Assembly (NCBI RefSeq): GCF_001280435.1
Contig: NZ_LBIP01000018.1
Location: 372,001-436,000, forward strand
Reading direction: 5' to 3'
DNA: 64,000 nucleotides
From: Mangrovimonas xylaniphaga
GTDB taxonomy: Bacteria; Bacteroidota; Bacteroidia; Flavobacteriales; Flavobacteriaceae
The notes below the pieces were generated by a model, which searched no databases, had not been told where the DNA came from, and saw only the letters and a list, made by a program, of their open reading frames with translations. Position 1 is the stretch's first letter. Every line of letters begins with the position of its first letter. The translations under genes and the position numbers were made by a program. Shown here one piece after another: positions 1 through 64,000 of the stretch.

Positions 1-266
1 CCTTCGTACCCGGAGCGAGTTATGCGGCAAATGCCTTTCCTAGACGAAGAGGTTTGAAGCATATCCATCCTATTGTGATGGCACCTGGAGAGGAAGCCTA
101 TAAATTGGATGCCTTTGTGTTTAGTGATGATCCATTAATGACCAACCGTTGCAAAAAGAAATTGAATAAACAAGAGTTTCAGGGCATGCTTAATTTGGAA
201 CAGGAAGGCGGCTTATTTGTAGCTCATAGAGACTTGGTGTTGAATTCTCAGCAAGCCGACTTATAA
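1..266 (+). CDS. C-terminal fragment of an unrecognised protein
   Basis: An open frame enters from the left edge (codons begin at base 3) and ends at TAA 264-266, giving about 87 residues of a longer protein. The visible part starts with FVPGASYAANAFPRRRG and contains the basic run RRRG followed by KHIHPIV, with a soluble, mixed-charge tail and no membrane segment. I do not recognise the family. An internal TTG at 54 could start a shorter product, but the frame is open upstream with protein-like composition, so a cut gene is more likely. It is followed by a hairpin terminator shared with the converging gene. Confidence 0.6.
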   Translation, partial: FVPGASYAANAFPRRRGLKHIHPIVMAPGEEAYKLDAFVFSDDPLMTNRCKKKLNKQEFQGMLNLEQEGGLFVAHRDLVLNSQQADL

Positions 267-311
267 TTCCCCAAAATTGGCTCAACCAATTATTATTAGT
301 TGTGTAAAGAA

Positions 312-344
312 AAAGCCTGATAGTTTTAATAGCTATCAGGCTTT
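312..344. terminator. Bidirectional intrinsic terminator
   Basis: A perfect 12-bp inverted repeat, AAAGCCTGATAG (312-323) and CTATCAGGCTTT (333-344), with a 9-nt loop. It lies between two converging genes. Read on the minus strand it is followed by a T-rich run, which suits the end of the FKBP gene. Confidence 0.85.
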
Positions 345-365
345 ATAGTTCTTTCCTAAAGTGAT

Positions 366-794
366 TTATTTAATATCAACCACTTCCAAATCAAAGATAA
401 GGTCTTTACCAGCAAGAGGATGGTTGGCATCCACTACAATACTATCTTCTTTTACCTCAATAACCAATAATTGGTGTTCTCTACCATCTGGAGCCGTGGA
501 AATTAATGACATTCCCACTTCGGGTGTCAATTCTTCAGGTAATTGGCTTTTTTGAACTTCCTGTATCAATTCTGGGTGCGCATCACCATAGGCTTCATCC
601 TTTGTAAGGCTGATGGTTTTCTTTTCGTTTAGTTTCATATCAATTAATCCCTTCTCAAATCCTGGGATCATCATTCCTTGTCCTAAAGTAAACTCTAAAG
701 GTTCACGTCCTTCCGAGGTGTCAAAGATTTGTCCATCGGTTAGTTTTCCAGTGTAGTGCACCTTTACAGTGTTGTTGTCTTTTACTTGACTCAT
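366..794 (-). CDS. FKBP-type peptidyl-prolyl isomerase, SlyD-like
   Basis: A cytoplasmic 142-residue prolyl cis-trans isomerase of the FKBP/SlyD class, expected to act as a folding helper. The FKBP signature is clear: VKVHYTGKL near residue 10, then FDTSEGREPLEF, then MIPGFEKGL, with the insert-in-flap region and a C-terminal LIFDLEVVDI strand typical of SlyD. The His/Cys-rich metal-binding tail of E. coli SlyD is absent, so a metallochaperone role is not supported. There is no signal peptide. It starts at ATG 794 and ends before a shared terminator. The upstream 240 bp separates it from a divergent dehydrogenase gene. Confidence 0.9.
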   Translation of the reverse strand: MSQVKDNNTVKVHYTGKLTDGQIFDTSEGREPLEFTLGQGMMIPGFEKGLIDMKLNEKKTISLTKDEAYGDAHPELIQEVQKSQLPEELTPEVGMSLISTAPDGREHQLLVIEVKEDSIVVDANHPLAGKDLIFDLEVVDIK

Positions 795-1033
795 AAACGT
801 AGTTTTTTATTAGTCTACAAAGCATGGTATAACTTTTACACCTTGAACTTTTGTAGGTTAAGCTTTCGAGTCCATAAACTACGCCAAATGACAAAATCTG
901 AAATATTGTCATGTTTCTTTTTTTTATTATCGCATAGGAAGAATCAAGAGGTGAAAGCACTCCGCCGACTCATAATATTTGTGTAACTTTAAAGTGTTGA
1001 TATTAAATTAATTAAAAGAAAATCAAACAAGTC

Positions 1034-2083
1034 ATGGACACAACAAGTATTAAGGCATTTGGTACAGAAGCCGCGGATGCAGCCCTAGGGGAAATGGATA
1101 TTAAGAGACGAAAAGTAACAGATAAGGATGTGGAAATCGATATTTTGTATTGTGGAGTATGCCATTCCGATTTGCACTTTGCGCGCAACGATTGGGGATT
1201 TAGTGTGTATCCTGTAGTCCCTGGACATGAAATTGTAGGGAAGGTAAAGGCTGTAGGTGAAGGTGTGAGTAAATATAAGGCTGGAGATATTGTGGCTGTA
1301 GGGTGTTTGGTAGATTCGTGCCGTACCTGTAACAATTGTGAAAATGACTTGGAGCAGTATTGTCCTGAATGGGTTGGAACCTATGGAGGCCATGACAAAC
1401 ATTTGGATTTGCCTACCTATGGAGGCTATTCCGAAAGTATTGTGGTAGATGAACATTTTGTATTGAGTGTACCTGAAAATCTTGATTTGGCAGGAGTAGC
1501 TCCCATACTGTGTGCAGGTATTACCACATGGTCACCCTTGCGCCATTGGAATGTTGGGAAAGATAGTAAGGTGGCCGTTGTGGGTCTCGGTGGGTTAGGA
1601 CATATGGCCATTAAATTGGCGGATGCGCTTGGCGCTCATGTTACCTTGTTTTCTCGCTCCAAAAACAAAATACAAGACGCTATGGATTTAGGAGCCGATG
1701 CTGTAGTCATCTCTACGAATGAAGATGAGATGGCAGCCGTACAGGGACAGTTTGATGTGATTATAGATACAGTGCCTTATGTACATGATGTCAACCCTTA
1801 TATTGGCACTTTAAATACCAATGGTACTCTGGTGTTGGTGGGCTATTTAGGGCCATTGGACCCTATGTTAAATTCGGTGCCCATGATCATGGGGCGTAAA
1901 AAGGTAGCTGGCTCCTTGATTGGAGGTATTGCCGAAACTCAAGAGCTTTTGGATTTTTGCGGGGAACATAACATCACCTCAGATATTGAAGTGATTGACA
2001 TACAGGATATCAATAAGGCTTATGAACGCATGCTCAAAAGTGATGTACATTACCGTTTTGTGATTGATATGGCATCGTTATAA
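1034..2083 (+). CDS. Zinc-dependent NAD(P) alcohol dehydrogenase, YahK/cinnamyl-ADH type
   Basis: A 349-residue medium-chain dehydrogenase/reductase that probably interconverts aldehydes and alcohols with NADP(H). Catalytic zinc ligands are visible as C40 (YCGVCHSD) and H64-E65 (PGHEIVG). The structural zinc site is the four cysteines C97, C100, C103 and C111. The Rossmann dinucleotide motif is GLGGLGHMAIK. Length and motifs fit the YahK/Adh3-like aldehyde reductase branch; the true substrate cannot be read from sequence. It stands alone, with TTAATTAA 18 bp before the ATG and a converging gene 15 bp after its stop. Confidence 0.9.
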   Translation: MDTTSIKAFGTEAADAALGEMDIKRRKVTDKDVEIDILYCGVCHSDLHFARNDWGFSVYPVVPGHEIVGKVKAVGEGVSKYKAGDIVAVGCLVDSCRTCNNCENDLEQYCPEWVGTYGGHDKHLDLPTYGGYSESIVVDEHFVLSVPENLDLAGVAPILCAGITTWSPLRHWNVGKDSKVAVVGLGGLGHMAIKLADALGAHVTLFSRSKNKIQDAMDLGADAVVISTNEDEMAAVQGQFDVIIDTVPYVHDVNPYIGTLNTNGTLVLVGYLGPLDPMLNSVPMIMGRKKVAGSLIGGIAETQELLDFCGEHNITSDIEVIDIQDINKAYERMLKSDVHYRFVIDMASL

Positions 2084-2098
2084 CCTTAAAGTATTTTT

Positions 2099-2482
2099 TT
2101 ACAATACCACCTCTTCAAACAATTTTTGCGCGGTGGCTTCCAAATTCGTACTAAAACCAGGGTGCGGTCTAGAAGTTTGAATAACCGAACTGCGTACCGC
2201 GGTCAGCCATCTAAATCTAGAGGCTGTATCCATTTGAGCAATCAAGCCACAGGCTTTGTCGCCAGCTGCAATGCGTTTAAATGATTCCAAATGCGATTCT
2301 AAAGCCTCTATATCCGCTTCTGGACTAAAGGCTGCAATACGAGCTTGGTCTACATGATAGTGCAGGTGAATACTGTTGTGTTGTTTGGCATACAAGACAA
2401 TGCCTACATTTATAAATTCTTCACGTTCCACTTTAGGGACGTAACGAATTACGGCGTACTCATATAAGATCTTTTCTGGCAT
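2099..2482 (-). CDS. DUF3037 family protein
   Basis: A 127-residue soluble protein of the DUF3037 family, recognised by YEYAVIRYVPKVEREEFINVG near the N-terminus (YAVIRYVP and EEFINVG are hallmarks) and the conserved RFRWL element in the middle. No function is established for the family. Its ATG lies inside the end of the upstream HipA-like kinase gene (23-bp overlap), so the two are translationally linked. DUF3037 genes are, from my knowledge of the families, commonly found beside HipA-like kinase genes, which supports a joint role. Confidence 0.85.
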   Translation of the reverse strand: MPEKILYEYAVIRYVPKVEREEFINVGIVLYAKQHNSIHLHYHVDQARIAAFSPEADIEALESHLESFKRIAAGDKACGLIAQMDTASRFRWLTAVRSSVIQTSRPHPGFSTNLEATAQKLFEEVVL

Positions 2483-3248
2483 GTATGGCTTGGTTTGTAA
2501 AGATTTCAGAATTAGCCAATCTTGTGGTTAGAAACTCAAGATAGCCATTTTTTAAGTCCTGTTCAGTATAGGGATAGCCTTCCCAATGCAACCAAGTGTC
2601 TGGGAGGTTGTTCACGATGTCACTGATGACTTCTTCAGTCAACAAGGCTTTAAACTCTTGATGCACCTGTTCCAGTTCACTGGCCTGAGGCAATAGTACA
2701 TGATCTTTGATAAGGTTGAAAGGTGTTTTGGCTGCGGAAGGAATGTCTTTCCAAGAATGGTGGAAATAGAAAGACGCCCCATGGTCTATCAACCATAAGT
2801 TTTTGTTCCAAATAAGCATGTTGGTGTTGCGCGTAGTGCGATCTATATTGGTGATAAAAGCATCCAACCACACAATTTTGGAGGCCAAAAGCGGATCTGG
2901 CGTCAACACCACAGGATCATAGTTTACAGCACCCGAGAGGTAGTGCAATCCGATATTTAATCCCTGGCTCCATTTAAGGAGGTCTTGTATTTCCTCATCC
3001 CCTTCGGTGCGACCAAAAGCTTCATCCAATTCGGCAAAGACAACTTCTGGTACCAACAGCCCCAATTTTCGGGCAATTTCACAGCCCAAATATTCGGCAA
3101 TGAGTCCTTTTACACCATGGCCGGCCCCTCTAAACTTCACCACATAATTAAAACCATCATCTGCTTCGGCGATGGCTGGGAGGGAACCGCCTTCTCTTAA
3201 AGGCGTAATGTAACGCATGACATTGACATGCCGAATAGCTATTGACAT
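2460..3248 (-). CDS. HipA-like kinase-domain protein (HipA_2 type)
   Basis: A 262-residue protein resembling the stand-alone HipA-like kinase fold. Seen are a likely nucleotide-binding Lys in YVVKFRGAGHG, a helix with GLIAEYLGCEIARKLGL, a catalytic-loop-like NIDRTTRNTNML and a metal-loop-like LIDHGASF. No HipB-type helix-turn-helix partner lies next to it; the partner is DUF3037. I chose ATG 3248 (MSIAIRHVN) rather than a longer frame from 3401, because the longer form would run to within 5 bp of the divergent peptidase gene and cover its promoter, and its extra N-terminus does not fit the family. Whether it phosphorylates a protein is unknown. Confidence 0.8.
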   Translation of the reverse strand: MSIAIRHVNVMRYITPLREGGSLPAIAEADDGFNYVVKFRGAGHGVKGLIAEYLGCEIARKLGLLVPEVVFAELDEAFGRTEGDEEIQDLLKWSQGLNIGLHYLSGAVNYDPVVLTPDPLLASKIVWLDAFITNIDRTTRNTNMLIWNKNLWLIDHGASFYFHHSWKDIPSAAKTPFNLIKDHVLLPQASELEQVHQEFKALLTEEVISDIVNNLPDTWLHWEGYPYTEQDLKNGYLEFLTTRLANSEIFTNQAIHARKDLI

Positions 3249-3376
3249 AAGGTAATATTTGAGGCCAAAGATAACGGTTTTGGGAGGAAGTTGACATTGG
3301 ACAGGTCTAGATATTTCCAAATACAGGCGTTGTATGGCATTCAAATGTCTATCATGAAATTTAGGTTTAAAATACT

Positions 3377-3384
3377 TACTTTTG
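3377..3384 (+). promoter_or_regulatory. Putative -7 promoter box TACTTTTG
   Basis: TACTTTTG matches the Bacteroidota -7 consensus TAnnTTTG and lies 22 bp before the ATG of the M13 peptidase gene. No good TTTG -33 element was seen at the usual distance, so this is tentative. Confidence 0.4.
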
Positions 3385-3406
3385 ATACCATCACAAACCA
3401 TTCATT

Positions 3407-5437
3407 ATGAAACCAGTTCTTTATATCTCTTTTGTAGCCGCTTTATTGGTGGGCTGTAAAGAGGATTCCAAGCAGCCTGTGAGCGATAACGCTTCGCAGG
3501 AATCTGCTCTTATTTTTGAAGGGATTGACCCTTCCATCAAGCCGGGAGATAATTTCTTTGGCCACGTCAACAAAACTTGGTATGACCAAGCCGTAATTGC
3601 CGATGACCAAGTAGGGGTGGGCTCCTATAGATTTTTAAATATTCCACAGAAAAAATTGTTGCAGACCATTTTGGAGGATGTCTCTGTTGGAGACTATCCT
3701 AAAGGTAGCATTGAACAGAAATTAGGCGATTTCTATGCCTCAGGGATGGATGCCCTAAGCATCGATCAGCGTGGCTTTGAACCAGTAAAGCCAATTTTGG
3801 AACAAATCGATGCTTTAGATAGCCCTGCAATACTAATGGCTTTTGTAGCCGATCAAATGAAAGTTGGGAATTATTCTTTAATCAACGCTTCTATTTATCC
3901 AGATCAGGAGAATAGCGCCTTGAACATTGCCCATTTTGGACAAATGGGATTGGGTTTGCCAGACCGGGATTATTATTTCCAAACTGATCCTTCTTCGGAA
4001 GCCATTCAAAAGGCTTATCAAAGCTATTTAGGAACTTTGTTTGAGTTGATAGGCGATTCCAACGCAGAAGCCAATGCCCAAAAGGTGTATGCCATAGAAA
4101 AGCAATTGGCCGCTTCCCATAAAACCCGAGTGGAATTACGGGATACCCAGGCAAATTACCATAAATTGGCTGTTTCTGAGCTTGACAAAACACAAGGAAA
4201 CATGGGTTGGAAGTCCATGTTGGAGCATTTGGGAATGGCGGTAGACTCTGTAGATGTGATGCAGCCGGCCTATTTCGAAACGCTTAACACAATGCTGGGC
4301 ACCCTGCCTTTGGATGATTGGAAAACTTATTTAAAGGCCAATACCTTGACGGCTTTTGCTTCTATATTGAGTACTCCTTTTCAAGATGCGGAGTTTGCCT
4401 ATTCCAAGGTGGTTTCAGGACAAAGTGTCCAAAAAACTAGGGCTGAGCGTATGGTACAACAGGTAGACCGCCAATTGGGGTTTGCTTTGGGGCAATTGTA
4501 TGTGAAGCGTTATTTTGATGAAAATGCCAAAAAGCGAGCTTTGGAATTGGTAAACAATCTTCAAAAGACTTTGGAAAAGCGCATTACCCAATTGGATTGG
4601 ATGAGTGATAGCACCAAAGTAAAAGCCAAAGAAAAACTGTACAGCATAACCAAAAAAATTGGCTATCCGGATGTATGGAGAACCTATGAGGTTGACATTG
4701 ACAAAACGCATTATTTTGAAAATGTATTGGCCTTAAATCAAAGCAACTATGCCTATCATTTAAACCAATTGAATAAGGCGCCTAATAGAGATGAATGGTA
4801 CACCACACCATCTACCGTGACGGCCTATTACAATCCATCTTTGAATGAAATTGTGTTTCCTGCAGGGATTTTACAGCCTCCTTATTTTGACCCAAATGTC
4901 GATGATGCCGTGAATTATGGAGGTATAGGGATGGTCATTGGCCATGAATTTACCCATGCCTTTGACGATCAAGGGGCGCAATATGACAAGGAAGGAAATG
5001 TTAAAAGCTGGTGGACTGAAGAGGATTATGCCAAGTTTAAGGCCAAAACCCAACAGATTATTGAGCAGTATGATGCTTTTACCGTGTTGGATAGTGTCCA
5101 CCTAAAAGGGGCTTTGACGGTTGGTGAAAACACAGCGGATAATGGAGGAGTGGCCATTGCCTATGATGCTTTTAAAATGACGGCCCAAGGACAGGATAGT
5201 GCCAAGATTAATGGCTATAGTCCAGATCAGCGTTTCTTTATGTCGGTGGCGCGTATTTGGCGAGTAAAGACTCGTGATGAGTACTTACGTAATTATGTAG
5301 CAACCGATCCACATTCGCCACCAATATGGCGTGTGAATGGCCCTTTAATGAACATGACGCCATTTTATGAGGCTTTTGATGTGGAAGAAGGGGACCAAAA
5401 TTTTAAAGCTGAAACAGACAGAATCAAAGTCTGGTAA
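3407..5437 (+). CDS. M13 (neprilysin/PepO) family zinc metallopeptidase, lipoprotein
   Basis: A 676-residue endopeptidase of family M13. The N-terminus is a lipoprotein signal (lipobox LVGC), so it is exported and lipid-anchored. The zinc motif is H513-E-F-T-H517 in GHEFTHAFDDQGAQYD, and the third ligand lies in GENTADNGG. The substrate-binding element VTAYYNP and the FPAGILQPPYFD segment are typical. Length matches the family, with the helical N-terminal cap domain before the catalytic half. The C-terminus ends in VW without the CxxW of the animal enzymes, which is usual in bacteria. It is transcribed alone and followed by a terminator. Probable role: degradation of peptides in the periplasm or at the cell surface. 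Confidence 0.93.
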   Translation: MKPVLYISFVAALLVGCKEDSKQPVSDNASQESALIFEGIDPSIKPGDNFFGHVNKTWYDQAVIADDQVGVGSYRFLNIPQKKLLQTILEDVSVGDYPKGSIEQKLGDFYASGMDALSIDQRGFEPVKPILEQIDALDSPAILMAFVADQMKVGNYSLINASIYPDQENSALNIAHFGQMGLGLPDRDYYFQTDPSSEAIQKAYQSYLGTLFELIGDSNAEANAQKVYAIEKQLAASHKTRVELRDTQANYHKLAVSELDKTQGNMGWKSMLEHLGMAVDSVDVMQPAYFETLNTMLGTLPLDDWKTYLKANTLTAFASILSTPFQDAEFAYSKVVSGQSVQKTRAERMVQQVDRQLGFALGQLYVKRYFDENAKKRALELVNNLQKTLEKRITQLDWMSDSTKVKAKEKLYSITKKIGYPDVWRTYEVDIDKTHYFENVLALNQSNYAYHLNQLNKAPNRDEWYTTPSTVTAYYNPSLNEIVFPAGILQPPYFDPNVDDAVNYGGIGMVIGHEFTHAFDDQGAQYDKEGNVKSWWTEEDYAKFKAKTQQIIEQYDAFTVLDSVHLKGALTVGENTADNGGVAIAYDAFKMTAQGQDSAKINGYSPDQRFFMSVARIWRVKTRDEYLRNYVATDPHSPPIWRVNGPLMNMTPFYEAFDVEEGDQNFKAETDRIKVW

Positions 5438-5466
5438 GTTTTAATTGTAAAATCAAATAAAGACAT

Positions 5467-5520
5467 CTCCATTGGAATTGGCTCAAAATGACCAAAGATT
5501 TCCATTGGAGGTTTTTTTTT
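5467..5520 (+). terminator. Intrinsic terminator after the M13 peptidase gene
   Basis: Arms 5467-5476 and 5501-5510 pair at 9 of 10 positions and are followed by G and a run of nine or more T. It ends the plus-strand transcript just before a converging gene. Confidence 0.75.
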
Positions 5521-5536
5521 TAATCCATTAGAAATT

Positions 5537-6142
5537 CTAACATTTTGTGATTACAATCTTTAGATTCCCATCTTTATTGGTGATACCAAATGGGATGACT
5601 TCCTTGGTGCAACGGGGTTCAATGGTAAATTGTATAAATCCCATGATATAAAAATCCTCAGAGCTATTTAAATGGAAGGGCTGCTTGTAGAACGTGTTTT
5701 GTCGTATCCAGTTAGCACCATATCCATTGCAGTGAGGCTCTATATCTTCTTTTAAAATAGATGTTTCAGAGAGTGCGTCAAACAATTGAATTTTATCATC
5801 GGTTTCAACGTCAAAAGTAAAACGTCCCTTGTAGGTATGAGAGGAATTTGTAGAAGCATAATACGATTGTTCTTTTAAGCCCATGTATACAATAATGTTG
5901 TAGTCGTTATTTCCCAAATCTTCCAAATAGAAGGAGGTTTCATAGAGTGAATCTATTTGTGTTTGTCCCTCAGTTCTGGGAAACATCATTGGCCCCATGG
6001 GGTGTTCTGTTGTAGCCATTGCCAATTGGGAAGTTTCTGCTGTCGATTTTTGGTATTTGTCGGTTTGACAATTGAAAAGGAGGGGGAGTGTTATCCCAAG
6101 AATAACGACATACGGCCTCACATAGTTACTAATTGTTTTCAT
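5537..6142 (-). CDS. Unknown lipoprotein, 201 residues
   Basis: I do not recognise the family. The N-terminus has a positive and hydrophobic signal followed by LLFNC, a lipobox, so the mature protein starts at a lipidated Cys. The rest is a mixed beta-rich sequence with two further cysteines in the C-terminal half and one as the final residue, possibly making a disulphide in the periplasm. It is divergent from a winged-helix gene and shares with it a 160-bp intergenic region containing a perfect hairpin and three spaced TGTCAA repeats, so the two genes are plausibly co-regulated. Confidence 0.7.
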   Translation of the reverse strand: MKTISNYVRPYVVILGITLPLLFNCQTDKYQKSTAETSQLAMATTEHPMGPMMFPRTEGQTQIDSLYETSFYLEDLGNNDYNIIVYMGLKEQSYYASTNSSHTYKGRFTFDVETDDKIQLFDALSETSILKEDIEPHCNGYGANWIRQNTFYKQPFHLNSSEDFYIMGFIQFTIEPRCTKEVIPFGITNKDGNLKIVITKC

Positions 6143-6160
6143 AAGAATTTGGTTTAAATG

Positions 6161-6182
6161 GAACCTTCAACACGGAAGGTTC
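6161..6182. promoter_or_regulatory. Perfect inverted repeat in the leader of the unknown lipoprotein gene
   Basis: GAACCTTC (6161-6168) and GAAGGTTC (6175-6182) with a 6-nt loop, 18 bp before the minus-strand start at 6142. It could be an operator or an mRNA hairpin in the leader. There is no T run on the minus strand directly after it, so it is not a normal terminator. Confidence 0.5.
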
Positions 6183-6216
6183 GGGGTTATTTGAATGTTA
6201 TGCTAAAGCTATGGAG

Positions 6217-6259
6217 GACAGTTCTTAAAAATGTCAAAAAAGTGTCAAAGAACTGTCAA
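6217..6259. promoter_or_regulatory. Three TGTCAA direct repeats at 11-bp spacing (Pho-box-like operator)
   Basis: TGTCAA occurs at 6232, 6243 and 6254, exactly one helical turn apart. OmpR/PhoB-type winged-helix proteins bind such direct repeats, and the enterobacterial Pho box is built of TGTCA units with the same 11-bp period. The same segment carries a 10-bp inverted repeat (GACAGTTCTT 6217-6226, AAGAACTGTC 6248-6257). The site lies between divergent starts at 6142 and 6303, so it may control both genes. Confidence 0.6.
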
Positions 6260-6302
6260 TGCTTGTAAAAAGTCCTAAAAATGTTGGTTATTTACGGTAC
6301 TT

Positions 6303-7154
6303 ATGATACCCATGATGACAAAACTCTATTATAAAGTGACATTGTTGCTACTAAGTTTACTAATTGTAGCCTGTTCCGAATCTGTCAAAGAGCATTCTCC
6401 TGAACGCATAAAAGTAGGCTTACGTGAGGCAGGGCACCAATTGTTGTTGCAATCTGGCGATTCCAGTTCCCGAGTGCTTCCTGTGGTAGCTTTGGACCCT
6501 TCCACCTATGAATTATCCTTTGAACAGTCCTTACAAATTATACCCGATAGTTTGGTGGCCATTGTAGAGCGCAGTTTGGAACGGGCAGAACTTTCGGATC
6601 GTTATTTGGTAGAAGTACTGCAGTGTGAAGATGCAGAAGTGGCCTATAGCTATGAGATGTGGCTGGAAGGGGAGCAGGGAATCGTACCGTGCCAAGGCCG
6701 CTTGCTGCCACAATCTTGTTATAGAATCCATGTGAAGTTTATAGAAGGGCAAAGATCGAACTCTAATTTGGTTTGGTTATGGCTACTCCCTGTAGGTGTT
6801 TTGGGCTGGTGGTTTTTTGGGCGAAAACACTTAGAGGTTTCAGAGCTTGCGGCCACCAAGGAAGTACCTTTGGGGCGTTTTATGTTCTATCCAGAACAGC
6901 ACAAATTGGTAACGCCTGCCACCGAAATAGCCCTTTCCAAAAAGGAATGCGAACTGTTAGAGCTGTTTGTGGAGCGCCCAAACCAAGTGATTAGCCGTGA
7001 TGAACTGAGCAAACGGGTTTGGGAAGACCATGGCGTGGTCGTGGGGCGCAGTTTGGACACCTATATTTCCAAGCTTCGTAAAAAACTACAGGATGATGAA
7101 CGGATCCAACTGGTCAATATTCATGGGGTTGGGTATAAGTTGGAGGTAAACTAG
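6303..7154 (+). CDS. Membrane-spanning winged-helix regulator with lipoprotein-like N-terminus
   Basis: A 283-residue one-component regulator. Residues 1-24 form a signal ending in LIVAC (candidate lipidated C24). Residues about 25-153 are a periplasmic sensor-like region with three Cys. Residues 155-173 are one strongly hydrophobic transmembrane helix. Residues 185-283 are an OmpR/PhoB-type winged-helix DNA-binding domain (LSKKECELLELF, ISRDELSKRVW, VVVGRSLDTYISKLRKKL, LVNIHGVGYKL). There is no receiver domain or kinase partner, so it probably senses something directly, in the manner of CadC/ToxR, although those proteins have the DNA-binding domain at the N-terminus. TGTCAA repeats 44 bp upstream are a likely own operator. 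Confidence 0.8.
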   Translation: MIPMMTKLYYKVTLLLLSLLIVACSESVKEHSPERIKVGLREAGHQLLLQSGDSSSRVLPVVALDPSTYELSFEQSLQIIPDSLVAIVERSLERAELSDRYLVEVLQCEDAEVAYSYEMWLEGEQGIVPCQGRLLPQSCYRIHVKFIEGQRSNSNLVWLWLLPVGVLGWWFFGRKHLEVSELAATKEVPLGRFMFYPEQHKLVTPATEIALSKKECELLELFVERPNQVISRDELSKRVWEDHGVVVGRSLDTYISKLRKKLQDDERIQLVNIHGVGYKLEVN

Positions 7155-7307
7155 CACCTGAGGATGCACTTATAATTGCTTTCTATTCTTATTTTTAGCT
7201 TCCTTTTATGGCTGAAAATGCTTATATTTAATATAGTATTTCTTCCATGTTGATATAATAGCCAACCCACTTCCCGTACAATACCTATTTAATTAATTGT
7301 GTTTATC

Positions 7308-9128
7308 ATGGAAAATTTTGTAGGTAGTCCCAGGGTGCTTTTTCAGTGCTGTTATTTTTTAGCATTCTTGCTCATTTTTTGTGTGGTACTTTATAAAAGT
7401 ATCAAAAGAGGGTATCATTTAAGATCGGTTCTTTTAATGATGACCACGATTTCTTTGTTTACGGTTTTAGGCTCAAGATTGTTTACCGTTCCCGTAGAAG
7501 ATTGGATCACGGCTATCAATTCGCATTCCCAAAATTTTAATAATCGGTCGGCCATAGGAGGGCTGTTTTTTGGTTTTTTGGGACTGTTGGTGTCCCAACG
7601 AATTTTCGGATTTGGACGTTTTATATTGAATTTATATGCCTGGATTTGCCCCATAGCTTTAGGAATTATTAAGCTGGGGTGTTTCTTTAATGGTTGTTGC
7701 TATGGTATTCCGTCCAATGGGATGTGGTCGGTTCAATATACTAAGGGAACCCATGCCCATTTTAACCATTGGAGTGCGGGACAGATTGCTCCTGAAGCCT
7801 TGGCGTCTTTATCGGTGCATCCTGTGCAACTTTATGAGAGTGTCTTGTTGGTTTTGATAGGCTATCTTGTTTGGAAAACCCATAAAAAATGGCAAAAGGC
7901 CCTAAGCGCCTTGTTGTTTGGACTGTCCCTGTTTTTTATGATGCGCTTTGGAATTGAATTTTTTAGGGATCCTACTGGCTCTCAGTTCAGCACTTTGTAT
8001 TATGCCGGCTTACGATCCTATCAATGGAGTATGTTGGCTTATGGTATGATTGCCGGAAGCGTCTTATGGTTTTACGAAAGCTACAAAGGTAGCGATTGGC
8101 TAAGGGGGCGGGAAAACTCCCCATTTCTTCATGCCGATTTTATGTATATCGTAGTCATTTCGGTCTGTCTATATAGTTTTAGGAACCTGTTTTCAACTTA
8201 TGAACTTTTGGTAATTTGGGTGAAGTTTTTCCCCGCTATTGTACTTTCGGTTTATTATCTCTATACAGAAAACAGGTTAAAGCCTTACAGAATGGCCATA
8301 AGTGTGGTGTTAGTGATGCCCTTATTTGTTTTTGCCCAAACCATCCCAACCCATAAAACCGCTATTAAAACCTACCATCGTGTTGATGTGGGAGGGTCGT
8401 TTGGTGATTTTGCAAATACGGTTAGGTATAATCCACAACAAGGAGATTGCGGTACGGTATATGATTCTGAAGACTATAGACAAACTTATAACGTTGGAGG
8501 CCTTGGCTATTCCTATATAAAGGAAAAAAACAACAAATCGCTTAGGCTAGGCGCCAATGTTCATGGGGGGATGGTGAAAAGCACCAATTTGACAAACAAT
8601 AATACCGAAAAGGATTTTGTGTTTGGTGTAAACCCCTTTGTGACCTATGATGGCAAGTGGCTAGGAGGAGGGGTTGGCTTTCAGTTGGGAAGTTTAAGAG
8701 TTAATAAACATCAATTTTATGACGCCACAAATATTGAGGATGCCCAAAAGGAATATGTGTTTTTGCCAGAAGTGCATGCACGATTTGGCCCTAAAAAATA
8801 TGTGGATATTGATTATAATTACGGCTTTCTGTTTCCTTCTCCATATCCTACGATATACCATCGCTCCAGTATAGGAAGTAGTTTTGGTTTAAGTCCTGAT
8901 TATAGTTTACGATATGGATATATTTGGAATTTGGAAACCAGCTATTTATCATTAGAAACCTTGATTACCAAAAATATGGGAGTACGCCTTATGTATATTT
9001 TTAAGGAACACTACAGGGAACACAATACTGGGCCCGGTCTTTTGGAAGATGAAGTAGGTGGTAAGTTTCTATTTTCAGTAAACTATCGGTTTGGAGAAAG
9101 TATCGGTCAAGCAAAGGCAAAGGATTGA
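7308..9128 (+). CDS. Lgt-like membrane domain fused to an exported beta-rich domain
   Basis: A 606-residue protein starting at ATG 7308 (TTAATTAA lies 11 bp before). Residues 1-325 are a multi-span domain resembling prolipoprotein diacylglyceryl transferase: KLGCFFNGCCYG (122-133), HPVQLYES (171-178) and RFGIEFFRDP (213-222). The signature Arg of true Lgt is Lys122 here, so the reaction is uncertain. Residues about 326-344 form a hydrophobic stretch ending FVFAQ, which looks like a signal peptidase I site. Residues 345-606 are a beta-rich domain rich in Gly/Tyr/Phe and ending in a barrel-like strand (FLFSVNYRF). Unless cleaved, the two halves would be joined across the inner membrane. It follows the winged-helix gene by 153 bp. 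Confidence 0.8.
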   Translation: MENFVGSPRVLFQCCYFLAFLLIFCVVLYKSIKRGYHLRSVLLMMTTISLFTVLGSRLFTVPVEDWITAINSHSQNFNNRSAIGGLFFGFLGLLVSQRIFGFGRFILNLYAWICPIALGIIKLGCFFNGCCYGIPSNGMWSVQYTKGTHAHFNHWSAGQIAPEALASLSVHPVQLYESVLLVLIGYLVWKTHKKWQKALSALLFGLSLFFMMRFGIEFFRDPTGSQFSTLYYAGLRSYQWSMLAYGMIAGSVLWFYESYKGSDWLRGRENSPFLHADFMYIVVISVCLYSFRNLFSTYELLVIWVKFFPAIVLSVYYLYTENRLKPYRMAISVVLVMPLFVFAQTIPTHKTAIKTYHRVDVGGSFGDFANTVRYNPQQGDCGTVYDSEDYRQTYNVGGLGYSYIKEKNNKSLRLGANVHGGMVKSTNLTNNNTEKDFVFGVNPFVTYDGKWLGGGVGFQLGSLRVNKHQFYDATNIEDAQKEYVFLPEVHARFGPKKYVDIDYNYGFLFPSPYPTIYHRSSIGSSFGLSPDYSLRYGYIWNLETSYLSLETLITKNMGVRLMYIFKEHYREHNTGPGLLEDEVGGKFLFSVNYRFGESIGQAKAKD

Positions 9129-9174
9129 CCTGTCTGCACGACCCAAATGATTCAAAAGGAGCTTTTGATACTGT

Positions 9175-10074
9175 TTATGAATACAGAATCAGGAAGACGC
9201 CCGTCATGATGCCCATTAAAGGCACCAATTTTTTACGCTTGTTTTTCTCCTTAAATATAAGTCCACCGATTACTACAGCAATGATTATCTGGCTGCGCTT
9301 GATAGCAGATAACAACATGATAAGGGCTTCTGGATCCTGCAGGGCTTTAAAATAAAAATAATCGGCGGCCTGCAGAAGGACCCCAACCCCAACAATAGAC
9401 CATCTAAATTTAAAGGCTTGACGTTTGGCTGCATAAGGAAACCAGGTGAAGCCTAAAATGATGCTTAAAATGAGTAGGGTATAGAGGCAAAACCAAAATT
9501 GCAGGGTTTGCGGATTGAGCTCCAAACTTTGAATGAGGAATTTATCGTAAAGTCCACTGCTAGCTCCTAAAAAAGTGGCAGCTATGATGGCAAAGATCCA
9601 TTTGTTGCGCTTAAAATTAATGCCCTCTTTTTTGCCAATTCTGGAATAGAGCATTACCGAGAAAATGATGAGGAAGAAGCCCATCCATTGGAACATGTTC
9701 GGGCTTTCCTTATAGATGACAATCGCGCCAATAAAGGTGAAAAATGGTCCTGCCGAACGTATGGGGGTTACGATGGTGATGGGCAGATGCTTAAGGGCTT
9801 GATAGGCCAAGACCCAAGAACTGGCCATGATGGCCGATTTGATAAAAATAAAACCATGGGTTTGCCATGGGATGTTTTGAAAGTGAAAACCTTTGTTTAA
9901 GGCCGCTTCAGGGTCTATGAGCGCTAACACATAAAAGGCTGCAATAAATACAAATCCACTGAACACCGTCCCGAAAAGTACTGGGTACACTTCGTTCCCT
10001 TGAACAGCGTGTTTTTTACATAAGTTGTGTAAGCCCAAAAAGAGCGCCGCCAATAATCCTAAATACATCCACAT
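9175..10074 (-). CDS. EamA/DMT-superfamily membrane transporter
   Basis: A 299-residue integral membrane protein with about ten hydrophobic helices in two EamA-like halves. The first half has MWMYLGLLAALFLGLHNL and APIRSAGPFFTF-like elements (VTPIRSAGPFF); the second has a long FAIIAATFLGASSGLYDKF segment. Members of the drug/metabolite transporter superfamily export or exchange amino acids, sugars or nucleotides; the substrate here is not predictable. The C-terminus is basic (KEKNKRKKL before the last helix). It converges on the Lgt-fusion gene with a 46-bp gap and no clear terminator, and has its own promoter region in the 171 bp shared with the lipoprotein gene. Confidence 0.85.
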   Translation of the reverse strand: MWMYLGLLAALFLGLHNLCKKHAVQGNEVYPVLFGTVFSGFVFIAAFYVLALIDPEAALNKGFHFQNIPWQTHGFIFIKSAIMASSWVLAYQALKHLPITIVTPIRSAGPFFTFIGAIVIYKESPNMFQWMGFFLIIFSVMLYSRIGKKEGINFKRNKWIFAIIAATFLGASSGLYDKFLIQSLELNPQTLQFWFCLYTLLILSIILGFTWFPYAAKRQAFKFRWSIVGVGVLLQAADYFYFKALQDPEALIMLLSAIKRSQIIIAVVIGGLIFKEKNKRKKLVPLMGIMTGVFLILYS

Positions 10075-10263
10075 GGCCGCGAAGATACTTCTTTTTTGAG
10101 AAGCTTTTACAGGTTAAGCAACTCTAGAAGGAGGGGGTGGACTATAATTGAAAAAAGTTGTATCTTTAGTACAATTCTTCCTTTACTAGATTGTTATTAT
10201 CTAGGTGATTTTTGATTCTCAAATCTCGGGCAAACAAGACTTCCTTTGCAATATTTTCACATC

Positions 10264-11955
10264 ATGATTTCTTTAAGTAACTTTAGGTTAAGGCCCCTTC
10301 AAGTATTTTCTAAGAATGGTAAAATAAGGGTGTGTTTGTCCCTTATATCGACAATCGCCTTTTTAAATCTCATTATAGGATGTTCCTATTACAACGTGAG
10401 GGATATAGCTACCACACCCGACACTATTTCTAATGAAATTGCAAATTTTAGTAGAACATACAATTACATTGTCATCCATACCAAGGGGCATATTTGGCAT
10501 TTAAATGATTTTTCGCTCAATGAAGAAAATGGTACAATTTCAGGTATTTCGGCTCCTTTACTTGAATCACATGTTTCTCTTAAACCTAGAGAAAATAAAC
10601 GAGTACATCGTTATTCTAATGACCAAAGTCCTTTTAATGAGCTACATTTTTATGTTGATTATACTGAAGCACCACAATTTGGAACAGAGGTAAGCTTTCC
10701 TTTTTCAGACATCACTTCTATCTCTGTTAATGATAAAAATACTGGACGAACTACGGCTAATATCCTTGGAGGAACTGTAGCTGTAATTGCTTTAGTAGCA
10801 GTAATTGTGGCCCTCACGAAGAGTTCCTGCCCATTTCTTTATGTCAAGGACGGTAATGAGTATCAATTTGCAGGAGAGTTGTATCCAGGAATTATCACGC
10901 CAAATATGCAATGTGATGACTATTTAAAATTACCAGATATGAAAGTAACCAATAACACTTATGACATTAAGGTGACCAATGAACTGAAAGAAGTCCAGCA
11001 TACAGATTTTTTAGAATTGGTAGAGATTAGCCATTCTCCGGATATTTCAGTACTTATGGATCAAAGTGGAAATCCCAAAACATTCTCTAAACTACACGCT
11101 CCAAAGCAGGCGGTAGTTCATGGGGTGAAGACCGATTTAGATTTGGTTTTAGAAAAGGACAGTCGCCCATTTCAATTTAATAATGAATTGGACTCAGATA
11201 CCAGTGTGCGGGGAGTAGACTTTCTTTTTGAGAAACCAAAGGTCGCAACCAACCAGGCAAAACTCTATTTAAGTGTTAAGAACTCTTTGTGGTTGGACTA
11301 TGTCTTTGGAAAGTTTAATGAACAATTTGGAACCTACTATCCAGAGTTTCAAAAGCAACAGCAAACTAGTTCAAAAAGAAAGAGTTTGGATTGGATAGAA
11401 GCCCAGCACATCCCATTAACGATATATGTGAAGACTACAAATGGTTGGGAGTTGGTTGAACGACTTCGTACTGTAGGACCTATGGCATATCGAGATTTGG
11501 CGGTTGCTGTAGATATGAGTAAGGTAGAAGGAGAGCAACTTGCTGTTAGGCTGGAAACAGGGTTTATGTTTTGGGAGGTCGATTATATAGGGATTGATTA
11601 TTCAGAAAATGTAGATTTAGCCATAGAACACATAACTCCATATAAAGCTATCGATCAACAGGGCAGGGATGTTACCGAAACATTATTGACCGCAGATAGC
11701 AATTATTTAATACAACCTAATGTAGGAGACGAGGTTACGATAAGTTTTCCCATAGAATCAAACGCAAACCCCTCAAAGCGAACTTACTTTCTGAGAAATA
11801 GAGGATATTACAACTATATAAGACAATATGATAAGGAACCTGATTTTCAAAAGCTAAAATTGTTTAGGGAAGCGGAAGCTTTTACAGATTTTTCCAAATA
11901 TGAATATGAGGCATTAATGACATATGAAAAGTCATTTGATGTGGTGGCTAAATAA
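10264..11955 (+). CDS. Large unknown lipoprotein with CPFLYVKDG domain
   Basis: A 563-residue envelope protein from ATG 10264 (a TTG at 10246 is in frame but less likely). The signal ends in LIIGC, giving a candidate lipidated C40. A second hydrophobic helix at about residues 169-187 is followed directly by SCPFLYVKDGNEYQFAGELY, a Cys-Pro-Phe/aromatic-Asp-Gly element I associate with large exported proteins of unknown role. The remainder is beta-rich, with a repeated aromatic pattern and no known catalytic motif. The stop codon lies 1 bp before the likely ATG of a radical SAM gene, so the two are one operon. Function unknown; a scaffold or substrate for the downstream enzymes is only a guess. 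Confidence 0.75.
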   Translation: MISLSNFRLRPLQVFSKNGKIRVCLSLISTIAFLNLIIGCSYYNVRDIATTPDTISNEIANFSRTYNYIVIHTKGHIWHLNDFSLNEENGTISGISAPLLESHVSLKPRENKRVHRYSNDQSPFNELHFYVDYTEAPQFGTEVSFPFSDITSISVNDKNTGRTTANILGGTVAVIALVAVIVALTKSSCPFLYVKDGNEYQFAGELYPGIITPNMQCDDYLKLPDMKVTNNTYDIKVTNELKEVQHTDFLELVEISHSPDISVLMDQSGNPKTFSKLHAPKQAVVHGVKTDLDLVLEKDSRPFQFNNELDSDTSVRGVDFLFEKPKVATNQAKLYLSVKNSLWLDYVFGKFNEQFGTYYPEFQKQQQTSSKRKSLDWIEAQHIPLTIYVKTTNGWELVERLRTVGPMAYRDLAVAVDMSKVEGEQLAVRLETGFMFWEVDYIGIDYSENVDLAIEHITPYKAIDQQGRDVTETLLTADSNYLIQPNVGDEVTISFPIESNANPSKRTYFLRNRGYYNYIRQYDKEPDFQKLKLFREAEAFTDFSKYEYEALMTYEKSFDVVAK

Positions 11956-11956
11956 A

Positions 11957-13192
11957 ATGAATTTGGAAATGATTACTGAAGTACAAGATTATACAAAACC
12001 GAAAGCACAGGTTGCAGAAACTAAGAAAGCTATAATTCCTAAAAGTTATATGGTTTCAGGATTGCGAATGCGATGGGTGCATTTTAGGCTAAAATTAACG
12101 CTTCTTAAGGTAGCAATGGTGTGCTATAGAAATCCTTTGGATTGGCTGCGCTCCCTTCGTTATTTAGTAGCCTTAAGAAAGCGATTTTTGGGCAATTACA
12201 GTCTCCAAAAGATGACATTTTTTAATGGTGAATATTTTATGGGCTTATATACGCCCGGTTGGAATAATGATATTTATAAGCGCTTTATAGCCTCCCAATT
12301 GCACGATTTCAAACCTATACAAAAAGGTTTGGTAAACAGGTTTAATACGGTCTTTTTGTCTGTTACTAAAAAATGTGCTTTGCAATGTGAACATTGCTAT
12401 GAGTGGGAGCATTTGAACAAGAAGGATACCTTGTCTGATACCGAACTAATTGACATTGTTGAGAAGTTACAAGGCCAGGGGGTAAGTCAAATTCAATTTT
12501 TAGGAGGGGAGCCACTATTACAAATGGAGACCTTGATAAAGTTGCTGCATCGTGCCGATACAAAAAGTACCAATTTTTGGGTGGTGACTTCAGGGTTTAA
12601 ATTAACTCTTGAAAATGCCAAACGTTTGAAAAAGGCTGGATTAAAAGGCGTCATTGTGAGTTTGGATCATTATGAAGAAGAAGAACACAATAGATTTAGG
12701 CATTTTAAGGATGCCTATTATTGGGTAGAACAAGCTTTGATCAATTCACAAAATGCAGGGTTGGTCACGGCATTATCCTTGTGTGCGACAAAAACATTCA
12801 TTTCAGAAGCTAATTTAATGTCATATATGGAGTTATCAAAGATATTTGGGGTGTCATTTGTGCAATTATTGGAACCTAAAGCTGTTGGGCATTATGCGCA
12901 AAAAGAGGTAAGCCTTGATGAAGGGCATATAGCTATTTTGGAAGATTTCTTTTTGAAAATGAATTTTGGTCCAGATTACAGAGATATGCCCATACTGAGC
13001 TATCATGGGTATTACCAACGCAGACAAGGTTGCTTTAGCGCAGGACTTAAGGGAATGTACATTGATAGCGATGGTGATATGAATGCCTGTCCGTTTTGCC
13101 ACAAGAAAACAGGTAAGGTGCTGGATGTAAATTATGAAAACCATTTAGAAGTTTTAAAAGCTGAAGGGTGTCCCACATATCCTTCCACTTAA
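11957..13192 (+). CDS. Radical SAM/SPASM-type protein
   Basis: A 411-residue enzyme expected to cleave S-adenosylmethionine with a [4Fe-4S] cluster. The cluster motif is C140-x3-C144-x2-C147 (KKCALQCEHCY), followed by the FLGGEPLL motif. The C-terminal region carries C359, C378, C381 and C405 (GCFSAGLKG, NACPFCHKK, GCP), consistent with one auxiliary cluster of SPASM/twitch type. The first 130 residues form a basic, partly hydrophobic extension (RMRWVHFRLKLTLLKVAMV) that could touch the membrane. I chose ATG 11957, 1 bp after the lipoprotein stop; a longer frame from 11924 would overlap it. No short precursor peptide lies beside it, so a peptide-maturation role is not obvious. The substrate is unknown. 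Confidence 0.85.
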   Translation: MNLEMITEVQDYTKPKAQVAETKKAIIPKSYMVSGLRMRWVHFRLKLTLLKVAMVCYRNPLDWLRSLRYLVALRKRFLGNYSLQKMTFFNGEYFMGLYTPGWNNDIYKRFIASQLHDFKPIQKGLVNRFNTVFLSVTKKCALQCEHCYEWEHLNKKDTLSDTELIDIVEKLQGQGVSQIQFLGGEPLLQMETLIKLLHRADTKSTNFWVVTSGFKLTLENAKRLKKAGLKGVIVSLDHYEEEEHNRFRHFKDAYYWVEQALINSQNAGLVTALSLCATKTFISEANLMSYMELSKIFGVSFVQLLEPKAVGHYAQKEVSLDEGHIAILEDFFLKMNFGPDYRDMPILSYHGYYQRRQGCFSAGLKGMYIDSDGDMNACPFCHKKTGKVLDVNYENHLEVLKAEGCPTYPST

Positions 13193-13204
13193 AGTCCAAC
13201 TATC

Positions 13205-13921
13205 ATGTTTTATGGGTTTTCACATACCGAGATTTGGTTAATAGGAACACTTTTGTTCATACTTCGCTATGTACTGGTTGCTGGTGTCTTTTTTTATCTG
13301 TTTTATGTCTTGAAAAAAACGAGGTTTTCTAAGTTTAAAATCCAAGAACATTTTCCTTTGAAGAAGCAAATTAAACGAGAAGTATTGTATTCATTACTAA
13401 CGTTTTTAATCTATGGTAGTAGTCTTTTGTTATTTGTGTTTTGGGTTGAAAACGGATATACCAAGTCTTATAATAATCTTCAGGAATATGGTCTGGCGTA
13501 TTTTGTTGCAAGCATACTTTTAATGGTTTTTATTCATGACACGTATTTCTATTGGACCCATAGATTAATTCATCATTCAAAATTTTTTAAACATATCCAT
13601 AAGGTGCACCACAGTTTTACAAGTCCAACACCTTGGGCGGCATTTGCATTTCATCCTTGGGAAGCTTTAATCTCTTTGGGATTCATACCAATAATATTGT
13701 TTGTTATTCCTCATCATCAATGGGCTTTGGTAGTTTTTATTACATTTTTAACGCTTTATAATGTCTTGATTCATTTGGGATTTAGCATTCCCAAATTGCA
13801 AAAAATGAAATTGTTCAACACTCCGGATGCTCACGATTACCATCACCTTAAGTCTAAAAAGAATTATGGCTTGTATTTTACTTTTTGGGATAGATTGATG
13901 GGAACTTATCAAGGTGCTTGA
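13205..13921 (+). CDS. Sterol desaturase/fatty-acid hydroxylase superfamily membrane enzyme
   Basis: A 238-residue di-iron membrane oxygenase. The histidine boxes are complete: H111 and H119 with H123-H124 (HDTYFYWTHRLIHH), H132-K-V-H135-H136, H150, H190 and H210-x3-H213-H214 (DAHDYHHL). Four or so hydrophobic helices surround them. Enzymes of this class hydroxylate or desaturate lipids, sterols, carotenoids or alkyl glycerols using O2. It starts 12 bp after the radical SAM gene, and the three genes look like one operon. That context suggests modification of a lipid or lipid-linked product, but the substrate is not known. Confidence 0.88.
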   Translation: MFYGFSHTEIWLIGTLLFILRYVLVAGVFFYLFYVLKKTRFSKFKIQEHFPLKKQIKREVLYSLLTFLIYGSSLLLFVFWVENGYTKSYNNLQEYGLAYFVASILLMVFIHDTYFYWTHRLIHHSKFFKHIHKVHHSFTSPTPWAAFAFHPWEALISLGFIPIILFVIPHHQWALVVFITFLTLYNVLIHLGFSIPKLQKMKLFNTPDAHDYHHLKSKKNYGLYFTFWDRLMGTYQGA

Positions 13922-14245
13922 AATTTTTACAATGAAGTTAAAATCCCAATCGCTGAGAATCTCGTATTTGAAAATTTCTTGACATTGGTACGGAATTTCA
14001 AAAATATGGCGAAGCTGAAATTTTGCAGTATTTGAGCAATGAATGCAAATTCCTAAAGGCTTTGACATATTATTGTAATCAATGAATTGTATGCCGTATA
14101 ATTTCTTTTAACATAATTTCTGACGATTAGTATGCTAAATAGCCGTGAAATACGGCTATGAAGAAATTACTATATAATTGAACTATAATTTATATTATGT
14201 AAAATAGAAATTTTCCGATTTTGATGTTCCCTTTTTCTCCTTTAA
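13922..14245. other. 324-bp non-coding stretch with a small hairpin
   Basis: No credible gene is seen. A perfect 7-bp hairpin, TAGCCGT (14140-14146) and ACGGCTA (14152-14158) with a 5-nt loop, lies in the middle between two converging genes. It lacks a good T run on either side, so it is at best a weak terminator. Confidence 0.5.
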
Positions 14246-14674
14246 TTATTTGTTTTCCTTAATCCGTTTGATATATACATCCAATACCCTGTTGTAATGC
14301 TCCAGATGCTGTTGGTATTGGCTTTCGGTAAGTAAAGGTTTTATTTTGGCATTCACCTTTGTTTTGTCTTCTTCGATTTTGGATAAAATTTCTGCCTGAT
14401 CATAGTTTTTATCCTTATCTGTTAAACGGCCAAGTTCATAAATATGATCGGATAAAATACTGGCATATGTGTTTCTGGTACTTTCAGACAATCCCAATTT
14501 GTTGGTCTGTTCGTAAAACCACATTTGGATATTGTCCCGTTCATCTGGTGTGAAGACTTCCACTTTGTTGGCCATCCGTTCTTTTTCTTTAGGCGTTAAG
14601 GTATTTTGAGCGTTTGTAGAAAGGATTGCCCCTAAGGCCAAAATGGGCCATACATAGGTTTTATTAGCTGCCAT
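14246..14674 (-). CDS. Unknown exported helical protein, 142 residues
   Basis: Not recognised. The N-terminus is a signal peptide with a likely cleavage after STNAQ, the Flavobacteriaceae-typical A-x-A/Q pattern. The mature part is almost wholly alpha-helical and charged (LTPKEKERMANKVE, LTDKDKNYDQAEILSKIEEDK, YNRVLDVYIKRIKENK). This composition recalls small periplasmic helical stress proteins of the Spy/CpxP kind, but I see no LTxxQ signature, so this is only a shape analogy. It is a single gene divergent from an OmpA-family gene. Confidence 0.65.
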   Translation of the reverse strand: MAANKTYVWPILALGAILSTNAQNTLTPKEKERMANKVEVFTPDERDNIQMWFYEQTNKLGLSESTRNTYASILSDHIYELGRLTDKDKNYDQAEILSKIEEDKTKVNAKIKPLLTESQYQQHLEHYNRVLDVYIKRIKENK

Positions 14675-14849
14675 ATAAAATTGTTTTATGTATTAAATAT
14701 AGTGTAAAGTCCTCATATTTAACAGTAAACAGTTTGAAAATTATACTTACTGATAGATTTTCCTTAAATTATGTAATCATTTATAATCTATAAGCGCAGT
14801 TCATCCGTAGATATACATAAGACATCGAAACATTAATTAAATAACTATT

Positions 14850-15674
14850 ATGAGAAAATTTTCTATTGTAATACTTACAGCAATTGCTTTAACCTCCTGT
14901 GTGTCCAAAAAGAAATATTTGGCACTTGAAAAAGACAATGGAGAGTTGAAAAGTGAACTCACCAAAACCAAGGTTGAAAACGAAGAATTGGAAGCGCAAT
15001 TTGCCGCCATCCAAGCCCGTGTAGATCAATACAATGCCCGAATTAACTCCCTTTCTGAAGAATCTGATGCCAAAATGGTATCTGTTGACGGGGTTGTGAT
15101 TTCTGAAGATCAAAAGGCACAAATGCGCGAGATGTTAAAGAACGTCCCTCCTGCTTATTTGGCCAATGCCAAAACCTTGAAGGATTCCATGAACGCTGCT
15201 ATTTCATACAATGTAAGAAGCAACGTTACCAATATTGATGAAACCGAAGATGTGAGCATGAATATTGAAGGAACTGTTGTAATGATTTCCATTGCAGATG
15301 AGCTATTGTTTAGATCCGGAAGCTTCAATATTAGTAATGATGCGGACCATATTTTGAAAAAATTGGCAGATGTTATCAACTCAGAACCAAGTGTTGAAGT
15401 AATGGTTGAAGGGCATACAGATTCACAATCTATCAGCAATGTAAAAGTATCAGACAACTGGGAATTAAGTGTATTGCGTGCTGCTTCTGTAGTGAAAAAA
15501 TTGCAAAACGACTTTGATGTAGCTCCAGAAAAACTTATCGCTGCTGGACGTAGTTTTTACCAACCTCTAACCGATAATGATACTGCAGAGCATAGAGCTG
15601 TCAACAGAAGAACTAGGATTTTAATCCTTCCAAACCTGGATAAGTTCTTTGCATTAATATCAGCTGAAGAGTAA
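14850..15674 (+). CDS. OmpA-family lipoprotein with coiled coil
   Basis: A 274-residue outer-membrane lipoprotein expected to bind peptidoglycan. The lipobox is LTSC (C17). Residues about 22-75 are a charged coiled coil. The OmpA C-terminal domain covers about residues 155-265, with LLFRSGSFNIS, VEGHTDSQ and the NRRTRILI end. The coiled coil would span the periplasm between membrane and wall. It is a single gene with TTAATTAA 9 bp before the ATG and a strong terminator after it. Confidence 0.92.
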   Translation: MRKFSIVILTAIALTSCVSKKKYLALEKDNGELKSELTKTKVENEELEAQFAAIQARVDQYNARINSLSEESDAKMVSVDGVVISEDQKAQMREMLKNVPPAYLANAKTLKDSMNAAISYNVRSNVTNIDETEDVSMNIEGTVVMISIADELLFRSGSFNISNDADHILKKLADVINSEPSVEVMVEGHTDSQSISNVKVSDNWELSVLRAASVVKKLQNDFDVAPEKLIAAGRSFYQPLTDNDTAEHRAVNRRTRILILPNLDKFFALISAEE

Positions 15675-15713
15675 ATTGCTCTCCTGATACCCTGTTATTT
15701 AATTAATCCTGTT

Positions 15714-15749
15714 AAAAAAGACTACTTCCCTCAAAGTAGTCTTTTTTTT
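15714..15749 (+). terminator. Intrinsic terminator after the OmpA-family gene
   Basis: GACTACTT (15720-15727) pairs with AAGTAGTC (15734-15741); the flanking A and T runs extend the stem, and eight T follow. Confidence 0.9.
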
Positions 15750-15844
15750 CCCTAGAACGCACTCCTGTGTTAGTTAAAAAAGTGGTAAAAAATTAGACCA
15801 ATCCTAAAGCGTATGGTATTTTTGTGACTCCATAAAATTACCAT

Positions 15845-16135
15845 ATGCTTTCACTTAAAAACATCTTTCGTATTACAGCCTTTTTGGAAGGAATTTCTTA
15901 TATTTTATTACTGTTTATTGCGGTTCCCATTAAATATTTTGGGCAAGACCCTCAATATGTAAAACTATTGGGCATGCCACATGGCCTATTGTTTATTGCC
16001 TATATTATTTTTGCCATTATTTTGGGAAGTAGGTTACAGTGGAACAATAAAATTCTTATTAAAGTTTTAATTGCCTCAATTCTGCCTTTTGCTACCTTTG
16101 TTGTAGACAGAAAACTATTAAAACAAGAGGCATAA
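15845..16135 (+). CDS. DUF3817 small membrane protein
   Basis: A 96-residue protein with three hydrophobic helices that matches the DUF3817 family: RITAFLEGISYILLLF at the N-terminus, the central MPHGLLFIAYI element and a basic C-terminus (DRKLLKQ). The family has no established function. Its stop lies 1 bp before the GTG start of a mechanosensitive channel gene, so the two are co-transcribed and probably translationally coupled. Confidence 0.85.
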   Translation: MLSLKNIFRITAFLEGISYILLLFIAVPIKYFGQDPQYVKLLGMPHGLLFIAYIIFAIILGSRLQWNNKILIKVLIASILPFATFVVDRKLLKQEA

Positions 16136-16136
16136 C

Positions 16137-17387
16137 GTGGAATCATTTTCGCATTATTTTTACGATTATTTTATTTCTTTAGACTTTTCAGAAACTGCAG
16201 CTACCTATTTGAATATGGGAGTATTGCTAGTCATTTTGGCTATCATCATTCTTGTTGCAGATGTGGTGACCAAAAAAATATTGGTGAGCACTTTTGAAAG
16301 ATTTGCCCATAAATCCAAAACCAATTTCGACGACCTTTTAATTTCCCATAAGGCTCCTCGAAATTTGGCGCATTTGGTACCTTTTTTAATCACCTTAAAT
16401 CTTTTCCCTGTAGTTTTTGTGGACTTCCCAAATTTTGAAGCTCCTGTAGAAGCTTTGATTAAAGTGTATGGAGTCCTGCTCTTCATTTGGATTTTAAGAA
16501 GTGTTTTAAAGACTTTAGAAGCCTATTTTAAAACCTTGCCTCGCCTTAAGGACAAGCCTATAGACAGTTACATACAGGTTGTAATGCTTTTTGTATGGGG
16601 GATTGGTTTGATTCTTTGTTTTGCAATTCTTACCAACATTTCCATTGTTCGCTTCTTAACAGGATTAGGGGCTGCTTCGGCGGTTTTACTGTTGATTTTC
16701 AAGGATACCATTTTGGGGTTTGTGGCCAGTATTCAAGTTGCAGTAAACGACACCATCAGAATTGGAGATTGGGTGACCATTGAAAAGTTTGGAGCAGATG
16801 GTACGGTAATCGAAATCAATTTGAATACGGTTCAGGTACAAAATTTTGACAATACCATTACCAATATCCCAACCTCTGCCCTTATTTCGGAATCTTTTAA
16901 GAATTGGCGAGGGATGAGCAATTCCGGTGGACGACGAATTAAGAGGTCCTTAATAATTAAAGTGTCTTCGGTAAAATATTTAGACTCTCAAGGTGTGGAA
17001 GACCTTAAAAAGATTCAGTTGATAACCAATTATCTTACGACACGTCAAAAAGATATCGACAACTTCAATAGCAACCATAATATTGATAAGTCATTGCTTA
17101 TAAACGGTAGAAACCTGACTAATTTGGGAGTGTTTAGGAAGTATATACAGACTTATATTGAAAACCATTCAGCCATTAACAAGGACATGATGATCATGAC
17201 GCGCCAATTGGAGGCTACACCACATGGTATTCCTTTAGAAATTTATGCGTTTAGTAGTGACAAGCGTTGGGAGAATTATGAATATATCATTTCAGATATT
17301 TTTGATCATATGCTTGCAGCGGTTCCCTACTTTGGGCTGGAAGTGTTCGAGGTAATAAATGGAAACCTAAACCTTAGCAAGAACTAA
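16137..17387 (+). CDS. MscS-family mechanosensitive ion channel, YbdG-like
   Basis: A 416-residue inner-membrane channel that would release solutes under osmotic down-shock. About five hydrophobic helices precede the MscS core: the pore-lining helix has the Gly/Ala pattern FLTGLGAASAVLLLIFKDTILGF, followed by the beta domain (IRIGDWVTIEKFGADGTV, NIPTSALISESFKNW). Length and the long C-terminal domain (RQLEATPHGIPLEIYAF) fit the YbdG/MscM branch rather than short MscS. The start is GTG 16137, directly after the DUF3817 stop. The end of the gene is part of a hairpin terminator. Confidence 0.9.
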   Translation: MESFSHYFYDYFISLDFSETAATYLNMGVLLVILAIIILVADVVTKKILVSTFERFAHKSKTNFDDLLISHKAPRNLAHLVPFLITLNLFPVVFVDFPNFEAPVEALIKVYGVLLFIWILRSVLKTLEAYFKTLPRLKDKPIDSYIQVVMLFVWGIGLILCFAILTNISIVRFLTGLGAASAVLLLIFKDTILGFVASIQVAVNDTIRIGDWVTIEKFGADGTVIEINLNTVQVQNFDNTITNIPTSALISESFKNWRGMSNSGGRRIKRSLIIKVSSVKYLDSQGVEDLKKIQLITNYLTTRQKDIDNFNSNHNIDKSLLINGRNLTNLGVFRKYIQTYIENHSAINKDMMIMTRQLEATPHGIPLEIYAFSSDKRWENYEYIISDIFDHMLAAVPYFGLEVFEVINGNLNLSKN

Positions 17388-17398
17388 AGTTTAGGTTT
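17363..17398. terminator. Bidirectional hairpin overlapping the channel gene stop
   Basis: Arms 17363-17377 and 17384-17398 pair at 14 of 15 positions; the stop codon (17385-17387) is inside the 3' arm. It lies between two converging genes. Confidence 0.7.
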
Positions 17399-17418
17399 CT
17401 TAATAATAATTTGGTGTA

Positions 17419-18087
17419 TTAATTGGCTTTTGCCTTGGCTTCATCAATCATTTCCTGATTGGCAACGATTCCTATTTCAACACGTCTATTTTTAATTCTT
17501 CCTTCTTCAGTTGAATTGTCAAAACGCGGTTTTGTTTCTCCATAGCCTTCAACAGAAAATCGTCCTCTGGAAACTCCTTTGGCCACTAAATAATCTACTA
17601 CAGACTGGGCTCTCTTTTTGGATAATGACATATTGTAGGCTTCATCTCCAGAAGAGTCTGTATGTCCTTCAACCAACAGGTTGGTGTCTGGAAATTCTAT
17701 AAACACTTCTGAAAGTGCATCCAAATTGGTTTTGGCTTCAGGTGTTAAGTCGGATTTGTTAATGGTAAAGTTTACCCCACTTCTATCATCAAAAGATAAG
17801 TGAATCCCCTCTCCTATACGTTCTACTTCAGCTCCTGGTACCGCTTGTTCAATTTTCTTGGCCTGCTTATCCATAACATTACCAATAATGGCTCCAGAAG
17901 CGCCACCTATAGCAGCTCCAATTAAGGCTCCCTTAAGGTCTCCTCCTATCAAGCCCCCAACCAAAGCACCTCCTGCAGCGCCTGCTGCCGCTCCTCTTTG
18001 GGTTTTATTTGAATTTTGTATGGCACTACAACTAATCATTAGGGCCGAAAGCATTATAACAAGGGTGTATTTTAATTGTATTTTCAT
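17419..18087 (-). CDS. OmpA-family lipoprotein with glycine-zipper
   Basis: A 222-residue outer-membrane lipoprotein. The lipobox is LMISC. Residues about 30-70 are a glycine-zipper segment (GAAAGAAGGALVGGLIGG, then GALIGAAIGGASGAIIG), which packs in membranes. The OmpA peptidoglycan-binding domain follows at about 100-215 (LLVEGHTDSSGDEAYN, LSKKRAQSVVDYL, NRRVEIGI). This is the YiaD/YfiB-like architecture. A lipocalin-like lipoprotein gene lies 13 bp upstream on the same strand, so the two form an operon. Confidence 0.92.
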   Translation of the reverse strand: MKIQLKYTLVIMLSALMISCSAIQNSNKTQRGAAAGAAGGALVGGLIGGDLKGALIGAAIGGASGAIIGNVMDKQAKKIEQAVPGAEVERIGEGIHLSFDDRSGVNFTINKSDLTPEAKTNLDALSEVFIEFPDTNLLVEGHTDSSGDEAYNMSLSKKRAQSVVDYLVAKGVSRGRFSVEGYGETKPRFDNSTEEGRIKNRRVEIGIVANQEMIDEAKAKAN

Positions 18088-18100
18088 GATTTATTGGTTT

Positions 18101-18604
18101 TTATAAGTTAATATCGTCCGAAACTTTAGAAAACTTTAGAAGTACATCGAAAGATTTTCCTTCGTAGGTAGATGGTACACGCAATACCATATTGGAAGCA
18201 CTTAAACTTTCAATTTTAGAACGGTATCCCGTCTTGGACTTGTCCATGGGATGGTTTTTCTCATCCGCATATTTGAACTGAAAGTAACGAGCTCCCTCGG
18301 TTTCATAAAAGGACCAAATCATACGGCTGCTAGTTACTTGGCAGGTAGAATTACTGGCATTGGTAGTAAAGCGCCCCGTGTTGTTGTTGGGAATAAAAAC
18401 CCACTCACTACCTCGCAAACAAGCAGAATCGGTGTTATCGAACATATAGGCTTTGTAAAGCCCTTCTTCACCAATGAAATCAATATCTTCAACAGTCCAC
18501 GTTCCCTTGAGGGTTCGCTCGTTGGTTTTATCGGCCGTAGAAGATGATGAGCCACAACTTAACAAAAATAAGCACCCTAGGAGTGCGACGGTTAATGCTT
18601 TCAT
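18101..18604 (-). CDS. Lipocalin-like lipoprotein
   Basis: A 167-residue lipoprotein (lipobox LLSC) followed by a Ser-rich linker. The mature domain begins LKGTWTVEDIDF, the G-x-W start of a lipocalin-like barrel, and continues as alternating beta strands with two cysteines (SACLRGSEWVF and NSTCQV) that could form a disulphide. Small lipocalin-like lipoproteins are common in Flavobacteriia; the ligand is not known. It is the first gene of an operon with the glycine-zipper OmpA protein. Confidence 0.75.
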   Translation of the reverse strand: MKALTVALLGCLFLLSCGSSSSTADKTNERTLKGTWTVEDIDFIGEEGLYKAYMFDNTDSACLRGSEWVFIPNNNTGRFTTNASNSTCQVTSSRMIWSFYETEGARYFQFKYADEKNHPMDKSKTGYRSKIESLSASNMVLRVPSTYEGKSFDVLLKFSKVSDDINL

Positions 18605-18666
18605 AATTAATGGTTTAAGTTGCTTAAAGATACAAAAAAAATGATAAGCTGTTGACCGTGAATTAA

Positions 18667-19056
18667 TTAGTTTTGCAATCTATCCTTTACAAATTCAATT
18701 TCCGTTTTGCCATGTGCTTGGGGCTTGCCATCGGGACCTAAATTCACCATGACAATATTATCAACCGTAAGGATGGTTTCTCTGGTCATTTTGTTCCTGG
18801 CTTCACATTTTAGGGTTAAGGAGCTTTTTCCAAACTTGGTAACTTCAATACCAATTTCGATGATATCCCCTTTTTTAGCAGAGCTGGTAAAGTTGATTTC
18901 TGAAATGTATTTGGTCACCACCCTGGAATTCTCCAACTGAATTACCGTATACAGTGCCACTTCTTCATCTATCCAAGCCAATAATTGCCCTCCAAATAGG
19001 GTTCCGTTAGGATTTAGGTCTTCGGGTTTTACCCATTTTCTAGTATGAAATCTCAT
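18667..19056 (-). CDS. Acyl-CoA thioesterase, hot-dog fold (YciA/BACH-like)
   Basis: A 129-residue cytoplasmic thioesterase that hydrolyses acyl-CoA. The hot-dog signature is NPNGTLFGGQLLAWIDE, with the catalytic acidic residue in the long helix, followed by VTKYISEINFTSSAKKGDIIEIG. Length fits the single-domain YciA/BACH family that acts on medium to long chains. The preceding gene on the same strand (DUF72) ends 5 bp upstream of its ATG, so both belong to one operon. Confidence 0.88.
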   Translation of the reverse strand: MRFHTRKWVKPEDLNPNGTLFGGQLLAWIDEEVALYTVIQLENSRVVTKYISEINFTSSAKKGDIIEIGIEVTKFGKSSLTLKCEARNKMTRETILTVDNIVMVNLGPDGKPQAHGKTEIEFVKDRLQN

Positions 19057-19061
19057 AGGTT

Positions 19062-19952
19062 TTATAATAAGGTTTGTTGTGTATTGTCTTTGTTTGGAAT
19101 TTTTAGTTGGCAGCCCAAAGCACCATTAAGTTTTTCTATAAAATGTGCCGACAGCAAAGGCGATTCTTTCTCGATGTTTTGATGTACAAAGAAGTTGATT
19201 TCCTTAATGCCTTGATCTTGCCAATGTTTCAATCTTTCTACCCAGTCTTCCAAACGATTATAGTCTGTTGCATGATTGGCCCCCACATATCTTACAAAGG
19301 CTTTGGGCGTTGTTAAACGCATGTGTATGATATCCCTTCTTCCTGCACTATCCACTAGGACGTTGGTGATATTATTCTTCTCCAAAAGATCATATAGTTG
19401 ATCAGAAATAACAGTGTCATTATACCAGTCGGTGTGTCTAAACTCTATGGCTAGTGGTATTTCCTTGGGCCAGCGCTCTACGAAAGATACTACACGGTCA
19501 AAATCCTTGGGCGCAAAATTATTGTGCATTTGCAGGAAGATGGTCCCTAGTTTTTCCTTTAGGTTGGAAGCATTGTAAAGATAATCTTCCACCACAGACT
19601 GTACTTCATTAAGCCGTTTCCAATGACTAATTTCCTGATTCAATTTTGGGAAGAATTTAAAACCTTCAGGGGTTTTGTCGTACCAGGCCGAAAACTGTTC
19701 CGCAGGGAAAATCCTGTAAAAGGTAGCGTTGAGCTCAATGGCATTGAACTGACGGGAGTAATAGCTTAATTCATCTTTGGTGCCTCTTGGGTAAAATCCT
19801 TTAAGATCTGCTTTGTTCCATTTGGCACATCCCACGTAAATTTCAGGTATGTTATCATCTTTCACCGAATTCAAGACACGAAGGGTGTCTATATGGTCTT
19901 GTGGAATGGTAAAATCTATGCCTTCGGGATTAGGAACGCTTCCAAATTTCAT
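19062..19952 (-). CDS. DUF72 (YecE-like) protein
   Basis: A 296-residue soluble protein of the DUF72/YecE family, which adopts a TIM-barrel-like fold of unknown activity. Recognised by EIYVGCAKWNKADLKGFYP at the start, YSRQFNAIELNATFYRI, the long GTIFLQMHNNFAPKDFDRV segment and the AIEFRHTDWYND motif. No signal peptide. It is the first gene of a two-gene unit with the thioesterase, and its promoter should lie in the 190 bp before the divergent gene at 20142. Confidence 0.88.
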   Translation of the reverse strand: MKFGSVPNPEGIDFTIPQDHIDTLRVLNSVKDDNIPEIYVGCAKWNKADLKGFYPRGTKDELSYYSRQFNAIELNATFYRIFPAEQFSAWYDKTPEGFKFFPKLNQEISHWKRLNEVQSVVEDYLYNASNLKEKLGTIFLQMHNNFAPKDFDRVVSFVERWPKEIPLAIEFRHTDWYNDTVISDQLYDLLEKNNITNVLVDSAGRRDIIHMRLTTPKAFVRYVGANHATDYNRLEDWVERLKHWQDQGIKEINFFVHQNIEKESPLLSAHFIEKLNGALGCQLKIPNKDNTQQTLL

Positions 19953-20141
19953 AAAAATGTGGTTTTCAAAAAGTGTCTTTCAAAGATACGGTATTATGAA
20001 AATTTGTCCTATGCAAATGGGATATAAAAGGGCAATATGTATATTCAAACAGTTAATACTGTTGATAAACTAGTTAACAACAAATGGTTTGGGCAACCAA
20101 AGCGGCTTTTTTAATTTATAACTTTAAGAAAAACAATAGCC

Positions 20142-20543
20142 ATGTCACGATCTTTAGACTTGTTACAGATTCGTCCTGTAATCTCTTCCGCTTTAATTTA
20201 TGAGAACATGACTCGCGATGAGCACTTCCAAAATCAAACCTTAAGACCTATTATTAAGCTTCAAGGGGAACTGTTTGTTGCAGTGTTTAAAAATTATGTA
20301 GATAAACATAAAAATGTTTTTTATGAATTATCTTTGTCCAAGCAACTAGACTACATCGAGAATGCCATCCATAAGGATATGAAGTTTCGAAACTCCCTTA
20401 AAGGAATGGTCATTGGTCAATTTACTGTTGAAGAATACGAGATCTACATTCAAAATTCTTCAGCATTAAACAAACGTATGATGGGACTGGTCAAGGAACG
20501 ATTAATTGATTATATACAGTTATTAGAGCCCAAAGTGGCTTGA
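20142..20543 (+). CDS. Unknown conserved cytoplasmic protein, 133 residues
   Basis: Not recognised with certainty. It has no signal or membrane helix and is predicted mostly helical (LDLLQIRPVISSALIYENM at the start, then VEEYEIYIQNSSALNKRMM). Similar short proteins occur in other Flavobacteriaceae and are sometimes labelled glyoxalase, but I see no metal-binding His/Glu pattern of that family and would not keep that name. The next gene, with a Gre-factor-like C-terminal domain, starts 4 bp after its stop, so they are an operon. Confidence 0.65.
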   Translation: MSRSLDLLQIRPVISSALIYENMTRDEHFQNQTLRPIIKLQGELFVAVFKNYVDKHKNVFYELSLSKQLDYIENAIHKDMKFRNSLKGMVIGQFTVEEYEIYIQNSSALNKRMMGLVKERLIDYIQLLEPKVA

Positions 20544-20546
20544 TTT

Positions 20547-20993
20547 ATGAATTTAAAACACGAACTGTTATCGGCATGTTTGGAACATGTCAATAAGCGC
20601 ATTGTTAGTTACAAAAATGAAATAGAACTAATTAAGGAAGCCATAGAATCCAATGATAAAAGCGGTGATGACGAAGATGACTCGGGAAGCGGTAAACTTT
20701 TTGATGATTTGGAGAAAAACAGCCAGCATATGGCCGATGCTTCCAAAGCTTTGGAAACCCTTAAATTGATTAACCCCAATTTAAAACATGACAGTGTAGT
20801 GTTGGGAAGTCTTGTAACTACCAATACAGCCACCTTTTATATGGCTACTAGTATTGGCAAAATAGACGTAGACAATTCACCTTATTTAGTAATTTCGCTG
20901 AACTCTCCAATAGGTGCGCTTTTGAAAAACAAAGAGGCAGGTGACTCTGTGACGTTCAACAACACGACCTATACCATAAAGAGTATTAGCTAG
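20547..20993 (+). CDS. GreA/GreB C-terminal-domain-like protein
   Basis: A 148-residue cytoplasmic protein. Residues 1-75 are a charged helical region with an acidic patch (SNDKSGDDEDDSGSGK). Residues about 80-148 resemble the FKBP-like C-terminal domain of Gre transcript-cleavage factors: SVVLGSLVTTNTATFYM, then LVISLNSPIGALLKNKEAGDSV. The two acidic residues at the tip of a Gre coiled coil cannot be assigned, so RNA polymerase binding is only an inference. It ends with a 4-bp overlap against the converging DUF2461 gene. Confidence 0.65.
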   Translation: MNLKHELLSACLEHVNKRIVSYKNEIELIKEAIESNDKSGDDEDDSGSGKLFDDLEKNSQHMADASKALETLKLINPNLKHDSVVLGSLVTTNTATFYMATSIGKIDVDNSPYLVISLNSPIGALLKNKEAGDSVTFNNTTYTIKSIS

Positions 20994-21667
20994 ATTATAG
21001 ATTCACCATTTAGGTTGGTAGTAAGTACTTCGCTCATATAGTCAAAATATGGGCGAACTACTTTAAATGCCTCATTGACATCTTCCAAAAAGCCATCGGA
21101 GAGCACTTCTTTATCGGTGTAATTTTTCACAAAGATGTATTGCTTTTTCTTGATAAGATCTATAGCAGGATCTTCTTTATTAAAGTCGCGCGGCGCACTT
21201 TTTAGTTCATCACCTTTTAATTGGCCCCAAACGGACTTAAAACTTGGTGCGTTTATAATGTTGCGCATGATACTGGCATCCATTTCAAACTCCTTTCGCA
21301 TTCTTAAGAGATCCTCTTTGTTGGGCTCCCAAAATCCTGTAGCAACAAAAGATTCGTTGTTTGGGGATATATGCAAATAATAGCCGCCACGCAGCTGTGG
21401 TTTCTGTCTATGAAATGAACCTCCAAAATGGGTTTTATAAGGCGATTTATTTTTAGAAAACCTTACATCACGGTAAATTCTAAAAAGTTTCAAATTATCT
21501 AATTCGTCATGGCTCTTTAGCAATTCCAGCATGTGGTTATAGGCCGATTTCACTTCCTTTTCAACAGTTTTGAATTCCTTTTTATGAGTATTGAACCAAT
21601 CCCTATCATTATTCTCTTTTAACTGACTTAGAAAATTAAATACTTCGGGTGAAAAGGATGTTGCCAT
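20990..21667 (-). CDS. DUF2461 family protein
   Basis: A 225-residue soluble protein of DUF2461, which has no known biochemical role. Seen are FLSQLKENNDRDWFNTHKKE at the start, the LFRIYRDVRFSKNKSPYKTH block, GGYYLHISPNNESFVATGFW and LKSAPRDF, all hallmarks of the family. It is transcribed alone; the stop overlaps the converging Gre-like gene by 4 bp. Confidence 0.9.
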   Translation of the reverse strand: MATSFSPEVFNFLSQLKENNDRDWFNTHKKEFKTVEKEVKSAYNHMLELLKSHDELDNLKLFRIYRDVRFSKNKSPYKTHFGGSFHRQKPQLRGGYYLHISPNNESFVATGFWEPNKEDLLRMRKEFEMDASIMRNIINAPSFKSVWGQLKGDELKSAPRDFNKEDPAIDLIKKKQYIFVKNYTDKEVLSDGFLEDVNEAFKVVRPYFDYMSEVLTTNLNGESII

Positions 21668-21702
21668 GGTTTTTAGATTTTATTGAGATTTAAAAGTACA
21701 AA

Positions 21703-21727
21703 AAAGTCCCTTTTTCAGAGGGACTTT
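21703..21727 (-). terminator. Intrinsic terminator of the small acidic lipoprotein gene
   Basis: AAAGTCCCT (21703-21711) and AGGGACTTT (21719-21727) form a 9-bp perfect stem, followed on the minus strand by a T run. Confidence 0.85.
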
Positions 21728-21758
21728 CTTAGATATTTAGATATGTTATAGTGCTGTA

Positions 21759-21941
21759 TTAATCTTTATCAAGTACATCCTCTACTTCATCTTTCACATC
21801 GTCAGCAGCGTCTTCAATAGCATCACCTGCATCATCTATGGCATCCTCAATTTTTTCACTGGTTGATTTCTTCTCTCTGCAACTTGTTACGGTAGCAGAC
21901 AAGGAAAACAACAATACAATGGCTAAAAATACTTTTTTCAT
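21759..21941 (-). CDS. Small acidic lipoprotein with 11-residue repeat
   Basis: A 60-residue protein with a signal ending in TVTSC (lipidated C21 predicted). The mature 40 residues are dominated by Asp, Glu and Ala and show an 11-residue period: IEDAIDDAGDA (31-41), IEDAADDVKDE (42-52), VEDVLDKD (53-60). Such hendecad helices are amphipathic and occur in LEA-like and apolipoprotein-like proteins. The function is unknown; a stress-related envelope role is a guess. It has its own terminator. Confidence 0.75.
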   Translation of the reverse strand: MKKVFLAIVLLFSLSATVTSCREKKSTSEKIEDAIDDAGDAIEDAADDVKDEVEDVLDKD

Positions 21942-22316
21942 AATACTTATTTTAAAGGTTAGAAAATGTGTTTAGGTATCAACCTAGTATTACTAAAGGT
22001 ACAATAAAAGTCTTAGCTACTAATTATTTTGGTTGAAACCCTTCCATCTTTCATAAAAATTACGGTTTCTATATTTGACAGAATACTCCTTTAACATCTT
22101 TAACAAACCTTCTATTGAATTAACATAATTTATAAGAATAATTGTACATGCTAGGGATGAAAATTAACAGTATGCTTGGTTTTACAAGGGATTACTTGAG
22201 CTTATGTTTTACTTTTAATAATAAAAAGCAACTGCTTAATAAACAATAAATTACATTTTACTTGTGTATTGTTTATTTTTTTTTTAAACTGCAATTAAAT
22301 TAATTAACACAAAGAC
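21942..22316. other. 375-bp AT-rich intergenic region with terminator-like hairpin
   Basis: No gene is seen. It holds the promoters of two divergent genes and, near the right end, an AT-only hairpin with a T run that is listed separately. Confidence 0.5.
22238..22286 (+). promoter_or_regulatory. Terminator-like hairpin just before a small gene
   Basis: AATAAACAATA (22238-22248) and TATTGTTTATT (22267-22277) are perfectly complementary over 11 bp with an 18-nt loop, and an uninterrupted T run follows to 22286. It lies 30 bp before the ATG at 22317. It may attenuate that gene or end a short upstream transcript; the stem has few G-C pairs and would be weak. Confidence 0.45.
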
Positions 22317-22541
22317 ATGGGCAGACCAGCAACAAAGCCTGCAAAACTCAAAGATGGGTTTTACTTAGAAATAAGAAATAGAGGGGCAAAAGACGGTATC
22401 AAGCTATACAGAGATACAAAAGCCAAAATGTTAAGAACCATTAAGGAATATGAACGTGTTAAGGATATTATCATCTTGGGAGAGTCCAAAAATGGGAAAT
22501 GGGTGAACAAAGAACCCATAGTACATATTGCCGATCACTAA
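22317..22541 (+). CDS. Small basic conserved protein, 74 residues
   Basis: No family name is known to me, though similar short proteins beginning MGRPATKPAKLKDG seem to recur in Flavobacteriaceae. It is basic, without signal or membrane helix. The order is a Lys/Pro-rich tail, a beta-like segment (GFYLEIRNRG), a helix (TKAKMLRTIKEYERVKD) and a final ILGESKNGKW strand. This pattern could suit a nucleic-acid-binding protein, but nothing proves it. TTAATTAA lies 8 bp before the ATG, and a terminator-like hairpin lies just upstream. Confidence 0.7.
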   Translation: MGRPATKPAKLKDGFYLEIRNRGAKDGIKLYRDTKAKMLRTIKEYERVKDIIILGESKNGKWVNKEPIVHIADH

Positions 22542-22589
22542 TCACTTCTATTCATTTTTTTCTTCATAAAATTTATAGGTTACCAATAA

Positions 22590-22630
22590 TTTCCTAAATT
22601 GTACTGTAGCAGTTTTCCTAAAATTGTACT
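22590..22630. repeat. Two near-identical direct repeats upstream of a membrane-protein gene
   Basis: TTTCCTAAATTGTACT (22590-22605) is repeated as TTTCCTAAAATTGTACT (22614-22630), followed by the palindrome ATTCGCGAAT (22634-22643). They lie 41-81 bp before the ATG at 22671 and could be regulator binding sites. Confidence 0.5.
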
Positions 22631-22670
22631 TACATTCGCGAATATTAACCAATTAATCTATAGAAATTTT

Positions 22671-23108
22671 ATGAACACGACTTTTAAAACAAAACCGCCT
22701 ATTTGGTTTTGGATTGTAAGTGTTGTTGCCTTGGTATGGAATGCTATGGGGGTTTTGCAATATCTTGGGCAGACCTACCAAACTGAGAGTTTTAAATCTC
22801 AATACACCAATGAACAACTTGAAATTATCTCTAATACCCCGGCTTGGGCCATTGCGGCATTTGCCACTGCCGTTTTTGGAGGCATCTTGGCTAGCATTGC
22901 TCTGGTTTTAAGAAAAAAAGCGGCTTATCCCCTCTTTCTCATTTCTTTAATAGGGGTAGTGGTTCAAATGATCCACAATCTGTTTTTAGTAAAATCTGTT
23001 GACATTTACGGTCCCTTTGCAGCTATTATGACAGGGATGATTATTATTTTTTCACTTTTATTTTTATGGTTCTCAAAAAAGTCAATTGCGAACCATTGGA
23101 TTTCTTAA
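22671..23108 (+). CDS. Four-helix membrane protein, unknown role
   Basis: A 145-residue integral membrane protein starting MNTTFKTKPPIWFWIV at ATG 22671; a longer frame from 22599 has no membrane or signal logic and covers the upstream repeats, so I reject it. Four hydrophobic helices are seen (IWFWIVSVVALVWNAMG, AAFATAVFGGILASIALVL, LFLISLIGVVVQM, FAAIMTGMIIIFSLLFLWF). Homologues are sometimes named sugar transporter, but nothing here supports a substrate. It is a single gene followed by a strong terminator. Confidence 0.75.
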   Translation: MNTTFKTKPPIWFWIVSVVALVWNAMGVLQYLGQTYQTESFKSQYTNEQLEIISNTPAWAIAAFATAVFGGILASIALVLRKKAAYPLFLISLIGVVVQMIHNLFLVKSVDIYGPFAAIMTGMIIIFSLLFLWFSKKSIANHWIS

Positions 23109-23134
23109 GCTATCATTACAACATTTCGCATAGA

Positions 23135-23160
23135 GGTATCAGTTTCTGATACCTTTTTTT
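23135..23160. terminator. Intrinsic terminator between converging genes
   Basis: GGTATCAG (23135-23142) and CTGATACC (23146-23153) with a 3-nt loop and seven T. It ends the plus-strand gene; the minus-strand TruA-like gene stops right beside it. Confidence 0.9.
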
Positions 23161-23944
23161 ATTCGTGGAATTCTATAGAATTTAAGATCAATCCAGATGG
23201 AGGTGCTATATACTCCACCACGTGTTCACTTCCCGGCAATAAAGATTCCTTGATGAATTCCAGTGAAATTTCTCCTTTTCCAAGTTTGATTAAGGCGCCC
23301 ATCATCATTCGAATTTGATTTCTTCCAAAGCCTTGCCCCTTCACCTTAAACGCATAGGTTTTCTCGGGAAAAAAATTGGCCGTAAACATGGTGTTTTCTA
23401 CAATTTCACTGTGTATGATGGTTCTGTCAAACACACCCGTGTCTGACGCTTTGTAACAGTAGATTTTAAAGTTATGTGAGCCCTGAAACAATTTTGCTCC
23501 TTCTTTCATTAACTCGATATTTAAGGGATCCAAAATTGTTGTTAATATTGGCGCACAAAACGGATGGCATTTTTGTCCGTGGGTGAAAAGGTAGAGGTAT
23601 TCCTTGACTTTGGAGTGTTGGATGACATTGAAATTTTCATCCACCTTTTGCATAGAAAGAGCCCTAATATCCTGTGGCAAATTGTAATTGAACCATTCCA
23701 AAAACTCGGTTTCATTTTCAATTTCTTGATATAGAAACAGTTCAAAAGCCGCCTCGTTGGCAGATACCATAGCATCGGTTCTTCCTGCCGCCAGAGTTTT
23801 GAATTGTTTGCCCTCCAATACAAATTTGAAGGTCCTATCTATCATTAAATGAAGGGTTTTTAGTTTGGGTTGTTTTTGCCAACCGTGAAAACGGTATCCT
23901 AAATACTGTATCTTAAAAACGTAGTAAAATCTTTCTTGAAACAT
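23159..23944 (-). CDS. TruA-like tRNA pseudouridine synthase with altered active-site loop
   Basis: A 261-residue protein of the TruA family, whose members convert uridine to pseudouridine in tRNA. The catalytic Asp is kept at D57 in AAGRTDAMVSA, but the usual GRTDAGVHA loop is changed (Gly-Val-His to Met-Val-Ser), so substrate choice may differ from canonical TruA. Other family blocks are YLGYRFHGWQKQ at the start and VKGQGFGRNQIRMMMGAL near residue 210. It lies 38 bp downstream of hisIE on the same strand and may be read through from the his operon. Confidence 0.8.
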   Translation of the reverse strand: MFQERFYYVFKIQYLGYRFHGWQKQPKLKTLHLMIDRTFKFVLEGKQFKTLAAGRTDAMVSANEAAFELFLYQEIENETEFLEWFNYNLPQDIRALSMQKVDENFNVIQHSKVKEYLYLFTHGQKCHPFCAPILTTILDPLNIELMKEGAKLFQGSHNFKIYCYKASDTGVFDRTIIHSEIVENTMFTANFFPEKTYAFKVKGQGFGRNQIRMMMGALIKLGKGEISLEFIKESLLPGSEHVVEYIAPPSGLILNSIEFHE

Positions 23945-23982
23945 GGCGGCAAGTACGTTAATTTTTAGGGGGATCGCAAAAT

Positions 23983-24579
23983 TTAGTGCCGTGTTTTTAG
24001 TATGTCAACCACATCCTTTAAAGTGTAACCTTTAGCTTGGAGCAAAATTAAATAATGGAATAGTAAATCTGCGCTTTCGTTTAAAAACAATTCTTCATTA
24101 TTATCCTTGGCCTCTATGACCACTTCAACGGCCTCTTCCCCTACTTTTTGTGCAATTTTATTGATGCCCTTTTCAAATAGGGATGCTACATAAGATTCCG
24201 ACGGTTTAAAGTTCATTTTCCGGTTTTGAATAATGTCTTCCAAAGTTGTTAGAAATCCTAAATTAAGGCGGTTAGGCATGTTCCAACAGGTATCACTTCC
24301 TTTGTGACAGGTTGGGCCAAAAGGTGTAGCCTGAATCAATAGGGTGTCACCATCGCAATCAATCTTTATATCTACAAGTCTCAGTACATTTCCACTTTCT
24401 TCCCCCTTGGTCCAAAGACGCTGTTTGCTTCTGCTATAGAAGGTTACCAAGCCGGATACTTTCGTTTTTTCTAGGGCCTCTTCGTTCATATAGCCAAGCA
24501 TGAGGACGTTTTTAGTTTCGGCATCCTGTATGATTGCAGGTACCAAACCATTGTCGTTTTTATCAAAGTTTATTTGCAT
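23983..24579 (-). CDS. hisIE: HisIE: bifunctional phosphoribosyl-AMP cyclohydrolase / phosphoribosyl-ATP pyrophosphatase
   Basis: A 198-residue fusion doing steps 2 and 3 of histidine synthesis. The HisI half (about 1-105) has VLMLGYMNEEAL, the RSKQRLWTKGEESGN block and the zinc-ligand region DCDGDTLL...GPTCHKGSDTCW. The HisE half (about 106-198) has the KVGEEAVEVVIEAK helix typical of MazG-like pyrophosphatases. It is the last his gene of the operon, 37 bp after hisF. Confidence 0.95.
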   Translation of the reverse strand: MQINFDKNDNGLVPAIIQDAETKNVLMLGYMNEEALEKTKVSGLVTFYSRSKQRLWTKGEESGNVLRLVDIKIDCDGDTLLIQATPFGPTCHKGSDTCWNMPNRLNLGFLTTLEDIIQNRKMNFKPSESYVASLFEKGINKIAQKVGEEAVEVVIEAKDNNEELFLNESADLLFHYLILLQAKGYTLKDVVDILKTRH

Positions 24580-24616
24580 TCTTCGTTAAATTTATATTTG
24601 AATTAGACACTGCTCT

Positions 24617-25372
24617 TTACAGTCTAACCGCTATGCCTTTTTCTTTTAATTTCTGTTTCAATGTTTTGATTTCAATTTCGCTATAATGAAACACGCTGGC
24701 AGCAAGTGCTGCATCAGCCTTTCCTTTGGTGAAGGCTTCTTCAAAATGTGCTATGCTTCCTGCGCCTCCCGATGCAATAATGGGGATATGAAGCTCTTTG
24801 GATAATTGCGCCAAAGCCCCATTGGCAAAACCATTTTTGGTGCCGTCGTGATTCATGGAAGTAAAGAGGATTTCCCCAGCACCCCTATCCTGAGCTTCCT
24901 TGGCCCATTCAAAAAGGTCAAGGTCTGTGGGAATACTGCCACCTGCCAAATGAACCTTCCAAATGCCATCAATCTGTTTAGCGTCTATAGCTACCACGAT
25001 ACATTGATTTCCAAACTTTGCTGATAATTCACTAATTAACTCTGGTCTTTTCACTGCCGAGGAATTGATCGACACCTTATCGGCTCCACATTTTAACAGG
25101 GCATCAACATCGCTTACGGAGCCAATGCCACCTCCAACAGTAAATGGAATATTGACTTGTTCCGCCACATGAAGTACGAGCTCCAAAGTGGTTTTACGGG
25201 CTTCCTGAGTGGCTGAAATATCCAAAAAAACCAGCTCGTCAGCGCCTTTTTTAGCGTATTGTTGGGCCAATTCCACAGGGTTCCCAGCGTCCAATAAATT
25301 GACAAAATTAACGCCTTTAACAGTTCGCCCATTTTTAATATCCAGACAAGGGATAATACGTTTCGTAAACAT
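24617..25372 (-). CDS. hisF: HisF: imidazole glycerol phosphate synthase, cyclase subunit
   Basis: A 251-residue (beta-alpha)8 barrel that uses ammonia from HisH to make imidazole glycerol phosphate and AICAR. Family blocks are [19 protein letters not shown] with the catalytic Asp11, [20 protein letters not shown] with the second catalytic Asp and PIIASGGAG. Length is normal. It starts 4 bp after the hisA stop. Confidence 0.97.
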
Positions 25373-25376
25373 AATT

Positions 25377-26108
25377 TTATATTAGTCTTTTTTCTAGATC
25401 CTTCATTTGAATTCTACCTTCATAAATAGCTTTTCCCACGATAGCCCCTTCACAGCCAATACCTTCCAATTTATCAATATCATCCAAGCTACTAATGCCT
25501 CCAGACGCAATAAGTTTTAAGCTTTGGGGGCCATCCTTGCATTGAGCAAGGATTTTCTTGTAAAGCTCTATTGCGGGGCCTTCTAGCATCCCATCTTTAC
25601 TGATATCGGTACAAATAACATACTGTATTCCCTTTTCTTGATACGATTTGATAAACGGCATGATATTCAAATCACTTTCTTCCTGCCAGCCCGATGTGGC
25701 GATTTTTTCATCTTTGCAATCTGCGCCCAAAATGATTTTGTCACTTCCATATTTGCTGAGCCAGGTTTCAAATATCTCTGGATTTTTGACAGCAATGCTT
25801 CCCCCGGTAATTTGGGAGGCTCCAGAATTAAAAGCTATGTGTAAATCTTCATTGGATTTTAAACCTCCCCCAAAGTCAACTTTCAGGTTGGTTTTAGAGG
25901 CAATCTGTTCCAAAATTTTATAATTGACAATGTGCTTGCTTTTTGCACCATCCAAATCTACCAAGTGTAAATATTCAATGCCTGCACCTTCAAAAGATTT
26001 AGCCACTTCCAAAGGGTTTTCATTATATATTTTTTTGGTGCTGTAATCGCCTTTGGTAAGCCTAACACATTTACCTTCTATAATATCTATGGCTGGAATT
26101 ATTCTCAT
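25377..26108 (-). CDS. hisA: HisA: phosphoribosylformimino-AICAR-P isomerase
   Basis: A 243-residue half-barrel-repeat enzyme for the Amadori rearrangement of ProFAR to PRFAR. Seen are [16 protein letters not shown] with catalytic Asp8, [26 protein letters not shown] with the second catalytic Asp and [14 protein letters not shown]. The internal similarity to HisF is visible. It lies between hisH (12 bp) and hisF (4 bp). Confidence 0.97.
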
Positions 26109-26120
26109 GTTTCTATAGTT

Positions 26121-26708
26121 TTAAAGCTCTAAAAAATTAGCTAATAGTTTACTGCCAACTTCACCACTTTTTTCTGGGTGAAACTGGACACCGTAAAAGT
26201 TGTTGTGTTGCAATGCCGAAGCATAGGAAGTGCCATAGGTTGTGGTTGCTATGGTTTCTGGACACATTTCGGCATAATAACTATGCACCAAATACATAAA
26301 GGCCTGTTCAGGGATTCCTTTAAACAAATTGGATGTTACATTTTCCACGGTATTCCATCCAATTTGAGGCACTTTAATGTCCTGTTCCGTAGCAAACCGT
26401 TTCACTTTAGTTTGAAAGATTCCCAAGCCATCTGTATTGCCTTCCTCTGTATGCTGACACAATAACTGCATGCCCAAGCAAATCCCTAAAACAGGTTGTT
26501 TGAGTTTTGGAATTAGAGTGTTTAATTCATGGCTGCGTAACATATGCATGGCAGAGCTAGCCTCTCCAACACCGGGGAAAATAACTTTGTCTGCCTCCAT
26601 AATAGTCTCTTTATTGGAAGATAAGGTGGTTTCCACCCCTAACCTTCCAAAAGCAAATTGAATGCTTTTAATGTTTCCTGCACCATAATCAATAATTACA
26701 AGTTTCAT
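26121..26708 (-). CDS. hisH: HisH: imidazole glycerol phosphate synthase, glutaminase subunit
   Basis: A 195-residue class I glutamine amidotransferase that feeds ammonia to HisF. The triad is C77 (LGICLGMQLL), H178 and E180 (GVQFHPEKSG). The start DYGAGNIKSI and the VIFPGVGEAS oxyanion region are typical. It lies 14 bp after hisB. Confidence 0.97.
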   Translation of the reverse strand: MKLVIIDYGAGNIKSIQFAFGRLGVETTLSSNKETIMEADKVIFPGVGEASSAMHMLRSHELNTLIPKLKQPVLGICLGMQLLCQHTEEGNTDGLGIFQTKVKRFATEQDIKVPQIGWNTVENVTSNLFKGIPEQAFMYLVHSYYAEMCPETIATTTYGTSYASALQHNNFYGVQFHPEKSGEVGSKLLANFLEL

Positions 26709-26722
26709 CTCTTCTTTTTAAT

Positions 26723-27856
26723 TTATAAAACTCCTTTGGTAGATGGTAATACCATTTTTTCAATATCGCGTTTTACGGCCATTTTAATAGCTTTTGCCAA
26801 GGCTTTGAAAATGGCTTCTATCTTGTGGTGTTCATTTGTGCCTTCTGCTTTGATGTTCAAATTGCATTTGGCTCCATCTGTAAAGGATTTAAAGAAGTGG
26901 AAAAACATTTCGGTTGGCATTTGCCCAATCATTTCCCGTTTGAAGTCCACATCCCAAACCAACCAATTCCGTCCTCCAAAATCGATGGCTACTTGAGCTA
27001 AACAGTCATCCATTGGCAAACAGAAACCATAACGTTCCATACCGCGTTTATCGCTTAAAGCTTTGGCAAATGTCTCACCTAAAGCAATGGCGGTATCTTC
27101 AATGGTGTGGTGCTCATCCACTTCCAAATCGCCATTAACTTCGATATTCAAGTCCAATTGTCCGTGACGTGCCAATTGGTCCAACATGTGGTCAAAGAAT
27201 TTAAGGCCTGTATCAATAGAGCTTTTTCCTGTGCCATCCAAATTCAGTTCTATGGTTATTTTAGTTTCATTGGTATTTCTAGAGAATTGTGCTACACGCT
27301 CCTTAGCCTTTAGGTACTTGTAAATCTCCTTCCAACTATTTGTTTCCAGAGCAATGAAAGGTTTCAATTCTTCTTCTTTGATAGAGATTTCAGAAGTGCC
27401 TAAATTGGTATGATTGTTAATATAAATAGCTTTAGAATTTAGGTTTTTAGCCAATTCCACATCCGTTAACCGATCCCCTATCACAAAGGATTTAGATAAA
27501 TCATAGGCTTCTGAAAAATACTTGGTCAAAAGTCCTGTGTTAGGCTTTCTGGTGGAGGCATTTTCATGCGGAAAAGTGCGGTCTATAAACTGTTCAGAGA
27601 ATAGGACATCTTCCTGCTGAAAAGTTTCAATAATGAAATTGTGCACTGGCCAAAACGTATTTTCCGGGAATACTTCTGTCCCCAAACCGTCTTGGTTGGT
27701 GATCATCACCAATTCAAAATCCAATTCCTTTGCAATTTTGCTTAAATACTGAAATACTTTTGGGTAAAACTTCAATTTCTCAAATGCATCTATTTGTTCA
27801 TCTTCTGGTTCTTTTATCAAGGTACCGTCACGGTCTATAAATAATACTTTTTTCAT
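26723..27856 (-). CDS. hisB: HisB: bifunctional histidinol-phosphatase / imidazoleglycerol-phosphate dehydratase
   Basis: A 377-residue fusion. The N-terminal HAD phosphatase (1-about 165) has FIDRDGTL with nucleophile D8 and acid D10, and [10 protein letters not shown]. The C-terminal dehydratase (about 180-377) has the metal-binding [14 protein letters not shown] and [17 protein letters not shown]. The start ATG 27856 overlaps the hisC stop as ATGA, which fixes it; a longer frame beginning at 27943 lies inside hisC. Confidence 0.96.
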
Positions 27857-28911
27857 AACGAGGTTTCTAGATTTTTTAAGGTTTGGATGAGTATTTGATT
27901 TTCTTTGGAATTCCCAACAGTAATACGAAGGCAATTGGCACATAAGGGTTCCTTGCTCCTATTTCGAACCACAATGCCTTTTGTCACAAGTTGCTCATAT
28001 CGTTTATTGGCATCGTCAACTTTTAAAAGCAAAAAGTTGGCATCTGAAGGATATATTTTTTCAATATATGGAATGTTCTCAAGCTCCTTTTGAAGTAATT
28101 CTCGTTGTTCCAAAATGCTGCACACTTCGTCTTGAAGCTGAGCTGCTTTCTGCAGTTGAGTTAAAGCTTTTTGTTGGGTTAATTCATTAATGTTATATGG
28201 TGGTTTGATTTTGTTGAGCAAGGCAATGATTTCTTTGGAAGAATAGCAAATTCCCAATCGTATTCCTGCGAGACCGTAAGCTTTGGACAAGGTTTGAGTG
28301 ACGATAAGGTTTGGAAAATCCTCTAATCGGCTGAGCCAACTTTCCTGCGCAGAAAAGTCTATATAAGCTTCATCTATAATTACCAATCCTTGAAATGATT
28401 GAATCAACTGTTCAATGGCCGATGCATTAAAACTGTTCGCCGTAGGATTGTTTGGCGAGCATAAAAACAACAGTTTGGTAGTATTGTCTACATTGTTTAA
28501 AATATCTTCTACATTGGGCTGAAAATCTTCCTTAAGCAAGATTTTTATAGTCTTGATCGCATTGACATTGGCCAAAACTTCATACATCCCGTATGTTGGT
28601 GGCAAAATGACAATGCTATCCTTGTTGGGTTCACAAAAGACCCTAAAAATCAAATCCAAGACTTCATCGCTTCCATTACCTAAAAGGATTTGTTCCTTAG
28701 GTACTTGTTTAAGTTCCGATAAAATCTCTTTAAGTTTGTTTTGTTGGGGATCTGGATAACGGTTTAAACCATTATTGAAAGGGTTTTCGTTAGCATCCAA
28801 AAACACATAGTTGACATTCATCTCTTTAAAGTCATCTCTTGCCGAGGTATAAGGTTTTAATGCCATGACATTAGGACGTGCCAGTTTTTTTATATCAATC
28901 ATTGTTTTCAT
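27853..28911 (-). CDS. hisC: HisC: histidinol-phosphate aminotransferase
   Basis: A 352-residue PLP enzyme (fold type I) converting imidazole acetol phosphate to histidinol phosphate. Seen are [32 protein letters not shown] and the PLP Lys in [15 protein letters not shown]. Its ATG overlaps the hisD stop (ATGA, 28908-28911) and its stop overlaps the hisB start, so the three are translationally coupled. Confidence 0.96.
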
Positions 28912-30209
28912 GCCGTTTTAGCTTTTTTATGGATATCTTTTAAGCGAATGGAGACCGCATTTTTATGGGCCTGTAGGCCTTCTGCTTCCGCCATGAGCTC
29001 TACGGATTCCCCAATACCTAACAATCCCTCAGGAGTAATTCTCTGATAGGTGATGCTTTTAGTGAAACTGTCCAAATTCACGCCAGAATACGCTTTACTA
29101 AAGCCGTTAGTGGGTAACGTATGGTTGGTTCCAGAAGCATAATCACCTGCGCTTTCAGGGGTGTAATTGCCAATAAAAACTGAACCTGCATTATTGATGC
29201 CATTGACATAAAAATCTTCGTTTTCTGAACAGATGATTAAGTGCTCAGGGGCGTACATGTTGATTAAATCCATAGCTTCTTCATCCGATTTCAAAAGAAA
29301 GCATTTGGAGTTGGCTATGGCCTTTTCCGCTATACTTTTTCTCGGTAATTGCTCAAGTTGACTTTCTACTTCTTTGATTACTTTATTGATAAAAGATTTT
29401 GAAGTGGACACTAGAATTACTTGGCTATCCGCACCGTGTTCGGCTTGACTCAACAGGTCCGAAGCCACATAAGTAGCATTGGCTGTATCATCTGCCACTA
29501 CCAATAATTCACTAGGGCCAGCGGGCATGTCTATTGCCATGCCATATTTAGTTGATAATTGTTTGGCTACAGTGACATATTGGTTTCCTGGGCCAAATAT
29601 TTTATAGACCTGTGGAATTATATCTGTACCAAAGGTCATTCCTGCAATAGCCTGTATACCCCCCACTTTGATTATCCTATCAATCCCACAAAGATTGGCT
29701 GTATAAAGTATTTCGTTAGCGATGGATCCAGATTTGTTTGGTGGCGTGCATAATACCAATTCTTTACAACCTGCAATTTGCGCAGGAACAGCTAGCATGA
29801 GCACTGTTGAAAATAAAGGCGCTGTTCCTCCGGGAATATACAATCCAATTTTTTCAATAGGCCTTTTTTCTTGCCAACAGGTTACACCTGGCAAAGTCTC
29901 GACCAATACCTTTGTTGTTTTTTGAGCTTTGTGAAAGGCTTCGATATTGGTTTTTGCCAAATTAATAGCCGTTTTTAGTTTGCCAGGAACTGTATTGCAA
30001 GCCGCTTCTTTTTCCTGTTTAGGGACTAAATTAGACTCTAGAGTTACACCATCGAATAGTAACGTGTATTTTTTTATGGCCTCATCGCTATTGCGCTGTA
30101 CATCTTCAAATATTTGCTCAACGGTGTGCTCTATGGTGGCCAAACTTTTTGTGGGGCGTTTCAATAGCAGTTCCCACTGAGATCTATCTGGAGTTTCAAT
30201 AATATTCAT
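28908..30209 (-). CDS. hisD: HisD: histidinol dehydrogenase
   Basis: A 433-residue zinc enzyme doing the last two oxidations of the pathway with NAD. Seen are GLYIPGGTAPLFSTVLM, PAGPSELLVVADDTA, LLSQAEHGADSQ with zinc ligands, the catalytic MYAPEHLI and GTNHTLPTNGFS. I chose ATG 30209; an in-frame GTG lies 6 bp upstream. It follows hisG by about 20 bp. Confidence 0.96.
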   Translation of the reverse strand: MNIIETPDRSQWELLLKRPTKSLATIEHTVEQIFEDVQRNSDEAIKKYTLLFDGVTLESNLVPKQEKEAACNTVPGKLKTAINLAKTNIEAFHKAQKTTKVLVETLPGVTCWQEKRPIEKIGLYIPGGTAPLFSTVLMLAVPAQIAGCKELVLCTPPNKSGSIANEILYTANLCGIDRIIKVGGIQAIAGMTFGTDIIPQVYKIFGPGNQYVTVAKQLSTKYGMAIDMPAGPSELLVVADDTANATYVASDLLSQAEHGADSQVILVSTSKSFINKVIKEVESQLEQLPRKSIAEKAIANSKCFLLKSDEEAMDLINMYAPEHLIICSENEDFYVNGINNAGSVFIGNYTPESAGDYASGTNHTLPTNGFSKAYSGVNLDSFTKSITYQRITPEGLLGIGESVELMAEAEGLQAHKNAVSIRLKDIHKKAKTA

Positions 30210-30229
30210 AATCACTTTTATTTAATTGT

Positions 30230-31087
30230 TTACAGCACCATGTTCTCAATTGGGCACACCAAAATACCTTGAGCTCCCTCGCGTTTTAATTCGTCGATAA
30301 TGTCCCAGAATTCATGTTTATTAATAACTGAGTGTACCGAGCTCCAGCCCTCTTCTGCCAAGGGCAATACAGTTGGACTTTTCATGCCAGGAAGGATTTT
30401 AATGATATCTTCAATTTTATCGTTTGGCGCATTGAGAAGCACGTATTTGGATTGTCTTCCTTTTAAAACAGATTGCAGCCTAAACTGAAGTCGATCTAAA
30501 ATTTCCTGTTGTTCCTTTCCAATAAGTGGTGAAGCCGCCAAAACCGCTTCGGATTTTAAAATGACTTCCACCTCCTTCAAATTGTTTTTAAACAAAGTGC
30601 TTCCACTGGAAACAATATCGACTATGGCATCGGCAAGGCCAATGTTTGGTGCAATTTCAACAGAACCATTGATAATGTGTAAATTGGCATTGATATTATT
30701 TTTGGTAAGATATTGGTTGACAGTATTTGGATAAGAAGTTGCGATGCGTTTGCCTTCAAGATCCTGAATACTTTTGAATTTCGAACTTTTTGGAATAGCA
30801 ACAGAGACTTTACATCTTGAAAATCCCAATTTTTCTACAATGGTGAGATTTCCTCCTTTTTCAATTAAGACATTTTCCCCAATAATGGCGGCATCCACTA
30901 CACCGTCTTTTAAATAATGTGGAATGTCTCCATTTCTTAAATAAAAAACTTCCAAAGGGAAATTACGGGCGGCAACTTTCAACTGATCCTTGCCATTGTC
31001 GATGGATACTCCAATTTCATTTAAGATTCTCATGGAATCGTCATGAAGTCGACCAGTTTTTTGAACTGCAATTTTTAATTTACTCAT
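30230..31087 (-). CDS. hisG: HisG: ATP phosphoribosyltransferase, long form
   Basis: A 285-residue enzyme for the first committed step. It starts MSKLKIAVQKTGRLHDDSM at ATG 31087. The catalytic domains have DAAIIGENVL, CKVSVAIPKS, RIATSYPNTV, the PRPP-site-like VSSGSTLFKNNL and a C-terminal regulatory ACT-like domain (about 210-285) present only in the long form, so no HisZ is needed and histidine feedback is expected. An in-frame extension to 31153 runs through the attenuator hairpin and is rejected. Its start region may pair with the leader (see findings). Confidence 0.95.
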   Translation of the reverse strand: MSKLKIAVQKTGRLHDDSMRILNEIGVSIDNGKDQLKVAARNFPLEVFYLRNGDIPHYLKDGVVDAAIIGENVLIEKGGNLTIVEKLGFSRCKVSVAIPKSSKFKSIQDLEGKRIATSYPNTVNQYLTKNNINANLHIINGSVEIAPNIGLADAIVDIVSSGSTLFKNNLKEVEVILKSEAVLAASPLIGKEQQEILDRLQFRLQSVLKGRQSKYVLLNAPNDKIEDIIKILPGMKSPTVLPLAEEGWSSVHSVINKHEFWDIIDELKREGAQGILVCPIENMVL

Positions 31088-31131
31088 GTTATGTTTTTTG
31101 ATGTTTGAGTAAATCTGGGGCATGAAAGCAA

Positions 31132-31162
31132 AAAACCCGTTTGATTTACTCAAACGGGTTTT
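31132..31162 (-). terminator. Attenuator hairpin of the his operon
   Basis: AAAACCCGTTTGA (31132-31144) and TCAAACGGGTTTT (31150-31162) form a 13-bp perfect stem with a 5-nt loop, and on the minus strand six T follow. It lies between the His-rich leader peptide and hisG, where an attenuator belongs. Confidence 0.85.
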
Positions 31163-31192
31163 AGATAATATTTGGATTTATTCAACACATCT

Positions 31193-31246
31193 TCATCTCG
31201 CCTGAGTGCAAGTATGAAAATGATGATGTAATTGAATAAAAGTCAT
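31193..31246 (-). CDS. hisL: HisL: histidine-operon leader peptide
   Basis: A 17-codon frame, MTFIQLHHHFHTCTQAR, from ATG 31246 to TGA 31193. Four of five consecutive codons are His (CAT CAT CAT TTT CAT). It is followed 30 bp later by a strong intrinsic terminator and then hisG. By the established mechanism for such leaders, ribosome stalling at His codons when charged His-tRNA is scarce would prevent termination. It is too short for ordinary gene finding and was read directly from the minus strand. Confidence 0.85.
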   Translation of the reverse strand: MTFIQLHHHFHTCTQAR

Positions 31247-31268
31247 TTCTTTTTAATGATTTGAAGTA

Positions 31269-31301
31269 CAAATATTTGTGAATTAATTTTAGATATCCAA
31301 A
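31269..31301 (-). promoter_or_regulatory. Putative his operon promoter
   Basis: On the minus strand TTTG (31298-31301) and AATATTTG (31269-31276) match the Bacteroidota -33 TTTG and -7 TAnnTTTG boxes (one mismatch) with a 21-bp spacer. The -7 box is part of the palindrome CAAATATTTG. Transcription would start shortly before hisL. Confidence 0.55.
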
Positions 31302-31312
31302 TAATTTAAAAT

Positions 31313-31945
31313 CTATTTTAGAATTTCTTTTTTATAAAGATGGTCCACCAACACTTTAGAAAAACGTTTCGCTCCCTTTTTAACACTTGAAGGTGAAGAT
31401 ACAGAGGATTGTCCTTTCCAAATTAAAGCCTCTTCTTTGGACTGCATTGAACTTAAATCATAAAGAAAGGCTTCAAACCAATACTTTTTGTTACCCGAGG
31501 TGTAATAATCTGGAGCTGGGACTTCGGTGTTACGCAAATTTACGTGCTGTTCCAAACGTTGATTGGCAGGAGCTCCATACAACACTTCAGTGCTATATTC
31601 TGGAACGTCCAAATCTCCTAAATAACTCACAATAATGGCGCCATCTACCCTATTTTGGTTAAGGGTTTTGGTGATATAACCTTCATCCCAATTGCCTTGG
31701 GTGATATTTTCCTTGAACAGTTCTGAGCCATATACTACATTGTCCATGCCGTGTTTTTCGAATTTCTGGCCAATATGTTTTTCAAGAATTTCCTTAAGTT
31801 CTAAATCGGAGCTTACTGCAATCACGGCGATTCGGCCATAATATTTTGGGAGTTCAAGGTTTGGTTTAAGCCAATTTGATGTCATAGATGGTCCACAGGA
31901 CATCATCAATAGTAGCATCATCAGTATGAAACCAAACCTTGTCAC
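31313..31945 (-). CDS. Unknown lipoprotein, 210 residues
   Basis: The lipobox is LMMSC (C17). The mature part starts with a YYGRIAVIAVSSDLELKEILE segment and continues with alternating strands and helices (VDGAIIVSYLGDL, KYWFEAFLYDLSSMQSKEEALIWKG), a layout like lipoproteins of the DUF4136/GNA1162 type that resemble TolB-like N-domains; I cannot assign it firmly. It is the last gene of the fabG-VWA-SPFH operon, 12 bp after the SPFH gene. Confidence 0.65.
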   Translation of the reverse strand: MTRFGFILMMLLLMMSCGPSMTSNWLKPNLELPKYYGRIAVIAVSSDLELKEILEKHIGQKFEKHGMDNVVYGSELFKENITQGNWDEGYITKTLNQNRVDGAIIVSYLGDLDVPEYSTEVLYGAPANQRLEQHVNLRNTEVPAPDYYTSGNKKYWFEAFLYDLSSMQSKEEALIWKGQSSVSSPSSVKKGAKRFSKVLVDHLYKKEILK

Positions 31946-31957
31946 ATCATTTTACTA

Positions 31958-32773
31958 TTATTGATTTCCTAAAATAATCGGCATACCACTGTCTCCCGAA
32001 CCAATTACAATGACTTTGCTGTTTGGGGATTCGGAAAGTTGTATGGTTGCTTCAATTCCTTTGTCTTGAAGGATTTTATCTGTAAGTGAAGCGCTAAGGA
32101 TTTTATTGGCGTCTGCCTTTCCTTGAGCTTCAATTATTTGGCGTTCGGCTTCTTTTTGAGCCGTTACCAAGCGAAATTCATATTCCAAAGATTCCTGTTC
32201 TTGCTTCAGCTTACGCTCAATGGCATCCTTTATGGTTGGCGGAAGCGTTACATCCCTTACCAACACTTCGTTCAACTGGATGTATTGGTCGTCCACAATT
32301 TTTTTGGTTTCTTCAAATATTTCCTGTTGAATTGCATCACGCTTACTGGAATACAATTGTTCTGGTGTATAACGTCCTACGACACTTCTCGCTGCAGATC
32401 TGATAGCTGGCAACAAAACACGCTCACGATACTTTTCACTTTTTTCCTTGTGCAATTTACCTAAGCCTTCATATTTTGGTTGGAACCAAACCGAAGCTTC
32501 CAATTTTATATCCAATCCATTGGAGGATAATACATTCATTTTTTCCAACACTTCCTGCTGTCTTACTTCGTAGACAAAGACTTTGTTCCAAGGAGCCACG
32601 ACATGGAATCCTTCTGATAATGGAGGTTCATCGGTTACCACACCGCCCCCAAATGTCCTATAAAGCACCCCAGCTTCCCCCGGACCAATGGTTATTGCAG
32701 ATTTTGAAATAGTAATAATTAACACAACGAGCAAAGCCACGAAAGGCAATGCGATTTTGGGCATTTTTTCCAT
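31958..32773 (-). CDS. Prohibitin-like SPFH-domain membrane protein
   Basis: A 271-residue protein with one N-terminal membrane helix (ALPFVALLVVLIITISKSA) followed by an SPFH/band-7 domain (GPGEAGVLYRTFGG, SEGFHVVAPW, VLSSNGLDIKLEASVWFQ, SVVGRYTPEQLYS) and a helical tail rich in Glu/Gln (EQESLEYEFRLVTAQKEAERQ) that should oligomerise into rings. Prohibitin-family proteins organise membrane domains and control membrane proteases. It lies 8 bp after a VWA membrane protein and 12 bp before a lipoprotein gene, suggesting one complex. Confidence 0.9.
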   Translation of the reverse strand: MEKMPKIALPFVALLVVLIITISKSAITIGPGEAGVLYRTFGGGVVTDEPPLSEGFHVVAPWNKVFVYEVRQQEVLEKMNVLSSNGLDIKLEASVWFQPKYEGLGKLHKEKSEKYRERVLLPAIRSAARSVVGRYTPEQLYSSKRDAIQQEIFEETKKIVDDQYIQLNEVLVRDVTLPPTIKDAIERKLKQEQESLEYEFRLVTAQKEAERQIIEAQGKADANKILSASLTDKILQDKGIEATIQLSESPNSKVIVIGSGDSGMPIILGNQ

Positions 32774-32781
32774 AAATAATA

Positions 32782-34818
32782 TTAAATTAAACCTTTGTAT
32801 TTTCTAATAAACCATTCTAGGGAAAGACTTAACGTGATAAGTCCAAGTAAAAATTTCCAGTCTATTAAAGGTACGATTTTTTTTGTGCTTTTTTGTAATG
32901 TTTGATACCTAGGATCGTTTTCAAGCAAGGAGAATAAATCTTCAAATTTTGAGGAAAACAAAGCTTTACCATCGCTAAGTGAAGCGACTTGCTGAAGTTT
33001 TTTGGCGTTGGCATTTAAAAATTGCTGTTCCACATTATAATCCAAAACCTGTAGTGTGCCTTGCTTTGAAATGTTTTCATTTTCAACCGAAACTGTAAAG
33101 CTGTACTGCCCAGGAGCCAAGCCGCTCAAGTCTACTTGATAGTTGGTGTTTTTTAGAACAAAAGGAAAGTTATAGGTTTCCTCTGTATCCTGATTTTTCA
33201 AGGAAATATTGATAGTCGCATTGGCATCAAATTCATAGTTTTTGTTGAAAAACTGCGCGGTGATTTTCAAATCGTCATTTCCGTTGTAAAAGGATTCGTA
33301 ATCAACATTCAAACGACTTTTGTGCTGGTTACTACTTAGGTACTGAATTAATTTCCCGATAAAGTCATCAAACTTTTGAAATGATTGTTCCTCCAAAAAT
33401 GATTTTGCACGCCATCTCCAAATGCTTTCACCCACTAAAACAGCCTGTCGTTGGTTTCCGGTTTCAAAAGTTGCCAAAAGTGGTTCATCTAGCTGAGTTC
33501 CACTAATGGTTTTGAATAAAATAGGTTCTACTGGTACCGTAAAGTTAAGAGGGCCAAATTCGGATTCAATTGGAGGAAAGTCATGAAACCCTAAATCCTC
33601 CACTATGAAGGTAGCGTAATTGGGATTTAATGCTGGTTGGAACTCTTCTGTTTGTCTCGTTATTTTTTGTTGGTAAAATGGTTGGGCAGCATTTAAAAAT
33701 GTCCAATTGGTTTTAGAGCCCAAAATGACAAAACTGTTGAGTTTTCGTTTTTCAATGTCGTCATAAACCAATTTAAAGCTATTGTTAGGCTGATATAGAA
33801 TAACCGATTGAAAATCTTGTTCTGAACTCAAATACTCTTTTGTGGTTAAGATGGTTCCAGAACGTTGTTCATTACTTTCAATCGCTTTTTTTAAAGCTCC
33901 TAGATCAGGGTGAACCAAATCCGAAATGATAGCTACATTGGTCTTTTGGTCAATCACTTCAACGGCGAAATTCTTATAATTATTTACTGTATTTTTTTCG
34001 CCTTGTAACGGGATTAATTCGGCTTTATAGTTGTTGACACCTACTCTATTGGCAGGTAAGGTGATTTGAACAATTTTAGAAGTGTTTTGGGTGTCAAATT
34101 CCAGATTTTCGGAATGCATCACCGCATTGCCTGAGGTTATTTTTAGCTGTGTGCTAACCTTATCCGTGCCTTCATAAACAGCAATAATTTCAACAGGAAA
34201 CTTATTTTTTAAATAGGCATATTTATTGACGTTTAACTGCTGTATTTTAAGATCTGTGTATTTTGTGGTATCTCCAAGAACAATTGGGTAAATAGGCTGC
34301 TTATATACACTGTTGGTGGCATATTCGTAATCATTGCCATAAGTTTGATTGCCGTCTGTAATAAAAATTGTTGGCGCTATGGTATTCCCATACACCTCAG
34401 ATAGTCTTTTAAAAGCTAAGGACATGTCTGATTGCTTTTCGTCAAAACTCAGAGAATCCAAAGGCTGTAATTGCTTTCCAAAGGTGTAATATGCTACATT
34501 GAAATTGGAATTTATGGCTTCATTGGATTTTAGGGAGCTTATGATGTCCTCAACCGTTTCGGATTGTTTTAAATACGAAACCGATTCTGAATTATCGATG
34601 GCCACCACCAAATTGGGCTTTTCATTGTAATAGGAGACCTTTTCAAACTTAGGGTTAATGAGCAACAACAAAACCGTAAACACAATTATAAACCTTAAAA
34701 AAGCCAAGAACATATTGGTTTTTGTACGTTTTTTAGATTTATATATATACTGAAAAAGCGCTACTAGTAGCGCTATTATTCCAGCAATGATGATATATAA
34801 GATTGTTATGTCATTCAT
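32782..34818 (-). CDS. Membrane-anchored VWA-domain protein
   Basis: A 678-residue protein. Two helices at the N-terminus (ILYIIIAGIIALLVALFQYI, FLRFIIVFTVLLLL) precede a VWA-like domain whose metal site is NLVVAIDNSESVSY (D-x-S-x-S). A long beta-rich periplasmic region follows, with Ig-like strands (APGQYSFTVSVENENI), and a final membrane helix at the C-terminus (LLGLITLSLSLEWFI). This resembles BatA-related or glutamine-amidotransferase-like membrane proteins of Bacteroidota. The start is ATG 34818; an in-frame TTG lies 6 bp upstream. It is 52 bp after fabG and 8 bp before the SPFH gene. Confidence 0.8.
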   Translation of the reverse strand: MNDITILYIIIAGIIALLVALFQYIYKSKKRTKTNMFLAFLRFIIVFTVLLLLINPKFEKVSYYNEKPNLVVAIDNSESVSYLKQSETVEDIISSLKSNEAINSNFNVAYYTFGKQLQPLDSLSFDEKQSDMSLAFKRLSEVYGNTIAPTIFITDGNQTYGNDYEYATNSVYKQPIYPIVLGDTTKYTDLKIQQLNVNKYAYLKNKFPVEIIAVYEGTDKVSTQLKITSGNAVMHSENLEFDTQNTSKIVQITLPANRVGVNNYKAELIPLQGEKNTVNNYKNFAVEVIDQKTNVAIISDLVHPDLGALKKAIESNEQRSGTILTTKEYLSSEQDFQSVILYQPNNSFKLVYDDIEKRKLNSFVILGSKTNWTFLNAAQPFYQQKITRQTEEFQPALNPNYATFIVEDLGFHDFPPIESEFGPLNFTVPVEPILFKTISGTQLDEPLLATFETGNQRQAVLVGESIWRWRAKSFLEEQSFQKFDDFIGKLIQYLSSNQHKSRLNVDYESFYNGNDDLKITAQFFNKNYEFDANATINISLKNQDTEETYNFPFVLKNTNYQVDLSGLAPGQYSFTVSVENENISKQGTLQVLDYNVEQQFLNANAKKLQQVASLSDGKALFSSKFEDLFSLLENDPRYQTLQKSTKKIVPLIDWKFLLGLITLSLSLEWFIRKYKGLI

Positions 34819-34870
34819 TAACAATTGGTTTTGATTGATGTGTTTAAAGGTTGTGTAGAAACACTAACCA

Positions 34871-35617
34871 CTAGGTTAACATTCCACCATCCACGTGAAG
34901 TGTTTGTCCTGTAACATAAGCACTCATGTCGCTAGCTAAGAACACACATACATTGGCGATATCTTCTGGAGTACCTCCTCGTTTTAAAGGAATGGCATCT
35001 CTCCAACCTTTCACTGTGTTTTCATCCAATTTGGCAGTCATTTCGGTTTCGATGAACCCAGGAGCCACCACATTACATCTAATGTTTCTAGACCCCAATT
35101 CCAAGGCTACAGATTTGGAGAATCCAATGATTCCGGCCTTTGAAGCAGCATAATTCGTTTGTCCCGCATTTCCTTTAACTCCTACTACAGAACTCATATT
35201 AATGATAGACCCTTGGCGTTGCTTCAACATAGTGCGTTGTACAGCCTTGGTCATGTTGAATACGGACTTAAGGTTCACTTCTATTACTTTATCAAAGTCT
35301 TCTTCGCTAATACGCATTAACAAGTTGTCCTTGGTAATCCCTGCATTGTTCACCAAAATATCGATGCTTCCAAATTCTTTAACTACGTCATCCACCAATT
35401 CCTGTGCTTGGTTAAAATCGGCAGCGTTGCTTTGGTAACCTTTGGCTTTTACGCCCATTGCGATCAATTCTTTTTCCAAAGCGTTGGCAGCCTCTACAGA
35501 AGAACTATAAGTAAATGCAACGTTTGCACCTTGTTGCGCGAATATTTCGGCAATTCCTTTTCCTATTCCTCGGCTAGCCCCTGTAATAATGGCTGTTTTT
35601 CCTTCTAGTAATTTCAT
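34871..35617 (-). CDS. fabG: FabG: 3-oxoacyl-ACP reductase
   Basis: A 248-residue short-chain dehydrogenase for the NADPH-dependent reduction in fatty-acid elongation. It starts MKLLEGKTAIITGASRGIGKG at ATG 35617, with the TGASRGIG cofactor motif, NNAGITKDNLLMR, the catalytic Ser in NMSSVVG, Tyr and Lys in TNYAASKAG, and VAPGFIETEMT. All are diagnostic of FabG. No acpP or fabF is adjacent; a terminator separates it from the upstream M16 gene, so it has its own promoter and leads the VWA/SPFH operon. Confidence 0.93.
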   Translation of the reverse strand: MKLLEGKTAIITGASRGIGKGIAEIFAQQGANVAFTYSSSVEAANALEKELIAMGVKAKGYQSNAADFNQAQELVDDVVKEFGSIDILVNNAGITKDNLLMRISEEDFDKVIEVNLKSVFNMTKAVQRTMLKQRQGSIINMSSVVGVKGNAGQTNYAASKAGIIGFSKSVALELGSRNIRCNVVAPGFIETEMTAKLDENTVKGWRDAIPLKRGGTPEDIANVCVFLASDMSAYVTGQTLHVDGGMLT

Positions 35618-35718
35618 TTCTATTTTCACGATTGGTTGCTTATTATTTCTAACCAGCAATAATTGTTTACACTATTTTATTAATGTCAAATATAGCAATT
35701 ACAAGTTGCAAGAAATAA

Positions 35719-35748
35719 AAAAACCTCACAAATTGTTGTGAGGTTTTT
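35719..35748. terminator. Intrinsic terminator between M16 peptidase and fabG
   Basis: AAAAACCTCACAA (35719-35731) and TTGTGAGGTTTTT (35736-35748) form a 13-bp perfect stem with a 4-nt loop. Confidence 0.9.
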
Positions 35749-35767
35749 AAACAGTGAGTTGTCGTTA

Positions 35768-38737
35768 TTACAACTTAACTTCTTCTGGTTTTTCGTAGTT
35801 GAATAGGTAATCGATGTCCATTTCCTGCACTTCTCCCAGTTTGGATAAGGCTTTAAAATCGATGTCTTTTTTGTTACCAATTACCATAACGTTATAGTTT
35901 TCACCTTTGATGTTTTCATTGAAGAACTTTCGTAAATCCTCCATAGTCATGGTTTGGATAGAATTGTATATTTCCTCTCTATTATCATAATCGATGCCTC
36001 TTTTCTTCAAACGCTCATAATTCCAAAAAATGCTGGATTTGGTGATACGATCGGCAGCTATTTTCTTTAAGGCAGCTTCTTTAGCGGCATTAAATTGCTC
36101 TTCTGCTTCTGGCATGTTGGTCATCAATTCCATCATGGCATCTACAGCTTGTGGCATCTTGTTGGCCTGAGTCCCAATGTAAGCTCTTACATAGTTGGAC
36201 TTGTCTTTTTCAGAAGCATCGCTGTAATTTGCCCAAGCCGAGTAAGCCAAAGACTTAGACTCTCTTATTTCTTGGAATACAATAGATGACAATCCACTTC
36301 CAAAATACGAATTGAACAAGGTTGAAGCCGCCATGTTTTCTGGTTTGAAAGGTGCTCCTTTTGCTAAGAACAACATTTCAGACTGTACCATATCAAAATC
36401 AACGAAATACACGTTTCCTCCTGTTTCTTGTTCGATATAGGTGGTTTCTTCTGGGTAATCCTTCAATTCGGAAGGAATGGTGTGATAGCTGTTAAGGGCC
36501 GCTACGGCCGCATCTACATCTTTTCCGTAGTAGAAAATACGTTGGTTAAAGTTTCTCAAATCTTTCACCAATTCCACCAATTCATTAGGGTCTTGAGCTT
36601 TCAATTCCTCTGCCTGCATAATGTTTCTCAAACGGGAGTTCTCTCCATATTTTCCGTAGTTCATCAGACCGTTGTGAAGGATATTCCCTTTTTGGGTTTT
36701 ACCATCATCTCTTCCCTTAAGAATTTTATCTACGTACTTGTCATAAGATTCTTGGTCAGCTACCGCATTGCTCCATAAATTTTCCAACAACTCCAATCCT
36801 TTAGGTAGGTTTTCTTTCAAACCGCTCAATCCTACATAAGATTTATCATAACCAGTACTCACATAGTAATTGATTCCCAACTTATAGAACTCCTTTTTAA
36901 GGTCTTCTGCAGAATAGGTGTCCGTTCCTAAGTATTCCAAATATCCAACGGCTAATCCTAGTTTTTTATCGTTGTCACTTCCCATATCGAAAATGATGTT
37001 CAAGTTGAACAAGTCATTCAATTCATTCTCGATGTAGGACACTTTAATACCATTTGAAGAAGACACTTCTTTGATAGCCTCTTTATAATCAACAAACAAT
37101 GGTTGCAATGGTTGTGGCTCAATCTTGTTGAAGTTGGTTAAATACTCCGAACTTTTGTCTCTGTTAAGATTTACAGGTGTAATTCCTGGGTTCTCAACCT
37201 TTACAATAGAGCTATCCTCACCTTGACGCTTATAGGTTACTACGTAGTTGTCTTTGTAAAATTGATTCGCAAAGTCTACAACTTGTTGCTTGGTGTAGCC
37301 TTTTAAATCATCCAAGAACTTCACTTTATCTTGCCAATTTTCATGGTGAATAAAGGCATTAAAATACATAGAAGCCAAAGCGGTACTGTTTTCGTATTGT
37401 TGAGTTTGATTCAATTTCAAATCGTTTACTACGGCATCGATCATCCAATCTTCGAACTCTCCTTTTTTCAATTTTTCAATTTGCGCCAATAACAACTCCT
37501 TAACTTCATCCAGGGATTGCCCCGCCTTTGGACTACCATTGAAAACATGGTATCCGTAATCATTCAAGAAAGTTGGACTACAACTTGCGTATTGAACTAC
37601 TTGCTGCTGGTTCAAGTTTAAGTCGATAATACCAGCGTTTCCATTAGCCAAAATCATATCACATAACGTGACTAATTTTTCTTCTTCAGTATTCACTCCT
37701 TTTGAACGGAAGGCAATTGAAATACTCTCAGATTGTGGCCCGAATACCTCTTTTACCACTGGAGCAGCAATAGGTTCTTCTTTTGGCAATTCTGGGTGTA
37801 CGACTTCCTTACGCTCCATTTTACCAAAAGTTTCATTCACTTTTTTAATTGTAGCATCAAAATCCAAATCTCCAACCAAAACTACAGCCATATTGTTAGG
37901 CACATAATATTTATTGAAATAATTGTGGATATCCACCATGGAAGGATTTTTTAAGTGCTCTCCTGTACCGATAGTCGTTTGTTGTCCGTATGGGTGGTTT
38001 GGAAACAGACCATCCAACATAGCGAAATAAGATTTTCTAAAATCGCTATCCTGACCTCTATTGAATTCTTCAAACACAGCCTCTAATTCCGTGTGGAACA
38101 AACGTAGAACCAATTGGCTAAAACGCTCACTTTCTAAGGCTAACCACTTATCCAATTCGTTGGCTGGAATCATGTTTTTGTAAACCGTTTCTTCAAACCA
38201 AGTGTGCGCATTGGTTCCTGTAGCTCCTAAAGAACTCACCATTTTGTCATACTCGTTAGCAACACAATAGTTAGAAGCTTCCAAAGAAACTTCGTCTATC
38301 TTTTTATATATTTCCTTTTTCTTTTCAGGATCGGTTTCTGCTCTGTGTTGTTCGTATAAATCGGAAATTTGCTCCAAATACACTTTCTCCTTCTCCCAGT
38401 CTAAGGAACTTATTTGGTCGGTACCTTTAAATACCATGTGCTCCAAATAGTGTGCGAGACCAGTAGATTCTTTTGGGTCATAATTAGACCCGGCTCTTAC
38501 AGCAATATAAGTTTGGATTTTAGGCTCGTCGTTGTTTTTACTTAAATAAACCTTTAGCCCATTTTCCAAAGTGTAAAGTCGTAAACCTGTTGGGTCATTG
38601 GCTACGGTTTCATAGGTTAAACCGCTAGGGTCACTGTGGGTTTCGATGGCATAAGCCACTTCTGACTCCTTGTCCGTCTTACAGCTATACGCCAGCAGAA
38701 AGAAGACCAAAAGGTAAAGAGGATTAAATTTTCTCAT
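35768..38737 (-). CDS. M16-family zinc peptidase, lipoprotein
   Basis: A 989-residue two-half metallopeptidase of family M16 (pitrilysin/insulinase type). The signal ends AYSC (lipidated C19). The inverted zinc motif is H96-Y-L-E99-H100 in GLAHYLEHMVFKG; the distal Glu ligand is expected near residue 170 (ELEAVFEEFNRG lies further on). The second half (about 520-989) is the inactive partner domain with the conserved R-Y-like substrate region. It would degrade peptides in the periplasm or outside the cell. It is a single gene flanked by terminators. Confidence 0.93.
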   Translation of the reverse strand: MRKFNPLYLLVFFLLAYSCKTDKESEVAYAIETHSDPSGLTYETVANDPTGLRLYTLENGLKVYLSKNNDEPKIQTYIAVRAGSNYDPKESTGLAHYLEHMVFKGTDQISSLDWEKEKVYLEQISDLYEQHRAETDPEKKKEIYKKIDEVSLEASNYCVANEYDKMVSSLGATGTNAHTWFEETVYKNMIPANELDKWLALESERFSQLVLRLFHTELEAVFEEFNRGQDSDFRKSYFAMLDGLFPNHPYGQQTTIGTGEHLKNPSMVDIHNYFNKYYVPNNMAVVLVGDLDFDATIKKVNETFGKMERKEVVHPELPKEEPIAAPVVKEVFGPQSESISIAFRSKGVNTEEEKLVTLCDMILANGNAGIIDLNLNQQQVVQYASCSPTFLNDYGYHVFNGSPKAGQSLDEVKELLLAQIEKLKKGEFEDWMIDAVVNDLKLNQTQQYENSTALASMYFNAFIHHENWQDKVKFLDDLKGYTKQQVVDFANQFYKDNYVVTYKRQGEDSSIVKVENPGITPVNLNRDKSSEYLTNFNKIEPQPLQPLFVDYKEAIKEVSSSNGIKVSYIENELNDLFNLNIIFDMGSDNDKKLGLAVGYLEYLGTDTYSAEDLKKEFYKLGINYYVSTGYDKSYVGLSGLKENLPKGLELLENLWSNAVADQESYDKYVDKILKGRDDGKTQKGNILHNGLMNYGKYGENSRLRNIMQAEELKAQDPNELVELVKDLRNFNQRIFYYGKDVDAAVAALNSYHTIPSELKDYPEETTYIEQETGGNVYFVDFDMVQSEMLFLAKGAPFKPENMAASTLFNSYFGSGLSSIVFQEIRESKSLAYSAWANYSDASEKDKSNYVRAYIGTQANKMPQAVDAMMELMTNMPEAEEQFNAAKEAALKKIAADRITKSSIFWNYERLKKRGIDYDNREEIYNSIQTMTMEDLRKFFNENIKGENYNVMVIGNKKDIDFKALSKLGEVQEMDIDYLFNYEKPEEVKL

Positions 38738-38774
38738 GCTTTTGATTTGATTAGTATTGGTGATATAAAAAAAA

Positions 38775-38804
38775 ATTCCGTTGACTAAAATAAGCCAACG
38801 GAAT
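38775..38804 (-). terminator. Intrinsic terminator after sucD
   Basis: ATTCCGTTG (38775-38783) and CAACGGAAT (38796-38804), a 9-bp stem with T run on the minus strand. Confidence 0.85.
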
Positions 38805-38840
38805 GATAACGAGTTTGTTTTATATTTATTTTAACAGTTT

Positions 38841-39713
38841 TTATGCTAAAACTTCGGCAACTTTTTTACCAATCTCTGCCGGTGAATCCACAACATGGAT
38901 ACCACACTCTCTCATGATTTTCTTTTTAGCCTGCGCTGTATCGTCGCTTCCTCCAACAATTGCACCAGCGTGACCCATAGTACGTCCAGCAGGAGCAGTT
39001 TCTCCAGCAATGAATCCTACTACAGGTTTTTTGCTTCCACTAGCTTTGTACCAGTTTGCAGCATCTGCTTCCAATTGCCCTCCAATTTCACCAATCATTA
39101 CAACGGCTTCGGTTTCTGGATCATTGATTAAAAGTTCAACAGCTTCCTTTGTAGTCGTTCCAATAATTGGATCTCCTCCAATACCAATTGCCGTAGTAAT
39201 TCCTAAACCTTGTTTTACAACTTGGTCAGCTGCTTCATAAGTCAACGTTCCAGATTTAGAAACGATACCAACTTTTCCTTTTTTGAATACAAAACCTGGC
39301 ATGATACCAACTTTTGCCTCACCTGGAGTAATGATTCCAGGACAGTTAGGTCCTATTAATCTACAATCTTTATCTTTTATATAATCTGCAGCCAAAATCA
39401 TGTCTGCAACAGGAATTCCTTCAGTAATTGTAATGATAACTTTAATTCCGGCATCAGCGGCTTCCATAATGGCGTCTGCTGCAAATGCTGGTGGAACGAA
39501 AATGATGGTAGTATCTGCTCCTACTTCCTTAACAGCCTCTGCAACTGTATTGAAAACAGGCTTGTCCAAGTGTGTTTGACCACCTTTTCCTGGAGTTACA
39601 CCTCCTACTACGTTTGTTCCATATTCAATCATTTGTCCTGCGTGAAAAGTACCTTCACTACCGGTAAACCCTTGAACAATGATTTTTGAATCTTTATTTA
39701 CTAAAACACTCAT
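38841..39713 (-). CDS. sucD: SucD: succinyl-CoA ligase, alpha subunit
   Basis: A 290-residue citric-acid-cycle enzyme subunit that makes ATP or GTP from succinyl-CoA. Seen are the CoA-binding fold ([20 protein letters not shown]), [28 protein letters not shown] and the phospho-His in GHAGAIVGG. The beta subunit (sucC) is not in the window. It has TTAATTAA 20 bp before the ATG and a terminator behind it, so it is transcribed alone. Confidence 0.96.
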
Positions 39714-39784
39714 TTATATTTAGTTTTTTATTTTTAATTAAGTTCGAACAAAAGTAAACTTTTAACACCTAATTAAAAGTTTTT

Positions 39785-40192
39785 TTAAAGTTTTATTTCC
39801 AAAAATGATTTAAGACTAGGATGGCTTTCATCGGCCAATTGGCTTATCTCGTGGCCCCTGTAAAGTTTGCCGTCTTTCAGCTCCCAAATAGTTATGAAAT
39901 GAGCCATAGGCTCTTCCTCATCTGGAGATTCAATTGGATGGACATACATGGTATAACGAATGGTCATGAAGTTACCATCCTGAAGCATATGGCTGACTTG
40001 ATTTCTTGCCGAAGCGTAGGCTTTTCCAAAGTTTTTAAACAACAAAACAATGTCTGAATAGTTTAACTGCTTAAAACCAGTACTGCTGTTCCAATTTAAC
40101 TGACAGTCTTCATGGAAAAATTCCGAAGGATTAAAGGCTTCGTTCCCGAAATCTGAATTATAGAAACTAGTTACAAATTCTTTTGGTGTCAT
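39785..40192 (-). CDS. NTF2-like (SnoaL-type) small protein
   Basis: A 135-residue protein with the cone-shaped NTF2-like pattern: N-terminal helix ([15 protein letters not shown]), HEDCQLNWN strand, [20 protein letters not shown] and a terminal [19 protein letters not shown]. Such proteins bind small ligands or act as isomerases; no catalytic set can be named. Its ATG overlaps the upstream lpxD-like stop by 4 bp, so it is the last gene of the lipid A operon. Confidence 0.75.
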
Positions 40193-41130
40193 TGCTTTAT
40201 GTTTTTTATGTCGTCCAAAATTTTAGGTATTTGCTTGATCATGGCCATTTCCTTCAACTTTTGTCTAGATTCTTCCGCAGGATAGCCAAAATAGGTTTTA
40301 TGTCCTTCTAATGATTTGCTTACCCCAGATTGCGCTAAGATTACCGCCTTCTCACCTATGGTGATGCCACTGGTGCTTCCAACTTGTCCCCAAATGGTTA
40401 CTTCATCCTCAATGACCACACAGCCAGCAATACCCGCTTGGGAGGCAATCAAACATTTTTTACCTACAACCGTGTCATGACCAATTTGAATCTGGTTATC
40501 CAATTTGGAGCCTTCTCCAATAATGGTATCGCCAGATACACCGCGGTCAATAGTACAGGCAGCGCCAATATCAACATTGTCCTTGATTACTACACGACCT
40601 CCAGATAGCAATTGATCAAAGCCTTCTGGACGTTTTTTGTAATAAAAGGCATTGGCCCCCAAAACAGTTCCTGCATGAATGGTTACATTGTTACCTATCA
40701 CAGCGTCATCATAAATGCTTACATTGGAATGAATAATACAGTTGTCTCCAATGGTTACGTTGTTTCCAATAAAGCAGTTGGGTTGAATAATGGTATTCTT
40801 ACCTATTTTTGCTGTTGGTGCAATGGCAACATTGGAAGCTAGGAAAGGCTTAAAATGATGGGTCAATTTGTTGAAATCCCTAAATGGATCGTCACTTACT
40901 AAAAGTGCTTTTCCTTCAGGACATTCTACTTCTTTGTTGATTAGGACAATGGTAGCGGCCGAGTTCAGCGCCTTGTCATAATATTTTGGATGGTCCACAA
41001 ACACAATGTCCCCTGGTTCTACCACATGAATTTCATTCATTCCCAGAACTGGAAAATCGTCTGAACCAACAAAATCACAGCCAATCAAGGCTGCGATTTC
41101 TTTAAGCTTGTATGTTTTTGGAAATTTCAA
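40189..41130 (-). CDS. Second LpxD-like acyltransferase
   Basis: A 313-residue left-handed beta-helix acyltransferase related to LpxD, with hexapeptide repeats from about residue 105 ([20 protein letters not shown]). The LpxD-type catalytic His is kept in [12 protein letters not shown]. The N-terminal domain is shorter than in the other LpxD encoded at 43948, and a short helix at the end ([13 protein letters not shown]) resembles the acyl-carrier-binding helix. It may add a second kind of acyl chain. It starts 6 bp after efp. Confidence 0.85.
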
Positions 41131-41136
41131 TGAAAG

Positions 41137-41703
41137 CTATTCTTTAATACGCTCTTTGTAAGTCCCTTTTTCAGTTTCAATTTTAATCTTGTCACCTTCG
41201 TTGATAAACAAAGGCACATTGATTTCAGCACCAGTTTCTACAGTTGCAGGCTTAGTCGCATTAGTCGCAGTATTTCCTTTAACACCAGGCTCTGTATGCG
41301 TTACTTCCAAGATAACACTAGCAGGCATCTCTACCGATAATGGCATGTTATCTTCAGCATTGATGATTACCGTTACTACTTCTCCTTCTTTCATTAAATT
41401 AGGTCTATCCAAAGCACCTTCATTCAATTGGATTTGTGTATAATCCTCTGTATTCATGAAGTGGTAGTACTCACCATCGTTGTATAAAAATTGAAATTTG
41501 TGTGTTTCAACACGTACATCTTCAATTTTATGTCCAGCAGAAAACGTATTGTCCAACACTTTTCCTGAAGTTACACTTTTCATTTTGGTTCTAACGAAAG
41601 CAGGTCCTTTGCCTGGTTTTACGTGTAAAAACTCAATGATTTTGTATATATCGTTATTGTATCTGATACATAATCCGTTTCTGATATCTGATGTAGTTGC
41701 CAT
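41137..41703 (-). CDS. efp: EF-P: translation elongation factor P
   Basis: A 188-residue three-domain protein that relieves ribosome stalling at polyproline. The Lys at the tip is in LHVKPGKGPAFVRTK; the OB domains have FLYNDGEYYHFMNTEDYTQI and the conserved VTHTEPGVKGNTATN region ending GDKIKIETEKGTYKERI. No epmA/earP partner is near. It lies inside the lipid A operon, 4 bp after lpxA. Confidence 0.95.
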   Translation of the reverse strand: MATTSDIRNGLCIRYNNDIYKIIEFLHVKPGKGPAFVRTKMKSVTSGKVLDNTFSAGHKIEDVRVETHKFQFLYNDGEYYHFMNTEDYTQIQLNEGALDRPNLMKEGEVVTVIINAEDNMPLSVEMPASVILEVTHTEPGVKGNTATNATKPATVETGAEINVPLFINEGDKIKIETEKGTYKERIKE

Positions 41704-41707
41704 AAAA

Positions 41708-42493
41708 TTAATTTGATTTAAAATATCCTTTCATTATTCCTCGCTGAGAATCCTTAATAAATTGAAGTATCTCATCTCGTTCTGGAGTCGCCTCCATTTC
41801 AGCTTCGATGATTTCTGCAGCTTGTGTGTTATTGTAATTTTTTTGATATAAAATTCGGTAGATGTCCTGTACCTCCCTAATTTTTTCTGTTGAAAACCCT
41901 CTACGTCTCAATCCTACAGAGTTGATTCCAACATAAGAAAGAGGCTCCCTTGCAGCTTTTACAAACGGAGGCACATCTTTTCTTACCAAAGATCCTCCGG
42001 TTACGAAGGCATGGTTCCCAATAGAACAGAATTGGTGTACTGCGGTCATTCCCGCCAACACTACATAATCTCCCACTGTAATATGACCTGCCAAAGTAGA
42101 ATTGTTGGAAAAAATACAGTTGTCTCCCACGATGCAGTCGTGGGCAATGTGGCAATATGCCATGATCAAACAGTTGTTTCCAACTACCGTTTTCATTCTA
42201 TCTGAAGTCCCTCTGTTGATGGTTACACATTCTCTAATGGTAACATTATCCCCAATAATGGTAAGGGTGTCTTCATCTTTATATTTCAAATCCTGAGGAA
42301 CCGCAGAAATTACGGCGCCTGGGAAAATATTACAGTTTTTGCCAATTCTAGCACCTTCCATAATGGTTACATTACTGCCAATCCAAGTTCCTTCTCCAAT
42401 AGTAACATTGTTATGGATGGTCGCAAAAGGCTCAATAACCACATTTTTGGCTATTTTGGCGCCAGGATGCACATATGCTAAAGGTTGGTTCAT
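41708..42493 (-). CDS. lpxA: LpxA: UDP-N-acetylglucosamine acyltransferase
   Basis: A 261-residue left-handed beta-helix enzyme for the first step of lipid A synthesis. Seen are LAYVHPGAKIAKNVVIEPFA, the catalytic His in MAYCHIAHDCIVG, GMTAVHQFCSIGNHAFV and a helical C-terminus. The length and start are normal. It lies between lpxC-fabZ and efp. Confidence 0.96.
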   Translation of the reverse strand: MNQPLAYVHPGAKIAKNVVIEPFATIHNNVTIGEGTWIGSNVTIMEGARIGKNCNIFPGAVISAVPQDLKYKDEDTLTIIGDNVTIRECVTINRGTSDRMKTVVGNNCLIMAYCHIAHDCIVGDNCIFSNNSTLAGHITVGDYVVLAGMTAVHQFCSIGNHAFVTGGSLVRKDVPPFVKAAREPLSYVGINSVGLRRRGFSTEKIREVQDIYRILYQKNYNNTQAAEIIEAEMEATPERDEILQFIKDSQRGIMKGYFKSN

Positions 42494-42554
42494 TTTATGA
42501 TTTTTATTGTTTTAAAATCCATTTTCCAATTGAGTTTTCAATCTAGATTTTAGA

Positions 42555-43961
42555 TTATTTAATCTTCGAAATTTGTGCCATCAATTCAGCTTCGGCACAT
42601 AGTTTACCGTTTGCATAGGCATATCCCTGCATATGGCAGATGCCTCTTCTGATAGGTGTGATTAAATCACATTTAAAAATAAGCGTATCCCCTGGCACTA
42701 CTTTGTGTTTGAATTTCACTTTATCAATCTTCATGAAATATGTCAAGTAGTTTTCAGGGTCTGGTACGGTGCTCAACACCAAAATACCTCCCGTTTGCGC
42801 CATAGCCTCTACAATTAGAACTCCTGGCATTACTGGTGCTCCTGGGAAATGTCCGGCAAAGAACGGCTCGTTCATAGTCACGTTTTTCATACCGACCACG
42901 CAGCTATCAGACAATTCAAAGATTTTATCAATTAACAAAAATGGTTGTCTGTGAGGCAACATGGCCATAATTTGGTTGACATCCATTAAAGGTGTTTGAT
43001 TTAAATCTATAGTAGGAACGTTATTTCGTCTTTCGTTCTTAATGAGTTTAGACATTTGTTTAGCAAACTGAGTGTTTACAAAGTGTCCAGGCTTATTGGC
43101 GATGATTTTTCCTTTGATATGAGTACCTACCAAAGCCAAATCCCCTATTACATCCAAAAGCTTATGTCTTGCCGCTTCGTTTGGATGGTTCAAGGTTAAA
43201 TTATTCAAGATGCCGTTAGGCTTTATGGTAAGGTCATCTTTATCGAAGGCTACTTTCAGCTTTTCCAAAGTTTGTGGAGACAATTCCTTGTCAACATATA
43301 CAATGGCGTTGTTCAAGTCCCCCCCTTTAATTAAACCATGGTCCAAAAGCATTTCCAATTCATGCAAAAAGCTGAATGTACGGCAATCGGATATTTCTTC
43401 TTTGAAATCGGAAATATGGTTGAGGGTTGCGTTTTGTGTTCCCAACACTTTGGTTCCAAAATCAACCATAGTAGTCACTTGGTACTCCTTTGCAGGCATT
43501 ACAATAATTTCACTGCCTGATTCCTCATCGGTGTACGAAACAATCTCAGTAACTACGTATTCTTCTCTAAAATCGTCCTGCTCTACAATGCCCGCTTTTT
43601 CCAAAGCTTCTATAAAGTACTTAGAAGAACCGTCCATAATTGGTGGTTCTGAGGCGTTCAATTCAATGGTGACATTGTCCAAGTCCAAGCCTACCAAAGC
43701 CGCCAATACGTGCTCTGAAGTCTGGATTTTCACGCCATTTTTCTCTAGACAGGTCCCTCTTTGTGTATTCGTAACGTAAGTAACGTCAGCTTCAATAACC
43801 GGATTTCCTTCAAGGTCTACTCTTTCAAACGTAAACCCGTTGTTTACTGGAGCAGGTTTAAAAGTAAGCGTTACATCCTTGCCCGTGTGCAATCCAACAC
43901 CTGTTAAAGACACTTCTTTTTCTATGGTCTTTTGTCTAATGTCTGTTTTAATTATTGCCAT
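42555..43961 (-). CDS. lpxC-fabZ: LpxC-FabZ fusion: UDP-acyl-GlcNAc deacetylase / hydroxyacyl-ACP dehydratase
   Basis: A 468-residue fusion typical of Bacteroidota. The LpxC part (1-about 315) has [26 protein letters not shown] with a zinc His, and [19 protein letters not shown] with further zinc ligands. The FabZ part (about 325-468) has [14 protein letters not shown] and the active-site [20 protein letters not shown] with His and Glu. One protein thus commits UDP-acyl-GlcNAc to lipid A and supplies unsaturated intermediates to fatty-acid synthesis, keeping the two pathways in step. It overlaps lpxD by 14 bp. Confidence 0.97.
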
Positions 43962-44976
43962 TTACCTTTTTTTCGATTTCGTTTATATCTTTTACAATCT
44001 TTGGAAGATTTTTAAAGTGCACATAGGATTTGTTATACTCTCCATAGCCTAAGGCTGGGGATCCCTGAAGCACTTCATTATCCTTAATATTTCTTCCAAT
44101 CCCAGATTGCGCCTGTATTTTAACGTTATTTCCAATGCTTAAATGGCCTGCAATTCCTACCTGTCCTCCAATCTGACAATTTTGGCCTATTTTGGTAGAT
44201 CCTGCAACTCCGGTTTGAGCCGCAATCACTGTATTTTTTCCAACTTCAACGTTATGGGCAATTTGAATTTGGTTGTCTAACTTTACCCCTTTTCTAATTA
44301 TTGTAGAACCTAAAGTTGCTCTGTCAATAGTGGTTGTAGCCCCAATATCTACGTAATCTTCAATGATTACATTTCCTATTTGAGGAACTTTGGAATATTC
44401 TCCATTTTCATTAGGTGCAAATCCAAAACCATCGGCGCCAATAATGGCCCCAGAATTTATCACACAATGACTGCCAATTACGCAGTCTGAATACACCTTT
44501 GCCCCTGCAAACACGATTGTGTTGTCACCAATAGAAACATTGTCTCCAATATAAGCACTAGGGTATATTTTTACGTTGTTTCCAATCTTAACATTTTCAC
44601 CAAGATAGGAAAAAGCGCCCACATAAATATTTTCACCATATTTAGCCGTTTCCGATATGAAAGATGGTTGTTCAATACCGCTTTTGTTCAATTTAATATG
44701 GTTGTAATATTCCAACAACTTAGAAAATGATTTATAGGCATCTTCTACCTTAATCAAGGTAGTTGTGATAGGCTCTTCCACCACGAAATTGTGGTTAACA
44801 ATGGTAATAGATGCCTGCGTTGAATAAATATAAGGTTTGTATTTTGGATTCGCCAAAAAGGTAAGGGAACCTTGCGTTCCTTCCTCTATTTTAGAGAGTT
44901 TGTAGACCTCTACATCTGGATTTCCAACGACGTCTCCCTCTAAAATTTCTGCTATTTGTATTGCTGTAAATTTCAT
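43948..44976 (-). CDS. lpxD: LpxD: UDP-3-O-acyl-glucosamine N-acyltransferase
   Basis: A 342-residue trimeric left-handed beta-helix enzyme adding the N-linked acyl chain in lipid A synthesis. It starts [19 protein letters not shown] (ATG 44976; an in-frame TTG lies 9 bp upstream). Seen are the LpxD non-repeat domain, hexapeptide repeats, [19 protein letters not shown], and the catalytic His in [12 protein letters not shown]. It lies 26 bp after the HD-domain gene and overlaps lpxC-fabZ. Confidence 0.95.
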
Positions 44977-45001
44977 CAGTGGCAAAAATAGAAAAAATGT
45001 A

Positions 45002-46234
45002 TCACATTTTGTCTTTAGGATAACATATATAATATTTAGTCACAGGTTTGGACAGTGCTTTAATATGGAATTGACCACTAGCCTTTCCTATTTTTACAAT
45101 TTTGCCAGTTTTCTTTAAAATTTGAATAGGTTGATACTTATGATTGTATGCTTGATTGGAAATATCTCCAGCAAACACAAAATATGAGGCCTCATATTCT
45201 GAAATTCCATACATGTCCCTCAAGACCTGTAATTGCTTTTCAATCTCGTCTTGTTTAACTTTTTTCTCTTTCAACTTTATTTTCAAGAGGCTTCTATTAA
45301 TGATCATGCTGCTTAAATTACTAAGCACAAAGTCGTCATGATGTTGCCATTCCTTCATTGCTGAAATAATGTCGTTATCATCCAACCTAGAAAACAATTC
45401 CAAATCCTCTTCACTAAAATTTTCAACAGTCACCTCACGTTCTAAGAAATAAGAAAGAGGTTTGCTAGCGTTCAAATAAATTCCAGAACTGGTAAGTTCC
45501 TTAGCCCGCTTCAATACACGAGTTAACAATTGCTCGGCCACCAATCCAGTCTTATGTAAATATACCTGCCAATACATGAACCTACGGGCAATCAAAAACT
45601 TCTCTACACTGTAAATGGCCTTCTCTTCTACTACCAATTGATCATCCACCACGTTAAACATGGTAATTAAGCGCTCACTATTCACATTACCTTCCGCTAC
45701 ACCTGTATAAAAACTGTCTCGTTTAAGGTAATCTGAACGATCCATATCCAACTGACTCGAGATTAATTGGCACATGAATTGACGGTGGTAATTTCCTTTG
45801 AAAATGTCTAGAGCAAGCGTTAAACTTCCGTTAAATTCTTCATTCAAACGCTCCATAAATAAGAGAGAAATGGTCTCATGGGAGACTCCATTTACAATAC
45901 TATGTTCCATAGCATGCGAAAATGGTCCGTGGCCAATATCGTGTAATAGGATAGCAATATAAAGCGCATTTTCTTCTTCTTCGGAAATCTCAACTCCTTT
46001 AAACCTTAGCACATTCAAGGCTTTTTGCATTAAATGCATACAACCTATAGCGTGATGGAATCGTGTGTGGTGCGCCCCTGGATATACTAAATAGGACATA
46101 CCCATTTGTGTGATTCTTCTTAGGCGTTGAAAATATTTGTGTTCAATCAAATCAAAAATCAACGAATTGGGAATAGTAATAAATCCGTAAATTGGGTCGT
46201 TAAATATTTTGAGTTTGTTTACCTTATTATTCAA
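45002..46234 (-). CDS. HD-domain phosphohydrolase (dGTPase/SAMHD1-like)
   Basis: A 410-residue metal-dependent phosphohydrolase. It begins [17 protein letters not shown] and has the HD set [27 protein letters not shown] and [17 protein letters not shown], typical of the YdhJ/SAMHD1-like branch acting on (d)NTPs. The start is TTG at 46234; no ATG exists upstream in frame. It leads the lipid A operon and is divergent from porX with only 34 bp between. Confidence 0.85.
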
Positions 46235-46268
46235 ACTTGAGCTATTACATTAATTTAAACAAATATAC

Positions 46269-47822
46269 ATGAACCAAATAAATATTCTTTGGGTTGATGA
46301 TGAAATCGACTTACTTAAGCCACACATACTATTCTTAGAGAAAAAACAATATAATGTAACCACTTGCCAAAGTGGTACGGAAGCTCTAGAGGTCATTAAT
46401 AACTCAAATTTTGACATCGTTTTTCTTGATGAAAACATGCCAGGGCTTACAGGTTTGGAAACTTTGACGGAAATAAAGGAAAAACGTGCCAATATTCCTG
46501 TGGTAATGATTACAAAGAGTGAAGAGGAATATATTATGGAGGAAGCGATTGGTAGTAAAATTGCCGATTATTTAATAAAACCCGTGAACCCAAACCAAAT
46601 ATTACTGAGTTTAAAGAAGAATTTGGATCACTCGCGATTAATTTCTGAAAAGACCACTTCCAATTACCAACAGGAGTTCCGCAAGATTGCTATGGACTTG
46701 ACCATGGTAAACAGTTATGAAGAATGGGAAGAGCTTTACCAAAAACTACTTTACTGGGAACTACAGTTAGAGGATATTGAAGATGTGGGAATGACTGAAA
46801 TATTGGAATCTCAAAAGAATGAAGCTAACCTACAATTTGGCAAATTTGTAGAAAAGAATTACGCTTCTTGGTTTAACGATGTTGAAGATGCTCCGATTAT
46901 GTCGCATAGACTATTTAAGGAAAAAGTAGTCCCAGAACTGAGCAAAGAGCAGCCCACGTTATTGGTGGTTATTGACAATTTACGTTATGACCAATGGAAA
47001 TCCTTCGAGCCATTTGTAAGCAATTATTATAAAAAGGCCTCCGAAGAACCATATTTTAGTATTCTTCCAACAGCTACACAATATGCCCGAAATGCAATCT
47101 TCTCAGGATTAATGCCGGGGGATATGGAAAAATTGCATCCAGACCTATGGAAAAATGACACGGACGAAGGTGGTAAAAATTTGCATGAAGAAGAATTTTT
47201 GGAACATCAGTTGAAACGATTGGGGCTTAGAGACCTAAAATTCGAATATCACAAAATCACAAATCTTAAATCAGGAAAAAAACTGGTCGATAATTTTAAG
47301 GCTTTAAAAAATAATGATCTTACGGTGGTGGTCTATAATTTTGTGGACATGCTCTCACACTCCAAAACGGAAATGGAAGTAGTAAAGGAATTAGCGTCAA
47401 ATGATAAAGCTTATAGATCCTTAACCCAAAGTTGGTTTAAAAACTCTCCTCTCTTGGAAATGATCCAGCAAGCTCAGCTTTTAGGCTTTAAATTAATATT
47501 GACTACGGATCATGGCACTATTAATGTCAAAAACCCCTCAAAAGTTATTGGTGATAGAGACACAAGCTTAAATTTAAGATACAAAACAGGTAGAAGTTTG
47601 ACTTATGAAAACAAGGATGTTTACGCAATTAAAGATCCTAAATCGGTTAATCTGCCTTCTATTAATATGACGAGTTCCTTTATTTTTGCTAAGGGAGATG
47701 CGTTTTTGGCGTATCCAAATAATTATAATCATTACGTAAGTTATTACCGTAATACCTATCAACATGGGGGGATTTCACTGGAAGAAATGATTATACCATT
47801 TGTGGTTCTACAGCCAAAATAA
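46269..47822 (+). CDS. porX: PorX: response regulator with PglZ domain, T9SS regulator
   Basis: A 517-residue two-domain regulator. Residues 1-about 120 are a receiver with acidic pair D10-D11 (LWVDDEIDLL), phospho-acceptor D54 (FLDENMPG) and the Lys in MITKSEEEY. Residues about 160-515 are a PglZ/alkaline-phosphatase-like domain with TLLVVIDNLRYDQWKSF, TATQYARNAIFSGLMPGD and ILTTDHGTINV. In Porphyromonas and Flavobacteriia PorX governs the type IX secretion system; here a T9SS cargo protein is encoded 3 kb away. The sensor PorY is not in the window. Confidence 0.92.
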   Translation: MNQINILWVDDEIDLLKPHILFLEKKQYNVTTCQSGTEALEVINNSNFDIVFLDENMPGLTGLETLTEIKEKRANIPVVMITKSEEEYIMEEAIGSKIADYLIKPVNPNQILLSLKKNLDHSRLISEKTTSNYQQEFRKIAMDLTMVNSYEEWEELYQKLLYWELQLEDIEDVGMTEILESQKNEANLQFGKFVEKNYASWFNDVEDAPIMSHRLFKEKVVPELSKEQPTLLVVIDNLRYDQWKSFEPFVSNYYKKASEEPYFSILPTATQYARNAIFSGLMPGDMEKLHPDLWKNDTDEGGKNLHEEEFLEHQLKRLGLRDLKFEYHKITNLKSGKKLVDNFKALKNNDLTVVVYNFVDMLSHSKTEMEVVKELASNDKAYRSLTQSWFKNSPLLEMIQQAQLLGFKLILTTDHGTINVKNPSKVIGDRDTSLNLRYKTGRSLTYENKDVYAIKDPKSVNLPSINMTSSFIFAKGDAFLAYPNNYNHYVSYYRNTYQHGGISLEEMIIPFVVLQPK

Positions 47823-47922
47823 TCTATGTAATACAAAAATATCCGACGAAATACTTGTTTTTTTAGGAATTTCATATTTTTATTCCTATTATTGTAACTA
47901 TAATTATTTAATACATATCCGA

Positions 47923-48378
47923 TTGGAAATCGCCTACCAAATATATGATATTGAAAACGTTGCTAAAAAGGTTTTAAATGAAATCAACTCAAAAACCATT
48001 TTGTTTTATGGTGAAATGGGTGTTGGAAAAACAACTTTAGTAAAAGCTTTGGTAAAGGCTTTAGGCAGCAATGATGCGGTGAGTAGTCCTACATTTTCAA
48101 TTGTAAATGAATACAAACTTGAAAAAGGCTATATCTATCATTTCGACTTTTACAGAATAGAAGATGAAGAAGAAGCTCTTAATTTTGGTTTGGAAGAATA
48201 CCTATTCAGTGATCAATGGCTTTTGATGGAATGGCCTGAAAAAATTCCATCATTATTGCCAGAAGAAGCCGTTTGTATAGAAATTGTAACTGATGAAAAT
48301 GGCCAGAGAACTTTGAAATTAACCCAAAACATAAAACTAACTGGACAAGACAACATGAAACCTCAAAATTTTTTGTAA
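47923..48378 (+). CDS. tsaE: TsaE: tRNA threonylcarbamoyladenosine synthesis ATPase
   Basis: A 151-residue P-loop ATPase that works with TsaB and TsaD in making the t6A modification of tRNA. It has the Walker A loop GEMGVGKTTLVK (from residue 30), SSPTFSIVNEY, YHFDFYRIEDEEE and LLMEWPEKIP. The start I choose is TTG 47923, giving LEIAYQIYDIENVAKKVL, which fits the family N-terminus; a longer frame from 47800 overlaps porX and has an unlikely, Tyr-rich leader. Spacing to porX is then 100 bp. Confidence 0.88.
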   Translation: MEIAYQIYDIENVAKKVLNEINSKTILFYGEMGVGKTTLVKALVKALGSNDAVSSPTFSIVNEYKLEKGYIYHFDFYRIEDEEEALNFGLEEYLFSDQWLLMEWPEKIPSLLPEEAVCIEIVTDENGQRTLKLTQNIKLTGQDNMKPQNFL

Positions 48379-48496
48379 AAAATTAAGTGTTTTCCCACCT
48401 TACTATCGCTAAAGACTACGGAAAAACCGTAACATACTGGGGATTTATAAAAAAGATTTTAACATTTCTTTAACAGTTTTTGTAAGCTGTTACGTA

Positions 48497-48504
48497 TAAA
48501 TTTG
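48497..48504 (+). promoter_or_regulatory. Putative -7 box TAAATTTG
   Basis: TAAATTTG matches the TAnnTTTG consensus and lies 32 bp before the ATG of the exported microprotein. TTTG occurs upstream at 48479, but the spacing is short, so confidence is limited. Confidence 0.4.
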
Positions 48505-48536
48505 AATCAAATTAATTAATTAAATCCCTTGAAATT

Positions 48537-48680
48537 ATGAAAACTAAAAAGTATGTATTAGCGATTGCTATTTTTGGTGGAGTGTTGTTTGCAGCTCAGG
48601 CTACAAATTTAATCGACCTAAATGATCAAATCAAAACTGAAATCGAGAAAAAGCCAAGACCAATCATTCCTGGTACCTAA
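48537..48680 (+). CDS. Exported microprotein, 47 residues
   Basis: A short frame from ATG 48537 to TAA 48680. Residues 1-22 form a clear signal peptide (MKTKKYVLAIAIFGGVLF, then AAQA before the likely cut). The mature peptide is about 25 residues: TNLIDLNDQIKTEIEKKP and RPIIPGT. Support comes from the leader (TAAATTTG box, TTAATTAATTAA 13 bp before ATG), which is like that of ordinary genes here, and from the signal-peptide composition. Its last 59 bp overlap the start of the next gene in another frame. The function is unknown. Confidence 0.7.
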   Translation: MKTKKYVLAIAIFGGVLFAAQATNLIDLNDQIKTEIEKKPRPIIPGT

Positions 48681-49176
48681 AAAAATTACTAAGAAATTAG
48701 TTTTAGGGAGTATAATTGCTACTATTATTGCAGCTACTCCCTTTTTTTATACGTTGTATGAAGGTGTTCCATCTGTTAAAGTTTGGAACACTTTTTTATT
48801 TACATATGATAGTAAATTATGGGAGGATGCCAACTATGCAATGTGGGTAATAACAGGAAAAGTTGTCCCCTTAATATTGCTTTTAATATGGTTTTTTACC
48901 TGTAGACACTGGTGGTATCATACTTTGTTGGTCCCCATTTTAATGTATCCAATTCAAATTATAAAAACCATTGAAGGTGACACAAGATATATTGACGAAG
49001 TTCAATGGATCTACATGCTTCCGATTATGGCGATTGTCATTCCTTCTATTTATTTAATTAGAGCTAGAATGTTCAATAAAATAAATGAAGCTGATAAAAC
49101 TATGCAGGAGCTTGAAGATGAATTTAAGATTGGTCCTCCAAAAAATGTCATGGGGAGACTTAAAGATTACTTTTAG
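48622..49176 (+). CDS. Unknown membrane protein, 184 residues
   Basis: Four hydrophobic helices (VLGSIIATIIAATPFFYTLY, VVPLILLLIWFFTCRHWWY, LLVPILMYPIQIIKT, YMLPIMAIVIPSIYLI) follow a very basic N-terminus. An acidic C-terminal tail contains a helix (KTMQELEDEFKIG). I do not recognise the family. The first ATG (48622) is inside the microprotein frame, giving a 59-bp overlap; an internal non-ATG start after 48680 cannot be excluded. Translational coupling with the microprotein is likely. Confidence 0.7.
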   Translation: MIKSKLKSRKSQDQSFLVPKKITKKLVLGSIIATIIAATPFFYTLYEGVPSVKVWNTFLFTYDSKLWEDANYAMWVITGKVVPLILLLIWFFTCRHWWYHTLLVPILMYPIQIIKTIEGDTRYIDEVQWIYMLPIMAIVIPSIYLIRARMFNKINEADKTMQELEDEFKIGPPKNVMGRLKDYF

Positions 49177-49236
49177 TACTAAATCCAATTTTATATCAAA
49201 AATTTATTTGTAATTTGAGTTTTTAATTTGACTTAA

Positions 49237-50436
49237 ATGAGCAAACCCTTATCTCCTTTTACAAAGGCACAGCTTTTACCCCTAGAAGAGACTTTAGAAG
49301 TATACAAAAAGAAAGGTGAACTTTTCATAGGAATTCCCAAAGAAACCCATTTTCAAGAAAAAAGGGTATGTCTAACACCAGATGCCGTTTCGGCCTTAGT
49401 TTCAAACGGTCATAAAGTAATGGTGGAGTCTGGCGCTGGGGAAGGCGCCAATTTTAGAGACAAAAGTTATAGTGATGCAGGAGCTGAAGTCACTAGAGAT
49501 ACCGCAAAAGTTTTTGCAAACCCTATTATCCTAAAGGTAGAACCGCCTTCTCTTGATGAGATTAAGCTCATCAACCCCCACACATTATTGATTTCAGCAT
49601 TACAGCTCAAAACACAACAAAAAAAATATTTTGAAGCTCTAGCAGCCAAACGAATTACCGCCCTGGCTTTTGAATTTATTAAAGATGAAGATGGTGCGTA
49701 CCCCGTTGTAAGATCCTTAAGTGAAATTGCAGGAACTGCTTCTATTTTAATTGCATCGGAATTATTGTCTAATATTAATGGAGGAAATGGTTTGATGTTC
49801 GGAAATATTACTGGCGTGCCTCCTACCGAAGTAGTGATTATTGGAGCTGGTACAGTGGGTGAATTTGCGGCACGTTCAGCGATTGGTTTGGGGGCAAACG
49901 TTAAGATGTTCGACAACTCCATTTCCAAGTTAAGAAATGTTCAATTCAATTTAGGGCAAACAATCTATACATCTACAATTCAACCCAAAAATCTTATCAA
50001 GGCATTAAAGCGCTGTGATATTGCTATTGGTGCTGTAAGAGGATCGAATAGAGCGCCTGTAATTGTTACCGAGGACATGGTGAGTTGTATGAAGTCTGGT
50101 TCCGTAATTATTGATGTGAGCATTGATATGGGCGGTTGTTTTGAGACTAGTGAAGTCACCAATCACGACAAGCCCACTTTTGATTACAATGGAGTCACTC
50201 ATTATTGTGTTCCAAATATTCCCGCACGCTATTCTAGATCGGCTTCTGTGACCATAAGTAACATCTTTACACCTTATTTATTGCAGATAGGTGAAGATGG
50301 AGGCATTGAAGATGCCATCAGATATGATCGCGGTTTAAAAAATGGGTTGTATTTTTACCACGGAATTCTAACTAATAAATCTGTTGCAGATTGGTTCAGT
50401 TTGAGTTACAGTGATGTAAATCTTCTAATTTTTTAA
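49237..50436 (+). CDS. ald: Alanine dehydrogenase (AlaDH/PNT family)
   Basis: A 399-residue NAD-dependent enzyme converting L-alanine to pyruvate and ammonia or back. Seen are FIGIPKETHFQEKRVCLTPDAV (catalytic region), ESGAGEGANFRDKSY, ILKVEPPSLDEI, the Rossmann motif VIIGAGTVGEFAARSA and IDVSIDMGGCFETS. The N-terminal 30 residues are an extension common in Bacteroidota members. The related transhydrogenase alpha subunit is longer or has membrane helices, which are absent. It is followed 7 bp later by a DUF4258-type gene. Confidence 0.9.
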   Translation: MSKPLSPFTKAQLLPLEETLEVYKKKGELFIGIPKETHFQEKRVCLTPDAVSALVSNGHKVMVESGAGEGANFRDKSYSDAGAEVTRDTAKVFANPIILKVEPPSLDEIKLINPHTLLISALQLKTQQKKYFEALAAKRITALAFEFIKDEDGAYPVVRSLSEIAGTASILIASELLSNINGGNGLMFGNITGVPPTEVVIIGAGTVGEFAARSAIGLGANVKMFDNSISKLRNVQFNLGQTIYTSTIQPKNLIKALKRCDIAIGAVRGSNRAPVIVTEDMVSCMKSGSVIIDVSIDMGGCFETSEVTNHDKPTFDYNGVTHYCVPNIPARYSRSASVTISNIFTPYLLQIGEDGGIEDAIRYDRGLKNGLYFYHGILTNKSVADWFSLSYSDVNLLIF

Positions 50437-50443
50437 ATATTAT

Positions 50444-50815
50444 ATGAAATTAATACAACGTATTGGATACTACTTAGGTGGTTTTTCCATTGGATTAATA
50501 TTTTTAGCCTTTTTCCTTCGAGGAAAAAATACTTCTTGTGATTATGGGCCCAACGCCCGAACTATAAAAAATATAGCACTAAAAAAGAAAGTCTATTCTA
50601 AGGAAGCTTTGGCAACTATGCAATTGCATGATTTGGATACAACTGCTGTTTCTAACCTTATATGGTCTGGAAACGTGAATTTCTCGAAGAGCAACACGAA
50701 GCCTGAAGATTGTAAAACTTACGTGATTGAGAATTCTTTAGAAAGCAATGAAGTTGTAATTGATATTGAAAATTGCGATTCACTAGCTACAATAGTTTTG
50801 TTGCATTTTAAATAG
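50444..50815 (+). CDS. DUF4258-type membrane-anchored protein
   Basis: A 123-residue protein with one N-terminal helix (YLGGFSIGLIFLAFFL) that anchors it, then a small domain resembling DUF4258: SCDYGPNARTIKNI, HDLDTTAVSNLIWSG and CKTYVIENSLESNEVVIDI with three Cys in the outer part. DUF4258 relates loosely to the RelE-like/BECR fold, but no toxin activity is claimed. It starts 7 bp after the alanine dehydrogenase stop and ends before a strong terminator. Confidence 0.75.
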   Translation: MKLIQRIGYYLGGFSIGLIFLAFFLRGKNTSCDYGPNARTIKNIALKKKVYSKEALATMQLHDLDTTAVSNLIWSGNVNFSKSNTKPEDCKTYVIENSLESNEVVIDIENCDSLATIVLLHFK

Positions 50816-50851
50816 TCGTTTCTGTTTAAAACTAAAGTCATTATATAAAAT

Positions 50852-50884
50852 AAAAAAGCGCGACAATTACGTCGCGCTTTTTTT
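50852..50884. terminator. Strong bidirectional terminator
   Basis: AAAAAAGCGCGAC (50852-50864) and GTCGCGCTTTTTTT (50871-50884) with a 6-nt loop. The GC-rich core and T/A runs serve both converging genes. Confidence 0.93.
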
Positions 50885-50907
50885 ATACTCTTTTCAAGTT
50901 ATAACTT

Positions 50908-53900
50908 TTAATTGAAAACAGTTTTCTTGGTGATTATCTCATTACCATTACAAACTACTTTGATGATAAATGCTCCATTTTTGAAAGTTGATGTATCAAC
51001 CTCTAAACTGAAATCTTCACCTTCCAAGAGTTGGTTTAGATCAATTTGATAAACTAAATTCCCTTGCATATCATAGATAGCAATACTTTGAACACTTTGA
51101 CATCCCGATAAATTTAATGTCAATAAATCAGAATGTTTATCAAAATAGAAGCTAAACTCACCAATGGTAATCTCAGGCCCAACAATCGCACTACAATCAG
51201 TAACATTGATGGTAACGGAAGCTTGATCCTCGTCCAATTCATTATAAACAGTTACGGTATATTCTGTAGCTTCTTCAGGAGAAACGGTGATACTTTGCGT
51301 TGTTTCGCCTGTACTCCAAAGGTACTCATCACCTCCAGAAGCTGTTAATACAACACTCTCACCTAAACACACTTCCAAACTTTCAGCTACTATTTCAGCA
51401 GAAACTAGCTCAATAACTTTTACAGTTACTTGTTGAGTAGCCTCACATCCATTCACAAATCCAGTTACTTCATAAACAGTAGTTACACTAGGGCTTACGG
51501 CAATATTTGGTTCGGTAGCACCATTGCTCCAAATGTAGTTGTTTGCCCCTGTTGCAGATAATGTTACATAATCTCCTAAAAGAATTGTTACAATCTCACC
51601 ATTAGTTATACTTACACTTGGAAGCGGATTTACAGTAACAATTACATCATCGCTATCCTGGTTATCTCCAACAAAAGCAGTTACCGAATAAGTGGTTGTT
51701 GCTTCTGGGCTCACGGTGATGCTAGCGGTAGTCTCACCTGTGCTCCATAGGTAAGTGTCACCTCCTGTTGCAGTCAGTGTCACATTGCTTCCCTGACAGA
51801 TCGTTTGGTCCTCGCCTGCATTGGCATTAACGATTACAGTAGTGTCCTCTTCAACAGTTACGGTCACCGTATCGGTAGCTTCACATCCGTTTACAAATCC
51901 AGTCACTTCATAAGTGGTGGTTACAGCAGGGCTTACAGTAATTGTAGCGGCTGTAGCTCCCGTATTCCATACATAAGTGTTTCCTCCGGTTGCAGTAAGC
52001 GTTACGCTCTCCCCTTCGGTAATAGTTACGTTGGCTCCCGCATCCACTACAGGCAATTCGTTTACGGTTACAGTTACTTCGTCCGTTCCTTCGTTTTCCC
52101 CGATAAAAGCAGTTACCGAATAAGTGGTTGTTGCTTCTGGGCTCACGGTGATGCTAGCCGTAGTTTCACCTGTGTTCCATAGGTAAGTGTCACCTCCTGT
52201 TGCAGTCAATGTCACTGTATTTCCCTGACAGATGGTTTGGTCCTCACCTGCATTGGCATTAACGATTACAGCGGTATCCTCCTCAACGGTTACGGTCACC
52301 GTATCGGTAGCCTCACATCCGTTTACAAATCCAGTCACTTCATAAGTCGTGCTTACAGCTGGGCTTACAGTAATTGTAGCGGCTGTAGCTCCCGTATTCC
52401 ATACATAGGTGTTTCCTCCGGTTGCAGTAAGCGTTACGCTCTCCCCTTCGGTGATCGTTACGTTGGCTCCTGCATCCACTACAGGCAATTCGTTTACGGT
52501 TACGGTAACTTCGTCCGTTCCTTCATTCTCCCCGATATAAGCAGTTACCGAATAAGTGGTAGTTGCTTCTGGACTTACAGTGATGCTAGCGGTAGCCTCA
52601 CCTGTATTCCAAAGGTAAGTATCACCTCCTGTTGCAGTTAGTGTCACAGTACTTCCCTGACAGATGGTTTGGTCCTCGCCTGCATTGGCATTAACGATTA
52701 CAGTAGTGTCCTCCTCAACGGTTACGGTCACCGTATCGGTAGCCTCACATCCGTTTACAAATCCAGTCACTTCATAAGTCGTGGTTACAGCTGGGCTTAC
52801 AGTGATTGTAGCGGCTGTAGCTCCCGTATTCCATACATAGGTGTTTCCTCCGGTTGCAGTAAGCGTTACGCTCTCCCCTTCGGTGATCGTTACATTGGCT
52901 CCTGCATCCACTACGGGCAATTCGTTTACGGTTACGGTTACATCGTCCGTTCCTTCATTTTCTCCGATATAAGCGGTTACCGAATAAGTGGTAGTTGCCT
53001 CTGGGCTTACAGTGATACTAGCAGTAGTTTTACCTGTGTTCCATAAGTAAGTATCACCTCCCGTAGCAGTCAGTGTCACTGTACTTCCCTGACAGATGGT
53101 TTGGTCCTCACCTGCATTGGCATTAACGATTACAGTAGTGTCCTCTTCAACGGTTACGGTCACGGTATCGGTAGCCTCACATCCGTTTACAAATCCAGTC
53201 ACTTCATAAGTGGTGGTTACAGCTGGGCTTACAGTGATTGCAGCGGCTGTAGCTCCCGTATTCCATACATAAGTGTTTCCTCCGGTTGCAGTAAGCGTTA
53301 CGCTCTCCCCTTCGGTGATCGTTACATTGGCTCCCGCATCCACTGTAGGCAATTCGTTTACGGTTACGGTAACTTCGTCCGTTCCTTCACTTTCTCCTAT
53401 ATAAGCAGTTACCGAATAAGTGGTTGTTGCTTCTGGGCTTACAGTGATGCTCGCAGTGGTTTCACCTGTGTTCCATAGGTAAGTGTCACCTCCCGTAGCA
53501 GTCAATGTCACTGTACTTCCCAGGCAGATGGTTTGGTCCTCACCTGCATTGGCATTAACGATTACAGTAGTGTCCTCTTCAACGGTTACGGTCACGGTAT
53601 CGGTAGCCTCACATCCGTTTACAAATCCAGTCACTTCATAAGTGGTGGTTACAGCTGGGCTTACAGTGATTGCAGCGGCTGTAGCTCCCGTATTCCATAC
53701 ATAAGTGTTTCCTCCGGTTGCAGTAAGCGTTACGCTCTCCCCTTCAGTGATCGTTACATTGGCTCCCGCATCCACTGTAGGCAATTCATTTACGGTTACT
53801 GTTACTTCGTCCGTTCCTTCATTTTCTCCTATATAAGCGGTTACCGAATAAGTCGTGGTAGCTTCTGGGCTCACGGTGATGCTAGCGGTAGTCTCTCCTG

Positions 53901-56706
53901 TGTTCCATAAATAAGTATCACCTCCTGTTGCAGTTAGTGTCACAGTACTTCCCTGACAGATGGTTTGGTCCTCGCCTGCATTGGCATTAACGATTACAGT
54001 GGTATCCTCCTCAACGGTTACGGTCACTGTATCGGTAGCCTCACATCCGTTTACAAATCCAGTTACTTCATAAGTCGTGGTTACATCTGGGCTTACAGTG
54101 ATTGTAGCGGCTGTAGCTCCCGTATTCCATACATAAGTGTTTCCTCCGGTTGCAGTAAGCGTTACGCTCTCCCCTTCGGTGATCGTTACATTGGTTCCTG
54201 CACCTACTGTTGGCAATTCGTTTACCGTTACGGTTACTTGATCTGTATCAGCACAAGAATTAGAGGTCACTTCAACAAAATATGTAGTTGTTGAGTTAGG
54301 GCTTACCGTAATACTTTGAGTAGTTGCTCCTGTATTCCATAGATAACTTCCTCCACCAGAAGCAGTCAAGGTTACTGATTCGCCCTGACAGATGCTTACA
54401 TCATTTCCTGCATCTGCGTTTGGCAGTGCATTTACTGTTACGGTTACCTGGTCAGTGTCAGAGTTACTTCCTGTACTACTATAAGCAGTCACCGTATAAG
54501 TTGTAGTCTCTTCCGGAAATACTGTAATACTTTCTGTAGTTGCTCCATTGCTCCATTCATAAGTACTTCCTCCTGTAGCTGTAAGAGTTACAGATTCGCC
54601 TTGACAAATTTCCTGATTTTGGCCAGCGTCAGCAACAACACTATTATCTACCAAAACAACGGTAACAGTATCTGTACTTTCACAGCCATTAGTGTATCCT
54701 GTAACTTCATATGTTGTTGTTTGAGCCGGACTCACCGTTATACTTTGGGTTGTAGCTCCCGTATTCCAACTATAGGTATTAGCTCCTGAAGCTGTAAGAG
54801 TTACACTTTCTCCATAACCGATAGTAACATCATTTCCAGCATTAACTTGTGATAATTCATTTACTGTTACAGTGACTTCATCTGAGTCCGAACAAGAATT
54901 AGAGGTTACTTCAACCGAATAAGTAGTTGTTGAGTTAGGACTTACCGTAATACTTTGGGTAGTTGCTCCAGTATTCCAGAGGTAACTACTTCCTCCGGAA
55001 GCACTAAGAGTTACACTGTTTCCTTGACAGATACTAACGTCATTCCCTGCATTTGCAGTTGGAAGTGCATTTACCGTAACTGTTACTTCATCTGTGTCAG
55101 AGTTACTTCCTGTGCTGCTATAAGCAGTTACTGTATAAGTTGTGGTTTCCTCTGGAGATACTTCAATGCTTGCAGTAGTTTCTCCGTTACTCCATTCATA
55201 TGTCGTACCTCCAGTAGCCGTTAAAGTAACTGTTTCCCCTTCACAAATTGTTTGATCTTCTCCTGCGTTTGCAGTAATTGCCGGAGTTGTTGTGGCTGTG
55301 TTTCCATCTACTCCATTTAAAAATTCTTCCAACCAAGTGTAGCCACTTGGCGCAAAGTCATTGTGATCCTGTCCATTAGGAACATTTGCTTGAAACCAGG
55401 TTTCTGGAATATGTGGATTAGATTGGTAATAATTGGAGGACCTTGAATTCGATGTTATGCCCGGTACTACATACTCACTTTGAGATAACTGACTAGTATA
55501 TTTTCCATTCTTAACATTATTCAGCCATTCTGTATCTAAAGCATCTAAGTTATTACTAACCGATCCATCTGCATTAAGTCTGGCATTACAGCCAACATCC
55601 ATTTTAACATCATTAAAAGCATTATCAGCTGATTGAATTTCTAATGGAGCTCCGAATAAACTAAATTGATTACTAGAAAAATAATTTGATGGTACTTGAT
55701 CACCTGTAGAATAACCCCCTGCATCTTTAAAGAACTTCCATGCCAAAGTGTTATTTGAATTCATTTGAGAAACACTACTAGTTAAAGATCCTATGTTTTT
55801 AACCACATATTTATTTCCATTAGTATGAATTTTAGGCACATAGCTTTGAAGTAAATTATAGTTATTTATTTTTTTATCCGTTATTGTTGTATTGCCATAA
55901 TCATAGTAATTACCAATATGATTTAGAGTGAAATCACCATTACCTCTAATAATCCTATTTGTAACAGTCCAAACAACGTTATTAATAACCTCATAATTGC
56001 CTCCATAACCATTAATATTTGGAAACCTATGAGTAATGTTATACCATAAATTATTCAACGCAGAAATTTTACCTATATTAACTCCTTCTGCACCACCCAA
56101 AATTGTACCTTTTACACTTTCGGCAAATATCGATCTCTGTACAGTGACATTATTTATTGTAGCATCTGTATTTGTTGTATTCCAACTAGCAGCTTCATCT
56201 ACTCCAAAAGCAAAAGAACAATGGTCGAAAATCATATTCGTCATGTTGCCGGTTGCCGTGAAACTATCATCACCTCCATCAACACCTCCTTTAAAGCGAA
56301 TATGTCTAACAATTACGTTATCTCCTCCACTAAAATAAACCCTATTTCCATCGATAGTAATACCTCCTTCAGGGGCAGTTTGACCAGCAATAGTAATATT
56401 ATTAGCAGAAGTAGTAGCAATTGAATTTAGATGAATAACTCCACTAACATCAAATACGACAATTCTATTCGAACCTCGAATAGCATCTCTAAAACTACCT
56501 GTTCCACTATCATTTAAATTAGTGACATGGTAAACTTCACCCCCTCGTCCACCTGTTGCATAGGCTCCTGCGCCTCTTGCTGTGGGGAAGGCTAATTGTT
56601 GGGAAAATGAATTGAAACTAAAAAGTGAAATAAATAAAAGGGTATAAATTTTTGCACAAAGATTGTGCATACCATTTCCATGGTAGGTCAAATTTGGGGT
56701 TTTCAT
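50908..56706 (-). CDS. Giant T9SS-secreted pectate-lyase-like adhesin with 19 Ig/PKD-like modules
   Basis: A 1,932-residue exported protein. Residues 1-36 include the signal peptide (ending FSFNSFSQQ). Residues about 37-470 are a parallel beta-helix resembling polysaccharide lyase family 1 pectate lyases (FPTARGAGAYATGGRGGEVY, VTNLNDSGTGSFRDAI, HRFPNINGYGGNYEVINNVV). Residues 479-about 1838 hold 19 modules of some 70-74 residues with the pattern SVTLTATGG, Y-x-W-x-T/N-G-x-T, SPxxTTTY. Residues about 1850-1932 match a type A T9SS sorting domain (IAIYDMQGNLVYQIDL, NGAFIIKVVCNG, ITKKTVFN). It is probably surface-attached or released and acts on pectin-like plant or algal polymers. Confidence 0.9.
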   Translation of the reverse strand: MKTPNLTYHGNGMHNLCAKIYTLLFISLFSFNSFSQQLAFPTARGAGAYATGGRGGEVYHVTNLNDSGTGSFRDAIRGSNRIVVFDVSGVIHLNSIATTSANNITIAGQTAPEGGITIDGNRVYFSGGDNVIVRHIRFKGGVDGGDDSFTATGNMTNMIFDHCSFAFGVDEAASWNTTNTDATINNVTVQRSIFAESVKGTILGGAEGVNIGKISALNNLWYNITHRFPNINGYGGNYEVINNVVWTVTNRIIRGNGDFTLNHIGNYYDYGNTTITDKKINNYNLLQSYVPKIHTNGNKYVVKNIGSLTSSVSQMNSNNTLAWKFFKDAGGYSTGDQVPSNYFSSNQFSLFGAPLEIQSADNAFNDVKMDVGCNARLNADGSVSNNLDALDTEWLNNVKNGKYTSQLSQSEYVVPGITSNSRSSNYYQSNPHIPETWFQANVPNGQDHNDFAPSGYTWLEEFLNGVDGNTATTTPAITANAGEDQTICEGETVTLTATGGTTYEWSNGETTASIEVSPEETTTYTVTAYSSTGSNSDTDEVTVTVNALPTANAGNDVSICQGNSVTLSASGGSSYLWNTGATTQSITVSPNSTTTYSVEVTSNSCSDSDEVTVTVNELSQVNAGNDVTIGYGESVTLTASGANTYSWNTGATTQSITVSPAQTTTYEVTGYTNGCESTDTVTVVLVDNSVVADAGQNQEICQGESVTLTATGGSTYEWSNGATTESITVFPEETTTYTVTAYSSTGSNSDTDQVTVTVNALPNADAGNDVSICQGESVTLTASGGGSYLWNTGATTQSITVSPNSTTTYFVEVTSNSCADTDQVTVTVNELPTVGAGTNVTITEGESVTLTATGGNTYVWNTGATAATITVSPDVTTTYEVTGFVNGCEATDTVTVTVEEDTTVIVNANAGEDQTICQGSTVTLTATGGDTYLWNTGETTASITVSPEATTTYSVTAYIGENEGTDEVTVTVNELPTVDAGANVTITEGESVTLTATGGNTYVWNTGATAAAITVSPAVTTTYEVTGFVNGCEATDTVTVTVEEDTTVIVNANAGEDQTICLGSTVTLTATGGDTYLWNTGETTASITVSPEATTTYSVTAYIGESEGTDEVTVTVNELPTVDAGANVTITEGESVTLTATGGNTYVWNTGATAAAITVSPAVTTTYEVTGFVNGCEATDTVTVTVEEDTTVIVNANAGEDQTICQGSTVTLTATGGDTYLWNTGKTTASITVSPEATTTYSVTAYIGENEGTDDVTVTVNELPVVDAGANVTITEGESVTLTATGGNTYVWNTGATAATITVSPAVTTTYEVTGFVNGCEATDTVTVTVEEDTTVIVNANAGEDQTICQGSTVTLTATGGDTYLWNTGEATASITVSPEATTTYSVTAYIGENEGTDEVTVTVNELPVVDAGANVTITEGESVTLTATGGNTYVWNTGATAATITVSPAVSTTYEVTGFVNGCEATDTVTVTVEEDTAVIVNANAGEDQTICQGNTVTLTATGGDTYLWNTGETTASITVSPEATTTYSVTAFIGENEGTDEVTVTVNELPVVDAGANVTITEGESVTLTATGGNTYVWNTGATAATITVSPAVTTTYEVTGFVNGCEATDTVTVTVEEDTTVIVNANAGEDQTICQGSNVTLTATGGDTYLWSTGETTASITVSPEATTTYSVTAFVGDNQDSDDVIVTVNPLPSVSITNGEIVTILLGDYVTLSATGANNYIWSNGATEPNIAVSPSVTTVYEVTGFVNGCEATQQVTVKVIELVSAEIVAESLEVCLGESVVLTASGGDEYLWSTGETTQSITVSPEEATEYTVTVYNELDEDQASVTINVTDCSAIVGPEITIGEFSFYFDKHSDLLTLNLSGCQSVQSIAIYDMQGNLVYQIDLNQLLEGEDFSLEVDTSTFKNGAFIIKVVCNGNEIITKKTVFN
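51826..54207 (-). repeat. 432-bp tandem repeats inside the giant protein gene (5.5 copies)
   Basis: Module pairs of 70 + 74 residues (ANAGEDQTICQGSTV... type and VDAGANVTITEGESV... type) recur exactly every 432 bp, with pair starts at 53985, 53553, 53121, 52689 and 52257 and a last half pair at 51825. Base identity between copies is very high by eye. A half unit (residues 834-907) precedes the array. High identity implies recent duplication or gene conversion and possible copy-number change. Confidence 0.9.
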
Positions 56707-57433
56707 ATGCTATTAATTTTTGGGGCGTACTTTTGTACTGTTAATTTATATAATAGTGCTCATTAAAGGGTTCAAAGGTTAAGTTTATTCGTCCACTAGC
56801 GCTCAAAAGAGATTCTTTTCTTACAATTTGTAAAAATTGCAAAACAAAAAACTGACTTAAAAATGTCTGCTTTTAAATCAGCGGTGCAATAATATCTATT
56901 TAATTTTTAATAGTTTACGAATCTGAAACTTTTGTTTTAAACTTTAACACTTGTATGAATTTTCAATGTAAAAAACAAATGTTTTTAATGTTTATTTACT
57001 TACAAATTTTAAAGAATACTGCTTTTTTAAAATTTTGATTCCAAAATCGTAAAGAACTTTTAAAACTATTTCCATTATTGGAAACTCAATTTATGTACGG
57101 AAGGATATTGGTCTTGGATTATTCAAAAAATGTTAAATGTTTGATTTACACTTTTTTGAAACAATTCTACAAAATACAATCTTGTAAGTCGTTTTTGATA
57201 TTTGAGAGTCCCTACAATCTTTAACTATTTATTTTTAAGTAAATTACATATTTTTCATTTTAGTTTTTTTGAGCTAAAAATGTGAAAAAAAATTGCCTTG
57301 AACTAAATGTTAAAATTTAAAAGAGAGTGAATCGATTAGTATTTTTCTTTTGGAAGATTTATCTCTATTTTTTTAATTATATTTAAACTATCTGTTTATC
57401 AAGGTATTCAGTAGTATAACTAATCCTACATAA
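56707..57433. other. 727-bp AT-rich non-coding region between divergent loci
   Basis: No convincing gene is seen. It holds the promoters of the giant gene (minus) and of the polysaccharide locus (plus). Poly-A/T tracts are dense. A GTACTTTTGTAC palindrome lies close to the giant gene start. No UpxY/NusG-like antiterminator gene, which often leads such loci in Bacteroides, was found here. Confidence 0.6.
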
Positions 57434-58426
57434 TTGAATTATTTATTAAGTGTAATTGTCCCAGTTTACAATGTAGAGCCTTATCTTGAAAGGTGCATCA
57501 CTTCCATTGTAAACCAAACATACAAACGCCTTGAAATTATTTTAATTAATGATGGCTCTACAGATTCAAGTGGAGCAATCTGTGACAGGAAGGCAATTAT
57601 GGATAATAGAATAAGAGTTTACCATATTGCCAATAGCGGTTCTAGTATTGCAAGAAACTATGGATTGGAAAGATGCCATGGAGATTACATAGCTTTTGTG
57701 GATAGTGATGATTGGATAGATCAAAACATGTTTTCTTCCATGATTAGTTTTGCCATAAAGAATTCTCTTGAAGTCGTTGAATGTAATTCAATCAACAGTA
57801 AAGAAATAACCAATGTCCATCAAATAGATAAAGGTTATAGAATTGAAAATAAAGATGAGTTCATATGTCGCATATTAAAATATAAGCGATTTGCAGTTTG
57901 GCGAAGGGTTTACCATAAACGTGTTCTAAAGGACAAGTTTTTCATTCCAAACATTCTGCATCAAGATGTGTATTACACTATTGACATTATTAACAGTTTA
58001 ACTAGGTTAGGATATCTAAGTCAACCTTTTTACATCTATAATGTAGAAAATATGAATAGTGTTATACGCGGAAAATACAGCTTGACAAAATTAAACTCTA
58101 TTGGAGCCCCTTTGTATGTAATACAACAAACAGATATCTATAATTCAAAAATTAAAACCTTAGCAAGCAATTATTTAGTTCATTTTCTAACTAGTCACTA
58201 TAACTCTCTTTATTTGAACAATAAATTCGACCCTGATTTTCGCCATCGCAAACAAATTAAGGGGTTAATTAATAAACATCAGCAACTTCATAATTTCTCT
58301 TTCTATGGATATGCAATTAAGCTTTTGCCTTTTAAGTTATATGGTACTTTTTTACTGATTAACAATACCAGGATAGACCTTCAAAGAAAACTTTATACCT
58401 TTTTAAAACATGTCAAGAGTCAATAA
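57434..58426 (+). CDS. GT2-family glycosyltransferase
   Basis: A 330-residue GT-A fold transferase. Seen are SVIVPVYNVEPYLERCI, NQTYKRLEIILINDGSTD, SSIARNYGLERCHGDYI and the metal-binding FVDSDDWID. A C-terminal basic, partly hydrophobic region follows. The start is TTG 57434, because a stop (TAA 57431) lies directly before it in frame and the conserved SVIVPVYN begins six codons later. It is the first gene of the polysaccharide operon and overlaps the flippase gene by 17 bp. Confidence 0.9.
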   Translation: MNYLLSVIVPVYNVEPYLERCITSIVNQTYKRLEIILINDGSTDSSGAICDRKAIMDNRIRVYHIANSGSSIARNYGLERCHGDYIAFVDSDDWIDQNMFSSMISFAIKNSLEVVECNSINSKEITNVHQIDKGYRIENKDEFICRILKYKRFAVWRRVYHKRVLKDKFFIPNILHQDVYYTIDIINSLTRLGYLSQPFYIYNVENMNSVIRGKYSLTKLNSIGAPLYVIQQTDIYNSKIKTLASNYLVHFLTSHYNSLYLNNKFDPDFRHRKQIKGLINKHQQLHNFSFYGYAIKLLPFKLYGTFLLINNTRIDLQRKLYTFLKHVKSQ

Positions 58427-59942
58427 TGCCATAAAAAACATAAAATTCAGTATGTTTTTTCACATACTCTTTTTGTTTGCTCAATTCTTTTCTCGAAAAA
58501 TATTCTTGGAAAATCTTGGAGATGAGTTCATGGGATTGACAGGGACACTCCAAAGCTTTCTGAAATTTTTAAATTTAGCTGAACTGGGAATAGGAACTGC
58601 CATTGGTGTAAGTCTATACAAACCAATATTAGAAAGCAACAGATCAAAAATTAATGAGCTCATTAATTTTTTTGGCTACGTATATAAAAAAATAGGAATT
58701 CTAATTTTATTTATAGGTTTTACCCTCTCTCTATTTTTCCCATTAATATTTGGCTCTATTACTTTTTCTTTAGTTGTTGTTTATTTTGCTTTTTATACTT
58801 TCCTTTTCGGACAATGTCTCAATTTCTTTTTTAACTATCACATATTCTTATTAGAAGCTGATCAAAAAAACTACATTATAACCTCTTATTCAAAATCTTT
58901 AACATTAGCAAAAATAATTATACAATGTTTTGTGATCATTATTTATAAAAATTTTTATTTATGGATTTTACTAGAGCTATGTTACTTCATACTTTTTAGC
59001 ATTCTTTTAAGAAAAAGGGTCTCAAAAGAGTATCCATGGTTAAAAACTAATAAAAGCATTACCAAATCAATTCTAAAAACCAATTCTGAATTGGTGGGGA
59101 AAATCAAACAAATTTCAATTCATAAGTTTGGCTCTTTTGTAACCAATGGTACAGATCAGATTTTAATTTTTGCATTTATAAGCATTGAAAGCGTTGCTTT
59201 TTTTGGAAACTATCAACTAATCTTTAGTCGATTATTACAACTCATAAACACTTCATTTGCCGGTACAGGTGCTGGTATTGGTAACTTGGTGGCAGAAAAC
59301 AATAAAGCACATATAAAAAGGGTTTTTTGGGAAATGATGAGTTTAAGATTTTATATTGCAGGAGTCCTTTTTATAGTGCTCTATTTTTTAGTTGACCCCT
59401 TTATTGTATTATGGTTAGGCGAAAAATATATCTTGAACCAAAATGTACTTTTTCTTTTCCTAATAAATATGTTCGTTATGCAAATCCGAATCCCTGTTGA
59501 TCATTTTAAAGATGCTTACAGCCTGTTTCAAGATGTATGGGCTCCAATCATTCAGAGTATCATAAATCTAGGTCTATCCATAATACTGTTGCGCTATTAT
59601 GGGTTAGCAGGCATTTTAGCCGGAACATTAATTGCCTTTGTAATCATCATTTTAATTTGGCGGCCTTATTACCTATATAAATTCGGTTTTAAGGATGATA
59701 TTTGGTCCTATTGGAAAGAATTTTTAAAATTATGCATTTCATTAATTGTAGCTTTTTTTATTTGTAATTTGATTATGACTAGCATAATTAAATCAATTAA
59801 CTCGTTTTATAAACTTATAATTTCAGGGGTAGAAATTTCATTTCTCTCAATATTCATTTATACTCCTATTATTTATGTATGGAATGAAGGTTTTAGAAAC
59901 GTATCAAAGAGACTGTATTTATTAATCAAAAAAAAACGATGA
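58410..59942 (+). CDS. Polysaccharide flippase (Wzx-like, MOP superfamily)
   Basis: A 510-residue membrane protein with about twelve to fourteen hydrophobic helices, the pattern of lipid-linked oligosaccharide flippases of the MOP exporter superfamily. The N-terminus has NLGDEFMGLTGTLQSFLKFLN and ELGIGTAIGVSLYKP; the middle has TNGTDQILIFAFISIESVAFFGNYQL. It would move undecaprenyl-linked repeat units to the periplasm. Its start overlaps the GT2 gene and its stop overlaps the next GT by 4 bp. Confidence 0.85.
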   Translation: MSRVNNAIKNIKFSMFFHILFLFAQFFSRKIFLENLGDEFMGLTGTLQSFLKFLNLAELGIGTAIGVSLYKPILESNRSKINELINFFGYVYKKIGILILFIGFTLSLFFPLIFGSITFSLVVVYFAFYTFLFGQCLNFFFNYHIFLLEADQKNYIITSYSKSLTLAKIIIQCFVIIIYKNFYLWILLELCYFILFSILLRKRVSKEYPWLKTNKSITKSILKTNSELVGKIKQISIHKFGSFVTNGTDQILIFAFISIESVAFFGNYQLIFSRLLQLINTSFAGTGAGIGNLVAENNKAHIKRVFWEMMSLRFYIAGVLFIVLYFLVDPFIVLWLGEKYILNQNVLFLFLINMFVMQIRIPVDHFKDAYSLFQDVWAPIIQSIINLGLSIILLRYYGLAGILAGTLIAFVIIILIWRPYYLYKFGFKDDIWSYWKEFLKLCISLIVAFFICNLIMTSIIKSINSFYKLIISGVEISFLSIFIYTPIIYVWNEGFRNVSKRLYLLIKKKR

Positions 59943-61015
59943 AAATTCATTTTATCATTTCGACTTTAAAAGGAGGAGGAGCTGAGAGAGTACTTTCCAT
60001 CCTGGCAACTGCTTTTGCGGATAGAGATAATTATGAAATTACTGTTTTAACACTAAATAAGTGTAAAGATTATTATAAACTTCCCTGTTACATAAAAAGA
60101 ATATCCTTGCATAAGGGAAGAATAGCTAATCATAAGATGAGGTCTATTTACAATTTAACTAAATTTTACTATCATAAAAAAAACAGACCTGACTTAATTA
60201 TCTCATTCATCACCTTGACCAATTTTATAACTATTCCAGTGGCTAAGCTCTATTCTATCAAAATTATAGTAGAAGAACACAATAGTTATTTACGATCCAT
60301 GAAAAATCGTGAATTTATAACGAACATTACCAAAAAATATTTTTATAAAAAAGCAAATTTACTTACGGTATTAACAACATTCGATGTTGCCTATTACAAA
60401 AAATATGGCGCAAATGTAGTTGTTATGCCGAATCCGTGTAGTTTTCCTCCTATCAAAATTCAACCACAAAATAGAGAGAAAGTTATTTTGGCTATAGGAA
60501 AATTAGATAAATATTATCATAAAGGGTTTGACAATTTAATTGAATTAATTGCCCCCATATTAAAATCAAATCCTGATTGGAAACTTAAAATTGCAGGATC
60601 TGGAGATAAAGGATATGAATTACTAAATAAACTATCAAAAAAGCTGGAAGTTTCAGATAGAATATTGTTTACGGGGTTTGTTTCAAACATATCAGAGTTA
60701 ATGTTAAATTCTTCTATATTTATCTTACCTTCAAGATTTGAAGGCCTACCAATGGTTCTTCTCGAAGCTATGTCACAGGGCATGGCTTGTATTTCATATG
60801 ATTGTAAAACAGGCCCCTCTGATATTATCACAAACAATGTTAATGGCCTTTTAATTGAAGATCAAAACAAAAAAGAAATGCAAAATAATTTGCAAAACCT
60901 AATCAATGATGAAACCTTGAGACAATATCTTTCCAAAAATGCAATCAAATCTTTAGACAAATATCAAATAGATACAATAATTAAAAATTATGAAAGCGTT
61001 TTTGAAAAATTATAA
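59939..61015 (+). CDS. GT4-family glycosyltransferase
   Basis: A 358-residue GT-B fold transferase. The N-terminal domain begins HFIISTLKGGGAERVLS with the GGAERV acceptor-side motif. The C-terminal domain has LAIGKLDKYYHKGFDNLI, LKIAGSGDKG, ILFTGFVSNI and the E-x7-E donor motif SRFEGLPMVLLEAMSQG. It overlaps the flippase stop as ATGA. The next gene starts 5 bp later. The sugar transferred is not predictable. Confidence 0.92.
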   Translation: MKIHFIISTLKGGGAERVLSILATAFADRDNYEITVLTLNKCKDYYKLPCYIKRISLHKGRIANHKMRSIYNLTKFYYHKKNRPDLIISFITLTNFITIPVAKLYSIKIIVEEHNSYLRSMKNREFITNITKKYFYKKANLLTVLTTFDVAYYKKYGANVVVMPNPCSFPPIKIQPQNREKVILAIGKLDKYYHKGFDNLIELIAPILKSNPDWKLKIAGSGDKGYELLNKLSKKLEVSDRILFTGFVSNISELMLNSSIFILPSRFEGLPMVLLEAMSQGMACISYDCKTGPSDIITNNVNGLLIEDQNKKEMQNNLQNLINDETLRQYLSKNAIKSLDKYQIDTIIKNYESVFEKL

Positions 61016-61020
61016 CAAAA

Positions 61021-62235
61021 ATGAAAAAACTAGCAATAATAATTTGTTTTGTATGGCCATTAATGTCCAATTGTTTAAATATCCAACGTTTCACGGGGGT
61101 ATTTATATCTGTAGCCTTAGCTCAAATAATTGCTTATTCTAATATCCTATTAATTTTTTGTGGCATATTAATCATGCTTAAAAGCAAAGGGGGGGATTTT
61201 TCAATAACAGCAAGATTATGGTTTATGTTTTATGCGTTGTACTATACTTTTGGTTTATTGGCAAATGGAGTTTCTGGTTTTCAAAATTCTGAATACTCGC
61301 TAATGGCAACTTTGGTACCTGTTATATTTTTTACGGGATATTATTTTTTCCTCAGCAATGATGAATACTTTATTATTTTTACCAAAGTAATAACTTTTTC
61401 ATTTGTAGTTTCTTCCTTTTTGACCATATTACTTTACAAAAGTAATTTTGATTTTGACCATGGAGGAATTTACAACCACAGCTTAGATAGAGCTGGTGGT
61501 GTATATGCAGACGCAAACAATGCCTCTTTAAGCGGCATTTTAGCATTTATTTTTTTTGATAAATATTTTACATCAAAAAAAATATTTAAAACAATTATTC
61601 TTCTAATTATCTTTTACAGTATCTTAATTACGTTATCAACTACTGGTTTATTTGTTTTTGTAATTGTTTTCATTCTTACAAAACATAAGTTTTTCTCGGG
61701 ATTAAGAATAATACTTTTTGGAGCAATTTTAACCGTCTTTTATTTCTTCCTTTTTAGAATAGAACAATTTTATGGCTATTTCAATTTATCAGAAATACAG
61801 ATTAATAAAATTAATAATATTAAAAACGTTTTGACATTTCAAACAGAAAAAATAAACAGTTCGGGAAGAAGTGAATTAGTAGAAGAATTACTTTACTATG
61901 TCTATCAAAAACCGTTTTTAGGAAATGGAATAGGTTTTTCGACGTTTATTCGTGGTCATAACACATATATTGGGGTATGGGGGGATGCAGGTCTATTCAC
62001 ATTTTTATTTTTCATCCTTTTGTTAATTATCTATTTATTGAAATCATTCAAATTAGAAATTAATTTAAGATTCTTCTGCTTTTCAATACTAGCAACCTTG
62101 TATATCTTTATGCTAACCCTTCAAACGGTTATTAATCAAGGTTACATTATAGTTGTGTTTGCTTTTGTAGGGTACGTTTTAGACAAAAACAAGCAACATG
62201 AATATAAAAACAGATACGCCTTAAGCTCTTCTTAG
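61021..62235 (+). CDS. O-antigen/exopolysaccharide polymerase (Wzy-like)
   Basis: A 404-residue membrane protein with about ten to eleven hydrophobic helices. The large periplasmic loop near residue 285 contains LVEELLYYVYQKPFLGNGIG and RGHNTYIGVWGDAGLF, the H-N-x-Y pattern of Wzy/WaaL proteins. With a flippase and glycosyltransferases beside it, a polymerase role is the best guess; ligase is the alternative. A 185-bp gap follows. Confidence 0.82.
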   Translation: MKKLAIIICFVWPLMSNCLNIQRFTGVFISVALAQIIAYSNILLIFCGILIMLKSKGGDFSITARLWFMFYALYYTFGLLANGVSGFQNSEYSLMATLVPVIFFTGYYFFLSNDEYFIIFTKVITFSFVVSSFLTILLYKSNFDFDHGGIYNHSLDRAGGVYADANNASLSGILAFIFFDKYFTSKKIFKTIILLIIFYSILITLSTTGLFVFVIVFILTKHKFFSGLRIILFGAILTVFYFFLFRIEQFYGYFNLSEIQINKINNIKNVLTFQTEKINSSGRSELVEELLYYVYQKPFLGNGIGFSTFIRGHNTYIGVWGDAGLFTFLFFILLLIIYLLKSFKLEINLRFFCFSILATLYIFMLTLQTVINQGYIIVVFAFVGYVLDKNKQHEYKNRYALSSS

Positions 62236-62420
62236 GTTCGATGTAAATAAAAAAAGCTTTAAACGGCTCAAATTAATGGATAACGATCTGTTAAATGTTA
62301 AGAAAACTCCATTTAAACTAACATTTTGCAATCAGTAAAAAAAATCATATTTAAAATCATCCCTTTTGCCTTAAATTTAAAATTTCAGTATACATAGTAA
62401 AATGGATAAAATGGTTTATT

Positions 62421-63002
62421 ATGATAAATAACAAAAATTCATATAGAAAATATTTAAAGGCAGACAAGCGCGCATTAAATATCAAAAACAACGATTTTTT
62501 TTCGGCTTTAATTAATTACATATCTCCAAATCCTATATGGATATTTCAGAAAAAAATGCGCAAATTAGAATACTTTACCAATTGCAAAAATAAAGGTATT
62601 TACAAGCCATATATTCTTTTCCTAAGATATAAATACAAAAAGGCTTCTATAAAACTAGGTTTTTCAATTCCAATAAATGTATTTGGCCCAGGGCTAGCAA
62701 TAGTTCATTACGGGACAATTATTGTCAATAGCAAGGCTAAAGTTGGAGCTAATTGCAGGATTCATGCATGCACTAACATTGGGGCTTCTGGAGGATCTAA
62801 ATTGGCTCCAAAAATTGGTGACAATGTATATATTGCTCCAGGTGTAAAAATTTTTGGTAATATCTCAATAGCCAACAATACAGCTATAAGTGCTAATTCT
62901 GTTGTTAACAAATCAGTTTACGAGGAGAACATGATGGTAGCAGGCATACCTGCGAGAACAATAAAACCTATTAATATAAAATCAATTATTAAACATATTT
63001 GA
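62421..63002 (+). CDS. Serine-acetyltransferase-like O-acetyltransferase
   Basis: A 193-residue left-handed beta-helix enzyme. A helical basic N-terminus is followed by INVFGPGLAIVHYGTIIVN (with the CysE-like catalytic His), RIHACTNIGASGG and APGVKIFGNISIANNTAISAN, ending AGIPARTIKP. Members of this group in polysaccharide loci acetylate sugars, while CysE proper acetylates serine; the context favours a sugar. It starts at ATG 62421. Poly-A/T gaps of about 185 and 320 bp flank it. Confidence 0.82.
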   Translation: MINNKNSYRKYLKADKRALNIKNNDFFSALINYISPNPIWIFQKKMRKLEYFTNCKNKGIYKPYILFLRYKYKKASIKLGFSIPINVFGPGLAIVHYGTIIVNSKAKVGANCRIHACTNIGASGGSKLAPKIGDNVYIAPGVKIFGNISIANNTAISANSVVNKSVYEENMMVAGIPARTIKPINIKSIIKHI

Positions 63003-63323
63003 TTTAATCTGTTGTTTTTATAAACTTTATAAAACTTCACAATATTTTAACTTTCAATATTTTACCGATTGAAGGAATTAATAGTCATTCAAAGAGTAAT
63101 TTTGATTAATATATTTTATTAAAACATTTTTACAATTTAAAATATCATAATATGCTAATCAAAAATAATTAAAGCAAAACTTTCATTTATAGGGAATTTT
63201 CACTTAAACAAGCAAAACCATTAAAAGTAACAGAATAATTAAAAGTTGTCAAATTGCCTAGAACATTCATGCAAAAGGATTTTGGAAAAGTAAAAAACAC
63301 GCAAACAAAGAAGAACAAGTATA
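63003..63323. other. 321-bp AT-rich intergenic stretch
   Basis: Nothing gene-like is seen in either strand. It probably holds a promoter for the glycosyltransferase gene at 63324; no clear TAnnTTTG box was found. Confidence 0.5.
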
Positions 63324-64000
63324 ATGAAGGAGTCAAATAAAATTAATATTTCTTTTATATTACCCTCATTGGTTGCTGGTGGAGCTGAACGCGTCATTTC
63401 ATTTATTGCGCAAAACATTGATAAAACTAAATTTAATGTTACTCTTTTAGTCCTAGGTTTTCAGAAAGATAGTGTTTATAAAATTGATGACATTAACACT
63501 ATTTATTTAAATAAGAAAAGGGTTTTAAAAGCAATCCCCTATTTAATTAATTACAGCCTTTTTAAGAAGCAAGATATTATTATTAGCGCCATCGGACATC
63601 TTAATACTGTAATGGCATATATTTCTTTAATAACTCCTAAAACAAAATTTATTGCCAGAGAGGTAAATATACTTAGTGCTTTAAAAACATTCCAAACTAA
63701 AAACAATTTTCTTCTAGAATTTTTAGGAAAGTATAGATTCAATTTTTTCGATGCGATTATTTGTCAATCAAGAGACATGTATGAAGACCTAATTTCTAAT
63801 TACAATCTAAATTCAAACAAAATAGTAATTATAAATAACCCTATTACTGACAATTTCTACTTTTCAGGAAGGAAGTCTGAAAGCAAGATATTAAGACTAG
63901 TGACAGTTGCTCGATTAAAAAAGCAAAAAGGGCATCTACGCATCTTGAATGCCTTATCTAAAGTCAATTTCCCTTTTCATTACACTATCATAGGGGATGG
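63324..64000 (+). CDS. GT4-family glycosyltransferase, cut by the window end
   Basis: An open frame from ATG 63324 to the edge, at least 225 residues. It begins MKESNKINISFILPSLVAGG and has the GGAERVISFIA motif of GT-B family 4 enzymes, then the linker to the donor domain (RLVTVARLKKQKGHLRIL) and HYTIIGDG, where the frame is cut. The E-x7-E motif lies beyond the edge. It shows that the polysaccharide locus continues to the right. Confidence 0.88.
   Translation, partial: MKESNKINISFILPSLVAGGAERVISFIAQNIDKTKFNVTLLVLGFQKDSVYKIDDINTIYLNKKRVLKAIPYLINYSLFKKQDIIISAIGHLNTVMAYISLITPKTKFIAREVNILSALKTFQTKNNFLLEFLGKYRFNFFDAIICQSRDMYEDLISNYNLNSNKIVIINNPITDNFYFSGRKSESKILRLVTVARLKKQKGHLRILNALSKVNFPFHYTIIGD

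Follow-up and report, generated by a model that had tools for sequence, protein, structure and literature searches.

A radical SAM enzyme paired with a membrane-anchored protein in flavobacteria: a possible dedicated maturation unit with an optional hydroxylase

What is the substrate of a radical SAM enzyme whose gene lies between that of a large membrane-anchored protein and that of a putative lipid hydroxylase? This question is raised by a locus of Mangrovimonas xylaniphaga, located in the 64,000-nucleotide stretch of DNA analyzed here (the window). Three co-directional genes of the + strand follow one another: LIPO (10264..11955, 563 aa), a membrane-anchored partner protein delineated from its open reading frame, its conservation, and profile and fold searches; RSAM (11957..13192, 411 aa), a radical SAM enzyme recognized by its Pfam match, fold and conserved cysteines; and FAH (13205..13921, 238 aa), an integral membrane protein of the fatty acid hydroxylase superfamily, which is an optional third gene. 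The order and the gaps of 1 and 12 bp described in an earlier note on this DNA were reproduced, and an alternative, longer in-frame start of RSAM at 11924 would overlap LIPO. Stop and start codons of LIPO and RSAM overlap, or lie at most 23 bp apart, in 28 of 30 loci, so that translational coupling is likely; promoter and terminator scans gave no signal above that of shuffled sequences. Each of the three genes is under purifying selection (dN/dS 0.12-0.16).

Full-length LIPO and RSAM were found in the same 16 of 299 Flavobacteriaceae genomes, with 17 copies each, and every pair is adjacent. Across the phylum (345 genomes), all seven RSAM copies lie beside LIPO, one of them in reversed order. 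This adjacency holds down to about 30% LIPO identity, across classes and in two gene orders, and the flanking genes differ between loci. The linkage is far beyond chance (hypergeometric co-occurrence figure of 8e-27, which ignores genome relatedness), and co-inheritance of the two genes, proposed earlier as a check, is in keeping with their matching distances (r=0.90 over 30 loci; Mantel test, uncorrected for species phylogeny). Two genomes of different genera keep only the N-terminal part of LIPO, ending just before the SSCP module; in both, RSAM is absent and the locus has no FAH. It had been anticipated that rare adjacency, or other conserved neighbors, would speak against a common system; since LIPO and RSAM are adjacent in every genome found, this objection fails for that pair. 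No plasmid record covering 80% of RSAM was found. The sporadic distribution (16/299 family genomes) and the differing flanks would fit the horizontal spread of a block of mere neighbors, hitch-hiking together without common function, but conservation of adjacency at such divergence, across classes and in two orders, together with joint loss and purifying selection, makes this very improbable.

The third gene behaves differently. FAH is present in the gene order of the window in 16 of 32 loci and has been lost repeatedly, including from lineages nested inside FAH-bearing ones, while LIPO was never lost; its absence from about half of the loci designates it as accessory. The single three-gene unit of the earlier note, and the co-occurrence expected of the trio, are thus strict for LIPO and RSAM but do not extend to FAH: the locus is a self-contained unit with a two-gene core.

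On the strength of its Pfam score (FA_hydroxylase, PF04116; 111 bits for a cut-off of 31) and of histidine boxes that are invariant in 12/12 sequences, FAH belongs to the fatty acid hydroxylase superfamily, in agreement with the histidine-box hydroxylase first proposed. Members of this superfamily are lipid hydroxylases, and it is conceivable that RSAM, then FAH, act on a membrane lipid or a lipid-linked small molecule, RSAM being akin to a tetraether synthase and LIPO binding, carrying or displaying the product. Several observations go in this direction: FAH distances track those of RSAM (r=0.93 over 16 loci; Mantel test, uncorrected for species phylogeny), one MAG has FAH and LIPO joined in frame, a further lineage (L121) has FAH close to RSAM, with a FAH tree compatible with a separate recruitment there, the lipid enzyme GDGT-MAS is among both the sequence and fold matches of RSAM, and LIPO has a carbohydrate-binding-like jelly-roll. 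We nevertheless consider it rather unlikely, given the patchy presence of FAH alongside a LIPO that is always kept, the absence of any other conserved lipid gene nearby, the lack of a link between LIPO and lipid binding in our searches, and a fold ranking that places peptide maturases above GDGT-MAS (Z 24.6 for SkfB, 17.9 for GDGT-MAS).

RSAM is a member of the radical SAM superfamily, as shown by its 70.5 bits against Pfam Radical_SAM (for a cut-off of 29.5), by its fold, and by the CX3CX2C motif (Cys140/144/147), present in 29/29 full sequences. Within this superfamily, SPASM domains use seven or eight cysteines to hold two auxiliary clusters, and twitch domains hold one cluster. Only C359, C378, C381 and C405 are conserved in the C-terminal part of RSAM, and the Pfam SPASM score (11.3 bits) is below the cut-off of 21.5. 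We therefore rejected RSAM as a SPASM-domain enzyme and retained only the first half of the earlier radical SAM/SPASM assignment; the four cysteines, and a best fold match to SkfB up to residue 410, would suit a twitch domain. The N-terminal 100 residues or so, once thought to be membrane-prone, are predicted to form a helical hairpin and small strands (residues 30-94) with no membrane segment, and no recognizable RiPP recognition element (RRE, a winged helix) was seen in this predicted part. RSAM fits no named equivalog and forms a discrete family, intact cassette copies scoring at least 241 bits and the other radical SAM proteins of the same genomes at most 64 bits. It also carries an invariant Cys276.

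The solved fold closest to the predicted structure of RSAM is that of SkfB (287 aligned residues, 3.2 A), ahead of SuiB, anSME (Z about 20) and PqqE. Close behind SkfB are also viperin, BlsE and MoaA, enzymes that act on small molecules, and MoaA is the best PDB sequence match. RSAM might accordingly make a small product that diffuses, either a cofactor or a nucleotide-like compound, for which LIPO would be a dedicated receptor, but we hold this to be improbable: neither a kinase nor any other gene of a pathway is conserved in the neighborhood, and scores against viperin models are far under the cut-off (viperin_w_prok, 51.2 versus 180 bits; PADLOC pVip, 55.9 bits). On the same scores RSAM was rejected as a viperin or defense system.

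The partner protein proved harder to classify. LIPO begins with a hydrophobic segment up to Cys40, lipobox-like and followed by a beta domain. A cysteine at the lipobox position after a hydrophobic stretch is kept in 31/31 LIPOs, but a relaxed lipobox pattern fits only 25/31, and a second hydrophobic helix (residues 165-185) immediately precedes the C-terminal module. On account of this second helix, the name 'lipoprotein' given to it in the earlier note may, alone, describe the wrong topology. The C-terminal module begins with SSCPF (Cys189), the codons of KSSCPF (K186-F191) being at 10819..10836 on the + strand, directly after the helix; it is just before this point that the truncated relatives end. 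A jelly-roll is predicted at about 273-450, and it was the only part matched in fold searches, with a common fold (Z at most 10.1, 135 aligned residues, 3.0 A). Profile searches matched LIPO to no Pfam or NCBIfam family, sequence searches revealed no solved relative, and a viral structure library returned only low-TM matches.

In RSAM-linked LIPOs, two segments of the module are the most conserved: residues 344-355 (LDYVFGKFNEQF; codons 11293..11328, + strand), which adjoin the near-invariant Trp343, and residues 429-440 (RLETGFMFWEVD; codons 11548..11583, + strand). In relatives devoid of RSAM, both are replaced. Segment 429-440 is a candidate recognition or modification site for RSAM, but such conservation may only stem from the grouping of all RSAM-linked LIPOs in a single clade.

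As stated in the earlier note, no precursor peptide accompanies the enzyme: a systematic comparison revealed no small open reading frame common to at least three of 32 loci within 1.5 kb, and RSAM was therefore rejected as a RiPP maturase of a short precursor encoded nearby. An LGT-domain fusion gene was also rejected as a core operon member, as it is present in 5/22 unit-bearing versus 1/23 other genomes and is mostly unlinked. About one locus in four has a small gene resembling an outer-membrane barrel tightly beside the unit, but this gene is of several sequence types.

Our preferred explanation, to which we give about even odds (roughly 0.5), is that RSAM is a dedicated maturase of the C-terminal module of LIPO, and FAH an accessory membrane hydroxylase. 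A protein substrate is favored by the peptide-maturase fold, by the strict pairing of RSAM with LIPO, and by the loss of the LIPO C-terminal module together with RSAM. The discreteness of the RSAM family, the matching distances, the likely translational coupling, the missing precursor peptide, the RSAM-linked LIPO segments, the low dN/dS values and the precedent of anSME also support a maturase. We counted against it the small-molecule enzymes and GDGT-MAS in the fold list, the RRE that was not seen, the occurrence of the C-terminal module in proteins without RSAM, the single-clade reading of the conserved segments, and FAH, which hints at lipid chemistry nearby.

What we infer concerns the substrate, the site and nature of its modification, where in the cell this takes place, and the role of FAH. 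RSAM, as a twitch-type maturase, would take LIPO, encoded next door, as its substrate in the cytoplasm, before or during membrane insertion. It would cleave SAM, abstract a hydrogen atom from a residue of the SCP/jelly-roll module and complete the modification; Cys276 could give the hydrogen atom back, as does the critical cysteine of radical SAM epimerases. Once modified, the module would function in the envelope, perhaps in binding, alongside a partner of the outer membrane. Where FAH is present, it would serve this pathway as an accessory di-iron hydroxylase of the membrane.

A literature search found no paper on the LIPO-RSAM-FAH trio, and neither the libraries nor the papers that we searched describe the unit; the earlier suggestion of an undescribed modification of a lipid or an envelope protein holds to that extent, but the trio itself is only partly conserved. 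If RSAM does alter LIPO, this would be an undescribed envelope-protein modification. We advance tentatively that the unit may even represent a new class of protein maturation by radical SAM enzymes, in which a twitch-type enzyme modifies a large membrane-anchored SCP/jelly-roll protein (for example, by epimerization or an aromatic-residue cross-link) and, in many flavobacteria, a membrane di-iron hydroxylase has this protein, or its anchor, as its target. To our knowledge, only a few radical SAM enzymes have been assigned a protein client this large. In the present case the genome itself points to the likely client, one partner protein that is always next door, so that the substrate is directly testable by mass spectrometry.

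How does the unit compare with known systems? LIPO residues 188-516 are homologous (98.7% profile-profile probability) to the C-terminal 430 residues or so of TPR/FG-GAP/UnbV-ASPIC proteins (PF13517, PF07593), a region that starts at the same SCPF motif. No PF07593 domain exceeds the Pfam cut-off in LIPO, the homology concerning the region after that domain; the TPR, FG-GAP and UnbV_ASPIC parts are missing from LIPO, which instead possesses a membrane-anchored domain of its own at the N-terminus. As the module, SCP motif included, occurs in RSAM-free proteins, it is in general independent of RSAM. We know of no role for this module at the end of these widespread proteins, and a maturase of LIPO would, if confirmed, give a first functional handle on it and on a nameless radical SAM family. 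FAH shares PF04116 and the histidine boxes with superfamily members such as the ornithine lipid hydroxylase OlsE, but was rejected as OlsE itself (34.9 bits versus an equivalog cut-off of 475). NCBI names pair a radical SAM/SPASM protein with a lipoprotein in TIGR04133 (rSAM_w_lipo) and TIGR04134 (lipo_with_rSAM); this assignment was also rejected, as RSAM reaches 46.9 bits for a TIGR04133 cut-off of 425 and LIPO has no NCBIfam match, and the 150-position TIGR04134 model had no match in the genome of the window in a search run without a positive control. SkfB, a twitch-domain sactipeptide maturase, is the closest fold over RSAM residues 102-410 and would share with it a single auxiliary-cluster architecture, but SkfB carries an RRE domain at its N-terminus and comes with a precursor peptide (PMC8326336), whereas RSAM has an N-terminal helical hairpin and no precursor was found. 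Finally, anSME, the founding SPASM-class member, has C-terminal auxiliary clusters and modifies an active-site residue of sulfatases, that is, of proteins rather than short peptides (PMC5682303). It has eight SPASM cysteines and two auxiliary clusters, versus four conserved cysteines in RSAM, and LIPO, unlike anSME clients, is no sulfatase and is always encoded beside its enzyme.

The three genes that the earlier note had proposed as a single cassette lie co-directionally on the forward strand, and the open reading frames of the window confirm their spacings of 1 and 12 bp: LIPO, a lipoprotein-like partner protein (10264-11955), RSAM, a radical SAM enzyme (11957-13192), and FAH, a membrane protein of the fatty acid hydroxylase superfamily (13205-13921). 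In Pfam, RSAM matched Radical_SAM and FAH the fatty-acid-hydroxylase domain, each well over its cut-off; LIPO had no family match in Pfam or NCBIfam, and RSAM missed the cut-off of every NCBIfam equivalog. The flanking genes, an EamA transporter upstream (9175-10074) and a downstream gene (14246-14674), are both on the reverse strand and belong to other units. Elsewhere in the window, a reverse-strand gene (50908-56706) encodes a 1932-residue protein with CHU_C-associated Ig-like repeats and a weak Por secretion tail; within it, about six 432-bp tandem repeats (51675-54239, 93% matches) suggest a recent repeat expansion.

The core of this unit is the LIPO-RSAM pair, with FAH as an accessory. 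A scan of reference genomes yielded 16 related loci, in which ORF comparison placed LIPO immediately 5' of RSAM in nearly all cases and FAH third in most, the surrounding genes varying between genera. Among 299 genomes of the family, 17 RSAM and 17 full-length LIPO copies (E below 1e-40) were found, adjacent and in the identical 16 genomes; the chance of this co-occurrence would be about 8e-27 if genomes were independent, which they are not, so we take the figure as a strong indication only. RSAM was present in 7 of 345 genomes of the phylum, every copy adjoining LIPO, once in the order RSAM-LIPO. In 28 of 30 loci the LIPO and RSAM frames either overlap or are no more than 23 bp apart. Evolutionary distances of LIPO follow those of RSAM (r = 0.90, 30 loci), as do those of FAH (r = 0.93, 16 loci), and dN/dS between the window and its nearest unit-bearing relative, G002, is 0.12 for LIPO, 0.16 for RSAM and 0.13 for FAH. 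Synonymous divergence from the same relative (locus L025) is 0.6-1.6 across the unit and on to about 17400, and about 0.3 upstream of 9175, as if the stretch 9175-17400 differed from its surroundings in how it had recombined.

RSAM forms a discrete family: cassette copies reach at least 241 bits against its profile, and all other radical SAM proteins of those genomes at most 64 bits. One interrupted copy, in G085, has a tail that scores separately, as a 136-bit fragment. In that single-contig genome (locus L075) a stop interrupts RSAM and the remainder lies in another frame, reflecting either a pseudogene or a sequencing error.

FAH comes after RSAM at half of the loci (16 of 32). At L121 it lies one ORF off on the opposite strand, and at L020, from a Flammeovirgaceae MAG, it is in frame with the LIPO start without an intervening stop, which may be a true fusion or, given that LIPO is also split by a stop there, an assembly error; the remaining loci lack it. 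In the RSAM tree, FAH-free loci (L026, L023, L075 and L076, and L018 and L078) are nested among FAH-bearing lineages, which indicates repeated loss, and the FAH proteins of L020 and L121 cluster weakly with free-standing homologues, so that they may be separate recruitments. Most genomes with an FAH-free unit have no close FAH elsewhere; G351 does. The trio is thus only partly conserved, LIPO-RSAM being its core and FAH an accessory.

Two truncated relatives, G001 (of the same genus) and G122, retain an intact ORF for just the first ~190 residues of LIPO, which stops straight after the second hydrophobic helix and before the SSCP motif that opens the C-terminal module; both lack RSAM. In G001, LIPO's C-terminal portion is missing together with RSAM and FAH, and the intergenic DNA 3' of FAH is still recognizable. 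This joint loss ties RSAM to the C-terminal module of LIPO. Also absent from G001 is a gene located two upstream of the unit (7299-9128, forward strand), encoding a 609-residue protein with a divergent LGT domain (PF01790, prolipoprotein diacylglyceryl transferase, 67 bits) and an extra C-terminal beta-rich region. Full-length relatives of this protein are encoded in 5 of the 22 genomes that carry the unit and in 1 of 23 others, for the most part without linkage to it; a distant one lies 2.2 kb upstream of the unit at L019. In the window, the gene upstream of this LGT-domain gene (6303-7154, forward strand) encodes a membrane-anchored transcription regulator: a signal-like segment at its N-terminus is followed by a transmembrane helix, and a DNA-binding Trans_reg_C domain lies at the C-terminus.

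Two cysteines of LIPO are conserved throughout the 31 sequences: Cys40, where the first hydrophobic segment ends, and Cys189, within the SCP motif. In the AlphaFold2 model (mean pLDDT 77), a beta domain at the N-terminus is followed by a helix (165-185) and then by a C-terminal part rich in beta strands. Of this model, only a jelly-roll (about 273-450) matched solved folds, with Z up to 10.1; these were carbohydrate-binding modules and MAM, ephrin-receptor and BcsB domains, and the similarity may reflect a common arrangement. By profile comparison, residues 188-516 are homologous to the C-terminal end of TPR/FG-GAP/UnbV-ASPIC proteins of 1100-1200 residues (98.7% probability), and the whole of LIPO to proteins of 510-530 residues from other classes that have no adjoining RSAM (100%). 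Conserved segments, chiefly 344-355 and 429-440, set the RSAM-linked proteins apart from these RSAM-free homologues. A lipid anchor at Cys40 combined with a transmembrane helix at 165-185 would leave the C-terminal module in the cytoplasm; its homologues within large FG-GAP proteins, by contrast, point to export. Three RSAM-free homologues from other classes (L126, L127, L128) sit in a conserved gene trio with a small lipoprotein (143-164 residues) and a roughly 300-residue secreted protein; those products tested matched nothing in Pfam, and the trio is possibly another uncharacterized envelope system. In about a quarter of unit loci, small genes resembling outer-membrane barrels, of several sequence groups, overlap the unit or lie within ~65 bp of it (adjoining LIPO or RSAM at L021, L079, L083, L012, L013, L119, L120 and L123), which hints at an outer-membrane partner for LIPO.

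In RSAM, the CX3CX2C motif is invariant and C-terminal cysteines 359, 378, 381 and 405 are conserved with one or no exceptions each. Four are fewer than a SPASM domain requires, and we therefore call the enzyme twitch-like rather than a SPASM protein, as it had been described. Cys276, invariant in 29 of 29 sequences, ends the barrel strand 270-276; a critical cysteine is catalytic in radical SAM epimerases (PMC8326336), and by analogy Cys276 might be its counterpart. The model (pLDDT 86) is closest to SkfB (Z 24.6, 3.2 A, 287 residues), followed by viperins, SuiB, BlsE, anSME, PqqE and MoaA; residues 30-94, outside the best match, are predicted to fold as a helical hairpin accompanied by small strands.

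The best-supported reading is that of a dedicated maturase, RSAM, and its client, LIPO, with FAH optional. It draws on linkage, co-loss, matching distances, selection, predicted fold and the lack of any detectable precursor peptide, on which the earlier note was borne out; the substrate, site, chemistry and location, and the role of FAH, we infer. RSAM would modify LIPO at its C-terminal module; where present, FAH could contribute a hydroxylation step to this pathway at the membrane. As the main rival, RSAM and FAH would act on a lipid that LIPO handles, in keeping with the presence of FAH in the unit and of GDGT-MAS, a lipid-acting radical SAM enzyme, among the RSAM matches; however, it is LIPO that is indispensable to the unit, and FAH that is dispensable. 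For a maturase with a protein client, anSME offers a precedent: this founding SPASM-class member converts a sulfatase cysteine or serine to formylglycine (PMC5682303).

Curated cut-offs were not reached for the unit as a TIGR04133/TIGR04134 pair, for RSAM as a viperin or for FAH as OlsE, and a RiPP cluster was rejected for want of a peptide precursor. A literature search limited to openly licensed papers found no published description of the unit; pairs of an enzyme and a dedicated protein are, as a kind, already known.
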